From assembly GCA_016287385.1 (NCBI GenBank), contig JAEEWM010000027.1:62001-126000 (forward strand): a DNA stretch of 64,000 nt, in the 5' to 3' direction. Shown one piece after another: positions 1-64,000 of this stretch (position 1 is the first letter of the stretch; every line of letters starts with the position of its first letter). A program made the position numbers and the translations under genes. This DNA is from Clostridiaceae bacterium (lineage in GTDB: Bacteria; Bacillota; Clostridia; Oscillospirales; Acutalibacteraceae). The notes beneath the pieces are model-generated. The model saw nothing but the letters and a program-made list of their open reading frames with translations, was not told the DNA's origin and did not search any database.

Positions 1-1
1 C

Positions 2-3000
2 AAAGCCTACCGAAAGTCTGGAATGTTCCTCGCTGGTGATGATATCCTGCGAGAATCCCACCTTGAAGCCGTCATTATTCTTGGCGGAATTTGTAGAGGA
101 TGAAGAGCTTGAAGCTCCGGAGCCCGACAGAAGCTTTTTACTGAAGGTCTTTGCCGGCGCGTTGGAGCCTGTCGAGAACGCGCCCTCTAAACGTTCGGTG
201 GTATAGAGCGATTCAACGTTGTCCCCAAGATAATAGCCGTTGGGGATATAATCAACCTGTACGGGTATTGTACGGGTGATTTTCTTCATTTCGGTAAGAC
301 TGCCTTCGGCAAATTCGAGAGCGCTTCTGCCTTCAACGATAATATCGAACTTATAAAGCTTCGGCGTTTCCTTGGTGTGAAGCGGTACTCTCGAATCCGG
401 TTCGCCTATGCTGCTGTCGGCGGGCGCTACCGTAAGTACCCTGCCGTTCTCCGATACGGATATCTTATTGTACAAATGCTTTGTGAGATATCCTCTGTCG
501 TCAATGGCGGTGTTTTCTTTATCCCAGACGGTGTAATAGGTGTTCCAGCTGCACCCTTCCGGAAGCGTTAAGGTATAGTTATCACCGACTTTTTCCACCA
601 CAGCGTCAATATAAAGTGCCGAAAGGTCAAGATTCCACGAGAAGTCAAATGTCTCCTGCGGAGCGAGCGTGCCGACTTCAAGCGTATCGGTATATCCGTC
701 CTTACCCCTGAATTTAATGTACTGCGACGGGATATCACGCGATTCTATCCTTACGGTAACGTCGGTGACGTTGTGATTTGCGTTGCCGACTGTCAGGTCG
801 GTGTTCATAATCGCAAGACGGCTTATTATTCTGCCGTTTGTATAGGTTATTTCCACCTCGTCCACCGGATAGTCCGACATAATATCGGGTTTCTCAGATT
901 CATAGGCGCCGCCGTATTTGAGTTTATACATCGCGTCGTCATACGCCTGATTCTTTGAGGTATAGGAATCTATGGTCTTTTCGGTAGATGAAGAAGAAGT
1001 GATAACGAAAAGCTGCTGCTCAACTATTATTTTTTCCGGAATCATATCGATTATCGGGAGAACCTCGATTTGACCGGTAACCGCTTTAAGACCGTTTCCG
1101 GAAACGCTGATATTGTACGTACCCGACGGAATATTAGTGAACTGTACCGTTCCGCCGTTTGACAGGTTACTGCCTACCGTTACGGCGCCGCTTATATCGC
1201 CGGTATACGATTTCGGGTCTATCGGCTGGACGCTGTACGCGGACGATACCGGACCGTAAAGCGTGACTTTACCGTCGGTTATTACCGTTCCGTCGGCGGT
1301 GACTACCTTAATCACCTTGGTGCCGATGGCGTGCGCGGTCACGTAAACCGTCATCGGAATGTACACGGTATCAACTTCATCCGCACTGATTATAAGGGTA
1401 AGGTCATACTTGCTCGCGCTTACGTTTTCCTGCGGCGCGAAGGTTACGGAAATTCTCGCGGCGCCTTCGGCGGTTCCGATATCATAGCCCTTGAAGTAGG
1501 GGTAAACCGTTGTGGTAAGCGCGTCTTCCGAAGGAACGCCGCCCACCGTAACAAGACTTGCCCACGGAACAGAGCATCCGTTCTTATCAACAAGTACGGC
1601 GCTAAGTCCGGTAAGATTACCTGTGCCGAGGTTTACCACTCTGTAACTGAAGGTTTTTGCCTCGCCGGGTGCGGCGGAGGTCTTTACCGCGAGAGGATCT
1701 GTATCGGCGCTCATAAACCCGTCCCCGTCGGAGGCGAGATTAAGGTTTGTTATATCCATAATCGGCTTCGGAACCGTAACCGTAACGCTTATGACCTTAT
1801 CCACCGCGTAGGCGCCCTTATCCGTATCACAGGCAAGTGTAAGAATTATCTCATATTTGCCGGGGAGACATCCGGCAGCGTCTATCTGCATAGTGGCGTC
1901 GATCGCGTTGTACTCTATTCCCTTGCCGTTTACCGATACGCCTTCGGTCACCGCTTCAAGCAGGCTTGCGGTCTTCTTATCCAGCACGAACGCGTGGCCG
2001 CCGGACATAAATTTAATCTGCGGTAAGACGGTATTTCCCGCTTCAAGACTTCTGGACACAGCGCTCACGGTAACGTTGCGCATATCAAGATAACCGATAT
2101 TTTCCGCCGCGCCCTTAACCTTTGTAGTATCGCCGGCGGTGACCGATACATTGTTTCCGGTCGTGAAGTATACGCCGTAAACGTACATATCGGTGCTCGC
2201 AGTGCGGTTTGCACCGGCGTTTTTCACGGTTGCCGCCACTCTCATGGCGCCGCCCGCGTTTGCGGGAAGGACTATCTCACGGCTGTAATTACCGGCGGCG
2301 TCTACATTTGCCGTATATTTCCAAATCTGATCGCCGGTGATGGAAATTTCAATGCTGTCGCCTTCGCTTAACCCTTCGGAAGTACCGCTTACGGTGACGG
2401 TATCGCCGGTCTTGTATACCGCGGAGTCGGTGGCAACCGTCACGCTTACAGCCGGCACGACCTTTGCGTTAAAGGTACAGGCGTCGGTCATTCCGCCAAG
2501 CTCCGCCGTGGCGATTATGCCGCGGTCGCCGAGGCTTATCGCAGTGAGGTCGAGGTATGCGATATAGCGGTCGGTTGAGGTATCGTAAACGGCGGTGGAT
2601 ATTATATCCGTACCGGCCACCATTACCTTTACTACGGCACTCTCGTTATTTGCTTTTCCGTCGGAACGGATAAGCTTTACGCGAACGCGGTTGCCGCTGT
2701 CCTTAGTTAGGTAAGCCGCGTCGTTTTCAACGGAAACGCTTATGCCGTCAGCCACCGTGAGGGTTTCATCGTATCTCACGCCGGAACGCGAGGACATAAC
2801 GATGTTGTACTCCGAATCGGCGAGAGCGGTAAGCGTATACTCGCCGGTGGGCAATACGTTGGCTATCCAGTTAACCGTGGTCTCGGCTATCGCGCCCGGA
2901 AGTACCGAACGGTTGACTACCGACTCGCCTACCAGTACGCCCTGTGCGAAGAGCGATACCTTGAACGCGCCGACCGATTCGCCGGTACCGACGTTTTTAA

Positions 3001-6000
3001 GCGTTATCTTTGTCTGCATATCCGCGCCGAACGCCGCAGTACCCTCGGTCACAAGCTTTGTGACTTTAAGCGCCGGCATGGCACGGCCTTCAAGCACGTT
3101 GCCCTCTATCGCCTTATCTGTATAAGCGTTGTTGAGTTCATTCGACTCGTCGACTGTGGACATCGCGTCACATACGGCGGTAATTCTGCTTGCCGCCTCA
3201 TAATTCTTCCATGTAAATTTAACTTCTTTGGACTCGCCCGCAAGAACTGAACCTATAAGCGCCGCGCCGAGATAGCGTTCGTCGGCGTAATAGGTCACGG
3301 TGGAGCTGTTCTCCGCGGCGGCGTCGCCGATATTCTTCACTATCGCGGTTATTATCGCGTCGGAGCCGTCAACCTCGAGGTTAATGCTCTCTACTGTAAG
3401 GTCCGCTTTTTGCAGAGTTACAGTTCCGAGATTATAGGTCCATGTGTTATCCGCACGGTCTGTGTCAAGCGTGCGCGGATACGGACCGTCCGCCGTGAAG
3501 GTGACGGTCTGCGACTCGCCGTCCTCCGGAACAAAGCTCAGCGTAAGCGTTACCGATTCGCCGGGCGCCAGTGAGGATACCGAAATGCTCGTCGCCCACT
3601 TGCCGTTTATGCGCGCGGTAAGCGGGAACTCGCCGGTATTATCGTTACCGGAGTTCTTAACCGTTACGTTAAAGGATATCGATTTGCCCGAGGCGATATT
3701 CAGCCCTCTTGTCGCCGTCGCGCCGTTTACAAGCGATTTTCCTTCGTATGTGACGGCGGTTATCCCGATGTTCGGGAAAACAGTGCGTCCCGAAGCGCCG
3801 TAAACGATAGCGCTGCGCTGGTTATTGAACATATCCGCTTCTTCAAAAGCTATGGAAACGTCATTTGCCCTTACGGTGTAAACGTGCGACCGGTTATCCG
3901 TGGCGATATCGGTAAATTTGACGTCGGCACACTGAACGGTGCGCTCCTCTCCGCCTATGATATAGGTCTTTTCGTAAACGGACGTTATCCTTTGATATCC
4001 GAGGTAAACGTCATCCTTATAAAGACTCACTACGAACTCGCTGGGGATCGGGTTTTCGGGTTTATCGTTCATAACGCGGGCGAAGATGACTATTTCCTCG
4101 CCGGCGTCTACCGTGTTGGTCCGGGAAACCGGCTGACCGCCGACCGTGATTTCAAGCCCCTTACCTACCGAGCCGGAAAGAATTTCCGGAATTATGATAA
4201 GGTCGGGACGGTCATCGTTTACGGTTACCATTACGTTGTGTACCGCGTAGGAATCCGTAGGCAGATCTTCCGAGTTGTATCCCTTGGTGATAAGGGCGTT
4301 TGAGGTGCCGTTATCGTCGGTGACGGTAAGGGTGGCGATATACGTGCCCGAGGCGGTGTATACGTGAGTAGGCGCAATGCCCCAGCCCGAGGAACCGTCG
4401 CCGAAGTCCCACAGGAAGGTCTTAATCTGACCGTCGGGGTCATAACTGCGCGAGCCGTCGAATACCACCGTCTTATTGACGGTAGCGTTGAAGTCAACGC
4501 CGGCGTTGGCTGTGGGCAGTGCGTTTATGACCGTCTGTGTGCTTACCTGAGATTTTTCGGGGTCAGGCGAAGTTCCGACACGGAATTCGTAAACACCCGC
4601 CGGCATTTCGGCGTTTGCGTAAAGATCAATGTAGAAGTAAACCAGCTGCATACCGTAAGAAGTCACGGTGACCGATTCTTTATCAACAAGGGTGAACTCA
4701 CCGGTCTTTCCGTTCTTAACGGGCGCTCTGTACAGGTAAAGCATTACGCTTTCGGGGTTCTTGCCGGAATTGTATACCGTCGCCTGGACGCCGAGTTTTA
4801 CGGTATCGTCTTCATCGTGGAACCTGCCCGTATCGTAGAAGACGGCGGTACGCTTCAATACGCCTTGATCTTCAAGATAAATTATCTTGCTCGTTTTAAG
4901 CTCGGTGACCGCGGTTGACGAGCCGTAGACCACCTTGTAATAACGCGGCAGAATGTTGCCGTTACTGTCACGGAGGATTTCGTCAACAACATAAAGCAGG
5001 TCCTTTTCCTCGCCGTCTACCGTATAAGTATCTTTCCAGTAATTCGAGAATGAAAGCGACGTCGGTTCATCACTGTAATCGGCAGTCGCGTAACGGTAAA
5101 CCGCCGCTATATTCTCGCGTGCGAAATCAGCCGATTCGCCGATCATGAGTACCTGATACCTGAGCGCCGCGTTCGCGTCGCTCAGAGCGGCGGTATTTAT
5201 CGGAGCCGTGAAGACGTAGGAGTCTTCCCCGCTCTTGTTGCCGCTGAGCCCCTCCGGAACAAAGACGTTGACGCTTACGTTGGTCTCGGTGTTTCGGATA
5301 AACTCGGGCAGACCGTTGGAGCCGACTATTACCGACATCGAATCGATGTACTGACCCGTACTGTCATCAAGCACCTTGACGCTGTCACGCGCCACGATAT
5401 GAGTATTGACTTCGCTTATAAGCGAATCAAGTTCAACACCCTCATAAGGTTTATGAGTTATGGTTGCGGTGAAATCCCTGATAACGCCGTAAACGTCATC
5501 AAGATAGTGCTCTTGAAGCTCGGGCATCTTCCACATTATCGTGAAGTAGCCCCAAACCATATTCGGCAGATCGCCGCCGTCGTCCGCAAGGCCGTTGTTT
5601 ATGCCGGGTATGTCGCCGAGCACGAGACGGAACGAATTGGTGTTATAAGAGCCGAACGAAGAGCTGACTATCTCCCAGGTCGAGACGAGTCCCGAAGTAT
5701 TCGACACGATATCAAGCTGACTTGAATCGAGTATGACATTCTTCGCGACGCCGGTGCCTCCGTTGGTGACCGATACCGCAAGGCGGAAGCTCGCGTTCGG
5801 ATAAATCTTATGCGGCAGGTAATAATCAACGGTGAGCAGCGGCTGCGGGTTTACTCTGATTTCCACCGCGTCGGTCGAAGTGGTTACAAGCTTTCCGTTT
5901 ACCATATAGGTAATGCGGGCAAATACCTGATACGTTCTGCCGGACTCGCCGCCCATTCCGATACCGGGTATTATCTTCCACTTGCCGTTATAGGTCGCGC

Positions 6001-9000
6001 CCGAAGCAATAGCCGAATCGGAAGCGCCCTGAGTCTGAATAATGTATACGTTATCGGTTATGAAAGTTACTTCCTTTGTAACCGGGTCGGTATACTGTAC
6101 GACCACTTCGGTCGTGAGACTTTCAAGACTGTAATTCGGATAGTTATTTGTGATTTTAAGTTCAGCGTCAAACGCCTGACGTTCAAGCGAAGCAGTTTGT
6201 GAAAGCGAAAGCTTAACGATTTCATAAACGCCGCCCGAAGCCGACTCGTCTTTCTTTATTCTTTCGCCGGTTTCGTTCTGGAAGACGAAATAATCAAGCT
6301 CTTCCACCTCGCTGTCGTCCGGCATCTGAATTTCAAGCTGCTCTTTCTTTCCGTTTGCGGTAACAACCTCCATATTGATCTTCTGTTTGCCGGGGTTGTA
6401 GATGGGGACGCGGACCTGCGTAGTCTTCGCGGGATATACGGGAAGTCCCGTATCCTCATCAAAGCTTACGTAACTGCCGGTCACTCTGAGTCCGATTTTA
6501 TTTGCGGACGCACTGCCGTCAATAAAGGTCGGCAGGTCGTAGTATCCCGGCTGTACAAGCAGCTGTACCGTTACGTTTGACATAGCGGGTATTGTTCCTA
6601 TATAACCGCCGCCGACTACCGATATGCCGCTTACGTTACCGTCTATTACCGCTACCGCGTCGATTACGTCGATAAGACTGTGGTTGACTATCCTGGTTTC
6701 AAGCACCGCCGCGCTCTGCATGTTTTTGGCAATAGTGAACCAGGGCATCGTACTGCCGAGGCTCGGCTCGGGTATTTTAACGCCCAGATCTATTGACAAT
6801 TCTATTTCATATTCATCGACTATGGTGGTTTCGGTAACAGTCCAGGTGATCTCAACCGGGTTGGTAATGAGTTCGACTTCCTCATAGACCGGCTGAGTCA
6901 TAGGCATAACCGTAAATTCGCCCGTATAGGTCTGCTTACCCTTTGCCGATACGGTGAAATCGTAAACGCCTATCGGTTTATCATTAAGTGTGGCGATGCC
7001 GTTTTCATCCGTGGTAAGCGAATAATTCAGATAGTATATATTTTCTTTTCCGTTTACATACTGTATGTACGGTTCACGGCCGTAAAGCGTTATGACGGCG
7101 CCGGAAACACTTTCGCCGAAGTCGTCGCGCACCTTGAACTGAACCGAACCGTACTCGAGCGCCGTAACTTCAAGCCCTACCGGTACAGCAAGCGAAACCG
7201 CGCCGTTTGTAACGGTAACGGTATCCTGATATTTGCCGAGCTGTACGGAAGATGTCGGCGCCATGATTACGCTGAAAGTAAGACTCTCGCCGGGTGCAAG
7301 GGTGGTCTTGTCCGGCTCACCCGCTCTTATAAAGCCGAGCGTGCCGTTTTCGACCCTGATGTTTCTCATCGTCGCGATACCCTTGTTGGTTACGGTAACC
7401 GTCTTTGTCACAGTAGAGCCCGGATTTGCCGCGGCGGTTATCGCCTTGGTATCCGCGTAAAGCTTCGGAACGCCCGGTCGCATACTGAGTTTTACCGTGG
7501 CGGTGGCGGAAGCGCCCTCTATTGAGGAGAACTGAATTATGTACTCGGCGCTGTCGGCGCAGTCCTCATCGGTAAAGAAGTTGAGCGCCACCTGGAAGGA
7601 TTCGCCGGCGCCAAGGGTGGATTTGACGGTTGAATAATCAAGCATTGCAGTAATGCCGTCATAATCGTTGCCGTTGAGCAATACCGCCGAAACGCCGGTA
7701 AGGGCGCCGTCGCTGCCGTCCCACGCGCTGTTATAAAGGTTTATCTTTGCGGTGAAATCGGTATTCTTCGCCGCCGTAACGGTAGTGGCGGTGGGCTTGG
7801 TTTCCATACCGTAGATGGTGATATCGCTGCCCCTTATACCGCTGCCGAAGAGCTTTTCAAACGCATAGGCGCTGATGCTCCATTTACCCGCGTCGCCGTT
7901 TACGGCTTTGAACGAGTAGGTGAAATTACCGTTTTCATCAGCGGTGAGGAATATTATCTTTTCGCCGCGATAGAAGTTTTCATAATCCTTCGGCACGTTG
8001 CCGCTTACCTCCGCTCCGTCGGGCAGTCTGTCGCCGTAGTACGGAGCAAGATTCATATCGAGGACTATGGTGCCGGTATACGGTGTGTTGCCCACGCCGG
8101 CGTTACCGGTTATCGTAACCATTTCGCCTACGAAATAGTTGTTCATCGAGGTGCTTACGCTGCCGACGATATCGTCGATAAACATTATCTGGGTATCGTA
8201 CGTCGCAACATAAGAAGCGCCCTGCGCCGAGAAAGTAAGGGTGTACATACCGCTTACAAGTCCCTCGGTGAGTATCGCGCCGGTAAATTTACCTGTGCCT
8301 CTGTCTGTAAGAACCGCTTCACGGAATATGCTGCTGTCCGAATTATATTCGATACGCGCCGATATCATCGCGCCGTCGTTTACGCTTGTAAGCAGTCTGT
8401 CGGGCTTTGAAGCCAGCGACATTTCGCCGCTTACGTCTATCGAATAACTCGAGCCGACAAAGATGTTCGCGCCGAAATCCTCGTCTTCGCCGGTCTTGTT
8501 CGGATTAACTGTAAATTTAAGACCGTCTGTTACGGTAAATTCATAGCTGTAAGCGTAACTGCCAAAGGCGGCATCGACGGTATCCCAGTCAAGCGGTGTG
8601 TAGTAGGTGGTTTCAAAATCGGCGCCGTTGCCCTTTTCAAGGGTTATCATGAGCCGCCAGTTGCCCGAAGAATCGGGTTTCCAGTTAAGTATCTGGACAG
8701 AAGTACTGTTGCCCTGAATACCGTTATAGTTATTGGAAGAAACGGTCTGCCACTTTGTAGGAGCGCCGTCCGAATCGAGTTTGTTTGCCCAGAGTTTAAG
8801 AACGTACGGCTGATAAAGCGTCGCAACGCTTCTGTTGGATACGCGAACGAGGAAGCTCGCGCTGTTGCCCCATTCGACAGTATCGGCGGGAGCCCACGAA
8901 ACGTCGGAGAGCCAGAGATCAGGCTTAATGACGGTAATATTTACAGTATCTTCTGCCGCCTCGGACGCGGTTTCAAGTACCGCGAGGTCCGCGTCGGTCA

Positions 9001-12000
9001 CAACGCTTACGGTATGCACGCCGTCGCTCACTACCCATTTCGCGGTAATTCCCGTAGAGTAAGGAACGCCTTTTTTGAGGGTATCGGCGGCGACTTTAAC
9101 CGTTTTGATAATAGTGCCGTCAATGTAGAAGCGTACGTTTACCGCCTTTGATATATCGGCGTTCGGCGTGAGGGTCGCCGTCAGCGTGAGCGTGCCGCCC
9201 TGCGCTATTCTGCCGCCCGTCATACCTATCGGATATTCTATCTCAAGCCCGGTCGCTATTTCCGCCTTATCAACCGTGAATTCCGCGGTTTCAAACATAA
9301 CCGAGTTATCGCTCGAATCGGTTTCGATGAGAAGCGGGTCGTCCGCGGCGATTATAACGGTATGACGTCCGGCTGTAGGCGTCGCGTAGAAATTGACGTT
9401 TCTTGAAGCGCCTGCCGCAAGAGTCACGGAGGCGGTGTCGCAAAGCGCGCCGTCGATGTAAAGCGAAATATTGAATTTCGCGTTTGCTCTGCCGGAATTG
9501 GCGACGCTTACCGAATAGATTACTTTTTCTTCCGATGTAAGTCTCGCAGTCTTATCCAGCGTGGTGCCGTTTTTCCAGTCACCGTCGGTGACGGTGATTT
9601 CGGCAAAATCGGTTTGCTCGGCGTTGTAGCTGTCTGTTTTGCTGTTGTTCTGCTTATTCGATTCTTTAAGCGTATCAAGCAGGTCGTTAGCCACTATCTT
9701 GATTATCTGCGCGCCAGTTTCGGCGGTATAGGTGAAGGAAACGGTCTTCCCCTCGCCTACCGCGATTCCGCCGCTTACCGTCTGATAACCGCGGTACGTG
9801 CCGTTGAGATAGAAGCCTACGAGGAACGACATATCGGCGGGAACCTCGCCGAAAGCCGAAGCGCTGTTGCTGACCAGCGCGTCAATACGCACGGTGTCGT
9901 TTTCTTTAATGGTGTTTTCGCTGTCGACCGCGGTAAAGTCGCTGTCTGTCGCGCCCATTCTGTAAACCGTGACGGATGATATTATCAGGTCGGGACGCTT
10001 ATCGATTACACGTATTTCCTTCGTAACCGTGGCTGAGGCGCCCCTTTGGTCTGTCGCGGTAAGGGTTATCGTATAGTCGCCGGGGGTCAGATAGCGGTAA
10101 GAAATACTCTTTCCGTTTTTGACCGTGCCGTCGCCCATATTCCACACAAACGTAAGGTTATCGGTCTCGCCTTCGTCAACGTCGCTCGACTGCTCTGCGC
10201 CGAATGTTTCGGTATTGGAGGAATCGACCGTCGCTTTCGCCGTGATTACGGGACGCGGCGCGTGATTCACCGCGTACGGACTCGTCACGATATCCTTTGA
10301 GCACGCTTCCGCGGTAAATGCGAGTGAAGTTGCGTTTTCGGGTACCGTGAAATCAAACGTATATGAATGGTTGCCGGGCGCAAGACCCTCAAAGTCTTTG
10401 CTTGCCACAGTAAGTACGGCGGCGCCGGTATTGACTTTGAGCACCAGCGTACCTGCCGCTTTTGCGGGACCGTTATTTGTAAAGTTAACGGTTATCTTCA
10501 TCGGCTTGCCCGCGGCGGGAACCGCCACGTCGGTCATAACCGACTTGAATTCAATAGTGAATACCGACGTCGGTACGGCGCTTACCGGGCCTACGGGCGC
10601 GGAAACGTTACCCGCCCTGTCGACCGAGCGGAACCAGTAATAATATCTTACTCCGTCGGTAAGCCCGATATCCGAGAAGCTGCCGGAGGCGGTCTCGCCT
10701 ACGCTTTCAAGCGTCAGCGGATCGGCGTTCGGGTCGGTAGAGCGAAGTACGCGGGTATAGTAAACGTCGACCGGTGGCATCCGGAAACTGAGCGTAACAC
10801 AGCCGCCGCTCATCGCGTCCGCCGCCTTCAAATCGTCCGGCGCCGCGGGCGGCAGAGAATCGTACTTGTATTTCGCGTAATACCAAGACGAAGCATAGGT
10901 GGCGCCGCCGTTATTCTCGGCGTTTACGCGCACGGCGAACCAAGCCCCCTCCTCGAGTCCGGCGAGGCTTGAAAAATCTATAACGGTTACCGCCTTAAAG
11001 GCGCTGTGACCTATGCCCGCAAGCATGGTCATATCCACCTCGACGCGCTCAATGCCCTCGGTCACCACCGCGGCGGGATGCCACGTCAGGTTCTCGTTGG
11101 GCTCTTCGGTTGAGTTGGGTCCCATATAGGCGTATTCAAATGTAAAGCGTTTGATACCTATTCTGTCCGACGCAACCGCGGTAAGAGTCAGGTCGCCGTT
11201 AAAGCTTGACGAACGCAGCGGATCAAGATAGATAACGGTAGGCGGTGTTTTCTGCTCACCGGGAAGCGCGGTGACTTCGTTGGAGAAGGCGCCCTCTTCG
11301 CCGCCGGCTATCGCGCATATCTTATATCTGTACGCGACGGTCGGGTCAAGCTCATCGTCGACGTAGACACTTTCTGACGCCGATACGTCGGCAAGAAATT
11401 CATAGGCGCCGTTTGAAAGCGCTCTGTAAATACGGTACCCCGTAACATCAAGGCGCAGTACCGCCTGCCAGCCGAGTGCTATCTTGCGCTCGCCCGGTTC
11501 GGCAATAAGCGAAGCGGGAGCCGCCGGCGTATCGCCGAAAGCGTAAACATTGGTTTTCCACTCGCTCTTATTGCCCGCCGGGTCAAGAACGCGGAAGCGT
11601 AAGAATATATTTTGCGAAGCGCCCGGGCGGACCTTTGAAAGGTCTACCGTAACGTCGGTACCGTTGAATTCGCCGTTATAAAGTTCGGCAAACATGGCGT
11701 TGACGTCATCATAGCTCTTCCACTGAACCTCAACGGAGGATACCTTTACGTTATCGTACGCCGAAACTCTGAACGTCTGTACGCTTGAAATGCACGTTCT
11801 TTCTTCGGGCGTAACGGAGGAAACCGACGGCGCCGTAACGTCTTTGATCATCGAAACGGCTGTATCCGTCACTGCCGGGTCGCTCGTAATCTGCTGACCC
11901 GCCGAGGTCGCAACGGCTACCACGGCGTAGTAATATTCCACGCCCACGCCCGCCAGTATATCGCTGTATGAACGCGATGCGGTTTCGGCAATAAGGTTGG

Positions 12001-15000
12001 CGCTGTTTACTATGCCGTCTTTGACGGTACTCCTGTAAATGAGATATTTTTCGCTGTTGGACACACTGCCCCAGCGAATGCTTATCTTACCGACTTCGGA
12101 GTAGGAGTTGACGTATTCGGGGCTGAAAAGCTTAAGCCCGATTTCGAGATCCTTTACGTTACTGCCGAAGCTGGTGCTGCCGTAATATTCGGCGTAGAAG
12201 TGCTGGGCTCCGAGCCAGCCGGAATCGGTCGCGGGGACGGTGTAGGTGACCGTAGCCGTGCCGTCTGCCGCAAACGTGCCCTCGGCAAACCAGCGTTTAT
12301 AATTATCAACGACTCTGTAAAGCCGTACGATTACGCCTTGTCTTGCCGTCGGCGAAGTTACCTTGAAGGTCAGCGTGTCGCCGAGCATTATGCTGTCAAA
12401 TTCCGCCGCGCCGTTTACCGTAACGGCAATATCGTATTTGGGAACGCCGGCGAAAACAATATTGCTGCACAGGAATTCACTGCGGTTGCCCGCGATGTCC
12501 ACCGCGCTTAAAAGATATACGTAATACCTGCCGGAGGAAAGACTGTTTTCGGCTTTAACAGCCGCCGGTTCGGTGGATATAACACTGTAATAATACTGAC
12601 TTGCGAAAGAAGCCGGGTCGCTTATGAGATTTTGCGCTTTTTGCAGATCTGAAAACTCGTAGCGGCGAACCTCAAGGGCGGAAAGAGTCTCTCCGTTATC
12701 GGGCACGAACCAGTTGACCGACGCCACGAGCCGCTCATAACCGTACTGTGAATCGGGCCCGTTGACCGAGACCGCGGCAGTAAGCGTTCCGCCGCTTATA
12801 TCGGGCGCGAGGTTATCTACCGTTATTTCGGTTTCATAATAGCAGGTAAGCTCCGAAAAATCGGTAACGGTGAGGGTGATTTTGTAAACACCGTCGGGTA
12901 TATAACGCTTTCCGTCGGTGCCGGTAAGCGCCGCGGCGCCCGCGTAATCGCCGAGGTCAAGGGTGTTAAGCGTACCCGACTCATTACATACGGCACCTAT
13001 ATAACCGTTATAATAGTTATACTGATAACTCCAGTAACCGCCGCTTTCGGTATTGTAGGTACGGGTGGCGTAAACGTTGCCCGCCGCGTCAGTCACGGTT
13101 ACGAGGATGGTCTTTATGTAGTTATTGTCGAGCGCGTTGATCTTATAGTTTATTCTGCCGTTTGTATTTGTTCCGGCAAGAACGGTGGTTTCAGCGGTAA
13201 ACGCGCCGGTAGGCGGCGTAACATCGGCAAGCGGCTTGATATTCGCCGACTTTTCTGTCTTATCGCCGAGACCGCCGGTATAAGTGAGCACACACACCTT
13301 GAAATAGTACGAGCCGGTGTATTTTACGGCGTCAAGCGGTACTACAGCGGTGGTAACGCCGGACTGAACGTCGGTTTCGCTGAAAGCGTAATAGTCGTCA
13401 CCCACCTTGTAAGCGTAAACCCTGTAACCGTATTCAGGCGTGCCGTCAAGAACGTCGCCGGGCAAGTTTACCTTGTCCCACGTTACGGTAGCGCAGGCGT
13501 TGCCGGGCGTGACGGTAAGACCGGTCGGCGGATCTATTTTGAGATAGGTGTAAGTGGCTTTCTTTATAACCGACTTGTTCCCGTGATAATCAATCGCATA
13601 CGCGACTATTTCGATGATATCCTCGTTTTTGAGTTCTGTATTTCTGCTGTTATTGTTATAATCGCCATTATTGTTGTAGCGCGTTCTGCTTATCATAATC
13701 GACGCGCTTACGGAAGATATCTTATCCGACGCGTATTCGCCGAGCTGATATCCGCCGTTGTAGCTATACGTATCGGAATTGCTCTTTAACCAACTGCCGC
13801 CGTTTACGCGGTATTCGATGACGACTTCTTTTATAAGCTGGTCGTCTTTGACGTTTACGGATATCACGGAGGAATTATCAACGGTGACCGCGCCGGTGGT
13901 GTTGATGATATCGCTGATTTCGGGCGCGCCGGCGTCGTCAAGCAGTTTGATCGGCGCGGTGGGAAGCGTGGTTACCCAAACGATATCGCTGCCGTCAAAG
14001 ATATCGCTCTGCCAGTTTGTCATTTCCTTCGTGTTGTCCTTGACAAGCCGGACATAGAAGCTGTAATATCTGTCAGGCACAAGATAGTAATAGTTTAACG
14101 ACAGATTGCCGGAAACCGGCAGCATATTACCGTTTGTAAACTCATACGTAAACTCGCCGTTTACTATTTTATCGGTAATATTCACGTCGTATCCGCCGTC
14201 ACTGCGGATATACCAGTACTCTACCTTTGCGTAATCAAGAATGTGATCGAGGAAATCGTTCATCATTTCCTCGGTGAGGTTTTCATTCTTCCAGTAGGAT
14301 ATAAACGCCTCGCAAATATTAGCCCTCGTTTCGCTGTCAAAATACGGCTCAAAGGCTTCAATGTAAAAGCGGTCACTGCCCGCGGTTACGTTAAGGGGAG
14401 CGAGCGGCGCTCTTTTTACGGTGTTCGCGTCAATAGTGAACTGTGAATAGCTCCAATCGGAGACGTTGCCGGCGGTATCGGTGACCCTTATTCCGGCAAA
14501 ATAGGTGCCGGGCTGCGCGTTATGGCAATCATAATGCGCGCGGAACCACATGCCCTCGTTAAAGCGTACGTCGGCTGTCGGGTAATAATACGTCGCGGGT
14601 GCGGGAAGACCGGCGGCTGGTGTGTAAACATAACTGCCCTCAACGCCGCTTCGGGTATAATAGGCGATCTCAATACTGTAAAGTCTGCCGTCATCCTTCG
14701 CCCGGACGTTGGTTTGCCTGTTGCTGTATCCGCCTCTGCTCTCGTTATAAGGTCTTATATCGGTAATAACGGGCGCCTCGGTATCCGCGCCGACAGAGCA
14801 TTCATACTTATACACGTAATCAAGCTCAACGTTGTATTTGCCCGTGGCTTGCTGATACTGTCTTACAGTAAACGTGGGGTACTTTATCGGGTCGATATAG
14901 ACGCGTACTCTTCCGTTTTCGGAGGAGGTACTGCTGTAATCGTAAGAGCCCCTGTCGGTTATGTAATTGCCGTCTTTATCATAGAAATGATATCCGAATC

Positions 15001-18000
15001 TGTAACCGGGTTTCGGTGTCCAGGTAATAACCACGCTCGAGGACTCTTTCGTTACGGTGAAGTCCTGCGGCGCGGGTATATCTTCCGCAACGGCCGTAAA
15101 GGTTCTGAAAGCACTGTTGCCGTTTGCATCGGTTACGGTGTACCTGAACGTATACTCGTTACCGGCGACCAGAGTGCAGTTATACAGAAGCGTTCTGTAA
15201 TATGAGAACTCTTTATCGGTTACGCTGTTGCTGCTGCCGATGCTTACGTATTTTGAATCATCCTCAGAGGATAATTTGTATTCAAGTTTGTATGATTTAA
15301 TTCTTTGATTATCGGTGGCGTTCGCGAATATCGTACACGCATAGGAGATCTTTTCAACCTCAAGATCGCCCGCCTGCAGGAAATAGAACTCGGTAATAAC
15401 CGGATTTTCGTCATCCGCGGGCAAAACGTAAAGCGGATCGGATATTTCGGTTCTGAACCAGCCCTCGTTGCCGTGGCGGTCAAAGACGTTGTAATACCAC
15501 TGATTCCAGTCGGATTTAAGATAGATTTCCGCCACATACGTGTATTCGGTATTGGCTTCGAGATTATCGCTCACGTCGGTGTATTTCCAGTTATCCGCCG
15601 CCCTGATATCCTTTATCGAGGGGTTGTAAGAGCTGTTTCTCGCCCTGCGCCATACACGAACATAATCGTAATTCGCGTTATCTTCAAGGAACGCCTTTAT
15701 GACCGCTTTCGCGTCGGCGGCTGCAGCGCCTTCAAAGCCGGCAATATCAGCGGCGGTTTTGCCCTTTGCGGTAGTAATATACGTATAAAGCTCGTCAACC
15801 GTTTTATCGGAAACGGTGATATCGTTTACGTCTATTTCCATACCGTAAATCTTAGGCGTAACCTTAAGACCGCCAAGGCGCGGATAGGTGTAATCGTCCG
15901 CGTTGTTTTCACGGTGGCAACGCAGGTAAACTATCGCTTTCTGACCGGCGGTTGAATTTGCGGTCGCGGCAAAGGTAAGACGCCAGCTGCCCGCGGTTAT
16001 GAACGGACCGTCGCTATACCAGAGCCCGTCGCTGTACGGGATATTATACCAGCAGTCGTCAACCGTAACGTAAGCGCCGCCGACCAGCTTCTGAAGCCTG
16101 ATATAAGTTTCGCACTCGGAATTGAAGCCGTTTTCGTTTATGGTGCGCAGGCGCTGGAAGAAATATTTTGCCCCGGACGGCACGGTTATATCGACCGCCT
16201 GCGAACCGTCGCCCGCGACTATCGGGATATAATATTCCTCGGACTCCTGACCGTTAGAGGTCACCTCAGGTACCGCGAAAGACTTGATACTCTTTGATAT
16301 AATAAACTGTCTGCCGCGGCTTGAAAGTCCGTTATGAAGCCCGCCGTAATTTGCGCTCCCCTCCCAGACAGCAACCGCGGTAAGAGTAATGTTACGGTCA
16401 ATCGTGAACGGTCCCGTGTATTCGGTAAAATTACTCGCAAGATTAGTGATTTCCGCGTTATATTTGTATGAGTAGTAAAGCTTTGTACCGGTAGATTCGG
16501 TTGAAAGCGTAACCGTAGAACCGCTTACCGTCACAACGGGCATTGCCGGCATACTGTAAATATATCCGTAATTATCAGAGCTGAAGCGGTAAACCTTACC
16601 GTCTACGGTAACGAGCGCGCCGGCTCTTATATGAAAGCCCCAACTCTTTTGATAAATACTGACACCCGCGTGAGCCGCGATATCAGCCAGCCTTATCTGA
16701 CCGGGCGTATACTCGCGGGCATTTTCGGACAGCATGCCGTCGTTGTCGAATACGTTTGCGTAATAATCGTTCGGAATATAGTAATACTTAACGCTAATAT
16801 CCGAACCGGGGAAAAGCTCCGCCAAATCGGGCAGACCTATATAAAGACTGCCGCTCTTATCGTATATTACGTCATAGTCGGTTCCGTTTACGTTGCTCCA
16901 GCCGACCGTGGTTTTTTTGCCTTCGCCGTCGACCGCGTACATATCAAATACGCCTGCGTAAGCAAAAAAGCTTGAATATACGCGCCCAAGCGTACCGGTT
17001 TCGGAGTCGTAAACCGCCGCTTTTACTTTTACGCGCGGTTTTTCTCTGCCCACGTATACCACACTGCTGCCGCGGCTCGCCGTCGCGCTTGAAAGCGTGG
17101 GGTCAGCCGGAATTGCGCCGTCGGTAGTATAGTTATAGTAAACAACGGCGTTTTCTTTTACGGTATCAAGATACAGGTAGTATCCGCGGTCAGAAACGTA
17201 TTTTTCACCCGGTTCCTTTACCGAACCGGCAGTAAAGAAGACCTTATCCTCCGGATCAACCGCGATATTCTTTACGTTTATGCGGTATACGTTATTGCGG
17301 TCGCACCTGATAACCAGCGTATAACTGCCGGCGGGAACCGCGACGTTCTTATAATAGTGTGTGTATCCGTTGGCAGCGTAACTGTCAAATGTTCTCGATA
17401 TACTGCCGTCGGAGTTGGTTATGTAAGGCGTATAAACGTCGTATCCGCTATAGCCGTCCGGGTCGACGTTTTCACATAACATATCAAAGGAAACAAGAGC
17501 CGGTTCCGTTACGGTGAAGGTGACTTCCTGGGTGTTTTCGGTATAAGTTCCGGCTTTATCAGCCAAATTGCTTACATAAAATTCAAACGTAGAGTTGCCC
17601 GATGAATAAGGCAAGGAAAGCGTGCCGAGGGCGTAGCTGCCGCCGTCGGCGAAAAGTTCGGACACGGCGGAATACTTGCCGTCGTTATAAGCTACCGCGC
17701 GCACAAGGCGGTTGAGCCCGCCAAGCGAAAACGGAGCGGAGTATGCCGTTCTCGTAGCGGAGGATATCGGGTCACTGCCGTCAACGGTGTAATAAACCGT
17801 ACCGATGTCGCATAAAACCGTAACGGTACCGCCCGAAACGGAAATCTCGGGAGCGGCGCCGGTAACGGTGATCTCTCTTTCGGCAACGTTACCTTCTATA
17901 TAGTTTGAACCGTCGTTCAGGACGGAATACGCCTTAACCGTGATTACGTCGCCCTTCTGATAGCCTGCCGTACTGATAGGACCGGTATATAAAGAAGCGG

Positions 18001-19546
18001 AAGACTTGGGGTTTCCGCCGTCAAGGGTATAGTAAATGTTTTCGGTATATCCGTCCGGAATACCGATACATTCTATTGTTATCGAAGACGCCGCGGTACC
18101 GCCGCCCTCACCGTCGCCGGAAATCACGGTATTGCCGACGCGGGCAAGCGCCTTTTCAAATATAATGAACGAACCGTCCGCGCCCGCGTAACCGGCACGG
18201 GCTCTTGTATCGTACAGTATGGCGTAAAGCGCCACGTCGTCGGCGTTTATATCCCCATTAACTTTAATACGCCTATTATCGTTGTCGAAGTATCTGGTCC
18301 AGCCGGTGGTGGAATTGGTGCTTCCTGTTTTTCCTATTCCGTAGTATACGGCGTTAAAGCTTCCGCCGTAAAGTATTTTAGCGCTTAAAGTGCAGGGATA
18401 ATAAAGTGCCTCTCCTCCGTCGGGATAAGTTGAGAAAACAACGGTAGGAGTAAGCGTGAAATCGTAAGTGCCCTCTGAAACCGGCGAAGTGTATATCGGT
18501 TGACCTTGCTTACAGTAAACACAAATACCCTTATAGTTTAAGGAAACGTTGCCGGTAAGGCTGTCGAGATAATCGTTTAAGTAGCCCGGCTCGCTATCCG
18601 CAAGGCGGAAATCGTAATCCGCCTCGCCCGGCGTACCGGCTTCGCCGTCAACCGCGACTTTAATATAATAGGTTTGCGTTATATTTGAGGAAGTCGCACC
18701 CGTAAGGTTCAGATAATCTGTCATCCTTACGTTGTAGTTTCCCGCTGCGCCGTAAACACCTATGCGACGTTCGCAGTCAAGCTCCCAGAAGTTTGTGCTT
18801 ACAAACGTGCCCTTTATGGCTTTGCCGCTCGCGTCGGTCATGACCGCGCCCACACGCGCGTAATTATCATTGAACTGTATACTTACGTTATCCGTGTACT
18901 CCGTCCAGCCGCTGTCGGGTGCAGTGAAATCAAACGCCGGATTTGCCTTGTACGCTTCAATGGCGGCGTTCGAGCCGGTAAAGTATACACGTGCCCCTTC
19001 GGGCTCGTTCGAGGTGATTACGGTAACGGTATCGTCAGGCGTAAGATAGTATTCATTCGCAAGCTCACTGCTGCCCCACCGAGCATAAAGTCCGCTTCCG
19101 GTGCCGAAGGTGATTTTAGGCGAATAGGGTGAGTTTTCATCGAAATCGTTTTCGGGGTCAATAGCGGGGTCTTCTTTCGGCGTGCCGGGACTGAGCGGAG
19201 TGGTGCTGTCGCCCGATTCCGCCGACACGGTATCGTCCCTTGTTCCGGGCGCGTCAAGGCGCGGCGTATCAGCAGGCGCAAAGCGTATGGGGATACCCGA
19301 AACAACCGGCTCGCCCGTAACCTCGGCGCCGTCATCAACTTCGCCGTCGGCGCCGCTGCCGCCTTCATCCTTTCCCGTTATGTTCTGAGCGTTACCGTCG
19401 GCAACACTTTCGCCGTAAACCGGGTCCGCTGTATCGGCTCCGGCGGAATCGGCGATCGCGGGTGTGCTGAAGCACACCCCGGAGGTCAGCGCAACCGCGA
19501 GCAGTAACGCTAATCCTTTACTCAGTAATCTTTTCTTTTTGAACAT
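2..19546 (-). CDS. Giant secreted/cell-surface multidomain protein (FN3, chitobiase-C-like, PKD, CARDB, carboxypeptidase-regulatory-like modules), C-terminus truncated by window edge
   Basis: Starts ATG at 19546 (MFKKKRLLSKGLALLLAVALTSGVCFSTPAIADSAG..., signal peptide). The same frame is still open at bases 2-4 (...GFKVGFSQDIITSEEHSRLSVGF). About 6,515 codons read with no stop noticed. Not in the ORF track because there is no stop inside the window. Contains PKD motifs such as FLWDFGDGSSGWG...HVYTASGTYIATLTVTDDNG. Confidence 0.9.
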   Translation of the reverse strand, partial: MFKKKRLLSKGLALLLAVALTSGVCFSTPAIADSAGADTADPVYGESVADGNAQNITGKDEGGSGADGEVDDGAEVTGEPVVSGIPIRFAPADTPRLDAPGTRDDTVSAESGDSTTPLSPGTPKEDPAIDPENDFDENSPYSPKITFGTGSGLYARWGSSELANEYYLTPDDTVTVITSNEPEGARVYFTGSNAAIEAYKANPAFDFTAPDSGWTEYTDNVSIQFNDNYARVGAVMTDASGKAIKGTFVSTNFWELDCERRIGVYGAAGNYNVRMTDYLNLTGATSSNITQTYYIKVAVDGEAGTPGEADYDFRLADSEPGYLNDYLDSLTGNVSLNYKGICVYCKQGQPIYTSPVSEGTYDFTLTPTVVFSTYPDGGEALYYPCTLSAKILYGGSFNAVYYGIGKTGSTNSTTGWTRYFDNDNRRIKVNGDINADDVALYAILYDTRARAGYAGADGSFIIFEKALARVGNTVISGDGEGGGTAASSITIECIGIPDGYTENIYYTLDGGNPKSSASLYTGPISTAGYQKGDVITVKAYSVLNDGSNYIEGNVAEREITVTGAAPEISVSGGTVTVLCDIGTVYYTVDGSDPISSATRTAYSAPFSLGGLNRLVRAVAYNDGKYSAVSELFADGGSYALGTLSLPYSSGNSTFEFYVSNLADKAGTYTENTQEVTFTVTEPALVSFDMLCENVDPDGYSGYDVYTPYITNSDGSISRTFDSYAANGYTHYYKNVAVPAGSYTLVIRCDRNNVYRINVKNIAVDPEDKVFFTAGSVKEPGEKYVSDRGYYLYLDTVKENAVVYYNYTTDGAIPADPTLSSATASRGSSVVYVGREKPRVKVKAAVYDSETGTLGRVYSSFFAYAGVFDMYAVDGEGKKTTVGWSNVNGTDYDVIYDKSGSLYIGLPDLAELFPGSDISVKYYYIPNDYYANVFDNDGMLSENAREYTPGQIRLADIAAHAGVSIYQKSWGFHIRAGALVTVDGKVYRFSSDNYGYIYSMPAMPVVTVSGSTVTLSTESTGTKLYYSYKYNAEITNLASNFTEYTGPFTIDRNITLTAVAVWEGSANYGGLHNGLSSRGRQFIISKSIKSFAVPEVTSNGQESEEYYIPIVAGDGSQAVDITVPSGAKYFFQRLRTINENGFNSECETYIRLQKLVGGAYVTVDDCWYNIPYSDGLWYSDGPFITAGSWRLTFAATANSTAGQKAIVYLRCHRENNADDYTYPRLGGLKVTPKIYGMEIDVNDITVSDKTVDELYTYITTAKGKTAADIAGFEGAAAADAKAVIKAFLEDNANYDYVRVWRRARNSSYNPSIKDIRAADNWKYTDVSDNLEANTEYTYVAEIYLKSDWNQWYYNVFDRHGNEGWFRTEISDPLYVLPADDENPVITEFYFLQAGDLEVEKISYACTIFANATDNQRIKSYKLEYKLSSEDDSKYVSIGSSNSVTDKEFSYYRTLLYNCTLVAGNEYTFRYTVTDANGNSAFRTFTAVAEDIPAPQDFTVTKESSSVVITWTPKPGYRFGYHFYDKDGNYITDRGSYDYSSTSSENGRVRVYIDPIKYPTFTVRQYQQATGKYNVELDYVYKYECSVGADTEAPVITDIRPYNESRGGYSNRQTNVRAKDDGRLYSIEIAYYTRSGVEGSYVYTPAAGLPAPATYYYPTADVRFNEGMWFRAHYDCHNAQPGTYFAGIRVTDTAGNVSDWSYSQFTIDANTVKRAPLAPLNVTAGSDRFYIEAFEPYFDSETRANICEAFISYWKNENLTEEMMNDFLDHILDYAKVEYWYIRSDGGYDVNITDKIVNGEFTYEFTNGNMLPVSGNLSLNYYYLVPDRYYSFYVRLVKDNTKEMTNWQSDIFDGSDIVWVTTLPTAPIKLLDDAGAPEISDIINTTGAVTVDNSSVISVNVKDDQLIKEVVIEYRVNGGSWLKSNSDTYSYNGGYQLGEYASDKISSVSASIMISRTRYNNNGDYNNNSRNTELKNEDIIEIVAYAIDYHGNKSVIKKATYTYLKIDPPTGLTVTPGNACATVTWDKVNLPGDVLDGTPEYGYRVYAYKVGDDYYAFSETDVQSGVTTAVVPLDAVKYTGSYYFKVCVLTYTGGLGDKTEKSANIKPLADVTPPTGAFTAETTVLAGTNTNGRINYKINALDNNYIKTILVTVTDAAGNVYATRTYNTESGGYWSYQYNYYNGYIGAVCNESGTLNTLDLGDYAGAAALTGTDGKRYIPDGVYKITLTVTDFSELTCYYETEITVDNLAPDISGGTLTAAVSVNGPDSQYGYERLVASVNWFVPDNGETLSALEVRRYEFSDLQKAQNLISDPASFASQYYYSVISTEPAAVKAENSLSSGRYYVYLLSAVDIAGNRSEFLCSNIVFAGVPKYDIAVTVNGAAEFDSIMLGDTLTFKVTSPTARQGVIVRLYRVVDNYKRWFAEGTFAADGTATVTYTVPATDSGWLGAQHFYAEYYGSTSFGSNVKDLEIGLKLFSPEYVNSYSEVGKISIRWGSVSNSEKYLIYRSTVKDGIVNSANLIAETASRSYSDILAGVGVEYYYAVVAVATSAGQQITSDPAVTDTAVSMIKDVTAPSVSSVTPEERTCISSVQTFRVSAYDNVKVSSVEVQWKSYDDVNAMFAELYNGEFNGTDVTVDLSKVRPGASQNIFLRFRVLDPAGNKSEWKTNVYAFGDTPAAPASLIAEPGERKIALGWQAVLRLDVTGYRIYRALSNGAYEFLADVSASESVYVDDELDPTVAYRYKICAIAGGEEGAFSNEVTALPGEQKTPPTVIYLDPLRSSSFNGDLTLTAVASDRIGIKRFTFEYAYMGPNSTEEPNENLTWHPAAVVTEGIERVEVDMTMLAGIGHSAFKAVTVIDFSSLAGLEEGAWFAVRVNAENNGGATYASSWYYAKYKYDSLPPAAPDDLKAADAMSGGCVTLSFRMPPVDVYYTRVLRSTDPNADPLTLESVGETASGSFSDIGLTDGVRYYYWFRSVDRAGNVSAPVGPVSAVPTSVFTIEFKSVMTDVAVPAAGKPMKITVNFTNNGPAKAAGTLVLKVNTGAAVLTVASKDFEGLAPGNHSYTFDFTVPENATSLAFTAEACSKDIVTSPYAVNHAPRPVITAKATVDSSNTETFGAEQSSDVDEGETDNLTFVWNMGDGTVKNGKSISYRYLTPGDYTITLTATDQRGASATVTKEIRVIDKRPDLIISSVTVYRMGATDSDFTAVDSENTIKENDTVRIDALVSNSASAFGEVPADMSFLVGFYLNGTYRGYQTVSGGIAVGEGKTVSFTYTAETGAQIIKIVANDLLDTLKESNKQNNSKTDSYNAEQTDFAEITVTDGDWKNGTTLDKTARLTSEEKVIYSVSVANSGRANAKFNISLYIDGALCDTASVTLAAGASRNVNFYATPTAGRHTVIIAADDPLLIETDSSDNSVMFETAEFTVDKAEIATGLEIEYPIGMTGGRIAQGGTLTLTATLTPNADISKAVNVRFYIDGTIIKTVKVAADTLKKGVPYSTGITAKWVVSDGVHTVSVVTDADLAVLETASEAAEDTVNITVIKPDLWLSDVSWAPADTVEWGNSASFLVRVSNRSVATLYQPYVLKLWANKLDSDGAPTKWQTVSSNNYNGIQGNSTSVQILNWKPDSSGNWRLMITLEKGNGADFETTYYTPLDWDTVDAAFGSYAYSYEFTVTDGLKFTVNPNKTGEDEDFGANIFVGSSYSIDVSGEMSLASKPDRLLTSVNDGAMISARIEYNSDSSIFREAVLTDRGTGKFTGAILTEGLVSGMYTLTFSAQGASYVATYDTQIMFIDDIVGSVSTSMNNYFVGEMVTITGNAGVGNTPYTGTIVLDMNLAPYYGDRLPDGAEVSGNVPKDYENFYRGEKIIFLTADENGNFTYSFKAVNGDAGKWSISAYAFEKLFGSGIRGSDITIYGMETKPTATTVTAAKNTDFTAKINLYNSAWDGSDGALTGVSAVLLNGNDYDGITAMLDYSTVKSTLGAGESFQVALNFFTDEDCADSAEYIIQFSSIEGASATATVKLSMRPGVPKLYADTKAITAAANPGSTVTKTVTVTNKGIATMRNIRVENGTLGFIRAGEPDKTTLAPGESLTFSVIMAPTSSVQLGKYQDTVTVTNGAVSLAVPVGLEVTALEYGSVQFKVRDDFGESVSGAVITLYGREPYIQYVNGKENIYYLNYSLTTDENGIATLNDKPIGVYDFTVSAKGKQTYTGEFTVMPMTQPVYEEVELITNPVEITWTVTETTIVDEYEIELSIDLGVKIPEPSLGSTMPWFTIAKNMQSAAVLETRIVNHSLIDVIDAVAVIDGNVSGISVVGGGYIGTIPAMSNVTVQLLVQPGYYDLPTFIDGSASANKIGLRVTGSYVSFDEDTGLPVYPAKTTQVRVPIYNPGKQKINMEVVTANGKKEQLEIQMPDDSEVEELDYFVFQNETGERIKKDESASGGVYEIVKLSLSQTASLERQAFDAELKITNNYPNYSLESLTTEVVVQYTDPVTKEVTFITDNVYIIQTQGASDSAIASGATYNGKWKIIPGIGMGGESGRTYQVFARITYMVNGKLVTTSTDAVEIRVNPQPLLTVDYYLPHKIYPNASFRLAVSVTNGGTGVAKNVILDSSQLDIVSNTSGLVSTWEIVSSSFGSYNTNSFRLVLGDIPGINNGLADDGGDLPNMVWGYFTIMWKMPELQEHYLDDVYGVIRDFTATITHKPYEGVELDSLISEVNTHIVARDSVKVLDDSTGQYIDSMSVIVGSNGLPEFIRNTETNVSVNVFVPEGLSGNKSGEDSYVFTAPINTAALSDANAALRYQVLMIGESADFARENIAAVYRYATADYSDEPTSLSFSNYWKDTYTVDGEEKDLLYVVDEILRDSNGNILPRYYKVVYGSSTAVTELKTSKIIYLEDQGVLKRTAVFYDTGRFHDEDDTVKLGVQATVYNSGKNPESVMLYLYRAPVKNGKTGEFTLVDKESVTVTSYGMQLVYFYIDLYANAEMPAGVYEFRVGTSPDPEKSQVSTQTVINALPTANAGVDFNATVNKTVVFDGSRSYDPDGQIKTFLWDFGDGSSGWGIAPTHVYTASGTYIATLTVTDDNGTSNALITKGYNSEDLPTDSYAVHNVMVTVNDDRPDLIIIPEILSGSVGKGLEITVGGQPVSRTNTVDAGEEIVIFARVMNDKPENPIPSEFVVSLYKDDVYLGYQRITSVYEKTYIIGGEERTVQCADVKFTDIATDNRSHVYTVRANDVSIAFEEADMFNNQRSAIVYGASGRTVFPNIGITAVTYEGKSLVNGATATRGLNIASGKSISFNVTVKNSGNDNTGEFPLTARINGKWATSISVSSLAPGESVTLTLSFVPEDGESQTVTFTADGPYPRTLDTDRADNTWTYNLGTVTLQKADLTVESINLEVDGSDAIITAIVKNIGDAAAENSSTVTYYADERYLGAALIGSVLAGESKEVKFTWKNYEAASRITAVCDAMSTVDESNELNNAYTDKAIEGNVLEGRAMPALKVTKLVTEGTAAFGADMQTKITLKNVGTGESVGAFKVSLFAQGVLVGESVVNRSVLPGAIAETTVNWIANVLPTGEYTLTALADSEYNIVMSSRSGVRYDETLTVADGISVSVENDAAYLTKDSGNRVRVKLIRSDGKANNESAVVKVMVAGTDIISTAVYDTSTDRYIAYLDLTAISLGDRGIIATAELGGMTDACTFNAKVVPAVSVTVATDSAVYKTGDTVTVSGTSEGLSEGDSIEISITGDQIWKYTANVDAAGNYSREIVLPANAGGAMRVAATVKNAGANRTASTDMYVYGVYFTTGNNVSVTAGDTTKVKGAAENIGYLDMRNVTVSAVSRSLEAGNTVLPQIKFMSGGHAFVLDKKTASLLEAVTEGVSVNGKGIEYNAIDATMQIDAAGCLPGKYEIILTLACDTDKGAYAVDKVISVTVTVPKPIMDITNLNLASDGDGFMSADTDPLAVKTSAAPGEAKTFSYRVVNLGTGNLTGLSAVLVDKNGCSVPWASLVTVGGVPSEDALTTTVYPYFKGYDIGTAEGAARISVTFAPQENVSASKYDLTLIISADEVDTVYIPMTVYVTAHAIGTKVIKVVTADGTVITDGKVTLYGPVSSAYSVQPIDPKSYTGDISGAVTVGSNLSNGGTVQFTNIPSGTYNISVSGNGLKAVTGQIEVLPIIDMIPEKIIVEQQLFVITSSSSTEKTIDSYTSKNQAYDDAMYKLKYGGAYESEKPDIMSDYPVDEVEITYTNGRIISRLAIMNTDLTVGNANHNVTDVTVRIESRDIPSQYIKFRGKDGYTDTLEVGTLAPQETFDFSWNLDLSALYIDAVVEKVGDNYTLTLPEGCSWNTYYTVWDKENTAIDDRGYLTKHLYNKISVSENGRVLTVAPADSSIGEPDSRVPLHTKETPKLYKFDIIVEGRSALEFAEGSLTEMKKITRTIPVQVDYIPNGYYLGDNVESLYTTERLEGAFSTGSNAPAKTFSKKLLSGSGASSSSSSTNSAKNNDGFKVGFSQDIITSEEHSRLSVGF
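3105..3415 (-). other. CARDB-like domain within giant protein
   Basis: ADLTVESINLEVDGSDAIITAIVKNIGDAAAENSSTVTYYADERYLGAALIGSVLAGESKEVKFTWKN...VDESNELNNAYTDKAI; typical CARDB D-L-x...N-x-G...ESNExNN pattern. Others at ~3800-4215 and ~9625-10000. Confidence 0.7.
4290..4520 (-). other. PKD domain within giant protein
   Basis: NALPTANAGVDFNATVNKTVVFDGSRSYDPDGQIKTFLWDFGDGSSGWGIAPTHVYTASGTYIATLTVTDDNGT. Confidence 0.8.
10005..10270 (-). other. PKD domain within giant protein
   Basis: PRPVITAKATVDSSNTETFGAEQSSDVDEGETDNLTFVWNMGDGTVKNGKSISYRYLTPGDYTITLTATDQRGASATVTKEI. Confidence 0.8.
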
Positions 19547-19587
19547 AACAGCACCCCGAAAAAAATTATTTGCAAAAACGCAATATT

Positions 19588-19616
19588 ATTATACCAACGC
19601 GGCTCTCCGCCGCTGC
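19588..19616 (-). promoter_or_regulatory. Possible extended -10 promoter for the giant ORF
   Basis: Minus strand TTGGTATAAT (TG-N-TATAAT; TATAAT = 19588-19593), about 40 bp upstream of the ATG; no good -35. Confidence 0.35.
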
Positions 19617-19897
19617 TGCGCAATATATCCGCTTAAAGATACATCACACCTATTTTACCTTTATCATTTTAGCATAAACAGTTTCATATATCAAGAATTT
19701 ATTTTGTGCGAAATGATAAAAATCAGAACCGTAAAAACCAAAATCAGAGGTCTTTACGGTTTTTTCTTAAATCAACAGGTCAAAAACGGTCGGCTTTCAA
19801 CGGCTTTTACGCGATTTTCAAATCATATGACACCTTTTTAACCGTATCAGGTTTTTATAACACAGCATAATTATTCAAATCGGAAAGAAAAAAAGCG

Positions 19898-19938
19898 AAA
19901 CCCCGCAAAGCCCATAAGCAAAGGGTTTTGCGGGGTTA
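19898..19938 (-). terminator. Rho-independent terminator downstream of the tRNA fragment
   Basis: Minus strand AACCCCGCAAAACCC-TTTGCTTAT-GGGCTTTGCGGGGTT followed by a T-rich tract. Confidence 0.75.
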
Positions 19939-19943
19939 TTACT

Positions 19944-19992
19944 GGAGCTGCTAACCAGATTCGAACTGGTGACCTCGTCCTTACCAAGGACG
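19944..19992 (-). pseudogene. tRNA-Thr(GGT) 3'-half fragment (anticodon arm, T arm, acceptor 3' strand, CCA)
   Basis: Minus strand CGTCC-TTGGTAA-GGACG-AGGTC-ACCAG-TTCGAAT-CTGGT-TAGCAGC-T-CCA. No D arm or matching GCTGCTA acceptor 5' strand upstream. Confidence 0.75.
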
Positions 19993-20092
19993 TGAAAAAG
20001 TCGAAAAACCGCCTTAACGGCAGCTTTTCTTAAATCAACAGGTCAAAAAACGGTCAACTTTTTACAACTTATTATACTGCGCTTACGCCGTT

Positions 20093-21367
20093 TTATCGTA
20101 ACTTAAAAGCCTCTATAAATTTCTGTACATCAACAATTGTATTGGTTTTTCGTGCCTGTTCTGTGGCGAAAACCAGCATATGGTTATATAACGATTCTTC
20201 AATTGTCGGAATTGAAACTCCCGAATAATTATCGGTAAAATAATCATACAAATCCAACATAATACCCGTATCTCCTCCGCCGTGACCACCTGCAATTCCA
20301 TCTTTTCCAACTAACGGAATTGTTTCGGTTTTGTGTTTAACGAAGTCAAAATAAGTGATCGGCGTACTCTCATCAAGTGCGGCACGCAGCTCGCCTAACG
20401 TCCCCATTATATGTATGAATCTACCGCCTTTGTTAAAAGCGTTCATTGTAAAAGTTACCGTAACATCATCTTCAAAAAGCATATTAACGGTTTGATGGTC
20501 CACAACATCATTATCACATTTGAAAACACATTTTCCGTACTGGGTTTTTGTTATAACTTCTAAAAGGTCTTCATCAGTCGGATTCGGCTTGTTTGCGGCA
20601 GGTTCCCTAAGCCACGTCCACTTCTTGTCAAAATATAACCTGGTCGCATTGTAAGGACATTCCTCACCTACAGGGCACCCTTGTACGCAATATTCAGGAG
20701 CTCCTTCAGGTGCGTTTTCAACCTTGAAATATGATAACGCGCCAAAAGACTGTACGCTCTTACATTTTTTATTTATAAGCCACTGTAGAATATCTAAATC
20801 ATGACAGGATTTTTGCAAAAGCATATCGGAACTTCTTTTGCTGTTTCCCCAGTTTCCCCTCACAAAACTATGCGACTGATGCACGTTGCCTACACATTCC
20901 TCGTGATTGATCGACATAATTTTACCGATTTTTCCCGAATCGATAAAACTCTTCAGTGTTTTGAATATATCAGTATACCGAAGGACGGTGCAAACAAGAA
21001 CCTTTACTCCTTTTTTATTGGCGGCATTGTTTATTTTAACACATTCTTCAGCCGTTGGAGCTATCGGCTTTTCAAGCAACAAATCATAACCCAATTCAAT
21101 CGCCTTCAAGGCAGGTATCAGGTGATCCTTATCCATTGTGGCGATAACGGCAAAATCAGCTATTTTCCCAAGTCGGAATAACGGTTCATAGCTTTCAAAG
21201 CACATATTATTTTCGAGATTATATAAATCCTTAATATAATCCCGCCTTTCTTTCTTTGGTTCGGCAACTGCCACAATCTGAAATTTTTCTTTGGATTTAC
21301 TCATAACGGTAGAATATGTTGCGCCTCTGCTACCCGCGCCCACCACGATTGCCTTTAGTTTTTTCAT
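20093..21367 (-). CDS. Gfo/Idh/MocA family oxidoreductase
   Basis: MKKLKAIVVGAGSRGATYSTVMSK (Rossmann GxGxxG) and DLLLEKPIAPTAEE (the E-K-P motif). Start moved to 21367, behind CAGGAG. Confidence 0.88.
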   Translation of the reverse strand: MKKLKAIVVGAGSRGATYSTVMSKSKEKFQIVAVAEPKKERRDYIKDLYNLENNMCFESYEPLFRLGKIADFAVIATMDKDHLIPALKAIELGYDLLLEKPIAPTAEECVKINNAANKKGVKVLVCTVLRYTDIFKTLKSFIDSGKIGKIMSINHEECVGNVHQSHSFVRGNWGNSKRSSDMLLQKSCHDLDILQWLINKKCKSVQSFGALSYFKVENAPEGAPEYCVQGCPVGEECPYNATRLYFDKKWTWLREPAANKPNPTDEDLLEVITKTQYGKCVFKCDNDVVDHQTVNMLFEDDVTVTFTMNAFNKGGRFIHIMGTLGELRAALDESTPITYFDFVKHKTETIPLVGKDGIAGGHGGGDTGIMLDLYDYFTDNYSGVSIPTIEESLYNHMLVFATEQARKTNTIVDVQKFIEAFKLR

Positions 21368-21410
21368 ATAAAATACTCTCCTGTTATTACAAAATCTCAA
21401 ACTTTGATTT

Positions 21411-22961
21411 TTAATCTTCCAATTCAGATAATTCATATAGCCAGAGTGCCGAAGCTATATGACAGTTTATCCAGAAATTCTCAAGATTTTCCGTACAATC
21501 AGCCTTCATCCAATGCGTTGGAATCGCCCCTGTTTGTTTGTTTTGCATTTTCGTTATCATATTGCCAAGCGCAATGGCTTTTTCCAGGTACAGTCTGTCT
21601 TTTGTTGCTATATACATTTTTCTGAAACTGTTCATAATCTTTGCCGTGCTTGAATCAATCGGGACATACCACTCGTACTGTTCAAGGCCTGCCGGAGAAT
21701 ACCATTTTTCATCTGCGTTGCCGAAACGCTTCTTTATGCGCGGATCAAATTCTCCCCATACTACAAATTGGTCTTCAATAAAATTCATCAACGTTTTTGC
21801 CTTGTCAAGCATTCCGTCTTCGGAAATCTTATTATCAATGATATACACAAGCATATCATTTGCCACCGTTTGCGTCTGGTTAATATAGTTCCCTGTCGGA
21901 ACTATATCTTCAAATTGTCCTTCCCATTTATATTCGTCAAGGCATTTTTTTGCAATATATGCGAAATATTTTTCTTCAATCGCAAGAAGAGAAACGCTGT
22001 TCGTAATTCTTGCCATTTCGCTTATAAAGAAAAGAATTCCGAAATGACTGCAAATATTATCGCCGATATTTTTACCAGTTTTAACGTCTACAACAAGATA
22101 CCAGCTTCCGCAGGGAAGAACTGTTTTCTCGTAATATTCGGCAATGCGTTTTGCCGCCTCGAAATATTTCTTATCGCCGGTCGCTTCATACATCTTAATG
22201 TATGCTCTGCCCGCCGACGCCGGATACAGCATCATAACCGTATCCTTTAGGCGTTGCGCGGCAGGCGCGGTTGCATTTACCGTTTCGGCGTTAAGTCCCT
22301 TAAAAGAATAGGTAGGCGGAAGTCCCTCAACTCCCGTAGTTCTGTCATAAGTTATTGAAAGAAGATAATCAAGAGCGTTTTTCGCGAGCAACATCGCCTC
22401 TTCGGCACGTTCTTTATTCAGATTTGAATAAGCCGTCATCGCGTCAACAATACTTGCTATCATCTTTGAAGGGTACACGTTGTGATAGTATTCCGGATCC
22501 GGAATTCCCTTTTCTATCCAGTATCTGTAAGCAGGATTATCTATTACGTAATCAAGTGCCGACATTGAACATTCTTTATAATTTCTTTCCTTTTTAAGGG
22601 CAGCGGTGCGCCCGGGGAATCCGTCTGCTTTAAAGAATACTCTGAGCCCGCAGGGCGAAACGGTATTTTCATCGTCATCAACACCATACACCTTAAGTTC
22701 AACAAGTCCCGTCGGTATCTCGCCCCAAACAGGTGTAAGATCCGCTGTCGGACATTTGTCGGTAAATTTGTGTTGAGCACCGTTTTTATCGGTTGCAATA
22801 AATAAGTATTTTTTTGCGGCAGGTATTCTCGGAAACCCAAACGCAGGAGCAAAAATAAACTGTGAAGAATTGATATTCCAAAACGGCCTGCCGGCTGTTT
22901 CACCACGGTTTACAGTAGTCGTATTATATAATTCAAGCGCTTGCTTCGCATAATTATCCAT
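21411..22961 (-). CDS. Putative glycan-active protein with N-terminal FN3-like and (alpha/alpha)-barrel C-terminal region
   Basis: 516 aa; helical repeats such as AGRAYIKMYEATGDKKYFEAAKRIAEYYEKTVL. No secretion signal. Close to (slightly overlapping the track ORF of) the Gfo/Idh gene. Confidence 0.55.
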   Translation of the reverse strand: MDNYAKQALELYNTTTVNRGETAGRPFWNINSSQFIFAPAFGFPRIPAAKKYLFIATDKNGAQHKFTDKCPTADLTPVWGEIPTGLVELKVYGVDDDENTVSPCGLRVFFKADGFPGRTAALKKERNYKECSMSALDYVIDNPAYRYWIEKGIPDPEYYHNVYPSKMIASIVDAMTAYSNLNKERAEEAMLLAKNALDYLLSITYDRTTGVEGLPPTYSFKGLNAETVNATAPAAQRLKDTVMMLYPASAGRAYIKMYEATGDKKYFEAAKRIAEYYEKTVLPCGSWYLVVDVKTGKNIGDNICSHFGILFFISEMARITNSVSLLAIEEKYFAYIAKKCLDEYKWEGQFEDIVPTGNYINQTQTVANDMLVYIIDNKISEDGMLDKAKTLMNFIEDQFVVWGEFDPRIKKRFGNADEKWYSPAGLEQYEWYVPIDSSTAKIMNSFRKMYIATKDRLYLEKAIALGNMITKMQNKQTGAIPTHWMKADCTENLENFWINCHIASALWLYELSELED

Positions 22962-23040
22962 CTTATGATCCCGTATAACACCTTAAACGTACTATACTTT
23001 TCCTTTCTTAAGGTTTTATAATCAGCTTGATTTCGGCCGA

Positions 23041-24201
23041 TTAAAAGGTTATTCCGTTTTGATAATCCGTAACAAAATTAACAAATAAATCAACGGAATA
23101 TTTTAAGCAGTCCTCATTGACTGAAAAGTTTGAACTGTGTAACGGAGGTGACGGTGTTTTTTCAACATTGTTCCCTATCCCGAGTCTGAACATAACGCTT
23201 GGTTTTTTTCTTGAAATGAAAGAAAAATCCTCACCACCCATAGTACGCTTCCCCGGCAATACATTCTCTTCACCCAATAATCTTACCGCCGTTTTGCGCA
23301 CACACTCGGTCATAACAGGGTTACAATCCACATACGGCAAAAGTTTTGTGACAGTTACTTTCGCACATCCCCCGTAAAGCTCCGCTGTTTTTTCGCAGAT
23401 TTCTTTAATACGTTTTTCCATAAACTTTGTGAGTTCATCGTTTTGGGTGCGTGAAGAAAGCGTAATTTTCGCATAATCAGCTATAATATTATTTGCTTCG
23501 CCGCCGTGAAAAGTTCCTATGTTTATGAGCGCAGGCTCATTTGACGGCACTTCTCTTGCAAGCATAAGTTCAAGTCCCATATAAGCCTCTACAGCCATGC
23601 GAATTGCATCAATGCCTTTTTGCTGAGCGTTCGCGTGTGAGGCCTTACCGAAAAACTCCGCTTCAATACCCATTGAATTCGCGTTTATGCCGCCGGACAT
23701 AATACTGACCTGACCGACGTTCACAGTAGGATCTACGTGAAGAGCTACCGCGCAGTCAAATTCATCTGTTACGCCATCCTCCACCATCAGCTCACAGCCC
23801 GGCACTTTGTATTCCTCGGCAGGAGTAAACAACAGCTTTACACAGCAGTTAAGAGAATTACGCATATCATTAAGCTTACGACCTGCGGCTAAAAGATTTG
23901 CCGTATGTATATCGTGACCGCAGGCATGCATTTTCCCTTCATTTTTAGAGGCAAACTCAAGACCTGTTTCCTCTTTAATCGGCAAAGCATCCATATCGGC
24001 TCTCAAAGCGATTGTGAAAGGCTTGCCGGAATTTATAGCAGCAACAATACTGCTTTTACCGTATTTTTCGGTATACGGCACACCCATTTTATCAAGTTCG
24101 CGACGAACCACAGCCAAAGTTTTCGGCAAATCAAAGCCGATTTCGGGATATTCATGTAATTCCCGTCTTATTTCCTTTGCATAGGAAAAATAATCAAACA
24201 T
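23041..24201 (-). CDS. M20 family amidohydrolase/peptidase (HipO/AbgB-like)
   Basis: Motifs ALRADMDALPIKEETG, MHACGHDIHTANLLAAG, LFTPAEE and MGGEDFS. Confidence 0.9.
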   Translation of the reverse strand: MFDYFSYAKEIRRELHEYPEIGFDLPKTLAVVRRELDKMGVPYTEKYGKSSIVAAINSGKPFTIALRADMDALPIKEETGLEFASKNEGKMHACGHDIHTANLLAAGRKLNDMRNSLNCCVKLLFTPAEEYKVPGCELMVEDGVTDEFDCAVALHVDPTVNVGQVSIMSGGINANSMGIEAEFFGKASHANAQQKGIDAIRMAVEAYMGLELMLAREVPSNEPALINIGTFHGGEANNIIADYAKITLSSRTQNDELTKFMEKRIKEICEKTAELYGGCAKVTVTKLLPYVDCNPVMTECVRKTAVRLLGEENVLPGKRTMGGEDFSFISRKKPSVMFRLGIGNNVEKTPSPPLHSSNFSVNEDCLKYSVDLFVNFVTDYQNGITF

Positions 24202-24407
24202 TGTTCCACTCCTTAAGCATTTCCGAAGCCTTCACTGTACCTTAATTTATAATTTTAACAAACAACCCGGTACTTTGAATATAGTAAAATAGCCGATTTT
24301 CATTGATAAATCACCGAATAATGAAAACAGTTCAAATTAAACCGACTTTTTGATTTCTGACAGATTAAACAACAAATGCGAGTACGCGGCTTTCCCGATA
24401 CAATAAC

Positions 24408-24442
24408 GAGCGCCCGGGCGGGTTTATTCCGCACGGGCGCTC
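24408..24442 (-). terminator. Hairpin terminator after the dockerin protein gene
   Basis: GAGCGCCCG...CGGGCGCTC inverted repeat downstream of the stop. Confidence 0.6.
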
Positions 24443-24482
24443 TATGCGTTGAATGAAAATATAAAGCGTTGTTATATATTCG

Positions 24483-27400
24483 TCAGAATATTTCCACATC
24501 CCAGTCGCTGAGATACTGGAATAATCTTGTAAGGTCTTTGTTGTTAACAGAACCGTCGCCGTTTATATCAAGCGCCGCTTCGTTTACTTCAACGTCCCAG
24601 TCGGAGAGATACTGGAACAGACGTGTTAAGTCTTTGTTGTTAAGCGAGCCGTCGCCGTTGATATCGCCCGCGATATGGGAGGAGTAGATTATATCCTCGC
24701 TTTTGCCCGATTTGTATCCGCAAACAGAGCATATTTCCTCGCGCAGTCCGTTTTCCTCGGCTGTCGCTTCTTTGGTTATTACCCATTCGTAGGTGTGCTC
24801 GCCCGCGTCAACGTCCTGGTCGCAGTCCGCGCAGTGGCGGTGATGTCCGTTTGCGTCGGTTATCCACTCGCCTACGTTATGCGCGAGCATACTGCCGACG
24901 TCCGCTATAGTATCGGTCGCGTCACAGCGTGTGCACTTGGCGGTCTTGGTACCGTCGGAAGTGCAGGTCGCGTTATTATCGCTTACATAATCTACGAAGT
25001 TGTGACTGAGCGCTCCTATCGCTTCGCCGGTCGCAAGTTTTGCTCCGCAGCCGAGGCAGTAGGTATCGCCGGTATAGCCCGCTTCGGTGCAGGTCGCGTC
25101 CGCCTTGTCGCGCACCTCTGTGCCGCCCTCGTGGTTGGTCGGATCGAGCGCGAGCGGTGTATCATCGCCTTCAAGCACTTCGCCGCAGTCGGTGCAGACC
25201 GTGTATTCGGCGTGACCCCGCGTCTTACAAGTTGAGGCGACCGCTTCTACAACGGCTGTGTTTTCATGGGTGCATTCTACGTACCCGTCTGTAAAGTAAT
25301 TATCCGGGAGAAGCTTGGTTGTGACGTTCGCCTTATCGCTGCCGGTTCTGTACCATGAGCCCTGATGAGCGGCAAGCGGGTTGTTAGCGTTGGTCCAGGT
25401 CGCTACATATTCGGATTCAAAGTCAATAGTCTTATCGGTCATCGGAGCAATAAGATTGCCGCTGATACTCTCCGCCGCCTTTGCGTTTTCAATTCCCGAA
25501 GAACCGTCGGTGCAGTCAAGCATATAGAGTTCCGGCTCGGCAAAAGCAAAGTTTGTATCTTTGCTTTGGTCGGCGTATCCCTTGCCTACGTATCTGCCGT
25601 TACCTAAAAGTATCGCCACATTAGCGCCGGAGACCGGGTTTATACGCTCAAACGGATAACGGTCATTCTGATTGATGGTGTTTTTTATCCAGCATTTGAT
25701 ATAAGCGGTAAGGGTGTAGGTTTCGGCGTCGTAGCTGTAGCTGATTACCGCCATATCGCCGTCGTTGCTGGTGGGAACGGTGGTTTCGCACTGGTTTGAA
25801 CCGTCATATACGCTGTAAAGCGTTGATACAACCGGTTCGCTTTCGCCGCCGATAAGCTTACACTTACAGGTGAACTTAAACCAGCGGTTGCCCTCGTAAC
25901 CGTTAAGCTTAAGCGGTATAAAGGCGGTCGCCGGATTCTCGCTCGCGGCGATGTATATGAGTTGCTTTTTGGCTGAAAGGTCGGTTATCTCGGTTTTGCC
26001 GTAAGAATCCGCAAAGTATTTGCCGCAGGAGCATTCCCAGTATTCGCGGGTAGTCTCGGTAGCGGCGTTGTAGGTAAGTTTGTGCGCTTCCTTAATGCAG
26101 GGGGTGAGGTTTTCGGCGTGTACCATACCTACGCAGCCCTCCGCGCTCCAGAGGTTCTGCGGGGCGCGAATACAGTCATAACTGTTATTTGAAGACGAAT
26201 CGCTTCCCGAAGTTCTGAACTGATACGCCCAACGCGAGGTGGTATCGAGAGTATCGGCGTAAAGGTGGGGAGCTATATCCTCGGCAACGAGGTCGCCGAT
26301 AACATAGCCGTCGCCCAGATTGTAAAGGTCAACCTTAATATCGCTTATGGCGAAGGATGAGTTAAAGGAGGTTGAATCAAATTTGCCGCCCGCCGCCCAG
26401 ACGTGCTCGGCGTTGCCTATGGTGATTACTTCATTACAGCCCCAGCGCGAGGCGTAATCGTTATCAGCACAGCGTACGCGCATAAAGCCTGTAAACTCGC
26501 CGGTCTCGGCGTTGTATTCGCATTTAAGGCGGTTGCCCTCGCTGTCCTTATAGTTCTCATTATAGGTTGCGGCGTTGGAAGCGTAATCGCCGACCGGTAT
26601 GTTGTACGCCGCTTTACAGAGCGCCTGTGAGCCTTTGCCGGACGAATTCGTCTTTTTACCTACTATTCTGCCGATTACCGGGGCGCTGTCGCCCTCAAGG
26701 CGAACGGCCTTAAAAGTAACCTTAACCAGGAAGTTTATGTTTTCAGCCGTGCTTCCGCTCATAGCGTACTGACCGTAGGATATAGGCAGGAAGATGTTAG
26801 CCGCCCTGTTATACTTCGGCGCCGCTTCATTGCCCGTGGCGGTGTTGATATCATCCTCGCCCTCGTGGTTGGCGTCGATGACCACCATCTTTTTGTTTAT
26901 ATCGGAACCGATAAGCTCAAAGCCGGCGTCCGCGCTGCCCTTGAGTTTGGCGAAGTATTTGCCCTCATACGCCGCGTTGGTGTAATACTCGCGGGTATAT
27001 TCGGTCTCGGCCACCTTAACAAAGTTTTCCGCCGCGTAATCGTCCGAAGTATTGTAATCAACCGGAACTCTTATCTGCTTGATAACAGCGGGGGAAGAGA
27101 ATATATGCCACTTCATGGTGTTTGCGCCAAGCGGCGAATCCCAGTTATCGCAACCGTCGGACTTAAAGAAATACGTGCCTTTGAAGTTGATGTTATCGGC
27201 GGTAAACGCCGGAAGAACGTTGTTCTCTTCCTCGTCGGGTTCTGCTTCGGGATCATCGATCCAGAGAAGTCTTACGTCGCTTACTATAAACGCGTCGTCA
27301 AAATCGGAGACGGTGGTGCTGCTGCCGTTATAATACGAATTGCCTATTGCGAGATAGAACGAACGGAAGCCCTCGCCGTTCGGGTTGGCGCGGCGTTCAA

Positions 27401-27827
27401 AATTAACCTTAACGGTGGCGGTGCATATACCGTTTTCGATTTTTACGGTATCCTGGTCGCACCAATCGGGTTCCGCCCAGGTCTTATTGCTCGAAACGTA
27501 ATCGACGCGGTAAACGCCGACTACCGGCTTTGTGCCCGAAAGCATTTTGCACTTGAACTGAACCTTGAAAGACTGTTCGCCTTCAAGGGCGTTATCTCCC
27601 TCGCCTTCGGCTCCCTCAATGGGGATGTCCACCGGGATGAAGATTGCCGCGTGGTGGTTATCGCCCGCGTTGCCTATAAACACCGCGGTCTCATCCGCAA
27701 ACGGCTCCAACGCGGTAACGCTTGAAAGTCCGATGCCGGCAAACAGCGACATAACCATGCACATCGCAATTATTACCGCGCCGAGTCTCTTGGCGGCGCT
27801 GAACGGTTTTTTTGAAAACATAAGCAT
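24483..27827 (-). CDS. Secreted dockerin type I-containing surface protein with CxxC repeat modules
   Basis: Signal peptide (KRLGAVIIAMCMVMSLFAGIGLSSVTA). C-terminal duplicated dockerin: GDINGDGSLNNKDLTRLFQYLSDWDVEVNEAALDINGDGSVNNKDLTRLFQYLSDWDVEIF. Confidence 0.88.
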   Translation of the reverse strand: MLMFSKKPFSAAKRLGAVIIAMCMVMSLFAGIGLSSVTALEPFADETAVFIGNAGDNHHAAIFIPVDIPIEGAEGEGDNALEGEQSFKVQFKCKMLSGTKPVVGVYRVDYVSSNKTWAEPDWCDQDTVKIENGICTATVKVNFERRANPNGEGFRSFYLAIGNSYYNGSSTTVSDFDDAFIVSDVRLLWIDDPEAEPDEEENNVLPAFTADNINFKGTYFFKSDGCDNWDSPLGANTMKWHIFSSPAVIKQIRVPVDYNTSDDYAAENFVKVAETEYTREYYTNAAYEGKYFAKLKGSADAGFELIGSDINKKMVVIDANHEGEDDINTATGNEAAPKYNRAANIFLPISYGQYAMSGSTAENINFLVKVTFKAVRLEGDSAPVIGRIVGKKTNSSGKGSQALCKAAYNIPVGDYASNAATYNENYKDSEGNRLKCEYNAETGEFTGFMRVRCADNDYASRWGCNEVITIGNAEHVWAAGGKFDSTSFNSSFAISDIKVDLYNLGDGYVIGDLVAEDIAPHLYADTLDTTSRWAYQFRTSGSDSSSNNSYDCIRAPQNLWSAEGCVGMVHAENLTPCIKEAHKLTYNAATETTREYWECSCGKYFADSYGKTEITDLSAKKQLIYIAASENPATAFIPLKLNGYEGNRWFKFTCKCKLIGGESEPVVSTLYSVYDGSNQCETTVPTSNDGDMAVISYSYDAETYTLTAYIKCWIKNTINQNDRYPFERINPVSGANVAILLGNGRYVGKGYADQSKDTNFAFAEPELYMLDCTDGSSGIENAKAAESISGNLIAPMTDKTIDFESEYVATWTNANNPLAAHQGSWYRTGSDKANVTTKLLPDNYFTDGYVECTHENTAVVEAVASTCKTRGHAEYTVCTDCGEVLEGDDTPLALDPTNHEGGTEVRDKADATCTEAGYTGDTYCLGCGAKLATGEAIGALSHNFVDYVSDNNATCTSDGTKTAKCTRCDATDTIADVGSMLAHNVGEWITDANGHHRHCADCDQDVDAGEHTYEWVITKEATAEENGLREEICSVCGYKSGKSEDIIYSSHIAGDINGDGSLNNKDLTRLFQYLSDWDVEVNEAALDINGDGSVNNKDLTRLFQYLSDWDVEIF

Positions 27828-27991
27828 TTTCCTTTCCTTTTTGTAAACCCGCGTCCGGTTCCGCTATTTTGAGCAAGTTGCGAAACCTAACGTATGGTTC
27901 TTTGGATTTAATTGTACACCATAAACAAAAAAATGTATATCAAATTTTTGCGGTTTTTTGTTAAAATTTTGCGGTTTTGACAGAAAAATTT

Positions 27992-28021
27992 ACCGGGCCC
28001 GTCGTTGGCGACAGGTCCGGT
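27992..28021 (-). terminator. Hairpin terminator after the cohesin gene
   Basis: Minus ACCGGACCTGTCG-CCAA-CGACGGGCCCGGT then AAATTTTT. Confidence 0.6.
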
Positions 28022-28051
28022 TTATACTTATACGATCATTTGCGGCCGCTT

Positions 28052-28813
28052 TTATTCAAGGGGCTTCTTCGCCACGCGCTTTTTAACTATGACGAGAACC
28101 ACAGCCGCTATGAGGAGAACCGCCGCGATAACGGCAAATATCCAGATTACGGGCGCCTTGCTGTCCTCAGCGGATGTGTCCATCGTTTCCGTTTCCGCTC
28201 CCGCTTTTCCTTTGAATTCTCCGCCGTCACCTTCGCCGGTTTCGTCACCGGTCATCGGGTCAACCTCGGGGCCGGTATAATCGCCTTTGTCGTCCTCTGC
28301 GCCGACAGTGGTTACCGCCGAAGAATCAACCGCGCCGTCACCGCCGCCTACGGTTATCTCACCGCCCGTTACCTTGAAGGCAACGTTTTTGGTATCGGTG
28401 TTGTGCACGTCCTCGGGGTCGTAGGTTACGGTCACGTTCTTTTTGCCCGAAGCGCTTTTAAGCGCGGTAAACGTCAGTGTGGCAAACTCGCCGTCACCCT
28501 CAACGTTTTCAAGACCTTTGACCCAGTTGAGCGTTACCGGTGATTCTAACGACTTCGGCTGTGCGCCCTCAAAATCCTCACCGTAGCTCACTTTTTCAAG
28601 CTTGAACGCGTCGTTATCAAACTCAACCTTCAATTTCATCGCCGTAATGCCGGGGTTGTCCTTTAAAACGATCGCGACGTCAAATCCGGCGCCGGCCTCC
28701 ACCGATACGGATGAAACCTCGATAGTCGGGTCGCCCGCCGCGAAAACGCAGGTGGGAAGAATGAAAAGCGAAGCGACTAAAACCGCTAAAATTACTGATA
28801 AAAGTTTTTTCAT
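28052..28813 (-). CDS. Membrane-anchored single-cohesin-domain protein
   Basis: MKKLLSVILAVLVASLFILPTCVFA signal; cohesin-like region DPTIEVSSVSVEAGAGFDVAIVLKDNPGITAMKLKVEFDNDAFKLEKV...GEFATLTFTALKSASGKKNVTVTYDPEDVHNTDTKNVAFKVTGGEITVG; C-terminal TM APVIWIFAVIAAVLLIAAVVLVIVKKRVAKK. RBS AGGAGG. Confidence 0.85.
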   Translation of the reverse strand: MKKLLSVILAVLVASLFILPTCVFAAGDPTIEVSSVSVEAGAGFDVAIVLKDNPGITAMKLKVEFDNDAFKLEKVSYGEDFEGAQPKSLESPVTLNWVKGLENVEGDGEFATLTFTALKSASGKKNVTVTYDPEDVHNTDTKNVAFKVTGGEITVGGGDGAVDSSAVTTVGAEDDKGDYTGPEVDPMTGDETGEGDGGEFKGKAGAETETMDTSAEDSKAPVIWIFAVIAAVLLIAAVVLVIVKKRVAKKPLE

Positions 28814-28955
28814 ATAAACGCCTCCTGTTTTGTTTACAAGGGTAATTATACTCCACCTCGGCGATTTATTCAAGAAAAAGTTTTTCCGCCGCTTGACAGA
28901 GGCCGCCGCCTGTAATATTATTATACAAAACAACCTGCAAGGCGGACGTATTATT

Positions 28956-29645
28956 ATGTACAAATATGAAACTCACATGCACACCTTCCCGGTAAGCAGA
29001 TGTGCGAAAGTAAGCGTGGAGGAAGCGCTCGATTTCTACAAAAGCGCCGGTTACGACGGCGTGTTTGTAACAAACCATTTTCCCGACGGGAGCGCCGGCG
29101 ACGCCGTTTCCGAAAAAGAGCGGCTGGAATACTATTTTTCCGATTACGACAAGGCGGTGGAATTCGGCAAAAGAATCGGGCTTAAAGTCTTTTTGGGCAT
29201 TGAAACCACAAACGGCGGCACGGATTTTCTCGTCTACGGACCGGACAGGGCGTGGTATACGGAGCACCCCGAGATACTCGGCATGAAAATGTCCGACAAG
29301 CTGACTTTCCTGCGCGAAAACGGCGCTTACACCGTGCAGGCGCACCCGTTCAGGGAAGCGGGATACATCGACCACATCCGGCTTTATCCGCGCCACATCG
29401 ACGCGGTGGAGGTCATAAACGCCTGCCGCACTGATTTTGAAAACAAAATGGCTTTACTCTATGCCGACAGTTACTCTCTTACTCATTTTGCCGGCTCGGA
29501 TAACCACACCGGGAAGGCGCGCCCGGTACTCGCGGGTATGCGCTCAAAGGTGCCGATAGAAAACGAGGCGGATTTCATCCGGGCAATGCGGTCGGGCGAG
29601 CTTGAAGTTTTCAGCGAGGAAAACGAACAAAGTAAAGTCGGGTGA
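28956..29645 (+). CDS. PHP domain metal-dependent phosphoesterase
   Basis: MYKYETHMHTFPVSRCAKVSVEEALDFYKSAGYDGVFVTNH ... GSDNHTG; PHP motifs. Confidence 0.85.
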   Translation: MYKYETHMHTFPVSRCAKVSVEEALDFYKSAGYDGVFVTNHFPDGSAGDAVSEKERLEYYFSDYDKAVEFGKRIGLKVFLGIETTNGGTDFLVYGPDRAWYTEHPEILGMKMSDKLTFLRENGAYTVQAHPFREAGYIDHIRLYPRHIDAVEVINACRTDFENKMALLYADSYSLTHFAGSDNHTGKARPVLAGMRSKVPIENEADFIRAMRSGELEVFSEENEQSKVG

Positions 29646-29665
29646 AAAACACCCGACTCTTTTTA
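29636..29665 (+). terminator. Rho-independent terminator
   Basis: AGTCGGGTG-AAAAA-CACCCGACT-CTTTTT at the end of the PHP gene. Confidence 0.8.
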
Positions 29666-29686
29666 TACTTTATTATCAGTTTTAAG

Positions 29687-30742
29687 TCATATGATAGTTC
29701 CGCCGCCAAGCACCTCGTCGCCGCGATAGAGCACCGCCGCCTGACCGCGTGTGACGGCGCGCTGCGGTTCTTTGAACCTGACGCGGACTCTGCCGTCCGG
29801 CAGGGCGACGGCTATTGCCGGTTTAAGTACGCCTCTGTACCTTACGCAGGCGTCGCACTCGATTTCCCCTTCCGGCGCTTCGCCGGATATCCAGTTGAAA
29901 TCGTCGGCATGAAGCTCATATGTAAAAAGCTCCTCGTTTTTACAGAGCACAACGCGGTTGCTTTGCGGGTCTATCTCTTTTACGTAGGCGGGAGCGCCCA
30001 GCGCGATACCGAGGCCTTTACGCTGACCCACCGTATAGTTTATTATGCCTTTATGGCGGCCGAGAACGTTGCCCGAAAGGTCAACAAAATCGCCCTCGGG
30101 ATATTCTTTGCCGGTGCGCGAACGTATGAACGAGGCGTAGTCGCCGTCGGGTATGAAGCATATATCCTGACTGTCCGGCTTATCCGCGCTCACAAAATCC
30201 TCTCTTTCGGCTATTGCGCGGGTCTGCTCCTTGGTCCTGTCGCCGAGCGGGAAAAGTGTGTGCGCAAGCTCCTCTTGGGTAAGCGAATAGAGCACATAGC
30301 TCTGATCTTTGCCGCGGTCGAGCGCGCGAAGCAGTTTATACTTATCCCCCGTCTTTTCAATCCTGGCGTAGTGACCGGTGACGATATACTCGCACCCGAG
30401 CTCCTTTGCCCGCAAAAACAGCGCGGCAAATTTCAGGTAACGGTTACAGCAAATGCAGGGGTTGGGTGTGGCGCCGCGTTCATAGGCCTCTACAAACGGC
30501 TTTATGACCGACTTTTCAAAATCGGCTTTGAAATTAAAGGTGTAGTGCGGTATGTGAAGCTTCTTTGCAACGCTCTTGGCGTCAAGCACGTCATCGAGCG
30601 AGCAGCACTTGCTCTCGGCTTCGTCGCTTCCGAAGAGGTTCATCGTAACGCCGATGCACTCGTACCCCTCGCGAAGCGTGAGCAGCGCCGCTACCGAGGA
30701 GTCCACCCCGCCGCTCATGGCTATAAGCGCTTTTCCTTTCAT
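29687..30742 (-). CDS. mnmA: tRNA-specific 2-thiouridylase MnmA
   Basis: MKGKALIAMSGGVDSSVAALLTLREGYECIGVTM...NPCICCNRYLKF...ARGTVGQRKGLG-type region (NYTVGQRKGLGIA). Confidence 0.95.
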   Translation of the reverse strand: MKGKALIAMSGGVDSSVAALLTLREGYECIGVTMNLFGSDEAESKCCSLDDVLDAKSVAKKLHIPHYTFNFKADFEKSVIKPFVEAYERGATPNPCICCNRYLKFAALFLRAKELGCEYIVTGHYARIEKTGDKYKLLRALDRGKDQSYVLYSLTQEELAHTLFPLGDRTKEQTRAIAEREDFVSADKPDSQDICFIPDGDYASFIRSRTGKEYPEGDFVDLSGNVLGRHKGIINYTVGQRKGLGIALGAPAYVKEIDPQSNRVVLCKNEELFTYELHADDFNWISGEAPEGEIECDACVRYRGVLKPAIAVALPDGRVRVRFKEPQRAVTRGQAAVLYRGDEVLGGGTII

Positions 30743-30754
30743 CCCACACCTCTT

Positions 30755-31060
30755 CTTTATGTCCGATTCAGTCTTTATTGAATGGTTTAATCTCTACTCG
30801 GGACGTAAAGTCCTATTTTACATAAGTTTTTCTTTATGTCCGATTTAGTCTTTATTGACAGATTTAATCTCTGCCCGGGACGTAAAGTCCTATTGATACG
30901 GACACCTCTTTTATGTCCGGTTTAGTCTTTATTGAATGATTTATCTTCTGCCCGGGACGGAAAGTCCTATTTTACATAAGTTTTTCTTTATGTCCGATTC
31001 AGTTTTTATTGACAGATTTAATCTCTGCCCGGGACGGGATGCCGTATTATCAATAAAGCT
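30755..31060. repeat. Tandem repeat, ~77 bp unit x 4 copies
   Basis: Unit CTTTATGTCCGATT(C/T)AGTCTTTATTGA...TTTAATCTCTGCCCGGGACGTAAAGTCCTATTTTACATAAGTTTTT; copies begin at about 30755, 30832, 30908 and 30986. Confidence 0.9.
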
Positions 31061-31074
31061 TTTTCCCGTTCAAA

Positions 31075-31383
31075 TTATTTTTTGCCGAACGCGTAGATTT
31101 TTATTATCACGTAGGTGATAGGTCCGCCCGCCGCCGCGGCGATCGCCGTTCCCCAGAACTGCGGCAATCCCCACGTCTTTACCGTAATGGTATTAACAAG
31201 CACAAAAATAATAAAATTCGGTATATACGAAATCACAAAGCGGATATATTTACGCAGACACGGCTTACTATAAAAAATGAAGCGCGACGAAAGCAGATAT
31301 GCGATAGTGAGCGCCACCGCGTAACCCATGACCGCCGCGGTGTTTCCCTCGCCCACAAGCAGCGAGAAAAACCACGAAAACAA
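31075..31383 (-). CDS. GtrA-like small membrane protein (start uncertain; frame open to ~31500)
   Basis: Several TM helices: NTAAVMGYAVALTIAYLLSSRFIFYSK...RFVISYIPNFIIFVLVN. The upstream in-frame residues LSKGFIEFCALGIINTFNDSL fit the family N-terminus. Confidence 0.65.
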   Translation of the reverse strand: MFSWFFSLLVGEGNTAAVMGYAVALTIAYLLSSRFIFYSKPCLRKYIRFVISYIPNFIIFVLVNTITVKTWGLPQFWGTAIAAAAGGPITYVIIKIYAFGKK

Positions 31384-31611
31384 CGAGTCGTTAAAAGTGT
31401 TTATTATACCCAGCGCGCAAAACTCAATAAAGCCCTTGCTGAGAAAAGTTCTCCTTATTCTTTGAAGCAGTTTCGTACCTTCACCCGCCTTTACTACCCG
31501 TAAGTCGATTAAAAGTTATCGGCTTATTATACCAAATAAGCGGAGAAAAAGCAAGTTGATGTTGACTTTTAGAATTTTTTGGGCTAAAATTAACAGGCAC
31601 AATTATTCTTT

Positions 31612-31688
31612 GTCTTCGTAGCTCAGCCGGATAGAGCGTCCGCCTCCTAAGCGGAAGGTCGTGGGTTCGAATCCCGCCGAGGACGCCA
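31612..31688 (+). tRNA. tRNA-Arg (anticodon CCT)
   Basis: GTCTTCG TA GCTC..GAGC G TCCGC-CTCCTAA-GCGGA AGGTC GTGGGTTCGAATCCCGC CGAGGAC G CCA; full cloverleaf. Confidence 0.95.
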
Positions 31689-31690
31689 CA

Positions 31691-31728
31691 AAAAACGCAT
31701 CTTTTGTCTACCAAAAGATGCGTTTTTT
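31691..31728 (+). terminator. Perfect rho-independent terminator after tRNA-Arg
   Basis: AAAAAACGCATCTTTTG-TCTAC-CAAAAGATGCGTTTTTT. Confidence 0.9.
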
Positions 31729-31777
31729 GAACGATGTGTTCCGTCTTCGCGGAACGTGGTGCACACTTCGTGCGTGA

Positions 31778-33523
31778 TCATCCCTGCGCGGCGAGTTTCC
31801 ACGACGTCGCCTCGCGGCGTCCGGCGACAAAGTTCCTGTATATTCCGTCCTCCGCCATCAGTTCGTCGTGCCTGCCCTTCTGAACGATCCTGCCCTTATC
31901 GACAACTACGATCTGATCGGCGTTTCTGACGGTTTTCAGCCGATGTGCTATCATTATGATCGTTTTTTCCCTCGTCAGCGCGCCAATCGCCTCGGTCAGT
32001 TCTTTTTCGTTCTCCGGGTCGACATTTGCTGTCGCCTCGTCCAGAATGATGATCGGCGCGTCTTTCATAATGGCGCGGGCGATTGAGATACGCTGCTTTT
32101 CGCCTCCCGAAAGGCTCGCGCCGCCCTCTCCCACGACCGTTTCGTATCCGTCGGGGAGTGCCGTGATAAACTCATGACAGGCAGCTTTTTTCGCCGCCGC
32201 GATCACCTCGTCCATCGAGGCGTCCGGCCGTCCGAAGCGGATATTGTTCGCTATCGTATCCTCAAACAGATAGACGCGCTGAAACACAAAGCTGAAATTC
32301 TCCATCAGCGAATCAAAGCTGTAATCCCTGACGTTCCTGCCGCCGAGCGTGACTCTGCCCTCCTGCACGTCCCAGAAGCGGGCGATAAGCGATGTGATCG
32401 TCGTCTTTCCTCCGCCGGAGGGACCGACGATTGCCGTGGTTGTGTTTTCCTTTATTTCGAGCGTCACGTCGTCGATGATCTTGCGGTTTTCGTAAGCGAA
32501 GCTTACGTGTTCAAGATGAATATCCCGGTTCTCCGGCGTGATCTCCTCGCCGTCGGTATCCATTTGCTCGACGTTGAGAATTTCGTTTGCAAGGTCTACG
32601 CCCTTGCCGATGATTCTTAAAAGCGCGGTGTAGGTACCCGCCGCGTCGAGCGATTCAAATACCATAAATGAGCAGAGGAGCATCACGATCGTATAAACAA
32701 GTTCCATTGTGCCGTTCAGGCAGAAGAATATCGCCGCTCCGGCGATCGCGACGCCGATCAGCTTAACAATAAGATTTTGCACGCCGACCGCTGGGATCGC
32801 CGCAAGCTCCGCGCGGATGTCGGCTTTTTTCTTTCGCTCGATCGCGTTTTTGACTCTCGACTGATTCTGCCCGATGATATTGTAGTTTCTGATTTCGGCG
32901 ATCCCCTGAATATACTCCAGGATAACGCCGACCATATCCCTGTCCGCCGAAAGCTTTTCGTCCGCGACCCTCGCGACGCTTCTGTTCGTCCATTGATTCA
33001 CAAGCAGGAACACGCCGATCCCGGCGAGCGCGATCAGTCCGATCCGCAGGTCAAACGCAATCATGAACAGCGCGACGACGACCGTTGTGATCCCGCCTTG
33101 AAGCACCATCATTATAGCGCGGGTCGCTATATCGCCCGTCTGCTCCATCGTATTGGTCGTTACGGAGGTTATATGCCCGAGACTCGTATCGTTAAAGTAG
33201 CCCATCGGGAGATACCGCAGATGCTCGCCGATCTCTATGCGCTTTGACGCGCAGGTATCATAGCCGCCCTCTGTCTGGAGCATCGTAGAAAACCTGCTGA
33301 CGATCATTTTACCGAGAGTGCTCACGAGCATGAGCGCGATGACCGTGACGATCGCCCCGGCGTCCACACTGTCTCTGAGCACCGCCCTGACAGCGAAAAA
33401 CGCGGCGGGTATTTTCATCGCGGTAAAAATCGCGTCGATGACGCCGAGAATTGCCGATTTGTAAAATTTGATTCTGTTTTTCCGGTTGCAGAAATCAAAA
33501 AATTTTTTTACCATTTTAAGCAT
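31778..33523 (-). CDS. ABC exporter-type transporter, fused TM-ATPase
   Basis: Walker A GPSGGGKTT, signature LSGGEKQR, Walker B IIILDEAT. Start MLKMVKKFFDF overlaps the upstream gene's stop. Confidence 0.92.
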   Translation of the reverse strand: MLKMVKKFFDFCNRKNRIKFYKSAILGVIDAIFTAMKIPAAFFAVRAVLRDSVDAGAIVTVIALMLVSTLGKMIVSRFSTMLQTEGGYDTCASKRIEIGEHLRYLPMGYFNDTSLGHITSVTTNTMEQTGDIATRAIMMVLQGGITTVVVALFMIAFDLRIGLIALAGIGVFLLVNQWTNRSVARVADEKLSADRDMVGVILEYIQGIAEIRNYNIIGQNQSRVKNAIERKKKADIRAELAAIPAVGVQNLIVKLIGVAIAGAAIFFCLNGTMELVYTIVMLLCSFMVFESLDAAGTYTALLRIIGKGVDLANEILNVEQMDTDGEEITPENRDIHLEHVSFAYENRKIIDDVTLEIKENTTTAIVGPSGGGKTTITSLIARFWDVQEGRVTLGGRNVRDYSFDSLMENFSFVFQRVYLFEDTIANNIRFGRPDASMDEVIAAAKKAACHEFITALPDGYETVVGEGGASLSGGEKQRISIARAIMKDAPIIILDEATANVDPENEKELTEAIGALTREKTIIMIAHRLKTVRNADQIVVVDKGRIVQKGRHDELMAEDGIYRNFVAGRREATSWKLAAQG

Positions 33524-35309
33524 TTGCGTTCTCCTTTTCCGGGCAGACGTCTTCGTCCCTTGCCATACTGTGTGCTTCCCACATCTTCCTGTAAAGCCCG
33601 CAGCTTGCGAGCAGTTCATCCTGCGTACCGGAGGCTTCCACGTTCCCGTCGTTTATCACGAAAATTCTGTCCGCGCCGGTGACAGTCGAAAGCCGGTGCG
33701 CGATTACGATCAGCGTTCTGCCCCTGACGAGCTTTGCCACACTTGCCTGAACGAGCGCCTCGTTCTCCGGGTCTGTGTACGCCGTCGCCTCGTCGAGAAT
33801 AACGACGGGAGCGTCCTTGAGCATCGCTCTCGCTATACATATGCGCTGTCTTTCTCCGCCCGAGAGGTGGCCGCCCGCGCCGCCGGCGACTGTGTCGTAG
33901 CCGTTTTCAAGTCCGAGAATAAAATCGTGGCATCCGGTGGCTTTCGCGGCGTTTACTACATCCTCATCCGTCGCGCCAGCCCTGCCGAGACGGATGTTTT
34001 CTTTAATCGACAGATCAAAGAGGTAATTGTCCTGCGCGACGTAAGCGATCCTGCTCATATACCACTCAAGGGGTAGTTCGCGGATATCCGTGCCGCCGTA
34101 GGTGATCGAGCCCGAATCTACATCCCAAAGCGAATCTATAAGCCGCGCTATCGTGCTTTTTCCCGAGCCGGACGGCCCGACGACGGCGACAAACTCACCC
34201 TGCTTTATCTCCATATTCACACCGTGCAGCACTTCCTTATCCCTGTAGGAGAACCTAACGTCCCTTAAAACAATGTCGGAGCCTCGCGGCGTCTTTTTTA
34301 TTTCGGCGGGACGTTTCATATCCTTTCTGTCAAGGATCTCGGTAACTTCGCCGAAAATCGTGCCTACCTTCAGTAGATCGTCCGTATAGGTGAACGCCAC
34401 CACCAGCGGCGTGATAAGCCCCGCGGAGAGGATAATGCCGGTGATAAATCCCCCGGCGCTCAGCGTGCCGGCGTTTACAAGAAACAGTCCGACCGGGAGC
34501 ACGCCGAGAAACGTCGCGGGGAGAAACGACATCATACCCGACTGAGGCCAGATACACCGCCTCATCCAGTTGATGAACACGTCCGCGCCCTCTCTCGCCG
34601 CCGTGACGAATTTCTTATAGGAAGTGCCGGTTTTGCCGAACGCTTTTATAACCTCTATTCCGTTGATATACTCCACGGCGGTGTCGTTGAGTTTTTTGGT
34701 TTTTTCGACCGACAGTTCGTAACCGCCTCTTGATTTGATAAACATTACAACGGCGCAGACGAGTCCGATCACCGCGCCGACAAGATTGGCAAGTCCCAAC
34801 CGCCAGTCAATCGTCATAATGTAAATGAACATAACTGTCGGAAGCAGTATGTTCGCCGTGAACTCCGGCACAATATGCGCGAGTGTGGTCTCCATCGAAT
34901 CCACGCGCTCCACTATGATGTTCTTGTAGCTTCCGCTGTTGTCGTCAAGCACAGAGCCGAGCGGAATGGTCGACAGTTTCTTGCATAGCTGCTCTCTGAT
35001 ACCGCCAAGCACGGTAAACGTAGCAACGTGCGACAGCGACGTCGAAAAGGAATGCAGCGTCATCCGGACAAGCCAGAACAGCGCCATAAGCAGCACCTGC
35101 GAAAGGTAGAAGTTCCACTCCCGGTTACCCTCGAGAAGCTGCCCGACGATATCTGCGATAATCAGATACGGCACGAACGACGCCGCCACGCCGAGAATCG
35201 CGAGCACGACGCTCCACCCGAAATACGCCCGCTTTCGTCCGGCAAATTCCATCACCCGGCTTAACGTGCTTCGCTTTTTGACTTTTTCTCCTGTATTTTG
35301 CTCTTTCAT
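33516..35309 (-). CDS. ABC exporter-type transporter, fused TM-ATPase (heterodimer partner)
   Basis: Walker A GPSGSGKST, signature LSGGERQR, VVILDEATAYTDPENE. Start MKEQNTGEKVKKRS behind GGGGGAAAG. Confidence 0.92.
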   Translation of the reverse strand: MKEQNTGEKVKKRSTLSRVMEFAGRKRAYFGWSVVLAILGVAASFVPYLIIADIVGQLLEGNREWNFYLSQVLLMALFWLVRMTLHSFSTSLSHVATFTVLGGIREQLCKKLSTIPLGSVLDDNSGSYKNIIVERVDSMETTLAHIVPEFTANILLPTVMFIYIMTIDWRLGLANLVGAVIGLVCAVVMFIKSRGGYELSVEKTKKLNDTAVEYINGIEVIKAFGKTGTSYKKFVTAAREGADVFINWMRRCIWPQSGMMSFLPATFLGVLPVGLFLVNAGTLSAGGFITGIILSAGLITPLVVAFTYTDDLLKVGTIFGEVTEILDRKDMKRPAEIKKTPRGSDIVLRDVRFSYRDKEVLHGVNMEIKQGEFVAVVGPSGSGKSTIARLIDSLWDVDSGSITYGGTDIRELPLEWYMSRIAYVAQDNYLFDLSIKENIRLGRAGATDEDVVNAAKATGCHDFILGLENGYDTVAGGAGGHLSGGERQRICIARAMLKDAPVVILDEATAYTDPENEALVQASVAKLVRGRTLIVIAHRLSTVTGADRIFVINDGNVEASGTQDELLASCGLYRKMWEAHSMARDEDVCPEKENANA

Positions 35310-35340
35310 AATCTTTCCCCCGCTTTTCAGCTGTTGATCT

Positions 35341-35362
35341 TTGGTTAGCATATGCTAACCAA
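35341..35362. promoter_or_regulatory. 22-bp perfect palindrome, putative operator
   Basis: TTGGTTAGCATATGCTAACCAA; contains GTTAGC-N4-GCTAAC; about 30 bp upstream of the first ABC gene. Confidence 0.7.
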
Positions 35363-35425
35363 TGGTTTATATTAAAGGTCCGACGTCCGCCGGACCTGAA
35401 AGCCGCAGTTAAAGTACGGCGCCGC

Positions 35426-35674
35426 TCACCCGAACAGAGAACGCTTTTTATATTCCTCCGACGAAGCAGAGATGAATATGTAGCCGGTTTCTTCGATCGC
35501 TTTTTTAAGCTTTTCCGTATCCGGCGCTTCTTCGGCAAGAAATGTCGCTTCGCCGCGGATTCGCGACGCCTTTAATTTTTTGGTGTTCGGACAGACCTTT
35601 CGTACCACATCGCAGATATGTGCCTCGCACATACCGCACGCCATTCCGCCGATTTTTACCGTGATTTTTTTCAT
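35426..35674 (-). CDS. Heavy-metal-associated (HMA) domain protein
   Basis: MKKITVKIGGMACGMCEAHICDVVRKV... (GMxCxxC). Confidence 0.85.
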   Translation of the reverse strand: MKKITVKIGGMACGMCEAHICDVVRKVCPNTKKLKASRIRGEATFLAEEAPDTEKLKKAIEETGYIFISASSEEYKKRSLFG

Positions 35675-35843
35675 AGCGTCCTCCTTTAATCAAGACACGC
35701 GGCGCCTGTAAACGAAATCTCAATCGATTTCGTTACTTAAAACCGCATACCGTTTCCACTGGCCGCTAGTTGTCGCCGTCTGACTCGCGTCCTGAAAAAC
35801 AAAAAGCAAGGCTCTCTTCAACAGGCGCCCGGCAAAGCAATTC

Positions 35844-35890
35844 GGTTAGCCGCCGCTAACTATTGTAGCACAACGCTTTCCGTTTGTCAA
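35844..35890 (-). promoter_or_regulatory. Sigma70-type promoter with overlapping/adjacent GTTAGC-N4-GCTAAC operator
   Basis: Minus strand TTGACA (35885-35890) -17 bp- TACAAT (35862-35867), then AGTTAGCGGCGGCTAACC (35844-35861) at the expected transcription start. Confidence 0.8.
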
Positions 35891-36105
35891 TATGTTTATT
35901 CACGGCAGAAGAATCACCCGCGGACGGCAAGGCGACGATGTAAGTCTGTCACCGGGGTTTTACCGCCTGTATTTTGCCTTTTACGGCAGGTTGGTCTGCC
36001 TCTTTTCGCACGAAATTGTGAAAAAATATTGCAAAACAGTGATAAATAAGATATAATACTGAACGTTGAGTCGAAATATGCCAAAATTTGTCGAAAGGAG
36101 CAAAT

Positions 36106-36357
36106 ATGATATCCGTATCTTATAACAAACTCTGGAAATTACTGATCGACAGGAAAATAAGTCGTGCGGAGCTTCGCCGCAGGATCAAGATCTCCCCTAA
36201 CACCATGACGAAGCTGATTCGTGACAAGGAAGTATCGCTGGCGGTGATCGGCCGCATTTGCGAGGCGCTGGGCACGGATATCGGAAACATTATGGAATTT
36301 GTTACGGACGGCGCCGACAAGACCGCCGTCCGGCAAAGCGTGAAGGAGCAAGGTTAA
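36106..36357 (+). CDS. XRE-family HTH regulator (small)
   Basis: MISVSYNKLWKLLIDRKISRAELRRRIKISPNTMTKLIRDKEVSLAVIGRICEALGTDIGNIMEF; RBS AAAGGAG. Confidence 0.85.
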   Translation: MISVSYNKLWKLLIDRKISRAELRRRIKISPNTMTKLIRDKEVSLAVIGRICEALGTDIGNIMEFVTDGADKTAVRQSVKEQG

Positions 36358-36407
36358 GGACTTCGCACCGGAACGCCGTGACAGAGAAAAGGGGATGGTA
36401 GTTTCAG

Positions 36408-38003
36408 ATGACAACTGAAAAAATCAACAGCTTAAAATACCGGTCGCTTTTATCCGAAGGGTCGAGATTTCTTGAAGAACGGTGCGACCAGATAAACAAA
36501 TTAAACGTGTTTCCGGTGCCGGACGGCGACACCGGAGACAATATGCTTATGACGCTTCAGAGCGGACTTGCCGAAACCGGCGCCGATGAAAACCTGCCGC
36601 TTCTTTGCGATTCCCTGTCAAGGGGAATGCTGTACGGCGCCAGGGGCAACTCCGGCGTTATACTTTCAAGATTCTTTTACGGAATGAACAGCTGCATTTC
36701 AAAATGCGGCGACTCCTTCACGGCGGATAATTTCATCGCCGGTCTGGAAAACGGGGTGTCCGAGGCGTACGCCGCTGTATCCAGCCCGAAAGAGGGCACG
36801 ATTCTCACCGTAATGCGTGAAACGACCGACGCGGTCAAAAAAGAATCTCCCGCCGATTTTGAAACGCTTTTTGAGACGGCGCACACCGCCGCCGCACAGG
36901 CTCTCAAAAACACCCCCGAGCAGTTGGAGGTGCTTAAAAACGCCGGCGTGGTAGATTCCGGCGGCGCCGGTTTTCTGTGTATTCTCGAGGGTATGAGAAG
37001 CGCTTTGGACGGCAAAAACATATCGCCCGTAAGCGCCGCAAAAGCGACGGTAAAGGAATTGCGCGGCGATGAGGAAATGCTCGGCTACTGTACCGAGTTT
37101 TTACTGCAAAAGATGGGCGGCGAGCCGTTTTCCACAGACTCTTTCAGAAAATTTCTCGATTCAGTCGGAAATTCGGTAGTGGTTTTTGAAACCGGCAATA
37201 TCGTCAAGGCGCACGTGCACACCTTCCGCCCCGAGGAAGTTCTTAAAGAAGCGCACCGCTTCGGCGAATTTCTCACTCTTAAAATCGAGAATATGACCGT
37301 TATGCACAGCAAGTCAACGGTTGAAAACGAATTTGAGCTTTTAGAAAAAAAGAATAAATACGGTCTTGTAGCCGTAGCGTGCGGCGACGGAATCGGGAAA
37401 ATGCTCAAAAGCGCCGGCTATACGACGGTCGACGGCGGCAGAAGCATGAATCCGTCCTCGCAGGATATTTTGCGTGGCATAAAGCAGGCAAACGCCGAAA
37501 CGGTATTCGTTTTCCCGAACCACAAGAACGCTTTTCTGGCGGCGAAGCAGGCCGGCGAGATGTGCGATTTCTGCAAGGTGCTTGTCGTAGCCTCGCAGGA
37601 TATCGGTCACTGCTACTGCGCCGCCTCCGCCTTTGATGATTCCCTGCCGTCCGAAGAGCTGGTCAGCCGCTTTGAGGCGGCGGCAAAGGCGGTAAAAACC
37701 GTTAATATAGCCGGAGCGATACGCGACTGCACCGAGAACGGAGTAACGGTGCGCAAAGGCGACGCGGTCTGCTTTGACAAGGACCGTATACTGCTTGCCG
37801 AAAATACGGCGCAGGACGCGGCAGTAAAGCTCTTTGAACATCTCGACACACCCGACGTCGTTATAATCCTTACCGGCGAAGAAACATCCGAAGGCGACGC
37901 AAGCGCGCTTGAAAGCCGCCTTGAAGAGCTTTATCCGGATACTGAATTCATTATGACAGACGGCGGTCAGCCGATTTATTCATATACACTTATTATCAGA
38001 TGA
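36408..38003 (+). CDS. fakA: DAK2/DhaL domain fatty acid kinase subunit (YloV/FakA)
   Basis: CDQINKLNVFPVPDGDTGDNMLMTLQSGL ... RGNSGVILSRFFYG; typical DAK2 plus C-terminal half. Confidence 0.9.
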   Translation: MTTEKINSLKYRSLLSEGSRFLEERCDQINKLNVFPVPDGDTGDNMLMTLQSGLAETGADENLPLLCDSLSRGMLYGARGNSGVILSRFFYGMNSCISKCGDSFTADNFIAGLENGVSEAYAAVSSPKEGTILTVMRETTDAVKKESPADFETLFETAHTAAAQALKNTPEQLEVLKNAGVVDSGGAGFLCILEGMRSALDGKNISPVSAAKATVKELRGDEEMLGYCTEFLLQKMGGEPFSTDSFRKFLDSVGNSVVVFETGNIVKAHVHTFRPEEVLKEAHRFGEFLTLKIENMTVMHSKSTVENEFELLEKKNKYGLVAVACGDGIGKMLKSAGYTTVDGGRSMNPSSQDILRGIKQANAETVFVFPNHKNAFLAAKQAGEMCDFCKVLVVASQDIGHCYCAASAFDDSLPSEELVSRFEAAAKAVKTVNIAGAIRDCTENGVTVRKGDAVCFDKDRILLAENTAQDAAVKLFEHLDTPDVVIILTGEETSEGDASALESRLEELYPDTEFIMTDGGQPIYSYTLIIR

Positions 38004-38012
38004 GGTGAAAAA

Positions 38013-38882
38013 ATGCTTACACTTTTTACTGACACCGATACCGACATCACACCCGCGCAGGCGCAAAAATACGGATACAGGCTGATAAGCATGCCGTACA
38101 GCCACGGCGGCAAAACGGTGTTCCCCTACGAAGACTTCGAGACGTTTGACGCGCACGGGTTTTATCAGATGCTCCGCTCGGGCGTGCTCCCTACCACAAG
38201 CGCGATAAGCTACGAAAAATACATAGAGTATTTCGAGCCGGAGTTCGCGGCGGGCAACGATATCTTTTACGTGCATTTTTCCCGCGCGATGACCGCGACC
38301 TTCGACGCCATGGATCTCGCCGTAAAAGCGCTTAAAGAAAAGTATCCCGACCGTAGGTTTTACGAGGTCGATACGAAAGGTATCACCATAATAAGTCTCA
38401 ATATCGTTTTGGAAATAGGCGACTGGTTCGCCTCGGGCAAAACGCCCGAAGAGGTGCTGAGTCTTGCCGAAACCGAGGTTGACCGCTTCGCCGTATATTT
38501 CTTTGCGGATGATCTTAAATTCTTTGCCAGAAGCGGCCGCGTCAGCGGTATCGCGGGAACGATGGGCTCGATACTCGGCATACGCCCGATCATTTACATG
38601 GATACGAACGGCAAAATGGTAAGCGTCGGCAAAGAAACGGGCAGAAACAACGCCATGAAGCGTCTTCTTGCCTACGTTGATGAGCTGGGCGACGATCTTT
38701 ACAGCCACCGTGTGATAGTAGGTCACGCGGACGCGCCGCGCATAGCCGGACAGATAGTGGACGCGCTGCGGAACAAATACGGTGAAAAGCTCGAGATCCT
38801 CCTCGCCGACGTCAATCCGACAGCGGGCAGTCACTGCGGTCCCGATACCGTGGGCATCTGCTTCCACGCGATTCACAGGTGA
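38013..38882 (+). CDS. DegV family fatty-acid-binding protein (FakB-like)
   Basis: FTDTDTDITPAQAQKYGYRLISMPYSHGGKTVFPYEDFE...; downstream GxxCGPxTxG motif (SHCGPDTVGICF). Confidence 0.9.
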   Translation: MLTLFTDTDTDITPAQAQKYGYRLISMPYSHGGKTVFPYEDFETFDAHGFYQMLRSGVLPTTSAISYEKYIEYFEPEFAAGNDIFYVHFSRAMTATFDAMDLAVKALKEKYPDRRFYEVDTKGITIISLNIVLEIGDWFASGKTPEEVLSLAETEVDRFAVYFFADDLKFFARSGRVSGIAGTMGSILGIRPIIYMDTNGKMVSVGKETGRNNAMKRLLAYVDELGDDLYSHRVIVGHADAPRIAGQIVDALRNKYGEKLEILLADVNPTAGSHCGPDTVGICFHAIHR

Positions 38883-38886
38883 AGAT

Positions 38887-40032
38887 ATGATAACCGTAAA
38901 ACAGGTAGAAACAAAAAAACAGCAAAAGGAATTTCTTGATTTTCCGCTTAAGCTTTATAAGGACAACCCCTGCTTCGTGCCGCCGCTTTACGGGGACGAA
39001 AAAAAGATTTTTCGCTCCGATTACGTCTATAACGACACCTGCGAATCTGTTTTCTTTTTAGCTTACGACGGTGAAAAGCCGGTCGGCAGGATATCGGGCA
39101 TAATACAGCGCGCCTCCAACGAAAAAACCGGTGAAAAGCGCTGTCGCTTCACACGGTTTGACGCCGTTGACGACCCGGAAGTCTCCCGCAAGCTTTTTTG
39201 CGCGCTTGAAGACTGGGCGCGTGCGCGCGGTATGGATACCGTATGCGGTCCGCTCGGCTATTCGGATTTGGAGCGCGAGGGGCTCCTGATAGAGGGCTTC
39301 GACCGCCTTTCGACCTTTGAGGAGCAGTACAACGCGCCGTATTATCAGAATCATATCGAGGCGCTCGGCTACATAAAGGAGGTCGACTGGCTCGAATCGA
39401 TGCTCCGCGCGCCGAAGGAAGACGACGGCTCCCTTAAAAAAATGGCGGATTACGTTATGGAAAGATACGATTTGCATATCGGAAAAGCAAAGAACGTCAA
39501 CGATTTTCTAAGAAGATATGCCGACAGTTTCTTTGAACTGCTCGACGTCGGATACGAAAACATCTACGGAACGGTCCCCTTTACCGAGGGCATGAAAAAA
39601 ATGATGATAGCCAATTTCAAGCTTATCATCGACTTAAAATACGTCGCCGTTATTCTGGACCGCAACAATAAGCTCGTATGCCTCGGCATCTGTTTTCCTT
39701 CGATAGCCGCCGCCGTGCAGAAATCCGGCGGACGCCTTACGCCCGCCGCGATAGTAAGACTGCTTAAAGCGATAAAAAAACCGTCCGTACTGGACCTCGG
39801 ACTTATCGCCGTGGCGCCCGAGTATCTTAACCGCGGCGTAAACGCGGTAATTGCGGCGGAGCTTACCAGAATGCTTAAAGAGGACGGCATAGAGCACGCC
39901 GAAACAAACCTGAATTTAGAGGAAAACTTTGCCATTCGCAATATGTGGAAGCGCTTTGACGAGGTAAATCACAAGCGGCGCCGCTCATATATCAAAAAAA
40001 TCGGTGAGGGTAGCTATGAAACTGATAGTTGA
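38887..40032 (+). CDS. GNAT-like acyltransferase family protein of unknown substrate
   Basis: MITVKQVETKKQQKEFLDFPLKLYKDNPCFVPPLYGDEKKIF...; start corrected to 38887. Confidence 0.7.
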   Translation: MITVKQVETKKQQKEFLDFPLKLYKDNPCFVPPLYGDEKKIFRSDYVYNDTCESVFFLAYDGEKPVGRISGIIQRASNEKTGEKRCRFTRFDAVDDPEVSRKLFCALEDWARARGMDTVCGPLGYSDLEREGLLIEGFDRLSTFEEQYNAPYYQNHIEALGYIKEVDWLESMLRAPKEDDGSLKKMADYVMERYDLHIGKAKNVNDFLRRYADSFFELLDVGYENIYGTVPFTEGMKKMMIANFKLIIDLKYVAVILDRNNKLVCLGICFPSIAAAVQKSGGRLTPAAIVRLLKAIKKPSVLDLGLIAVAPEYLNRGVNAVIAAELTRMLKEDGIEHAETNLNLEENFAIRNMWKRFDEVNHKRRRSYIKKIGEGSYETDS

Positions 40033-41023
40033 CTGCTTCGGCGGGGATAAAGGACCCGCCGCCTGCGTAGAGGGCGTGCTGGAAGCCGCCGGAGCGTATC
40101 CCGGGGCGGAATTTGTACTTGTAGGTGACGAGGATAGGCTTCGCGCCGAACTGCCGGATGGCTGTAAAAACATTGAAATAATACACGCGCCGGACGCGGT
40201 AAGCGGCAACGATAAGCCGATAGACGCCATCCGCCTTAAACCGGAAAGCTCCATGGTAAAAGCGGTAAGGGCGCTGCGTGAGGATAAAACGGCGGACGGG
40301 CTTATCTCGGTAGGTCCCACCGGCGTTCTCATCGCCGCGGCGACTCTTCGCATCGGCAGAATCGATGGCGTGCGCCGCCCCGCGTTTTGCCCGATACTCC
40401 CCACGATGAACGGCGGGATAGTCGGTATATGCGACAGCGGCGCAAACGTCGAGTGTACCCCTGAAATGCTTTTGCAATTCGCCGTAATGGGCAGCGAATA
40501 TCTGAAAGCGGCGTTTCAAAGGAAAGAGCCGCGCGTGGCGCTTCTTAACGTCGGCACCGAGGAGGAAAAGGGCGACGACCTGCACCGCGACGCCTACCGT
40601 CTGTTAAAGCAAGAGGCGGCGGTAAATTTCGTAGGCAATATGGAGAGCCGCGACCTGCTCTCGGGCAAATACGACCTTGTGGTGTGCGACGGATTTTCGG
40701 GCAACGTGCTGGTAAAATCCACCGAGGGCACGGCGGTCGAGCTGATGAAAAAAATCAAAAAAGATATATACTCCAAAGGTTTATATAAAATCGGCGCTTT
40801 GTTTATGAAAAAGATGTTTGAGGAAGAAAAGCGCTTTATGAATTATCAGAATTACGGCGGCTCGGTGCTGCTCGGAACCGAAAAGATCATCATTAAGGGT
40901 CACGGCAGTTCCGACGCGACGGCGGTACGCCGCTGCATAGAACAGGCCGCAGATATGCTCGGAAGCGACCTGAACGAAAAAATCGCCGCAAGGCTCAATA
41001 TTAAGGAGGAAGCGTATGTTTGA
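40016..41023 (+). CDS. plsX: Phosphate acyltransferase PlsX
   Basis: MKLIVDCFGGDKGPAACVEG...GNVLVKSTEGTAVELMKKIKK; start corrected to 40016. Confidence 0.92.
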   Translation: MKLIVDCFGGDKGPAACVEGVLEAAGAYPGAEFVLVGDEDRLRAELPDGCKNIEIIHAPDAVSGNDKPIDAIRLKPESSMVKAVRALREDKTADGLISVGPTGVLIAAATLRIGRIDGVRRPAFCPILPTMNGGIVGICDSGANVECTPEMLLQFAVMGSEYLKAAFQRKEPRVALLNVGTEEEKGDDLHRDAYRLLKQEAAVNFVGNMESRDLLSGKYDLVVCDGFSGNVLVKSTEGTAVELMKKIKKDIYSKGLYKIGALFMKKMFEEEKRFMNYQNYGGSVLLGTEKIIIKGHGSSDATAVRRCIEQAADMLGSDLNEKIAARLNIKEEAYV

Positions 41024-41243
41024 AGAAGTAAAAAAAGCACTGAGAGTTCAACTGAAGCTCGGTGACAAAGAAATCACCGGGGAATCAAGGATAAAAGAGG
41101 ACCTCGGCGCGGATTCGCTGGATGTGTTACAGCTGCTTATGACCATTGAGGAGACCTACGGGATAAAAATACCCGACGAAAGTCTCGCCGGTTTTAAGAC
41201 TGTGGGCGATATCGTGAAATACCTTGAAAACATAAAGCAATAA
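41016..41243 (+). CDS. acpP: Acyl carrier protein
   Basis: KEDLGADSLDVLQLLMTIEETYGIKIPDE (DSL phosphopantetheine site). Confidence 0.93.
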   Translation: MFEEVKKALRVQLKLGDKEITGESRIKEDLGADSLDVLQLLMTIEETYGIKIPDESLAGFKTVGDIVKYLENIKQ

Positions 41244-41252
41244 AAAGAGAAA

Positions 41253-41290
41253 ATGCGCCGTATCACTATTGATACGGCGCATAATTTATT
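41253..41290 (+). terminator. Terminator after acpP
   Basis: ATGCGCCGTATCA-CTAT-TGATACGGCGCAT then AATTTATT. Confidence 0.75.
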
Positions 41291-41333
41291 CTGTCAAAAC
41301 GTCTGATATCTGACGTCTGACGTCTGACAACTG

Positions 41334-41366
41334 AAAAAGCCACCGCCTTTTGGACGGTGGCTTTTT
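41334..41366. terminator. Bidirectional terminator between acpP and rplQ
   Basis: AAAAAGCCACCG-CCTTTTGGA-CGGTGGCTTTTT. Confidence 0.85.
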
Positions 41367-41448
41367 AGTACACACATATTCCCGAAGATAAAATTCTTCG
41401 GCGTCGGAACATCCGCAGTTGAAGATGTGAGCACTAATCAGTTGAGAA

Positions 41449-41790
41449 TCAAACCAACTCGATTATCGCCATTTCGGCAGCATCGCCGCGGCGCGGACCG
41501 GTCTTCGTAATACGGCAGTAACCGCCGTTTACATCCTGGTACTTCGGAGCGATCTCGTTAAACAGTTTAACAACGACCGACTCTTTGGTAATAAAAGCCA
41601 TTGCCTGGCGGCGGCTGTGAAGATTACCAGTCTTAGCGAGTGTTATATACTTCTCTGCCATTGACCTGACCTCTTTCGCGCGGGTCACGGTGGTCTCTAT
41701 TTTGCCGTTTTCGAGCAAATAAGTCACCATTGCGCGAAGCATAGCGGTTCTGTGGTCAGACGGCCTTCCGAGTTTTCTTGTTCCCGGCAT
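41449..41790 (-). CDS. rplQ: Ribosomal protein L17
   Basis: [42 protein letters not shown]. Confidence 0.97.
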
Positions 41791-41849
41791 ATGCTTTCAC
41801 TCCTTTAATTCGGCAAGAGTTGAACCCGCAAGGGGTTCACTTGCCAACT

Positions 41850-42800
41850 TTATTCATCGTCTTTTTTGAGGGAGAAGCCAAACGAATCGAGCTTGGCTAT
41901 AACCTCTTCAAGAGATTTGCGGCCGAGATTTCTGACCTTCATCATATCCTCTTCGGACTTGTTCGTAAGGTCTTCGACCGTGTTGATGCCTGCGCGCTTG
42001 AGGCAGTTGAAGCTGCGTACTGAAAGGTCGAGCTCGTCGATAGTAAGATCGAGTGCTTTTTCCTTCTCGCTGTCGCTCTTCTCCGCCATAATGCTGCCGG
42101 CGTCGTTCACGCCTTCGGCAAGGTCGAGGAACAGTTCAAAATGCTCGATGAGTATTTTCGCCGAAAGAGACACTGCCTCATTGGCGGCGATAGAACCGTC
42201 GGTCCAGACCTCTAACGTGAGTTTGTTCTTGTCGACAACGTTACCCACGCGGGTATTGTCAACATTGAAGTTTGCCTTCAAAACCGGAGTATAAATAGAA
42301 TCTATCGGAATAACGCCGATAATATTCTGCGCCGATTTGTTCTGTTCCGCCGATACGTAACCTCTGCCCTTATCGAGCGTCATCTCCATATTGAGCTTGG
42401 CGCCCTCGTCGAGAGTGGCTATATACATATCGGGATTAAGAATTTCAACCTCAAAATCCGCCTTGATATCGGCCGCGGTAACAACGCCGGGACCTGCCGC
42501 TTCAATGTATATTTTCTTAGCGGTATCGGAATGAAGCTTCGCGATAACGCCCTTAAGGTTAAGCACTATTTCGGTTACGTCCTCTTTCACACCGGGAATG
42601 GTGGAAAACTCGTGAACGACGCCGTCTATCTTAACGTTTGTTATGGCAACGCCGGGGAGAGTTGACAAAAGCACCCTTCTCATGCTGTTGCCGAGCGTAG
42701 TCGCGTAGCCGCGCTCAAGCGGTTCCATTACGAATTTGCCGTATTTACCGTCACTTGACAGTTCGAGTGTTTCAATTCTGGGCTTTTCAATTTCTAACAT
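41850..42800 (-). CDS. rpoA: RNA polymerase alpha subunit
   Basis: [26 protein letters not shown]; alpha-[22 protein letters not shown]. Confidence 0.97.
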
Positions 42801-42872
42801 CTAAAAGCTCCTTCTCCGCATCGTAAAATAAGTTTCACTCTGCTTTGACGCGGTCAAGCAGAAGTAGAATAA

Positions 42873-43499
42873 TTACCTTGAATAGTACTCGACGATGAGC
42901 TGCTCATCAACGGGCGCTTCGATCTGATCACGCTCGGGGAGAGCAACGACCTTGACGGTCATGTTTTCACGGTCGACCGAAAGCCACTCTGCTACGGGAC
43001 GCGCGCTGTTTGCTTCAACAACGGACTTCATTTTCTCAAAGCCCCTCGCTTTTTCGCAAACCGCGACCTCGTCGCCTGCTTTGAGCAGATAGGACGCGAT
43101 ATCGACTCTGTGACCGTTTACTTCAAAGTGACCGTGACCTACGAGCTGACGCGCTTCCGCACGGCTGGACGCAAATCCCGCTCTGTAAACGACGTTATCG
43201 AGTCTGCTCTCTAAAATGCGGAGCAGGTTATCGCCTGTAACGCCCTGTTTTCTCTCGGCAATTTCAAAATAATGACGGAACTGATTTTCCTGAACGCCGT
43301 AAAAGCGTCTTGCGGTCTGTTTAGCACGAAGCTGCAAACCGTATTCCGATGACTTTTTTCTACCCTGACCGTGCTGACCGGGCGCATAGCTGCGCGCTTC
43401 CAGCGAACATTTTTCAGAATAGCAGCGGTCGCCTTTAAGGAAGAGCTTTTTACCCTCGCGGCGGCAAAGTCTGCAAACTGCACCGGTATATCTTGCCAT
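42873..43499 (-). CDS. rpsD: Ribosomal protein S4 (zinc-type)
   Basis: [44 protein letters not shown]. Confidence 0.97.
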
Positions 43500-43522
43500 T
43501 TGTTACACCTCCAACCTTTCTC

Positions 43523-43918
43523 TTAGACGCGTCTGCGCTTAGGCGGACGGCAACCGTTATGCGGGATAGGGGTAACGTCTTTTATCATACTTACCTCAAG
43601 TCCAGCAGACTGTAAAGCGCGAATGGCGGCTTCACGGCCGGCGCCCGGGCCTTTAACATAAACTTCGACAGTTTTAAGACCGTGCTCCATAGCGTTTTTC
43701 GCCGCAAGCTCGGCGGCACTCTGCGCCGCAAACGGCGTAGACTTCTTGGAGCCCCTGAAACCGAGTTCACCGGCGGAAGCCCACGAAAGAGCGTTGCCCT
43801 GAGTATCGGTTATTGTAACTATCGTGTTATTGAAGGTAGACTGAATATGAGCCGCACCGCGTTCAATGTTCTTTTTTTCACGACGACGGCGAGTGCCGCC
43901 TTTTTTAGCAGTAGCCAT
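43523..43918 (-). CDS. rpsK: Ribosomal protein S11
   Basis: [44 protein letters not shown]. Confidence 0.97.
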
Positions 43919-43933
43919 TAGTTCTTACCTCCT

Positions 43934-44302
43934 TTATTTCTTCTTGTTCGCAATAGTTCTCTTCGGACCTTTGCGCGTACGCGCGTTGGTCTTGGAGCGC
44001 TGACCTCTTACGGGAAGTCCCTTGCGGTGACGGACACCGCGATAACTGCCGATTTCGATAAGACGCTTGATATCAAGGGCTACGGTACGGCGACGGTCAC
44101 CTTCAACCTGAAGGTTATGGTCGATATACTCACGGAGCTTTGAGATATCTTCGTCGGTCAGATCTTTTACGCGAACATCCGGATTAACGCCGGTTTCACT
44201 TAAGATTTTTTTAGATGTTGTAAGACCTATACCGTAGATGTAAGTGAGTCCTATTTCGACCCGCTTCTCGTTCGGAAGGTCAACACCAGCAATACGTGCC
44301 AT
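43934..44302 (-). CDS. rpsM: Ribosomal protein S13
   Basis: [26 protein letters not shown]. Confidence 0.97.
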
Positions 44303-44369
44303 AGATTGTTAGCACCTCCACTTTCTTTTGCCGTAACAGGCGGCCCGCCTGTTACCACGCGTTATCAGC

Positions 44370-44483
44370 TTACCCCTGACGTTGTTTATGCTTCGGGTTT
44401 TCGCAAATAACCATTACTTTACCCTTGCGTTTAATGATTTTACATTTTTCGCAAATCTTTTTTACAGAAGGTCTGACTTTCAT
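44370..44483 (-). CDS. rpmJ: Ribosomal protein L36 (not in ORF track)
   Basis: [37 protein letters not shown]. Confidence 0.96.
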
Positions 44484-44528
44484 TTGGATTTTACCTCCTA
44501 AAATTTCTCTGTCCGGCAAATCGCCGGA

Positions 44529-44747
44529 TTATTTCGAGCGCCAGGTAATGCGCCCTTTGGAAAGATCGTAAGGCGACATTTCAACCGTCACTTTATCGCC
44601 GGGAAGTATGCGTATGAAATTCATGCGCAGCTTGCCCGAGATATGCGCGAGTATCACGTGACCGCCCTGTATCTCTACCTTAAACATTGCGTTGGGCATT
44701 GCCTCAACAACGGTGCCTTCAAGTTCTATCATATCAGATTTCGACAT
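44529..44747 (-). CDS. infA: Translation initiation factor IF-1
   Basis: [53 protein letters not shown]; start corrected to 44747. Confidence 0.96.
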
Positions 44748-44867
44748 AATTTTCCTCCAAAATCGTATCAGTTTGAACGGAAACCTCAAAAGGGCCGCGC
44801 TTTATCCCGCCGCGCTGCACACTGCGCGTCGGGCGCCGCCCGCGGTCTCTTGCCTGCTGTACATACC

Positions 44868-45623
44868 TTAAAAGTCCGCCACGGTCATTATTTGCGGACC
44901 GCCCGGCGTTATGACCACGGTATGCTCGAAATGAGCCGAAAGAGAACCGTCACGTGTAAGAACCGTCCAACCGTCCGGCAAGACCTTTACGCCGTAATTC
45001 CCGGCGTTGACCATGGGTTCGATGGCCAGTGTCATGCCCGGAAGTAACCGGATACCGTGACCCGCGGCGCCGAAATTCGGAACCTCGGGCGCCTCGTGAA
45101 GAGAAGTGCCGATACCGTGACCGACAAACTCTCTCACCACGCTGAATCCGTTTGCTTCCGCAAAAGACTGTATCGCATGGGATATATCGCCGATCCTGCC
45201 GCCCGCGAGCGCCGCGCCGATACCTTTGTTAAGGCATTCGCGCGTTACGCTCATCAGCCGCTTCGCCTCATCGGATACGTCACCGCAGGCAAAAGTGGCG
45301 GCATTGTCGCCGTGGTAGCCGTCAAACTTCGCGCCGAGATCTATGGAAACGATGTCGCCCGATTCAAGTCTTCGCTTTTTTGACGGTATCCCGTGGATAA
45401 CCTCGTTGTTGACAGATATGCAGGCGGTGGCCGGATAGCCCTCGTAATTTTTGAAGTTAGGGGTTGCGCCCTGACTTAAAATATACTCTTCGGCTATCCT
45501 GTCAAGCTCGGCGGTGGTAACCCCCGGCTCGACCGCTGCGCCCGCTTTTTTCAATGCTCCTGCCGATATTCTGCAAGCTTCCCGCATAACGGAAAGTTCG
45601 CGACCGGTTTTCAGTACCACCAT
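44868..45623 (-). CDS. map: Type I methionine aminopeptidase
   Basis: ISVNNEVIHGIPSKKR...FVGHGIGTSLHEAPEVPNFG. Confidence 0.96.
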   Translation of the reverse strand: MVVLKTGRELSVMREACRISAGALKKAGAAVEPGVTTAELDRIAEEYILSQGATPNFKNYEGYPATACISVNNEVIHGIPSKKRRLESGDIVSIDLGAKFDGYHGDNAATFACGDVSDEAKRLMSVTRECLNKGIGAALAGGRIGDISHAIQSFAEANGFSVVREFVGHGIGTSLHEAPEVPNFGAAGHGIRLLPGMTLAIEPMVNAGNYGVKVLPDGWTVLTRDGSLSAHFEHTVVITPGGPQIMTVADF

Positions 45624-45625
45624 TT

Positions 45626-46261
45626 TTATATCCCCGAAAGAGCGCCGAGCACCAGCGCGGTAGTGTCTTCAACCTTATCCTGACCCTTTACCTCGAGCAG
45701 CTTGCCCGCCGCTTTATAGTAGCTTTTGAGCGGCTCGGTCTGGTCATGATAAACCGAAAGGCGGTTTTTCACGGTTTCGGGCTCGTCATCCTTGCGGATA
45801 ACGAGATCATCGCCGCACAGGTTGCAGACGCCGTCTTTCTCGGGTTTTTTGAATTCGGTATGATAGCTCGCGCCGCAGCCGGAGCAGACTCTTCTGCCCG
45901 ACATACGCTTTACTATCTCGCTGTCATCCACCTCAATGGAAAGCGCCGCGTCAACGGTGATTCCCATTTCGTCAAGCGCCTTCGCCTGGGGTATCGTGCG
46001 GGGAAAGCCGTCTAAAATGAAGCCCTCCCTGCAGTCGTCCTGCGCAAGCCTTTCCTTTATGATGCCTATCACGACCTCATCGGGAACAAGCTCGCCGCGC
46101 TCGGTGTACGCCTTGGCGCGAAGGCCCATTTCAGTGCCCTCTTTCAAGGCGGCGCGGATGATGTTGCCGGTTGAAATGGTGGGAATGCTGTATTTTTCGG
46201 AAATGATTTCCGCCTGGGTGCCTTTGCCGGCACCCGGTGCGCCCAATAAAATCAATCTCAT
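45626..46261 (-). CDS. adk: Adenylate kinase
   Basis: MRLILLGAPGAGKGTQAEIISEKY; LID domain CSGCGASYHTEF...CNLCG. Confidence 0.97.
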   Translation of the reverse strand: MRLILLGAPGAGKGTQAEIISEKYSIPTISTGNIIRAALKEGTEMGLRAKAYTERGELVPDEVVIGIIKERLAQDDCREGFILDGFPRTIPQAKALDEMGITVDAALSIEVDDSEIVKRMSGRRVCSGCGASYHTEFKKPEKDGVCNLCGDDLVIRKDDEPETVKNRLSVYHDQTEPLKSYYKAAGKLLEVKGQDKVEDTTALVLGALSGI

Positions 46262-46273
46262 AATAAAACTCCG

Positions 46274-47575
46274 TTAGTCAAGGAAGCCCTTGTAGTGTCT
46301 CATCATCATCTGCGATTCGAGATTCTGAACCAGTTCAAGCGCAACGCCGACAACGATCAGTATCGAAGTACCGCCGAGCGAAATGTTGAGTCCGCCCATG
46401 GTGCCGCCGAAGAGGCTCATCATTATCGGAAGTATCGCGACGACGCTCAGGAAAAGCGCGCCGAGAAGCGTTATCCTCGAAAGTATCTTTGCGATAAAGT
46501 CCGAAGTTGACTTACCGGGTCTGATACCGGGTATGGCGCCGCCGTTTTTACGGAGGTTGTTAGCCATTTCGACAGGATTGAACTGAATGGTCGCATAGAA
46601 GTATGCGAATGCGATTATGAGTATGAAATAGAGGACCGCGTAGAAAACGCCGCGTGTGCTGAAAAGCGCAAGCACTTTCGCAAAGAACGTATCGGTGTTC
46701 TTCATAAAGCCCAGGATCATGGTCGGAACCATGAGGATGGACGAAGCGAAGATTATCGGCATAACGCCCGACATATTTACCTTGATCGGAATATGGGTGT
46801 TCTGACCGCCGTACATCTTGTTGCCCACAACGCGTTTTGCGTACTGAACGGGTATTCTGCGCTCGGCGCCGGTCATCCATACGATAAACACAATAACGAC
46901 GAGGAATATCAGAACGATGCCGACAACCGCGAACTGGTGGTTGCCTATCCACGCGCCGCGAAGCTTTTTATAAGCTTCCTGCGCACGGGAAATGATACCC
47001 GCAAAAAGCAGTATTGAAATACCGTTGCCGATACCCTTTACGTCTATCTGTTCGCCGAGCCACATGACGAGCGCGCTGCCCGCCGTAAGCGCGAGAACTA
47101 TTACAAAGCCCGCGAATACCACGGCGCCTTTGCCCGCCGCAGTAATGGAGCCGAGCAGGAAGCCGCTTCCCTTAAGATAGAAGAAATACGCGACGCCCTG
47201 GATAAGAGCCAGGATAACGGTGGTGTATCGGGTAATGGCGGCAAGCTTCTTCTGCCCCTCTTCACCCTCTTTTGAAAGACGCTCAAGCGCGGGGATAGCC
47301 ACGCACAAAAGCTGGATGATAATTGAGGAGTTGATGTACGGGGTAACCGACATCGCGAAGATCGCGCCGTATTCAAGACCGCCGCCGGTGAGTATGGAGA
47401 GATAATTGAAGAAATCGTTGCTGCTTTCTCCGAAAGACTGCAAAAGCGCGGCCGTGTCAATAAACGGTGCCGGTATCGCCGAACCGATACGGAAAACTGC
47501 GATTATGAAGATAGTGAAAATTATTTTTCTGCGAATTTCCTTTACCTTCCACGCGTTTCTGATTATATCCAACAT
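46274..47575 (-). CDS. secY: Preprotein translocase SecY
   Basis: MLDIIRNAWKVKEIRRKIIFTIFIIAVFRIGSAIPAP. Confidence 0.97.
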   Translation of the reverse strand: MLDIIRNAWKVKEIRRKIIFTIFIIAVFRIGSAIPAPFIDTAALLQSFGESSNDFFNYLSILTGGGLEYGAIFAMSVTPYINSSIIIQLLCVAIPALERLSKEGEEGQKKLAAITRYTTVILALIQGVAYFFYLKGSGFLLGSITAAGKGAVVFAGFVIVLALTAGSALVMWLGEQIDVKGIGNGISILLFAGIISRAQEAYKKLRGAWIGNHQFAVVGIVLIFLVVIVFIVWMTGAERRIPVQYAKRVVGNKMYGGQNTHIPIKVNMSGVMPIIFASSILMVPTMILGFMKNTDTFFAKVLALFSTRGVFYAVLYFILIIAFAYFYATIQFNPVEMANNLRKNGGAIPGIRPGKSTSDFIAKILSRITLLGALFLSVVAILPIMMSLFGGTMGGLNISLGGTSILIVVGVALELVQNLESQMMMRHYKGFLD

Positions 47576-47577
47576 GT

Positions 47578-48018
47578 TCAGATCACCTCAGCCTTTCCGC
47601 CCGCTGCCGCGATTTTCTCCGCGGCGGAAGCTGAAAATGCGTTGAGTTTAACCGTGAGGTTCTTGGTGATTTTACCGTTGCCGAGAACCTTTACGGGAAG
47701 ACCTGTCTTGCGGATGATTTTTTTCTCCGCCAAAGCGGCGGCGTCAACAGTCGCGCCTTCCTCGAACACTTCGAGTGCGGCAACATTGATGCTCAGCCAG
47801 TCCTTGGCAAAAATATTGTTAAAACCACGCTTCGGTACGCGGCGCTGGAGCGGCATCTGACCGCCTTCAAAACCCGGTCTCATACCGTGACCGGCACGCG
47901 CCTTCTGACCCTTATGGCCCTTACCGGCGGTTTTGCCGTTGCCCGAACCGTGACCTCTGCCTATACGCTTTACTTCTCTTGTAGAACCTTCGGCAGGAGA
48001 CAATTCATGCAATTTCAT
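47578..48018 (-). CDS. rplO: Ribosomal protein L15
   Basis: [41 protein letters not shown]; start corrected to 48018. Confidence 0.96.
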
Positions 48019-48070
48019 TGTTGTTTGCACCTCCTTGCAATTTTGCGGTTTACCGCGTTTTACGGTTTGA

Positions 48071-48271
48071 TTACTTGCCTTCGACAATCGTAACGAGGTG
48101 AGAAACCTTGTTTATCTTGCCGCGGGTCTGCGCGTTATCCGGCTGAACCGAAGTATCGCCGAGTTTGCTCAGCCCCAGTGATTTAACCGTAGCGATCTGA
48201 TCCTTTTTGGAACCTATCGTACTCTTTACAAGTTTTACAGTAAGGCCGGCAGCCTTTTTCTTTGTTGCCAT
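48071..48271 (-). CDS. rpmD: Ribosomal protein L30
   Basis: [30 protein letters not shown]. Confidence 0.95.
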
Positions 48272-48285
48272 AGTGCTGCTCCTCC

Positions 48286-48789
48286 TTAACCTAATATTTC
48301 CTTTTTGTCTTTACCGCGGACGAGAGCCACCTGCTCAACGTCGCGTAAAGCCGCAAGGCCTGCAACCGTCGCGCGAACCACATTGCAAGGATTATTTGAG
48401 CGAAGCGCTTTTGTACGGATATCCTTGATACCCACGGTTTCAACAACCGCACGTACCGCGCCGCCGGCGATAACGCCGGTACCGGGGGCGGCGGGCTTCA
48501 AGAGCACGCGGCCTGCGCCGAATTCGCCTATAATCTCATGAGGGATTGTAGTGCCTTTAAGAGAAACCTTGATAAGATTCTTCTTGGCGTCTTCAATGCC
48601 CTTGCGTATTGCATCGGGAACTTCACCCGCTTTACCGAGGCCGTAGCCGACGGTACCTTCGCCGTCGCCGACGACGACCAGCGCCGCGAACTTCATGATG
48701 CGACCGCCCTTAACGGTTTTGGAAACGCGGTTTATCGATACAACGCGCTCCTGTAAATCCAATTTTGATGCGTCAATATTTGTAGCCAA
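48286..48789 (-). CDS. rpsE: Ribosomal protein S5
   Basis: [47 protein letters not shown]. Confidence 0.97.
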
Positions 48790-48806
48790 AAGTATTCTCC
48801 TCCTTC

Positions 48807-49166
48807 TTAAAATTTGAGGCCGCCCTCACGGGCACCTTCGGCAAGTTCCTTGACACGGCCGTGATAAATGTATCCGCCGCGGTCAAATACGACCTCGGAG
48901 ATCTTCATTTTCTTGGCACGTTCCGCTATGAGCTTCCCAACCTTACGGGCGCCCTCGCAGTTACCGCCGGAAGCACCGAAGTCCTTCTCGTTTGACGCGG
49001 CGGCGGCGAGTGTAACACCCTTTACGTCGTCAATAAGCTGGGCGTAAATATTGCTGTTGGAGCGAAATACGTCAAGGCGGGGTCTTTCCGCAGTACCGGT
49101 GATCTTTGAACGAACACGGGCGTGGCGTTTAAGACGCGCTGCGTTACTGTTGGTTTTGTTGACCAT
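48807..49166 (-). CDS. rplR: Ribosomal protein L18
   Basis: [37 protein letters not shown]. Confidence 0.97.
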
Positions 49167-49184
49167 TTTACATACACTCCTTTA

Positions 49185-49733
49185 TCATTTCTTTGCGCCC
49201 TTGGCGGCCTTACCTTCTTTGCGGCGGATATGCTCGCCCGCGTACTTGATGCCCTTGCCCTTATACGGCTCCGGCGGACGCTTTGCGCGAACTTCCGCGG
49301 CAAACTGGCCGACCTTCTGCTTATCGGCACCGCTGATAACTATCTGGTTAGCAGACGGTACTTCAACTTTTATGCCCTCAACCTCAGGAACGATTACCTG
49401 ATGTGAGTAACCGAGGTTCATAACTAAGTCGCTTCCCTGCTTCTGCGCACGGTAACCGACGCCGTTTACCTCGAGTGTTTTTGTGTAGCCCTCCGTAACG
49501 CCCGTTACCATATTGGAAATAAGCGTACGCGTAAGACCGTGAAGTGAGCGGTGTACTTTGTCGTCGCCGGGTCTCTTGACCGCTATTTCGGCGCCGTTGA
49601 TTTCAACTGAAATCTCGGGGTTAAAGTCCAGCGAAAGCTCGCCCTTCGGACCCTTTACCGAAATGTGGTTGCCGTCCAGCTTAACGTCAACACCCGCCGG
49701 GATAACCACCGGCATTTTTCCTATTCTCGACAT
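49185..49733 (-). CDS. rplF: Ribosomal protein L6
   Basis: MSRIGKMPVVIPAGVDVKLDGNHISVKGPKGELS. Confidence 0.97.
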   Translation of the reverse strand: MSRIGKMPVVIPAGVDVKLDGNHISVKGPKGELSLDFNPEISVEINGAEIAVKRPGDDKVHRSLHGLTRTLISNMVTGVTEGYTKTLEVNGVGYRAQKQGSDLVMNLGYSHQVIVPEVEGIKVEVPSANQIVISGADKQKVGQFAAEVRAKRPPEPYKGKGIKYAGEHIRRKEGKAAKGAKK

Positions 49734-49748
49734 ACCTTTATCCTCCTC

Positions 49749-50147
49749 TTACCACACGAAAGCGAGGACTTCTCCGCCGACGTTTTCGCGGCGTGCCTGC
49801 TTATCGGTCATAATTCCCTTAGAGGTGGAAAGGATGGCTACGCCGAGGCCCCTCATAACCTTCGGCATATCCTCTACGTTTGTGTAGATCCTCAAACCCG
49901 GTTTGGAAACGCGGCGTATGCCGGTTATGGTCTGAGATTTATTCTGGCCGTACTTCAACACGATGTGAATTACGCCCTGCTTACCGTCTTCTTCGACGGT
50001 GAAGCTCGTGATGTAACCCTCGTCAAGCAAAATCTGGGCAATTGCCTTTTTTACTTTGGACGCCGGTACATCTACCGAATCATGCTTTGCCGAGGATGCG
50101 TTGCGGATACGCGTCAGCATATCGGCAATAGTATCGGTGATTTGCAT
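49749..50147 (-). CDS. rpsH: Ribosomal protein S8
   Basis: [31 protein letters not shown]. Confidence 0.97.
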
Positions 50148-50199
50148 ACCGTAAACCTCCTTAGTGTGACCTGCAAAGTCACATATTTCTACAATAGCC

Positions 50200-50385
50200 T
50201 TACCAGCTTGCCTTCTTTACTCCCGGGATCTCACCCTTATAGGCGAGTTCTCTGAAGCATATACGGCAGATGCCGTACTTGCGAAGATAAGCGTGGGGGC
50301 GGCCACAGATCTTGCATCTGTTATACTGTCTGGTTGAAAACTTGGCGGGACGCGCCTGCCTTACTTTCATAGATGTTTTAGCCAT
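50200..50385 (-). CDS. rpsZ: Ribosomal protein S14 type Z
   Basis: [40 protein letters not shown]. Confidence 0.97.
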
Positions 50386-50397
50386 AGTTCCTTCTCC

Positions 50398-50937
50398 TTA
50401 CTTCGCAAATGGAGCGCCCATAAGAGTCAATAACTCGCGAGCCTCTTCATCGGTATTGGCGGTGGTGACTATAATAATGTCCATGCCGCGTACCTTATCA
50501 ATCTTATCGTATTCGATTTCCGGGAAAATAAGCTGTTCCTTTACGCCCATGGCATAGTTGCCGCGACCGTCGAAGGAATCGGGGTTTATTCCGCGGAAGT
50601 CACGCACGCGCGGAAGCGCGGCGTAAAAGAGTCTTTCGATAAACTCGTACATTCTTTCACCGCGAAGGGTCACCTTTGCGCCTATCGGCATACCTGCGCG
50701 AAGTTTGAAGTTCGCAACCGACTTCTTGGCGCGGCAGACAACCGCTTTCTGACCGGTTATGAGACCTAAATCGGCGATGGCGGCGTCGATAGCCTTCGGG
50801 TTATCCTTCGCCTCGCCGCAGCCTACATTGATTATGACTTTCTCGAGCTTCGGGATTTGCATAACACTCTTGTAGCCAAACTTGGTCATCAATGCGGGAG
50901 CTATCGAATTTTTATATTCGTTTGCCAGCGTTGACAT
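50398..50937 (-). CDS. rplE: Ribosomal protein L5
   Basis: [28 protein letters not shown]. Confidence 0.97.
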
Positions 50938-50955
50938 GTCATGTCCTCCTTACTC

Positions 50956-51276
50956 TTAAAAAGTCTTACCGCATTGTTTGCAAACGCGGTATTTTTTACC
51001 GTCCTCAACCTTGGTGCCTACTCTTACCGCGTTGTTGCACTTCGGGCAGACGAGCTGCACCTTGCATGCGTAAACGGCGCTTTCGGTCTCAATTATACCG
51101 GACGGATCGCCTGCTTTTCTGGGCTTAACGTGCTTTTTAACCTTGTTAATACCCTCAACGATAACCTTGCCCTCTTTCGGGCTTACTTCGAGAACCTTGC
51201 CCGTTTTGCCGCGATAATTATCATCGCCGGTGAGCAGTTTTACGGTATCGCCGGTTTTAATGTGAAGCTTACTCAT
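50956..51276 (-). CDS. rplX: Ribosomal protein L24
   Basis: MSKLHIKTGDTVKLLTGDDNYRGKTGKVLEVSPKEGKVIVEGIN. Confidence 0.96.
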   Translation of the reverse strand: MSKLHIKTGDTVKLLTGDDNYRGKTGKVLEVSPKEGKVIVEGINKVKKHVKPRKAGDPSGIIETESAVYACKVQLVCPKCNNAVRVGTKVEDGKKYRVCKQCGKTF

Positions 51277-51293
51277 AATTCAATTACCTCCCA

Positions 51294-51662
51294 TTAAAGT
51301 ACTTCCGGAGCGAGCGAGAGGATCTTTGTGTAATCCTTTTCGCGCAATTCTCTGGCTACCGGCCCGAAAATACGGGTTCCCCTCGGGTTCTTATCTTCAC
51401 GGATAAGAACAGCCGCGTTTTCATCAAATCTGATATAAGTGCCATCATTACGGCGAAGGCCTTTTGCGGAACGAACCACAACTGCCTTTACAACCTCGCC
51501 CTTCTTGACAGTGCCGCCGGGGGTGGCCTTTTTCACAGAAGCAACGATTACATCGCCGATGTTGGCATATCGCCTCTTGGAGCCGCCGAGAACGCGGATG
51601 CACTGAATTTCCTTGGCACCGGTATTGTCGGCAACTTTGAGGTAACTCTGTTGCTGTATCAC
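51294..51662 (-). CDS. rplN: Ribosomal protein L14 (GTG start)
   Basis: (M)[35 protein letters not shown] at 51662 behind GGAGG. Confidence 0.96.
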
Positions 51663-51681
51663 AGTGTATTCCTCCTTATGC

Positions 51682-51939
51682 TTACTTAGCCTTCTCAACT
51701 ATTTCGGCTACGCGCCATCTCTTGGTCTTAGAGAGAGGTCTCGTTTCCATGATAAGCACTCTGTCGCCTACGCGGCAGGCGTTTTCCTCATCATGCGCCT
51801 TAAGTCTTATTGTGTTTTTGATAATCTTCTTATAAAGAGGGTGCTTTACATTGTCTTCAATGGCGACTACGACGGTTTTATCCATCTTATCGCTTACAAC
51901 TCTGCCCACTCTTGTTTTACGAAGGTTTCTCTCTTCCAT
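51682..51939 (-). CDS. rpsQ: Ribosomal protein S17
   Basis: [32 protein letters not shown]. Confidence 0.96.
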
Positions 51940-51954
51940 CTGACTTTACCTCCC

Positions 51955-52161
51955 TCAAGCAGTCTTGCCGTCTTTGATCTCGTACTCGCGGATAACTGTC
52001 TTAACGCGGGCGATATCCTTTTTAACGGCAGCAATGCGCTGTGGGTTGTCGAGCTGATTTATCGCGTGCTGGAAACGGAGTTTATAAAGCTCATCCTTAA
52101 GATTCGCGAGCATTTCGTTAAGCTCGGGTATTGTGTTATCTCTGATTTCCTTTACGTTCAT
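51955..52161 (-). CDS. rpmC: Ribosomal protein L29
   Basis: [40 protein letters not shown]. Confidence 0.96.
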   Translation of the reverse strand: MNVKEIRDNTIPELNEMLANLKDELYKLRFQHAINQLDNPQRIAAVKKDIARVKTVIREYEIKDGKTA

Positions 52162-52577
52162 TACTGCTCACCACCCATCTCTTTGGTAACAAACTTGCAC
52201 TTAATAGGCAGTTTGTTCGCCGCAAGACGCATAGCCTCGCGGGCGAGATCCTCCGAAACGCCGCCTATCTCGAACATAACGCGGCCGGGCTTAACAACGG
52301 CTACCCAGTATTCGGGCGAGCCTTTACCTGAACCCATTCGGGTTTCAGCCGGTTTTTCGGTTATCGGCTTATCGGGGAATATTTTTATCCAAACCTGACC
52401 GCCACGCTTGATATAACGGGTCATCGCTATACGGGCGGCTTCTATCTGGTTCGAGGTGATCCACGCCGGCTCAAGAGCCTGAAGGCCGTAGTCACCGTGA
52501 GTGACCGTGATACCGCGGGAAGCGGCGCCGGTCAGTCTTCCGCGCTGAACGCGGCGGAATTTAACACGTTTCGGCAT
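52161..52577 (-). CDS. rplP: Ribosomal protein L16
   Basis: [37 protein letters not shown]. Confidence 0.97.
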
Positions 52578-52582
52578 TAACA

Positions 52583-53248
52583 TCAGCGTGTTCCTCCTCT
52601 TCTGTTATTTCTGCGGTTCTCGTTGAGAACTTCGCCCTTGTAGATCCATACCTTGACGCCGATTACGCCGTAGGTGGTTCTCGCCTCGGCAAAACCGTAG
52701 TCAATGTCGGCTCTGAGCGTCTGAAGCGGAATAGTACCCTCGTGATACTGCTCGCTTCTTGCGATTTCGGCGCCGCCGAGGCGTCCCGAAACCTGAGTCT
52801 TGATACCCTTTACGCCGAGTCTCATTGCTCTGCCTATCGAAAGCTTCATAGCTCTTCTGAACGAAACACGTTTTTCAAGCTGAGCCGCTATCGCTTCGGC
52901 AACGAGCTGAGCGTTGGCGTCGGGATTTTTGATCTCCACAATGTTGATGATGACCGGCTTGCCGAGCATTTCCTGGCATTTTACGCGGAGCTTTTCGATT
53001 TCAGCGCCGTTTCTGCCGATTACCATACCCGGTTTACCGCAGTGAATGTGAAGTCTTACTCTTTTGTCGTCACGTTCGATCTCTACTTTGGCAATACCTG
53101 CTGTGAAGAGTGTCTTCTTGAGGTATTTGCGGAGGTTGTAGTCTTCAACCAACGAATCGCCGAAAGCGCCCTTGGAAACGTACCAACGTGAGTCCCAGTT
53201 TTTGATTATACCTACACGGTAGCCGTGCGGATTAACTTTCTGACCCAT
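52583..53248 (-). CDS. rpsC: Ribosomal protein S3
   Basis: [31 protein letters not shown]. Confidence 0.97.
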
Positions 53249-53265
53249 AACTTAACCTCCCTTTC

Positions 53266-53601
53266 TTAAATCTCACGCTCTTTGAGAACTATCGTCATGT
53301 GACTTGTTCTCTTGAGTATGCGGTGCGCTCTGCCGTGATCCTTCGGTCTGATTCTTTTAAGAGTCGGACCGGGGCAGACATAGCACTCCGCCACATACAG
53401 ATTTTTCATGTCCATATTCTTGTTTTCGGCGTTAGCCATTGCTGATTTAAGCAACTTCTCTAAATACTCGCAAGCAGCCTTAGGAGTAAACTTTAGAATA
53501 GCCATAGCTTTTTCAGCGTCTTGGTTCCGGATAAGGTCCAGAACGATATTCACCTTACGGGGTGAAATACGGGCATATTTGAGTATTGCCCTTGCTTCCA
53601 T
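53266..53601 (-). CDS. rplV: Ribosomal protein L22
   Basis: [51 protein letters not shown]. Confidence 0.97.
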
Positions 53602-53624
53602 AGTTAAACTCTCCTCTCCTGCGA

Positions 53625-53903
53625 TTACTTAGAGCCGGTTGTCTTAGCGCCGGCGTGGCCTTTGAATGTTCTTGTGGGCGCAAACTCACCGAGCTTGTGA
53701 CCAACCATATCCTCGGTTACATATACCGGAACGTGCTTACGTCCGTCATGAACCGCAAAAGTATGTCCGACGAAATCGGGGAATATGGTTGATGAACGGC
53801 TCCAGGTTTTAAGCACGCGCTTTTCACCGGACTTATTCATTTCTTCGACTCTTTTGAGCAAAACGGGTTGCACATAAGGTCCTTTTTTAACGCTTCTTCC
53901 CAT
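53625..53903 (-). CDS. rpsS: Ribosomal protein S19
   Basis: [62 protein letters not shown]. Confidence 0.97.
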
Positions 53904-53926
53904 AGTGATATCTCCTTTCGTCTGAC

Positions 53927-54754
53927 TTACTTACGACGCTTTACGATATATTTATCGCTCGCTTTGTTCTTCTTGCGGGTCTTATATCCGAGCGTCGGCT
54001 TACCCCAGGGGGTAACAGGGCCGGGACGACCGATGGGGGACTTGCCTTCACCGCCGCCGTGGGGGTGATCGTTCGGGTTCATTACGGAACCGCGTACCGT
54101 CGGCCGCCATCCCATGTGGCGTTTGCGGCCTGCCTTACCGTAGTTTACGTTGGCGTGCTCCGGATTTGAAACGACGCCCACGGTAGCCATACAGGTCTCG
54201 GGAACGTTGCGAAGCTCGCCCGAAGGAAGACGAAGCAGCGCCATACCGTTCTCCTTAGCCATAAGCTGAGCCATATTGCCGGCGGAACGTGCAAGCTGCG
54301 CGCCCTTGCCGGGATAAAGCTCTACGTTATGAACGAAGGTACCTACCGGTATATTGATAAGCGGAAGGGCGTTGCCGGGTTTGATATCGGCGTCCGGACC
54401 GCTTACTATCTTATCGCCTACTTTGAGGTCCTGGGGAGCGAGAATGTAACGCTTCTCGCCGTCCTCGTACTGAACGAGGGCTATAAACGCAGAACGGTTG
54501 GGATCGTATTCAAGGGTGAGCACCGTGGCGGTTACGCCGAAACGCTCGCGCTTGAAATCTATCACTCTGTACTTTCTGCGGTTGCCGCCGCCTCTGTGGC
54601 GAACGGTTATGCGGCCGTAGCTGTTGCGGCCCGCGTTTTTCTTTATGGGTTCAAGCAGACTCCTTTCGGGCGCCACCTTTGACAGCTCGGAATAATCCAT
54701 AGTCGTCATGTTGCGGCGGCCGTTGGTAGTCGGCTTATAATGTTTTATTGCCAT
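53927..54754 (-). CDS. rplB: Ribosomal protein L2
   Basis: [26 protein letters not shown]...[22 protein letters not shown]. Confidence 0.97.
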
Positions 54755-54839
54755 TTGTTTTCACTCTCCTATTTTGGCTTAGCGAAACCTTCTCGGGTTT
54801 CATACATCACCGGAAATCTGATTTCCCGTATGCGCTTTC

Positions 54840-55133
54840 TTATGCGAGACCGTCAAAGAACTCAATGCTCTTGGAGTCCTTCTTCAAAGTTACGATGGCT
54901 TTTTTCCAGGAAGGAGTCTTACCCTCGTAACGTCCCATTCTTCTTACCTTACCGCGCATACTCACGGTGTTTACCTTGGCAACGGTCACCTTGAAGAGCT
55001 TTTCGACCGCGTCGGCGATCTCGAGCTTGTTAGCGTCCTTGGCGACCTTAAAGGTGTATTTCTTATCCGCAATTCCGGCCATGCTCTTTTCGGTTATAAC
55101 CGGTGCGATAATAATATCTTCCGCAGCCTTCAT
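54840..55133 (-). CDS. rplW: Ribosomal protein L23
   Basis: DIIIAPVITEKSMAGIADKKYTFKVAKDANKLEIADAVEKLFKV. Confidence 0.97.
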   Translation of the reverse strand: MKAAEDIIIAPVITEKSMAGIADKKYTFKVAKDANKLEIADAVEKLFKVTVAKVNTVSMRGKVRRMGRYEGKTPSWKKAIVTLKKDSKSIEFFDGLA

Positions 55134-55756
55134 TATGCGTACACCTCCTCGATCTGTTTAACGGCACCCTTAACTATCACGAGCTTATCGGCGTTAATGA
55201 TGTCATAAGTGTTGATGGTGTTTACAAGAGCCGACTTGGCGCCCTTTATGTTTGCGATGCTCTTTACGGCGAACGGGTTGTTGGAATCAAGCACTATAAG
55301 AACTTTCTTCTCTGCGCCTATCGCCTTTAAGCACTCGGCAACCGTCTTGGTCTTGTATTCTTCCATTTTGAGTTCGTCAAGCACGATAAGGTCATTATTG
55401 AGCGCCTTATCGGAAAGCGCTGATTTAAGCGCGAGACGGCGAACCTTCTTATTAAGAGAATAAGAATAATCTCTCGGCTTCGGCGCATGTACGATACCGC
55501 CGTGTCTCCACTGCGGAGCTCTTATAGAGCCCTGACGCGCATGACCTGTGCCCTTTTGTCTCCACGGCTTTTTACCGCCGCCGGAAACCTCCGTGCGGGT
55601 AAGAGTGGACTGTGTGCCCTGACGCTGATTAGCGAGGTAATTCACAACCGCGGCGTGCATAACGACCGCGTTGGGGGTTATCCCGAAAATCTCATCGGCA
55701 AGAGAAATGTTGCCAACTTTTTTACCCGTCATATCAACAACTGTTAATTTCGGCAT
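55133..55756 (-). CDS. rplD: Ribosomal protein L4
   Basis: GTQSTLTRTEVSGGGKKPWRQKGTGHARQGSIRAPQWRHGG. Confidence 0.97.
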   Translation of the reverse strand: MPKLTVVDMTGKKVGNISLADEIFGITPNAVVMHAAVVNYLANQRQGTQSTLTRTEVSGGGKKPWRQKGTGHARQGSIRAPQWRHGGIVHAPKPRDYSYSLNKKVRRLALKSALSDKALNNDLIVLDELKMEEYKTKTVAECLKAIGAEKKVLIVLDSNNPFAVKSIANIKGAKSALVNTINTYDIINADKLVIVKGAVKQIEEVYA

Positions 55757-55773
55757 ATTTAGCACTCCTTCCC

Positions 55774-56406
55774 TTAGGCTTTAACGCTGTCGAAAAGAAC
55801 CACTACCGAGCCCTTGGCACCGGGAACGGCGCCCTTTACGGCTATGATGTTCTTTTCCGCGTCAACCTTGACTACGCTGAGGTTCTGCACTGTTACGCGC
55901 TCGTTGCCGAGGTGACCCGCCATCTTCTTGCCCTTGAAAACTCTCGAGGGGCTTGAGCAGGCGCCCAGCGAGCCGCCGTGACGGTGAACGGGGCCGGTAC
56001 CGTGAGTCTCTTTAAGGCGGCCGAAGTTCCAGCGCTTGATAGTGCCGGCGTAGCCCTTACCTTTTGAGGTGCCTCTTACGTCTACCGCTTCACCCTCGGC
56101 GAAAATATCCGCCTTGATGATGTCGCCTACGTTCAGCGCGCCGCAGTCTTCAAGACGAAGCTCGCGCAAAACCTTCTTGGGCGCAACGTCGCCCTTTTCA
56201 AAATGTCCCTTCAAAGGCTTTTTCACCTTTGACGCCTTCATATCGCCGAAGCCGACCTGAAGAGCCTCGTAGCCGTCGTTCTCGGCGGTCTTCTTCTGCG
56301 CTACTACGCAGGGACCCGCCTCTATAACGGTTACGGGAACAACGTTTCCGTTCGCGTCAAAAAGCTGGGTCATACCGAGCTTTTTGCCGACAATTCCTTT
56401 TTTCAT
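55774..56406 (-). CDS. rplC: Ribosomal protein L3
   Basis: MKKGIVGKKLGMTQLFDANGNVVPVTVIEAGPCVV. Confidence 0.97.
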   Translation of the reverse strand: MKKGIVGKKLGMTQLFDANGNVVPVTVIEAGPCVVAQKKTAENDGYEALQVGFGDMKASKVKKPLKGHFEKGDVAPKKVLRELRLEDCGALNVGDIIKADIFAEGEAVDVRGTSKGKGYAGTIKRWNFGRLKETHGTGPVHRHGGSLGACSSPSRVFKGKKMAGHLGNERVTVQNLSVVKVDAEKNIIAVKGAVPGAKGSVVVLFDSVKA

Positions 56407-56494
56407 TTTGTTTTCCTCCAATTCGGTTATTGGTCAGCGTGCGCTGACTTGACCTGACGGTGCGGATGCGAGACTTTATATATAGGTGTATATA

Positions 56495-56806
56495 TTAAAG
56501 CTTGATCTCGATTTCAACACCGGCGGGGAGCTCTAATGACGTGAGCGCTTCAACAGTTTTGTTTGAAGGACGTATTACGTCAATAAGCCTCTTGTGTGTC
56601 CTGCTTTCGAACTGCTCGCGGCTGTCCTTATACTTATGAACTGCGCGAAGAATGGTTACGATTTCCTTCTCGGTGGGAAGCGGCACGGGGCCGGATACCC
56701 TTGCACCTGTACGTTTAGCGGTTTCCACTATCTTTTCAGCGGACTGGTCGACAAGCGCGTGGTCGTAACCCTTGATTCGAATTCGGATTTTTTCTTTCAC
56801 TGCCAT
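56495..56806 (-). CDS. rpsJ: Ribosomal protein S10
   Basis: [47 protein letters not shown]; start corrected to 56806. Confidence 0.97.
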
Positions 56807-57087
56807 GTGAAAATTCGCCTCCTTAATTAGTTGGCGGGCAAAACTTACACCGTGCCGTGCGTTTCCTTTCGGCACAATATAAATACCGGCAATTGCTGGG
56901 GTCGCAGCAAATCCGGAGCAGCGGATCGCTCCGCCGCGGCGCACTCGATTCGCAAGTATCAAGACGCCTCCAATTACTTTCGCCCGGTTTCAAATCGGAC
57001 ATACTCCGCGGAAATTTCCCGACTCGTACGGTCGGCCACCTCCCGCATCAACGCATGTTTACGCGATTTTTTATCGCGTGCCTATGT

Positions 57088-57116
57088 ATCTTATCATATC
57101 AACGGCGTAATTGCAA
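57088..57116 (-). promoter_or_regulatory. Putative sigma70 promoter of the S10 operon
   Basis: Minus TTGCAA (57111-57116) -17 bp- TAAGAT (57088-57093), about 280 nt upstream of rpsJ. Confidence 0.6.
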
Positions 57117-57309
57117 GAAAAAGTTGTTAAAAAATTCTTATAATTTTTACGAAATTTCAAAAAGTTTTTTGTTATATTTTCACAAACTTCAAAACGGCGG
57201 TCAGAGGCGCCGATTTGCCTTTTTAAGGGCTTTCGGAAGATATTGGTGCTCTTTTCCTGAAAAGCGGCATATATTGTGTAAACCGCGGCGCAACAAAAGG
57301 CAAAGAACA

Positions 57310-57332
57310 GGCGGGGCTTTACTCAGCCCCGC
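57310..57332 (-). terminator. Hairpin terminator after DUF3737 gene
   Basis: GGCGGGGCT-N5-AGCCCCGCC. Confidence 0.6.
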
Positions 57333-57338
57333 CCCGGT

Positions 57339-58178
57339 TTATCTCGTTTCAATTTTGCAATTACAGTCATAAATACTGTCTTCAAGAATTATCTCACCGA
57401 TACTGTCCGCCGTGATATGTCCCGAAAGCGGATTTTTAACCGATATGACGTGTCCCGTTATATCCGCCTCGACCTGTGAATACTCGAAAGCGAAATCCGC
57501 GCCTTCAAGCTCGCAGTTTATAAGGCGCAGTCCCTTGCAGTAGCAAAGCGGCTGTGTTCCCGATATCCTGCAGTTTATCAGCGTAAGATTTTCACTGTAC
57601 CACGAAAAATACTCGCCCTTTATCACCGAGTTTCTGACTGTAACGTTTTTCGCGTGCCAGAAGGCGTCCTTGGTATCGAAATCGCAGGAGTCAAACTCGC
57701 TGTCCTCGATATACTGGAAGGAATACTTGCCGGTAAGGCACAGCTTGTCCGCCTTGATGCCGCGGGCGAGCAAAAACGGATACTCGCCGGTAAGCTTGCA
57801 GGAGCCGACCGCGATATCGCTGCTTTTCCAGCCGAATTCGGGCGAAATGATATCACAGTCAAAAAGGCGGACGTGTTCGCATTCCCTCAGCGCTTTTATA
57901 CCGTGAAGCCGGCTTGCCGTAACGGTCACGTCACTGCCGTACCATATAGCCGCCCGGCAGTTTTCGCTCATTTCTGAGCCGGTAATGTGCGCGCCCTTTA
58001 TGTGCCAGAACGGATAGCGCAAATCAAATGTGCAGTTTTCCGCAGTTATGTTTCTGCATTCCTTGAGGGCGGACTCGCCGTCCTCCTCGCCGGAAAACGA
58101 ACAACCGGACAGCACCGCGCCATCTTCGGCGTAAAGCGCGCGCTCATAAGGAAAATTTTTGTTTTTATACGTATTCAT
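57339..58178 (-). CDS. DUF3737 family protein (right-handed beta-helix type repeats)
   Basis: Repeating short strands: NITAENCTFDLRYPFWHIKGAHITGSEMSENCRAAIWYGSDVTVTASRLHGIKALRECEHVRLFDCDI. Confidence 0.8.
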   Translation of the reverse strand: MNTYKNKNFPYERALYAEDGAVLSGCSFSGEEDGESALKECRNITAENCTFDLRYPFWHIKGAHITGSEMSENCRAAIWYGSDVTVTASRLHGIKALRECEHVRLFDCDIISPEFGWKSSDIAVGSCKLTGEYPFLLARGIKADKLCLTGKYSFQYIEDSEFDSCDFDTKDAFWHAKNVTVRNSVIKGEYFSWYSENLTLINCRISGTQPLCYCKGLRLINCELEGADFAFEYSQVEADITGHVISVKNPLSGHITADSIGEIILEDSIYDCNCKIETR

Positions 58179-58180
58179 TG

Positions 58181-60196
58181 TTAAAACAGTTTCATAATCA
58201 GTCCGCCGTATTTAAGGATAAGAGGTGCGAAAACAACGGCAACAATAGTCATAAGTTTTATAAGTATGTTTATCGACGGGCCGGACGTATCCTTGAACGG
58301 GTCGCCGACCGTATCGCCTACTACCGCGGCGTGGTGCGCATCGGAGCCCTTGCCGCCGAAAGCGCCGCTTTCAATATATTTCTTTGCGTTATCCCACGCG
58401 CCGCCCGCGTTGGACATCATAATGGCAAGCAGTACGCCCGAAAGGAGCGCGCCCACAAGCGTTCCGCCGAGCGCCTCTTCACCCATAATGAAACCGACCG
58501 CCAGCGGAGCTATTACCGCGAGTATCGCGGGCGCTATCATCTGGCGCAGAGCCGCCGAGGTGGATATGGAAACACAGCGCGCGTAATCAGGCTTCTCGGT
58601 GCCTTCCATAATGCCTTTTTTCTCGCGGAACTGCCTGCGCACTTCGGCTATCATTTTGTTGGCAGCCCTGCCGACCGATTCCATAGTAAACGCCGAGAAC
58701 ATAAAGGGAAGCATGGCGCCGATAAACGCACCCGCTATCACCCACGGGTCAAGGAAGTTTATGGCGGTAAGACCCACAACGTGAGCGTAAGCGACAAACA
58801 GCGCCAGCGCCGTAAGCGCGGCGGAGCCGATCGCGAAGCCCTTGCCTATCGCGGCGGTTGTGTTCCCCACGGAATCAAGCTTATCGGTTATCTCCCTTAC
58901 CGATTCGGGCAGACCCGCCATTTCGGCGATACCGCCCGCGTTATCGGAAACCGGTCCGTAAGCGTCGACCGCTATGGTCATACCCGCCGTTGAGAGCATG
59001 CCGACCGCCGATATCGCTATACCGTAAACGCCGCCGAGAAGGAACGCCGTGACAATGCCTATTGATATGAGAATTATCGGAAATACCGTTGACATCATGC
59101 CGACCGAAAGTCCGCTGATAATTGTGGTCGCGTCACCCGTTTCGGATTCATGCGCTATCGTGCGAACGCTCGAAAAACGGTCCGACGTATAAAACTCGGT
59201 AAGCTTACCGATCGCGGTTCCGACAACCAGTCCCACAATAACCGCGCCCGCCAACTTGAAATTGCCGAAGAAATACTTTGAAAGCACGACCGAAACGCCG
59301 GCGGAAATAATCGCCGAAACATAGGTGCCGATATTGAGCGCCGCCGCGGGGTTGGACTTCTTGCCGCCGCGAACGCAGAGAATGCCTATTATAGACGCGA
59401 GAATGCCTACCGCCGAAATGATGAGCGGAAAAAGCGCGCCCCACGTCTTCCTGTATATAAAACCGGAAGCAAAAGCAAGGGTTACCGCCGAGATTATTGA
59501 GCCGACATAGGACTCAAAAAGATCGGAGCCCATACCCGCAATATCGCCGACGTTATCGCCGACGTTATCGGCAATGACCGCGGGGTTGCGCGGGTCGTCC
59601 TCGGGTATGCCCGCCTCGACTTTGCCTACGAGATCGGCACCGACATCAGCCGCCTTGGTATAGATACCGCCGCCGACTCTGCCGAAAAGAGCCATCGAGG
59701 AGGCGCCCAGTCCGAAACCGGTAAGGCACTCCGCCGCCTTTTCGCCGCCGAGAACATAAAACGCCGTGCCGACGCCCAGTATACCGAGTCCCACTACGCA
59801 AAGCCCCATGACCGCGCCCGATTTGAACGCGACGCCGAGCGCCCTGTTCATACCGCCGTTTTGCGCGGCGGCGGCGGTGCGCACGTTACTCTTGGTGGCG
59901 ACCTGCATACCGAAATATCCCGCGAGCACCGAAAATAACGCGCCGAAAACATACAGCACCGCCGTTATGGGACTTATCGAAACACCGATAACAACAGCAA
60001 GCAAAACTATTACTATCGCCATTGTTATGTACTCACGTTTGAGAAACGCCATGGCGCCCGAATGGATGTAGCCGGATATTTCGCGCATACGGTCGTTGCC
60101 GGTATCCTGCCGCATAATCCAGACGGTGATGGCCGCTGCCGCCGCGAGCGCCAGCACACCCGCGACCGGCGGTAAAATGCTTAAAATCTTTTCCAA
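58181..60196 (-). CDS. hppA: Membrane-bound ion-translocating pyrophosphatase
   Basis: [54 protein letters not shown]. Probable TTG start at 60196 behind GAGGTG. Confidence 0.95.
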
Positions 60197-60422
60197 ATTT
60201 ATCACCTCATACTGACTTCGGGCGTCATGGCCCAAACGCAGTATAGCACTTTGTTAAAACTTTGTCAATCTTTTTTTACGTCTTCTTCCCCATTTTATGT
60301 TTTAATACGTCACCCTCACGGGTTTCATGCCGCGCCTGAACGGTAAACGGAAAATGACCGAAAGACGGATAATAATCGCGAAACAAACAGTAACCGGGGG
60401 ACAGATACTGTATGGGAAACAA

Positions 60423-60458
60423 AATTGCCCTGCGGTAAACCCGTAGGGCAATTCATTT
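60423..60458 (-). terminator. Terminator downstream of the 34-aa small ORF
   Basis: ATTGCCCTGCGG-TAAA-CCCGTAGGGCAAT hairpin. Confidence 0.65.
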
Positions 60459-60469
60459 TTAAGATATTC

Positions 60470-60574
60470 TTATGCGAACGGATCTTCCTCTTCGCCGGTA
60501 TAATCGCCTTCGGAGGCCATTATAATATCTTCAACATCAATCTCATAGATCTCAAGATCAGCTTTCTTAAACAT
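60470..60574 (-). CDS. Small acidic 34-aa ORF (not in ORF track)
   Basis: MFKKADLEIYEIDVEDIIMASEGDYTGEEEDPFA*, preceded by AAGGAGG at good spacing; 18 bp downstream of the 507-aa secreted protein gene and followed by a terminator. Confidence 0.75.
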   Translation of the reverse strand: MFKKADLEIYEIDVEDIIMASEGDYTGEEEDPFA

Positions 60575-60592
60575 TATATTATCCTCCTTCGA

Positions 60593-62116
60593 TTAAAATG
60601 CCTGGCCAAGATAGTAAGCCCAGTTAATGAGAGCCTGGAATACGTTGGCATCAGCTTTGCCCTGACGAGCCTTGGCATATTTGCCGTAGCTGTAAGCAAT
60701 AGTCTTCGCACTCTCGGTGCCGCTTGCCTTCGCGCCGATTACGATATCACCGTTAAGATACTTGGTCGGGATATCGGAAAGGATGTAAGTGTCACTGCCG
60801 GTGCCGGTAAGCGCACTAGTCGCAACTTCCTTGAAGTATACTAGCTTATCGCTCGCGGTAACCTTGATGGTTACTGTATCCTTGTTGGAAAGTGTAGCAG
60901 CGTTGAATCTGATGTTCATCTTCGGCTTGAAGCCTGTGGTTACGGAGATACCCGCAATGTTCCAGTCGCCGTCGGTGCCGGTTGCAACCGCGCTCTTGCT
61001 GGCGGGAAGCGCCGCATCGGCAAGTGACAACGGTGCGCCTGTGTAATCAGCGGTATCATAGCCGAGCGCATCGGTTGTATAATAACCGTAGTTAATGAGA
61101 GCCTTGGCATAGTTCTGCTCAGCGGCAGAGCCTTCGGTCATAAGTGTTTGGGCATACGCCAGAATGCTGTATTCCCAATCGGCACTCACGGTAACTGTCG
61201 AGCCCTTAACGGTTACGAAGTTACCCTTGTAGTTACGGCTGATTCTGCCGATACCGGCGTCACCGGTGCAGGGGAATACATAATAATCTGTACCGCTCAG
61301 GTTAACTGTACCCGCGGATACCGAGGTAGCTTTGATCGGCTCCGTAGCGTCGCCCTTGTACTGATAGATGAAGTAAACATCATCATAAGCGCCGGCGTCG
61401 ATTACGCTCTTCTCAACAAGTGCGTTAAGAACGGTATCGCCGGTAGCGGTGAAGGAAACGTTAGCCTTCTTGGTAGCCGCGAGAGTATTCTCGGTAAGAC
61501 CTGTGGTCTCCGCAACTTCCGCATGAGTCGCGCCGCAGATGGAGCACGTTGTGGTGGTTATATTGTTGGCAGTGGAGGCAGAACCGTAATTGTGAACGTG
61601 AATTGTGCCGTTCGCATTAGCGGTTGTATAAGTCTCTTCAGCGGTATTGGTTATATCAATGCCGGTGACGTTAACGGTCCAGCTTGTGCCGGCAGCCGCC
61701 TGCTCAACAGACTGAGCGCTGTTAACCGTGAACTTAAGAACGAGAGTAAGCGAAGTGTACGACTTGATATCGTTAGTCGCGCTCTCGGTGAATCCTGCGA
61801 AAAGAACCTTGCTGTTGGAAACGTTGAGGTAAACCTCCGGAGCGTCGCCGCCTGTACTCTGAGCAACAGAGCAGTCAACGAACGTAAGACCGGTAGCGGC
61901 AACAGTGAAGCTGCCCGCGGTGAACGCGGTACCGCTTGCAAAGGTAACCTCTGCGGTGACGTATGAATCTTTAGCGCCCACATCATACGCGGAACCTGTA
62001 ACGGTACAGGTGGCGGTACGGTTTTCAGCGCTGACGGCGCCGGTAAACACGGCAACCATGCACATTGCCGCGATAACGGCAACCGCAATTGCTTTTGAAA
62101 ATACTTTCTTTGTCAT
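60593..62116 (-). CDS. Secreted protein with N-terminal cohesin-like region and CxxC segment
   Basis: Signal peptide MTKKVFSKAIAVAVIAAMCMVAVFTGAVSA; GSAYDVGAKDSYVTAEVTFASGTAFTAGSFTVAATGLTFVDC...KVLFAGFTESATNDIKSYTSLTLVLKFTV; TTTTCSICGATHAE. Confidence 0.75.
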   Translation of the reverse strand: MTKKVFSKAIAVAVIAAMCMVAVFTGAVSAENRTATCTVTGSAYDVGAKDSYVTAEVTFASGTAFTAGSFTVAATGLTFVDCSVAQSTGGDAPEVYLNVSNSKVLFAGFTESATNDIKSYTSLTLVLKFTVNSAQSVEQAAAGTSWTVNVTGIDITNTAEETYTTANANGTIHVHNYGSASTANNITTTTCSICGATHAEVAETTGLTENTLAATKKANVSFTATGDTVLNALVEKSVIDAGAYDDVYFIYQYKGDATEPIKATSVSAGTVNLSGTDYYVFPCTGDAGIGRISRNYKGNFVTVKGSTVTVSADWEYSILAYAQTLMTEGSAAEQNYAKALINYGYYTTDALGYDTADYTGAPLSLADAALPASKSAVATGTDGDWNIAGISVTTGFKPKMNIRFNAATLSNKDTVTIKVTASDKLVYFKEVATSALTGTGSDTYILSDIPTKYLNGDIVIGAKASGTESAKTIAYSYGKYAKARQGKADANVFQALINWAYYLGQAF

Positions 62117-62309
62117 TAAAACCTACTCCTAACTGGCACTTGCCAAATATGTATGATTTTATACCGAACAGACTTCGGCTCAATGTGATTATAACATCGC
62201 ACAATAATAAATGCAAGTATTTTTTCAAAAAAAATGCACAAATTTTTCGGCGTTTTCTCGCACTTTTAACAATGTTGATTTTTTCCTTTACAAGCCGTAT
62301 TCAAACAAT

Positions 62310-62338
62310 TTGACATTTCTTTTGCTTTTGGGTATTAT
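62310..62338 (+). promoter_or_regulatory. Consensus sigma70 promoter for the PqqD-S26 pair
   Basis: TTGACA (62310-62315) -17 bp- TATTAT (62333-62338). Confidence 0.85.
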
Positions 62339-62368
62339 ATATACAAGATGTTGTGTTTGAGGTGCAAA

Positions 62369-62632
62369 ATGAAATTAAAATGCAAATTTATCGTAAATAA
62401 TGTCGCGGGAGAAAATATTGCCGTTGCCGTGGGTAAAAACAGCGGTTTTAAGGGTTACATCCGCCTCAACGAGACCGGAAAAGACATTTTTGAACTTCTG
62501 GAAAAAGATACCACGCGTGAAAAAATCATAGAATCGCTCAAAAAGAAATATCCCGACGCCGCAGAGGCGGAGCTTGAAGAAAGCGTTGACGGCATAATCG
62601 GAAAGCTTGATTCCGCGGGGCTCCTTATATGA
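62369..62632 (+). CDS. PqqD-like (RiPP recognition element-type) protein
   Basis: MKLKCKFIVNNVAGENIAVAVGKNSGFKGYIRLNETGKDIFELLEKDTTREKIIESLKKKYPDAAEAELEESVDGIIGKLDSAGLL; start behind GAGGTG. Confidence 0.85.
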   Translation: MKLKCKFIVNNVAGENIAVAVGKNSGFKGYIRLNETGKDIFELLEKDTTREKIIESLKKKYPDAAEAELEESVDGIIGKLDSAGLLI

Positions 62633-63138
62633 GCGGCGGCGAGCAGAACATCGCCACCGTGCTCGGTGAAATAGAGCAAAACGGCAAGGCGATGTGCTAC
62701 ACAAAAGGTTTCAGCATGCTGCCCATGCTTAAAGAGGGCAGGGACATTTCGGTTCTTCTGCCTTTGACGCGCGAGCTGAAAGTCGGCGACGTGGTGCTTT
62801 TTATACGCCCCGAAAGGGACAACGAACTTGTCCTGCACAGAATAGTCAAAATACCCGCGGGTGAAAAAATGCTCATCCGCGGCGACAACACATATTTTGA
62901 CGAGCCGGTAAATCGCGCGAACGTCATCGCCGTGCTCGGCGGCTTTTTCAGGAAAGGCAGATATATCGACTGCGCCGCTTCAAGAGGTTACCGCGCATAT
63001 ACGTTTTGTCAGCTTCATTTATATTTTTTGCGTAAGTTTTTCCTGCATACGCTTCATGTGGCGGGGGCGAAAATAAAAAACAACGTCTTTCACCTGACAA
63101 ATTTCCACCTTGACGATATTTTACGAAGAAAGCGGTAG
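62629..63138 (+). CDS. S24/S26 family (signal peptidase-like) peptidase
   Basis: YTKGFSMLPMLKEGRDI (Ser region)...VGDVVLFIRPERDNELVLHRIVKIPAGEKMLIRGDNTYFDEP; translationally coupled (ATGA overlap) to the PqqD gene. Confidence 0.85.
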   Translation: MSGGEQNIATVLGEIEQNGKAMCYTKGFSMLPMLKEGRDISVLLPLTRELKVGDVVLFIRPERDNELVLHRIVKIPAGEKMLIRGDNTYFDEPVNRANVIAVLGGFFRKGRYIDCAASRGYRAYTFCQLHLYFLRKFFLHTLHVAGAKIKNNVFHLTNFHLDDILRRKR

Positions 63139-63140
63139 TA

Positions 63141-63401
63141 TCATACTATCATTTGAAAAATCACCATCGCGGCGCACGCCGGTATTCCGAAAACGGCGAC
63201 TCCGGGAACCGTATATACGTTTACGGGTATACGCACGCCGGTGAACCGGTAAGTCAGATTTACCGCCGCCAGCGCAAGAATGCCGCAAAGCGCGTTTATC
63301 ACCGCCGACCGCACGGGCCGGCGGCTTTTTATATGCAAAAAAAGCAGCGCCGAAGCAAAAAGCGAAATCACCGTAATAACAGCCGCAACAAAAATCTTCA
63401 C
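63141..63401 (-). CDS. BofA-like pro-sigmaK processing inhibitor family protein
   Basis: Two TM segments; ALCGILALAAVNLTYRFTGVRIPVNVYTVPGVAVFGIPACAAMVIFQMI matches the BofA pattern. Confidence 0.7.
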   Translation of the reverse strand: MKIFVAAVITVISLFASALLFLHIKSRRPVRSAVINALCGILALAAVNLTYRFTGVRIPVNVYTVPGVAVFGIPACAAMVIFQMIV

Positions 63402-63472
63402 TTATAACCACCCAAAGAATACTATGAGCGGCATGCCCGGGATATTCATATTATCGGGCGGCATAAAAAATG

Positions 63473-63496
63473 CGCGGCGGAAGATTCCGCCGCACA
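63473..63496 (-). terminator. Terminator after rplA
   Basis: Minus GTGCGGCGGAA-TC-TTCCGCCGCGC then ATTTTTTA. Confidence 0.8.
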
Positions 63497-63518
63497 CATA
63501 TATATAATATATATTGCG

Positions 63519-64000
63519 TCAGTTGCCGAAACGGGCTACGTTGATCCTGACGCCGGGGCCCATCGTTGTAGCGAGCACACAGGACTTGATATACTGTCCC
63601 TTGGTCGCCGCGGGTCTTGCCTTGACTATCGCCGACATGACCGCTTCAAGGTTTTCCTTTACCTTTTCGGGTCCGAAGGAAACCTTGCCTATCGGGCAGT
63701 GGATGATGTTGGTCTTGTCAAGACGGTACTCTATTTTACCTGCCTTGGCTTCGGTTACCGCCTTTGCCACATCGGGCGTTACGGTACCCGCCTTGGGCGA
63801 AGGCATAAGACCGCGGGGGCCTAAAACCTTACCGAGACGGCCGACCATACCCATCATATCGGGCGACGCTATAACAACGTCAAAATCGAGCCAGTTTTCG
63901 TTCTGGATCTTGGTTACGAGATCCTCGGCGCCTACGTAATCGGCGCCCGCCTCTTTCGCGGCTTCGGCGTTATCGCCCTTCGTAAGAACGAGGGTCCTTA
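63519..64000 (-). CDS. rplA: Ribosomal protein L1, N-terminus beyond the window
   Basis: ...[76 protein letters not shown]; frame open at the right edge. Confidence 0.95.

Follow-up and report, generated by a model that had tools for sequence, protein, structure and literature searches.

CLOSEST DESCRIBED SYSTEMS

Cohesins and dockerins are best known as the glue of cellulosomes, the machines that degrade cellulose. The experimental precedent for a noncatalytic dockerin protein carried on a single surface-anchored cohesin is CttA on ScaE in R. flavefaciens (PMC5301203). CttA is secreted, reportedly promotes bacterial adhesion to the substrate, and is held by ScaE, an envelope-anchored protein with a single cohesin (PMC5301203, PMC3672088). 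The locus described here lies in a window of 64,000 nucleotides (the whole stretch of DNA analyzed, C2:62001-126000) from the small genome of an uncultured Clostridia bacterium (assembly G000; 1.86 Mb in 27 contigs, 99.97% complete), and it encodes a protein of 8,363 aa (~0.905 MDa), referred to below as the giant. Like CttA, the giant is a noncatalytic secreted protein with a C-terminal dockerin, and its candidate partner is also a single-cohesin, envelope-anchored protein. The two systems differ in that CttA has two carbohydrate-binding modules and an X-dockerin with three insertions, whereas the giant has no recognized carbohydrate-binding or X module in its 8,363 aa; the stretch before its dockerin, the position of an X module, gives weak beta-sandwich matches only. 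In addition, ScaE is anchored via LPXTG and sortase, whereas the candidate anchor of the giant is a transmembrane helix.

Three other systems share some of these features. Lachnoclostridium sp. MSJ-17 is presumably noncellulolytic, with only one dockerin-bearing glycoside hydrolase of the plant-biomass type; it resembles our genome in its up to 39 dockerin proteins and its single cohesins with C-terminal transmembrane helices, but it also has one two-cohesin scaffoldin (PMC11557425). The FN3-rich scaffoldins of Clostridium pasteurianum and Clostridium sp. CT7 are likewise long beta-sandwich chains with a dockerin end (PMC11557425). They have 30 FN3 repeats and a cohesin-dockerin type II end, the partners of which are not known (PMC11557425), whereas the giant has no cohesin and its dockerin is of a type I form common to ~20 proteins. 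Finally, the giant open reading frames (ORFs) of Omnitrophota are also very large, have few annotated domains, and have been suggested to act in cell-cell adhesion (PMC10066038). Omnitrophota are another phylum, and their giant ORFs are mostly poorly conserved, one of them carrying nine noncellulosomal dockerins (PMC10066038); the giant, in contrast, has one C-terminal dockerin, strong cross-species conservation, and cohesin partners in its own genome. Because Omnitrophota ORFs of up to 39,678 aa have been reported (PMC10066038), the placing of the giant among the largest bacterial surface proteins in a preliminary description of this DNA was too strong, while the same description's reading of a giant, secreted, modular, noncatalytic protein stands. 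Each of the ingredients is thus known; what is new is a conserved 8,400-residue noncatalytic protein together with a shared C-terminal dockerin and single-cohesin anchors.

THE GIANT AND ITS MODULES

The preliminary description had noted a minus-strand frame, from position 19546 to position 2 and off the window edge, that had escaped the ORF track. The frame has 6,515 codons without a stop; it is listed only when open-ended ORFs are allowed, which is why it is not seen in an ordinary ORF track. The plus-strand ORFs of at least 150 aa inside the gene are few and scattered, consistent with their earlier interpretation as antisense shadows. Once the contig stretch to the left was joined, as had been proposed, the frame extended 5.5 kb beyond the window edge to a stop at C2:56455 (window -5545), giving a protein larger than first seen. 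The 8,363-aa frame has no internal stops, and the chance of an open frame of this length is ~10^-174 (at 3 stops per 64 codons). The features of the gene are as follows (window positions).

1..19546, minus strand: giant gene, first 6,515 of 8,363 codons, the rest lying left of the window to C2:56455 (window -5545)
19666..19694, minus strand: promoter-like site TTGATA-17-TAAAAT upstream of the giant, a consensus match only, of a kind whose count barely exceeds that in shuffles
19448..19546, minus strand: Sec-type signal peptide, MFKKKRLLSKGLALLLAVALTSGVCFSTPAIA, read by eye
17660..17833, minus strand: CHB_HEX_C_1/Fn3_assoc module, residues 572-629 (Pfam)
11270..11521, minus strand: fn3 module, residues 2676-2759 (Pfam)
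10010..10267, minus strand: PKD_4 module, residues 3094-3179 (Pfam)
6824..10210, minus strand: super-repeat copy A, residues 3113-4241, with PKD, CARDB, HYDIN/ASH-like Ig, and CarboxypepD_reg-like modules
4553..6808, minus strand: unnamed block between the super-repeat copies, residues 4247-4998
989..4468, minus strand: super-repeat copy B, residues 5027-6186

The modules first described as chitobiase-C-like, FN3, PKD, CARDB, and Ig-like are identified by Pfam as CHB_HEX_C_1/Fn3_assoc, fn3, PKD, CARDB, and Big-type Ig. The lack of a recognized catalytic domain now extends to all 8,363 aa (Pfam). In addition to the modules listed, there is a second CHB_HEX_C_1/Fn3_assoc copy within residues 1-800, a further PKD at residues 5008-5084, and CARDB in three stretches within residues 3201-4000 and three within 4801-5600 (all Pfam); the HYDIN/ASH-like Ig module (residues 4042-4113) and the CarboxypepD_reg-like module (residues 4138-4216) have Pfam scores near or below the cut-off. 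The two super-repeat copies, ~1,100 residues each, align with an hhalign probability of 98% (E 4.6e-14) and are also matched by blastp. No carbohydrate-binding or ligand-binding domain was found in the giant at curated cut-offs (a CBM39 match is weak, with an E of 0.09 only), and nothing exceeded the cut-off in an NCBIfam search.

The unnamed block lies within the best-conserved part of the giant (80-87% identity between orthologues). Residues ~4435-4795 (window ~5160-6240) have matches of 26-31% in Eleftheria terrae, Nostoc, and Methylomonas; the match in Eleftheria terrae adjoins type II secretion genes and a cohesin-domain protein, and that in Nostoc is a 4,599-aa Calx-beta protein. These residues represent an unnamed module common to several phyla. 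Residues 6820-7630, separated from the dockerin by ~670 residues, are predicted with low confidence to be all helical, and searches of Pfam, NCBIfam, PDB sequences, and the plasmid collection found no relative of this block. A profile search of the conserved core (residues 4001-4900) against PDB sequences gave one chance-level match only. With four input sequences only, structure prediction reached a mean pLDDT of 46 for the helical block and 36 for the core. Because both structure predictions are of low confidence, the extended shape that we infer for the giant rests on the Pfam modules and predicted secondary structure.

Several observations concern the flanks of the gene. A hairpin is visible by eye after the giant's stop; because the terminator scan did not list it, we claim no terminator there. 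About 400 bp upstream of the giant, at window 19943-19974 (C2:81943-81974), lies the 3' part of a truncated tRNA-Thr with a downstream terminator-like sequence, which could be the trace of an integration event; an intact tRNA-Thr is found from C6:38714 onward. Farther away, window 30790-31040 holds short imperfect repeats (TTTATGTCCGATT.AGTCTTTATTGA ... GGGACGTAAAGTCCTATTTTACATAAG) in an intergenic region left of a tRNA-Arg.

A DOCKERIN AND ITS CANDIDATE SOCKETS

How might such a protein be held at the cell? A search for a C-terminal anchor had been proposed at the outset, and what it found is a dockerin: the last 62 residues of the giant form a type I dockerin, with Dockerin_1 at residues 8302-8355 scoring 45.2 bits against a curated cut-off of 22.9. 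We reject anchoring of the giant itself by LPxTG, SLH, or a transmembrane helix; LPxTG occurs nowhere in the giant, SLH has no Pfam match in it, and the signal peptide is the sole segment of the whole protein with a hydrophobicity above 1.7 (19-residue mean), no second hydrophobic segment being present at the C terminus or elsewhere. Both calcium-loop F-hand repeats of the dockerin read DxNGDG..NNKDL. Symmetric dockerin repeats go with dual-mode binding in other species (PMC5301203), and with NNKDL in both repeats the giant's dockerin might, purely by analogy, bind in the same fashion.

The genome has 29 Dockerin_1 matches and 3 Cohesin matches, all above cut-off (24.1 bits for the Cohesin profile). 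The three cohesin proteins, which have one cohesin each, are all encoded on the giant's contig.

Window 28052..28813, minus strand: anchoring cohesin protein, 253 aa, with a signal peptide and one cohesin (41.3 bits versus 24.1)
C2:51884-52576: cohesin-dockerin adaptor, 230 aa, fourth gene downstream of the giant
C2:18703-19866: third cohesin protein, with no obvious anchor

The 253-aa protein has a transmembrane helix from ~residue 217 (hydrophobicity peak, 3.49) and a KKRVAKK tail, and AGGAGG stands shortly 5' of the ATG of its gene; a relative of solved structure was not found by sequence. With a cohesin and a C-terminal transmembrane helix, it belongs to the class of NonSLH anchoring scaffoldins, defined by at least one cohesin and attachment to the cell envelope, for instance by a C-terminal transmembrane helix (PMC11557425). 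The adaptor, with one cohesin and one dockerin, falls in the class of monovalent adaptor scaffoldins (PMC11557425), and its dockerin is of the giant's type (57/62 positions identical). Between the giant and the adaptor are a HisKA_7TM gene, a histidine-kinase-like gene, and a gene for a NarL-type response regulator (L003:10659-14290, C2:52659-56290). These three genes are absent from the closest species (G267), where purE directly follows the giant.

An intact 8,363-aa frame, a signal peptide, a dockerin, an anchored cohesin, and conservation are all present in the sequence, and we propose that the giant is probably a very long, noncatalytic surface fiber or adhesin whose dockerin attaches it to a membrane cohesin, either directly or via the adaptor. 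In this model, the gene would give rise to a secreted, rod- or string-like protein of ~0.9 MDa, made up of many beta-sandwich modules and the helical block. The dockerin, with calcium, would plug into the single cohesin of the small membrane protein at 28052-28813, holding the giant noncovalently at the surface; docking via the adaptor would be an alternative route. The N-terminal part of the giant, being free, would extend well away from the cell to serve as an adhesin or fiber, and the socket would be common to the giant and ~20 other, mostly nonenzymatic dockerin proteins. We infer that the giant's dockerin pairs with the cohesins of this genome, specificity being a property that cannot be read from family membership; an adhesive role, with a corresponding ligand, is likewise presumed.

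It is also conceivable, if unlikely, that the giant is released as a secreted matrix or biofilm protein, its dockerin serving only to cross-link it to the cohesin-dockerin adaptor. That the adaptor bears both a cohesin and a dockerin is consistent with this possibility, as are two orthologous loci (G268 and G269) in which the gene next to the giant, on the same strand after 15 and 14 bp, respectively, encodes a protein with cohesin, Big_2, and dockerin and no membrane anchor. These neighbors are homologous (49% identical); of the two, the G269 protein has a cohesin above the Pfam cut-off, and the G268 protein aligns with it. The two loci also speak for the proposed docking of the giant into a cohesin. 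A route to the surface nevertheless exists in the giant's own genome, because the gene for the transmembrane-anchored cohesin lies 8.5 kb upstream of the giant.

OTHER DOCKERIN PROTEINS AND THE CELLULOSOME QUESTION

The giant's type of dockerin is found in 19 complete proteins, the giant included, and in one protein with leucine-rich repeats and an M23 peptidase domain; one more copy is cut by a contig end. Outside the giant, these dockerins are identical to its own at 46-58 of 62 positions, and the dockerin stands at the very C terminus in 17 of the 19 proteins. BspA-type leucine-rich repeats in four proteins, the adaptor's cohesin, and one List_Bact repeat are what Pfam finds in the 18 others; otherwise, none has a Pfam domain above cut-off except the dockerin. 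One of them is encoded close to the giant.

Window 24483..27827, minus strand: 1,114-aa secreted protein, its C-terminal dockerin matching the giant's at 55 of 62 positions; Pfam finds no further domain

The leucine-rich-repeat protein (L056:2850-4565) has an internal dockerin of the giant's type, and its M23 domain is the sole catalytic domain found among the proteins with this dockerin. No glycoside hydrolase occurs among the 20 complete proteins. The view that there are no carbohydrate-active enzymes at all fell once two GH5-like proteins and one GDSL/CE2-like enzyme were found to bear dockerins, which are unrelated to that of the giant (at most 11/62 identity for the GH5-like proteins). 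In one such protein (L047:3713-9631; 1,973 aa), a GH5-like domain is found together with a calcineurin-like phosphoesterase and with an internal dockerin of a different type.

Could the giant be a structural subunit of a plant-fiber-degrading cellulosome, that is, a scaffold that targets the substrate and delivers dockerin enzymes to a polysaccharide? The dockerins and cohesins of the genome, the GH5-like domains in two dockerin proteins and the GDSL/CE2-like domain in one, and the origin of the closest species in water-buffalo reticulum all speak for this reading, which we nonetheless consider improbable. The giant cannot collect dockerin enzymes because it has no cohesin of its own. No multicohesin scaffoldin was found in the genome among the three proteins above cut-off, a search by which highly divergent cohesins could be missed. 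Nor were many dockerin-borne glycoside hydrolases found: among the dockerin proteins scanned there are the two GH5-like proteins, and their dockerins are of other types.

CONSERVATION AND DISTRIBUTION

The full-length orthologues identified have 8,396 aa in G241 (of the same genus), 8,399 aa in G268, and 8,378 aa in G269, and there is a partial one (L061) in the water-buffalo reticulum genome (85% identity over 2,617 residues); the named relatives are metagenome-assembled Clostridia. An assembly artifact is very unlikely because the full-length pairs are ~70-72% identical in alignments nearly without gaps and because the giant and its orthologues (five of five) all end in a dockerin. Identity between orthologues is 76-88% over residues ~3000-5200. 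Over the whole gene, pN is 0.17-0.19 against a pS near 0.69; windowed dN/dS is roughly 0.05-0.16, only a rough guide because dS is near saturation. Repeat collapse is ruled out and not a concern, because the portion of the gene inside the window is free of tandem repeats and direct DNA repeats are almost absent. The source is an uncultured genome in 27 contigs, but the idea that the giant frame is an assembly fusion or a decayed gene is, as far as sequence can do so, already refuted, and its likelihood would appear negligible given the intact, nearly gap-free frames in three other assemblies, a pN far below pS, and the lack of tandem repeats. Because ~8,400 residues are conserved nearly without gaps, the data suggest that the length and module order of the giant matter for its function.

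Across the genus, a cohesin match is found in 68 of 70 genomes and a dockerin match in 67 of 70. The giant's core is present in only 2 of the 70, which makes the giant an accessory of the cohesin-dockerin system and not one of its core parts. Among 200 sampled genomes of the family, the helical block was found in one, and among 396 of the order again in one, if a weak 47-position match is left aside; each time this was the genome of the window itself. No dockerin frame listed for the genus exceeds the giant in length, and the second-longest of those listed has 3,896 aa. The giant gene has purE as its neighbor in G267 and, after the adaptor cluster, in G000; in G241, G268, and G269 its surroundings are different. 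Simple vertical descent fits poorly, in that purF of G000 is 88% identical to that of G241 and 72% to that of G268, whereas the giant is 72% identical to its G241 orthologue, no higher than with G268 (71%). Transfer or old paralogy of the giant is therefore possible, judging from one housekeeping gene, purF.

IMPLICATIONS

In a genome of 1.86 Mb, ~20 proteins carry one type of dockerin, most of them have no other known domain, and their partner is probably a small membrane-anchored cohesin. We speculate, tentatively and with less conviction than for the surface attachment of the giant, that this genus has adapted the cohesin-dockerin pair as a general plug-and-socket means of giving a small cell a coat of nonenzymatic proteins, in which the giant would be the longest fiber, and that this coat may serve contact with cells or a host and not the degradation of plant fiber. 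If the pairing holds, uncultured bacteria would offer a surface-display system that can be tested directly, and the conserved 0.9-MDa fiber would be its most striking cargo.
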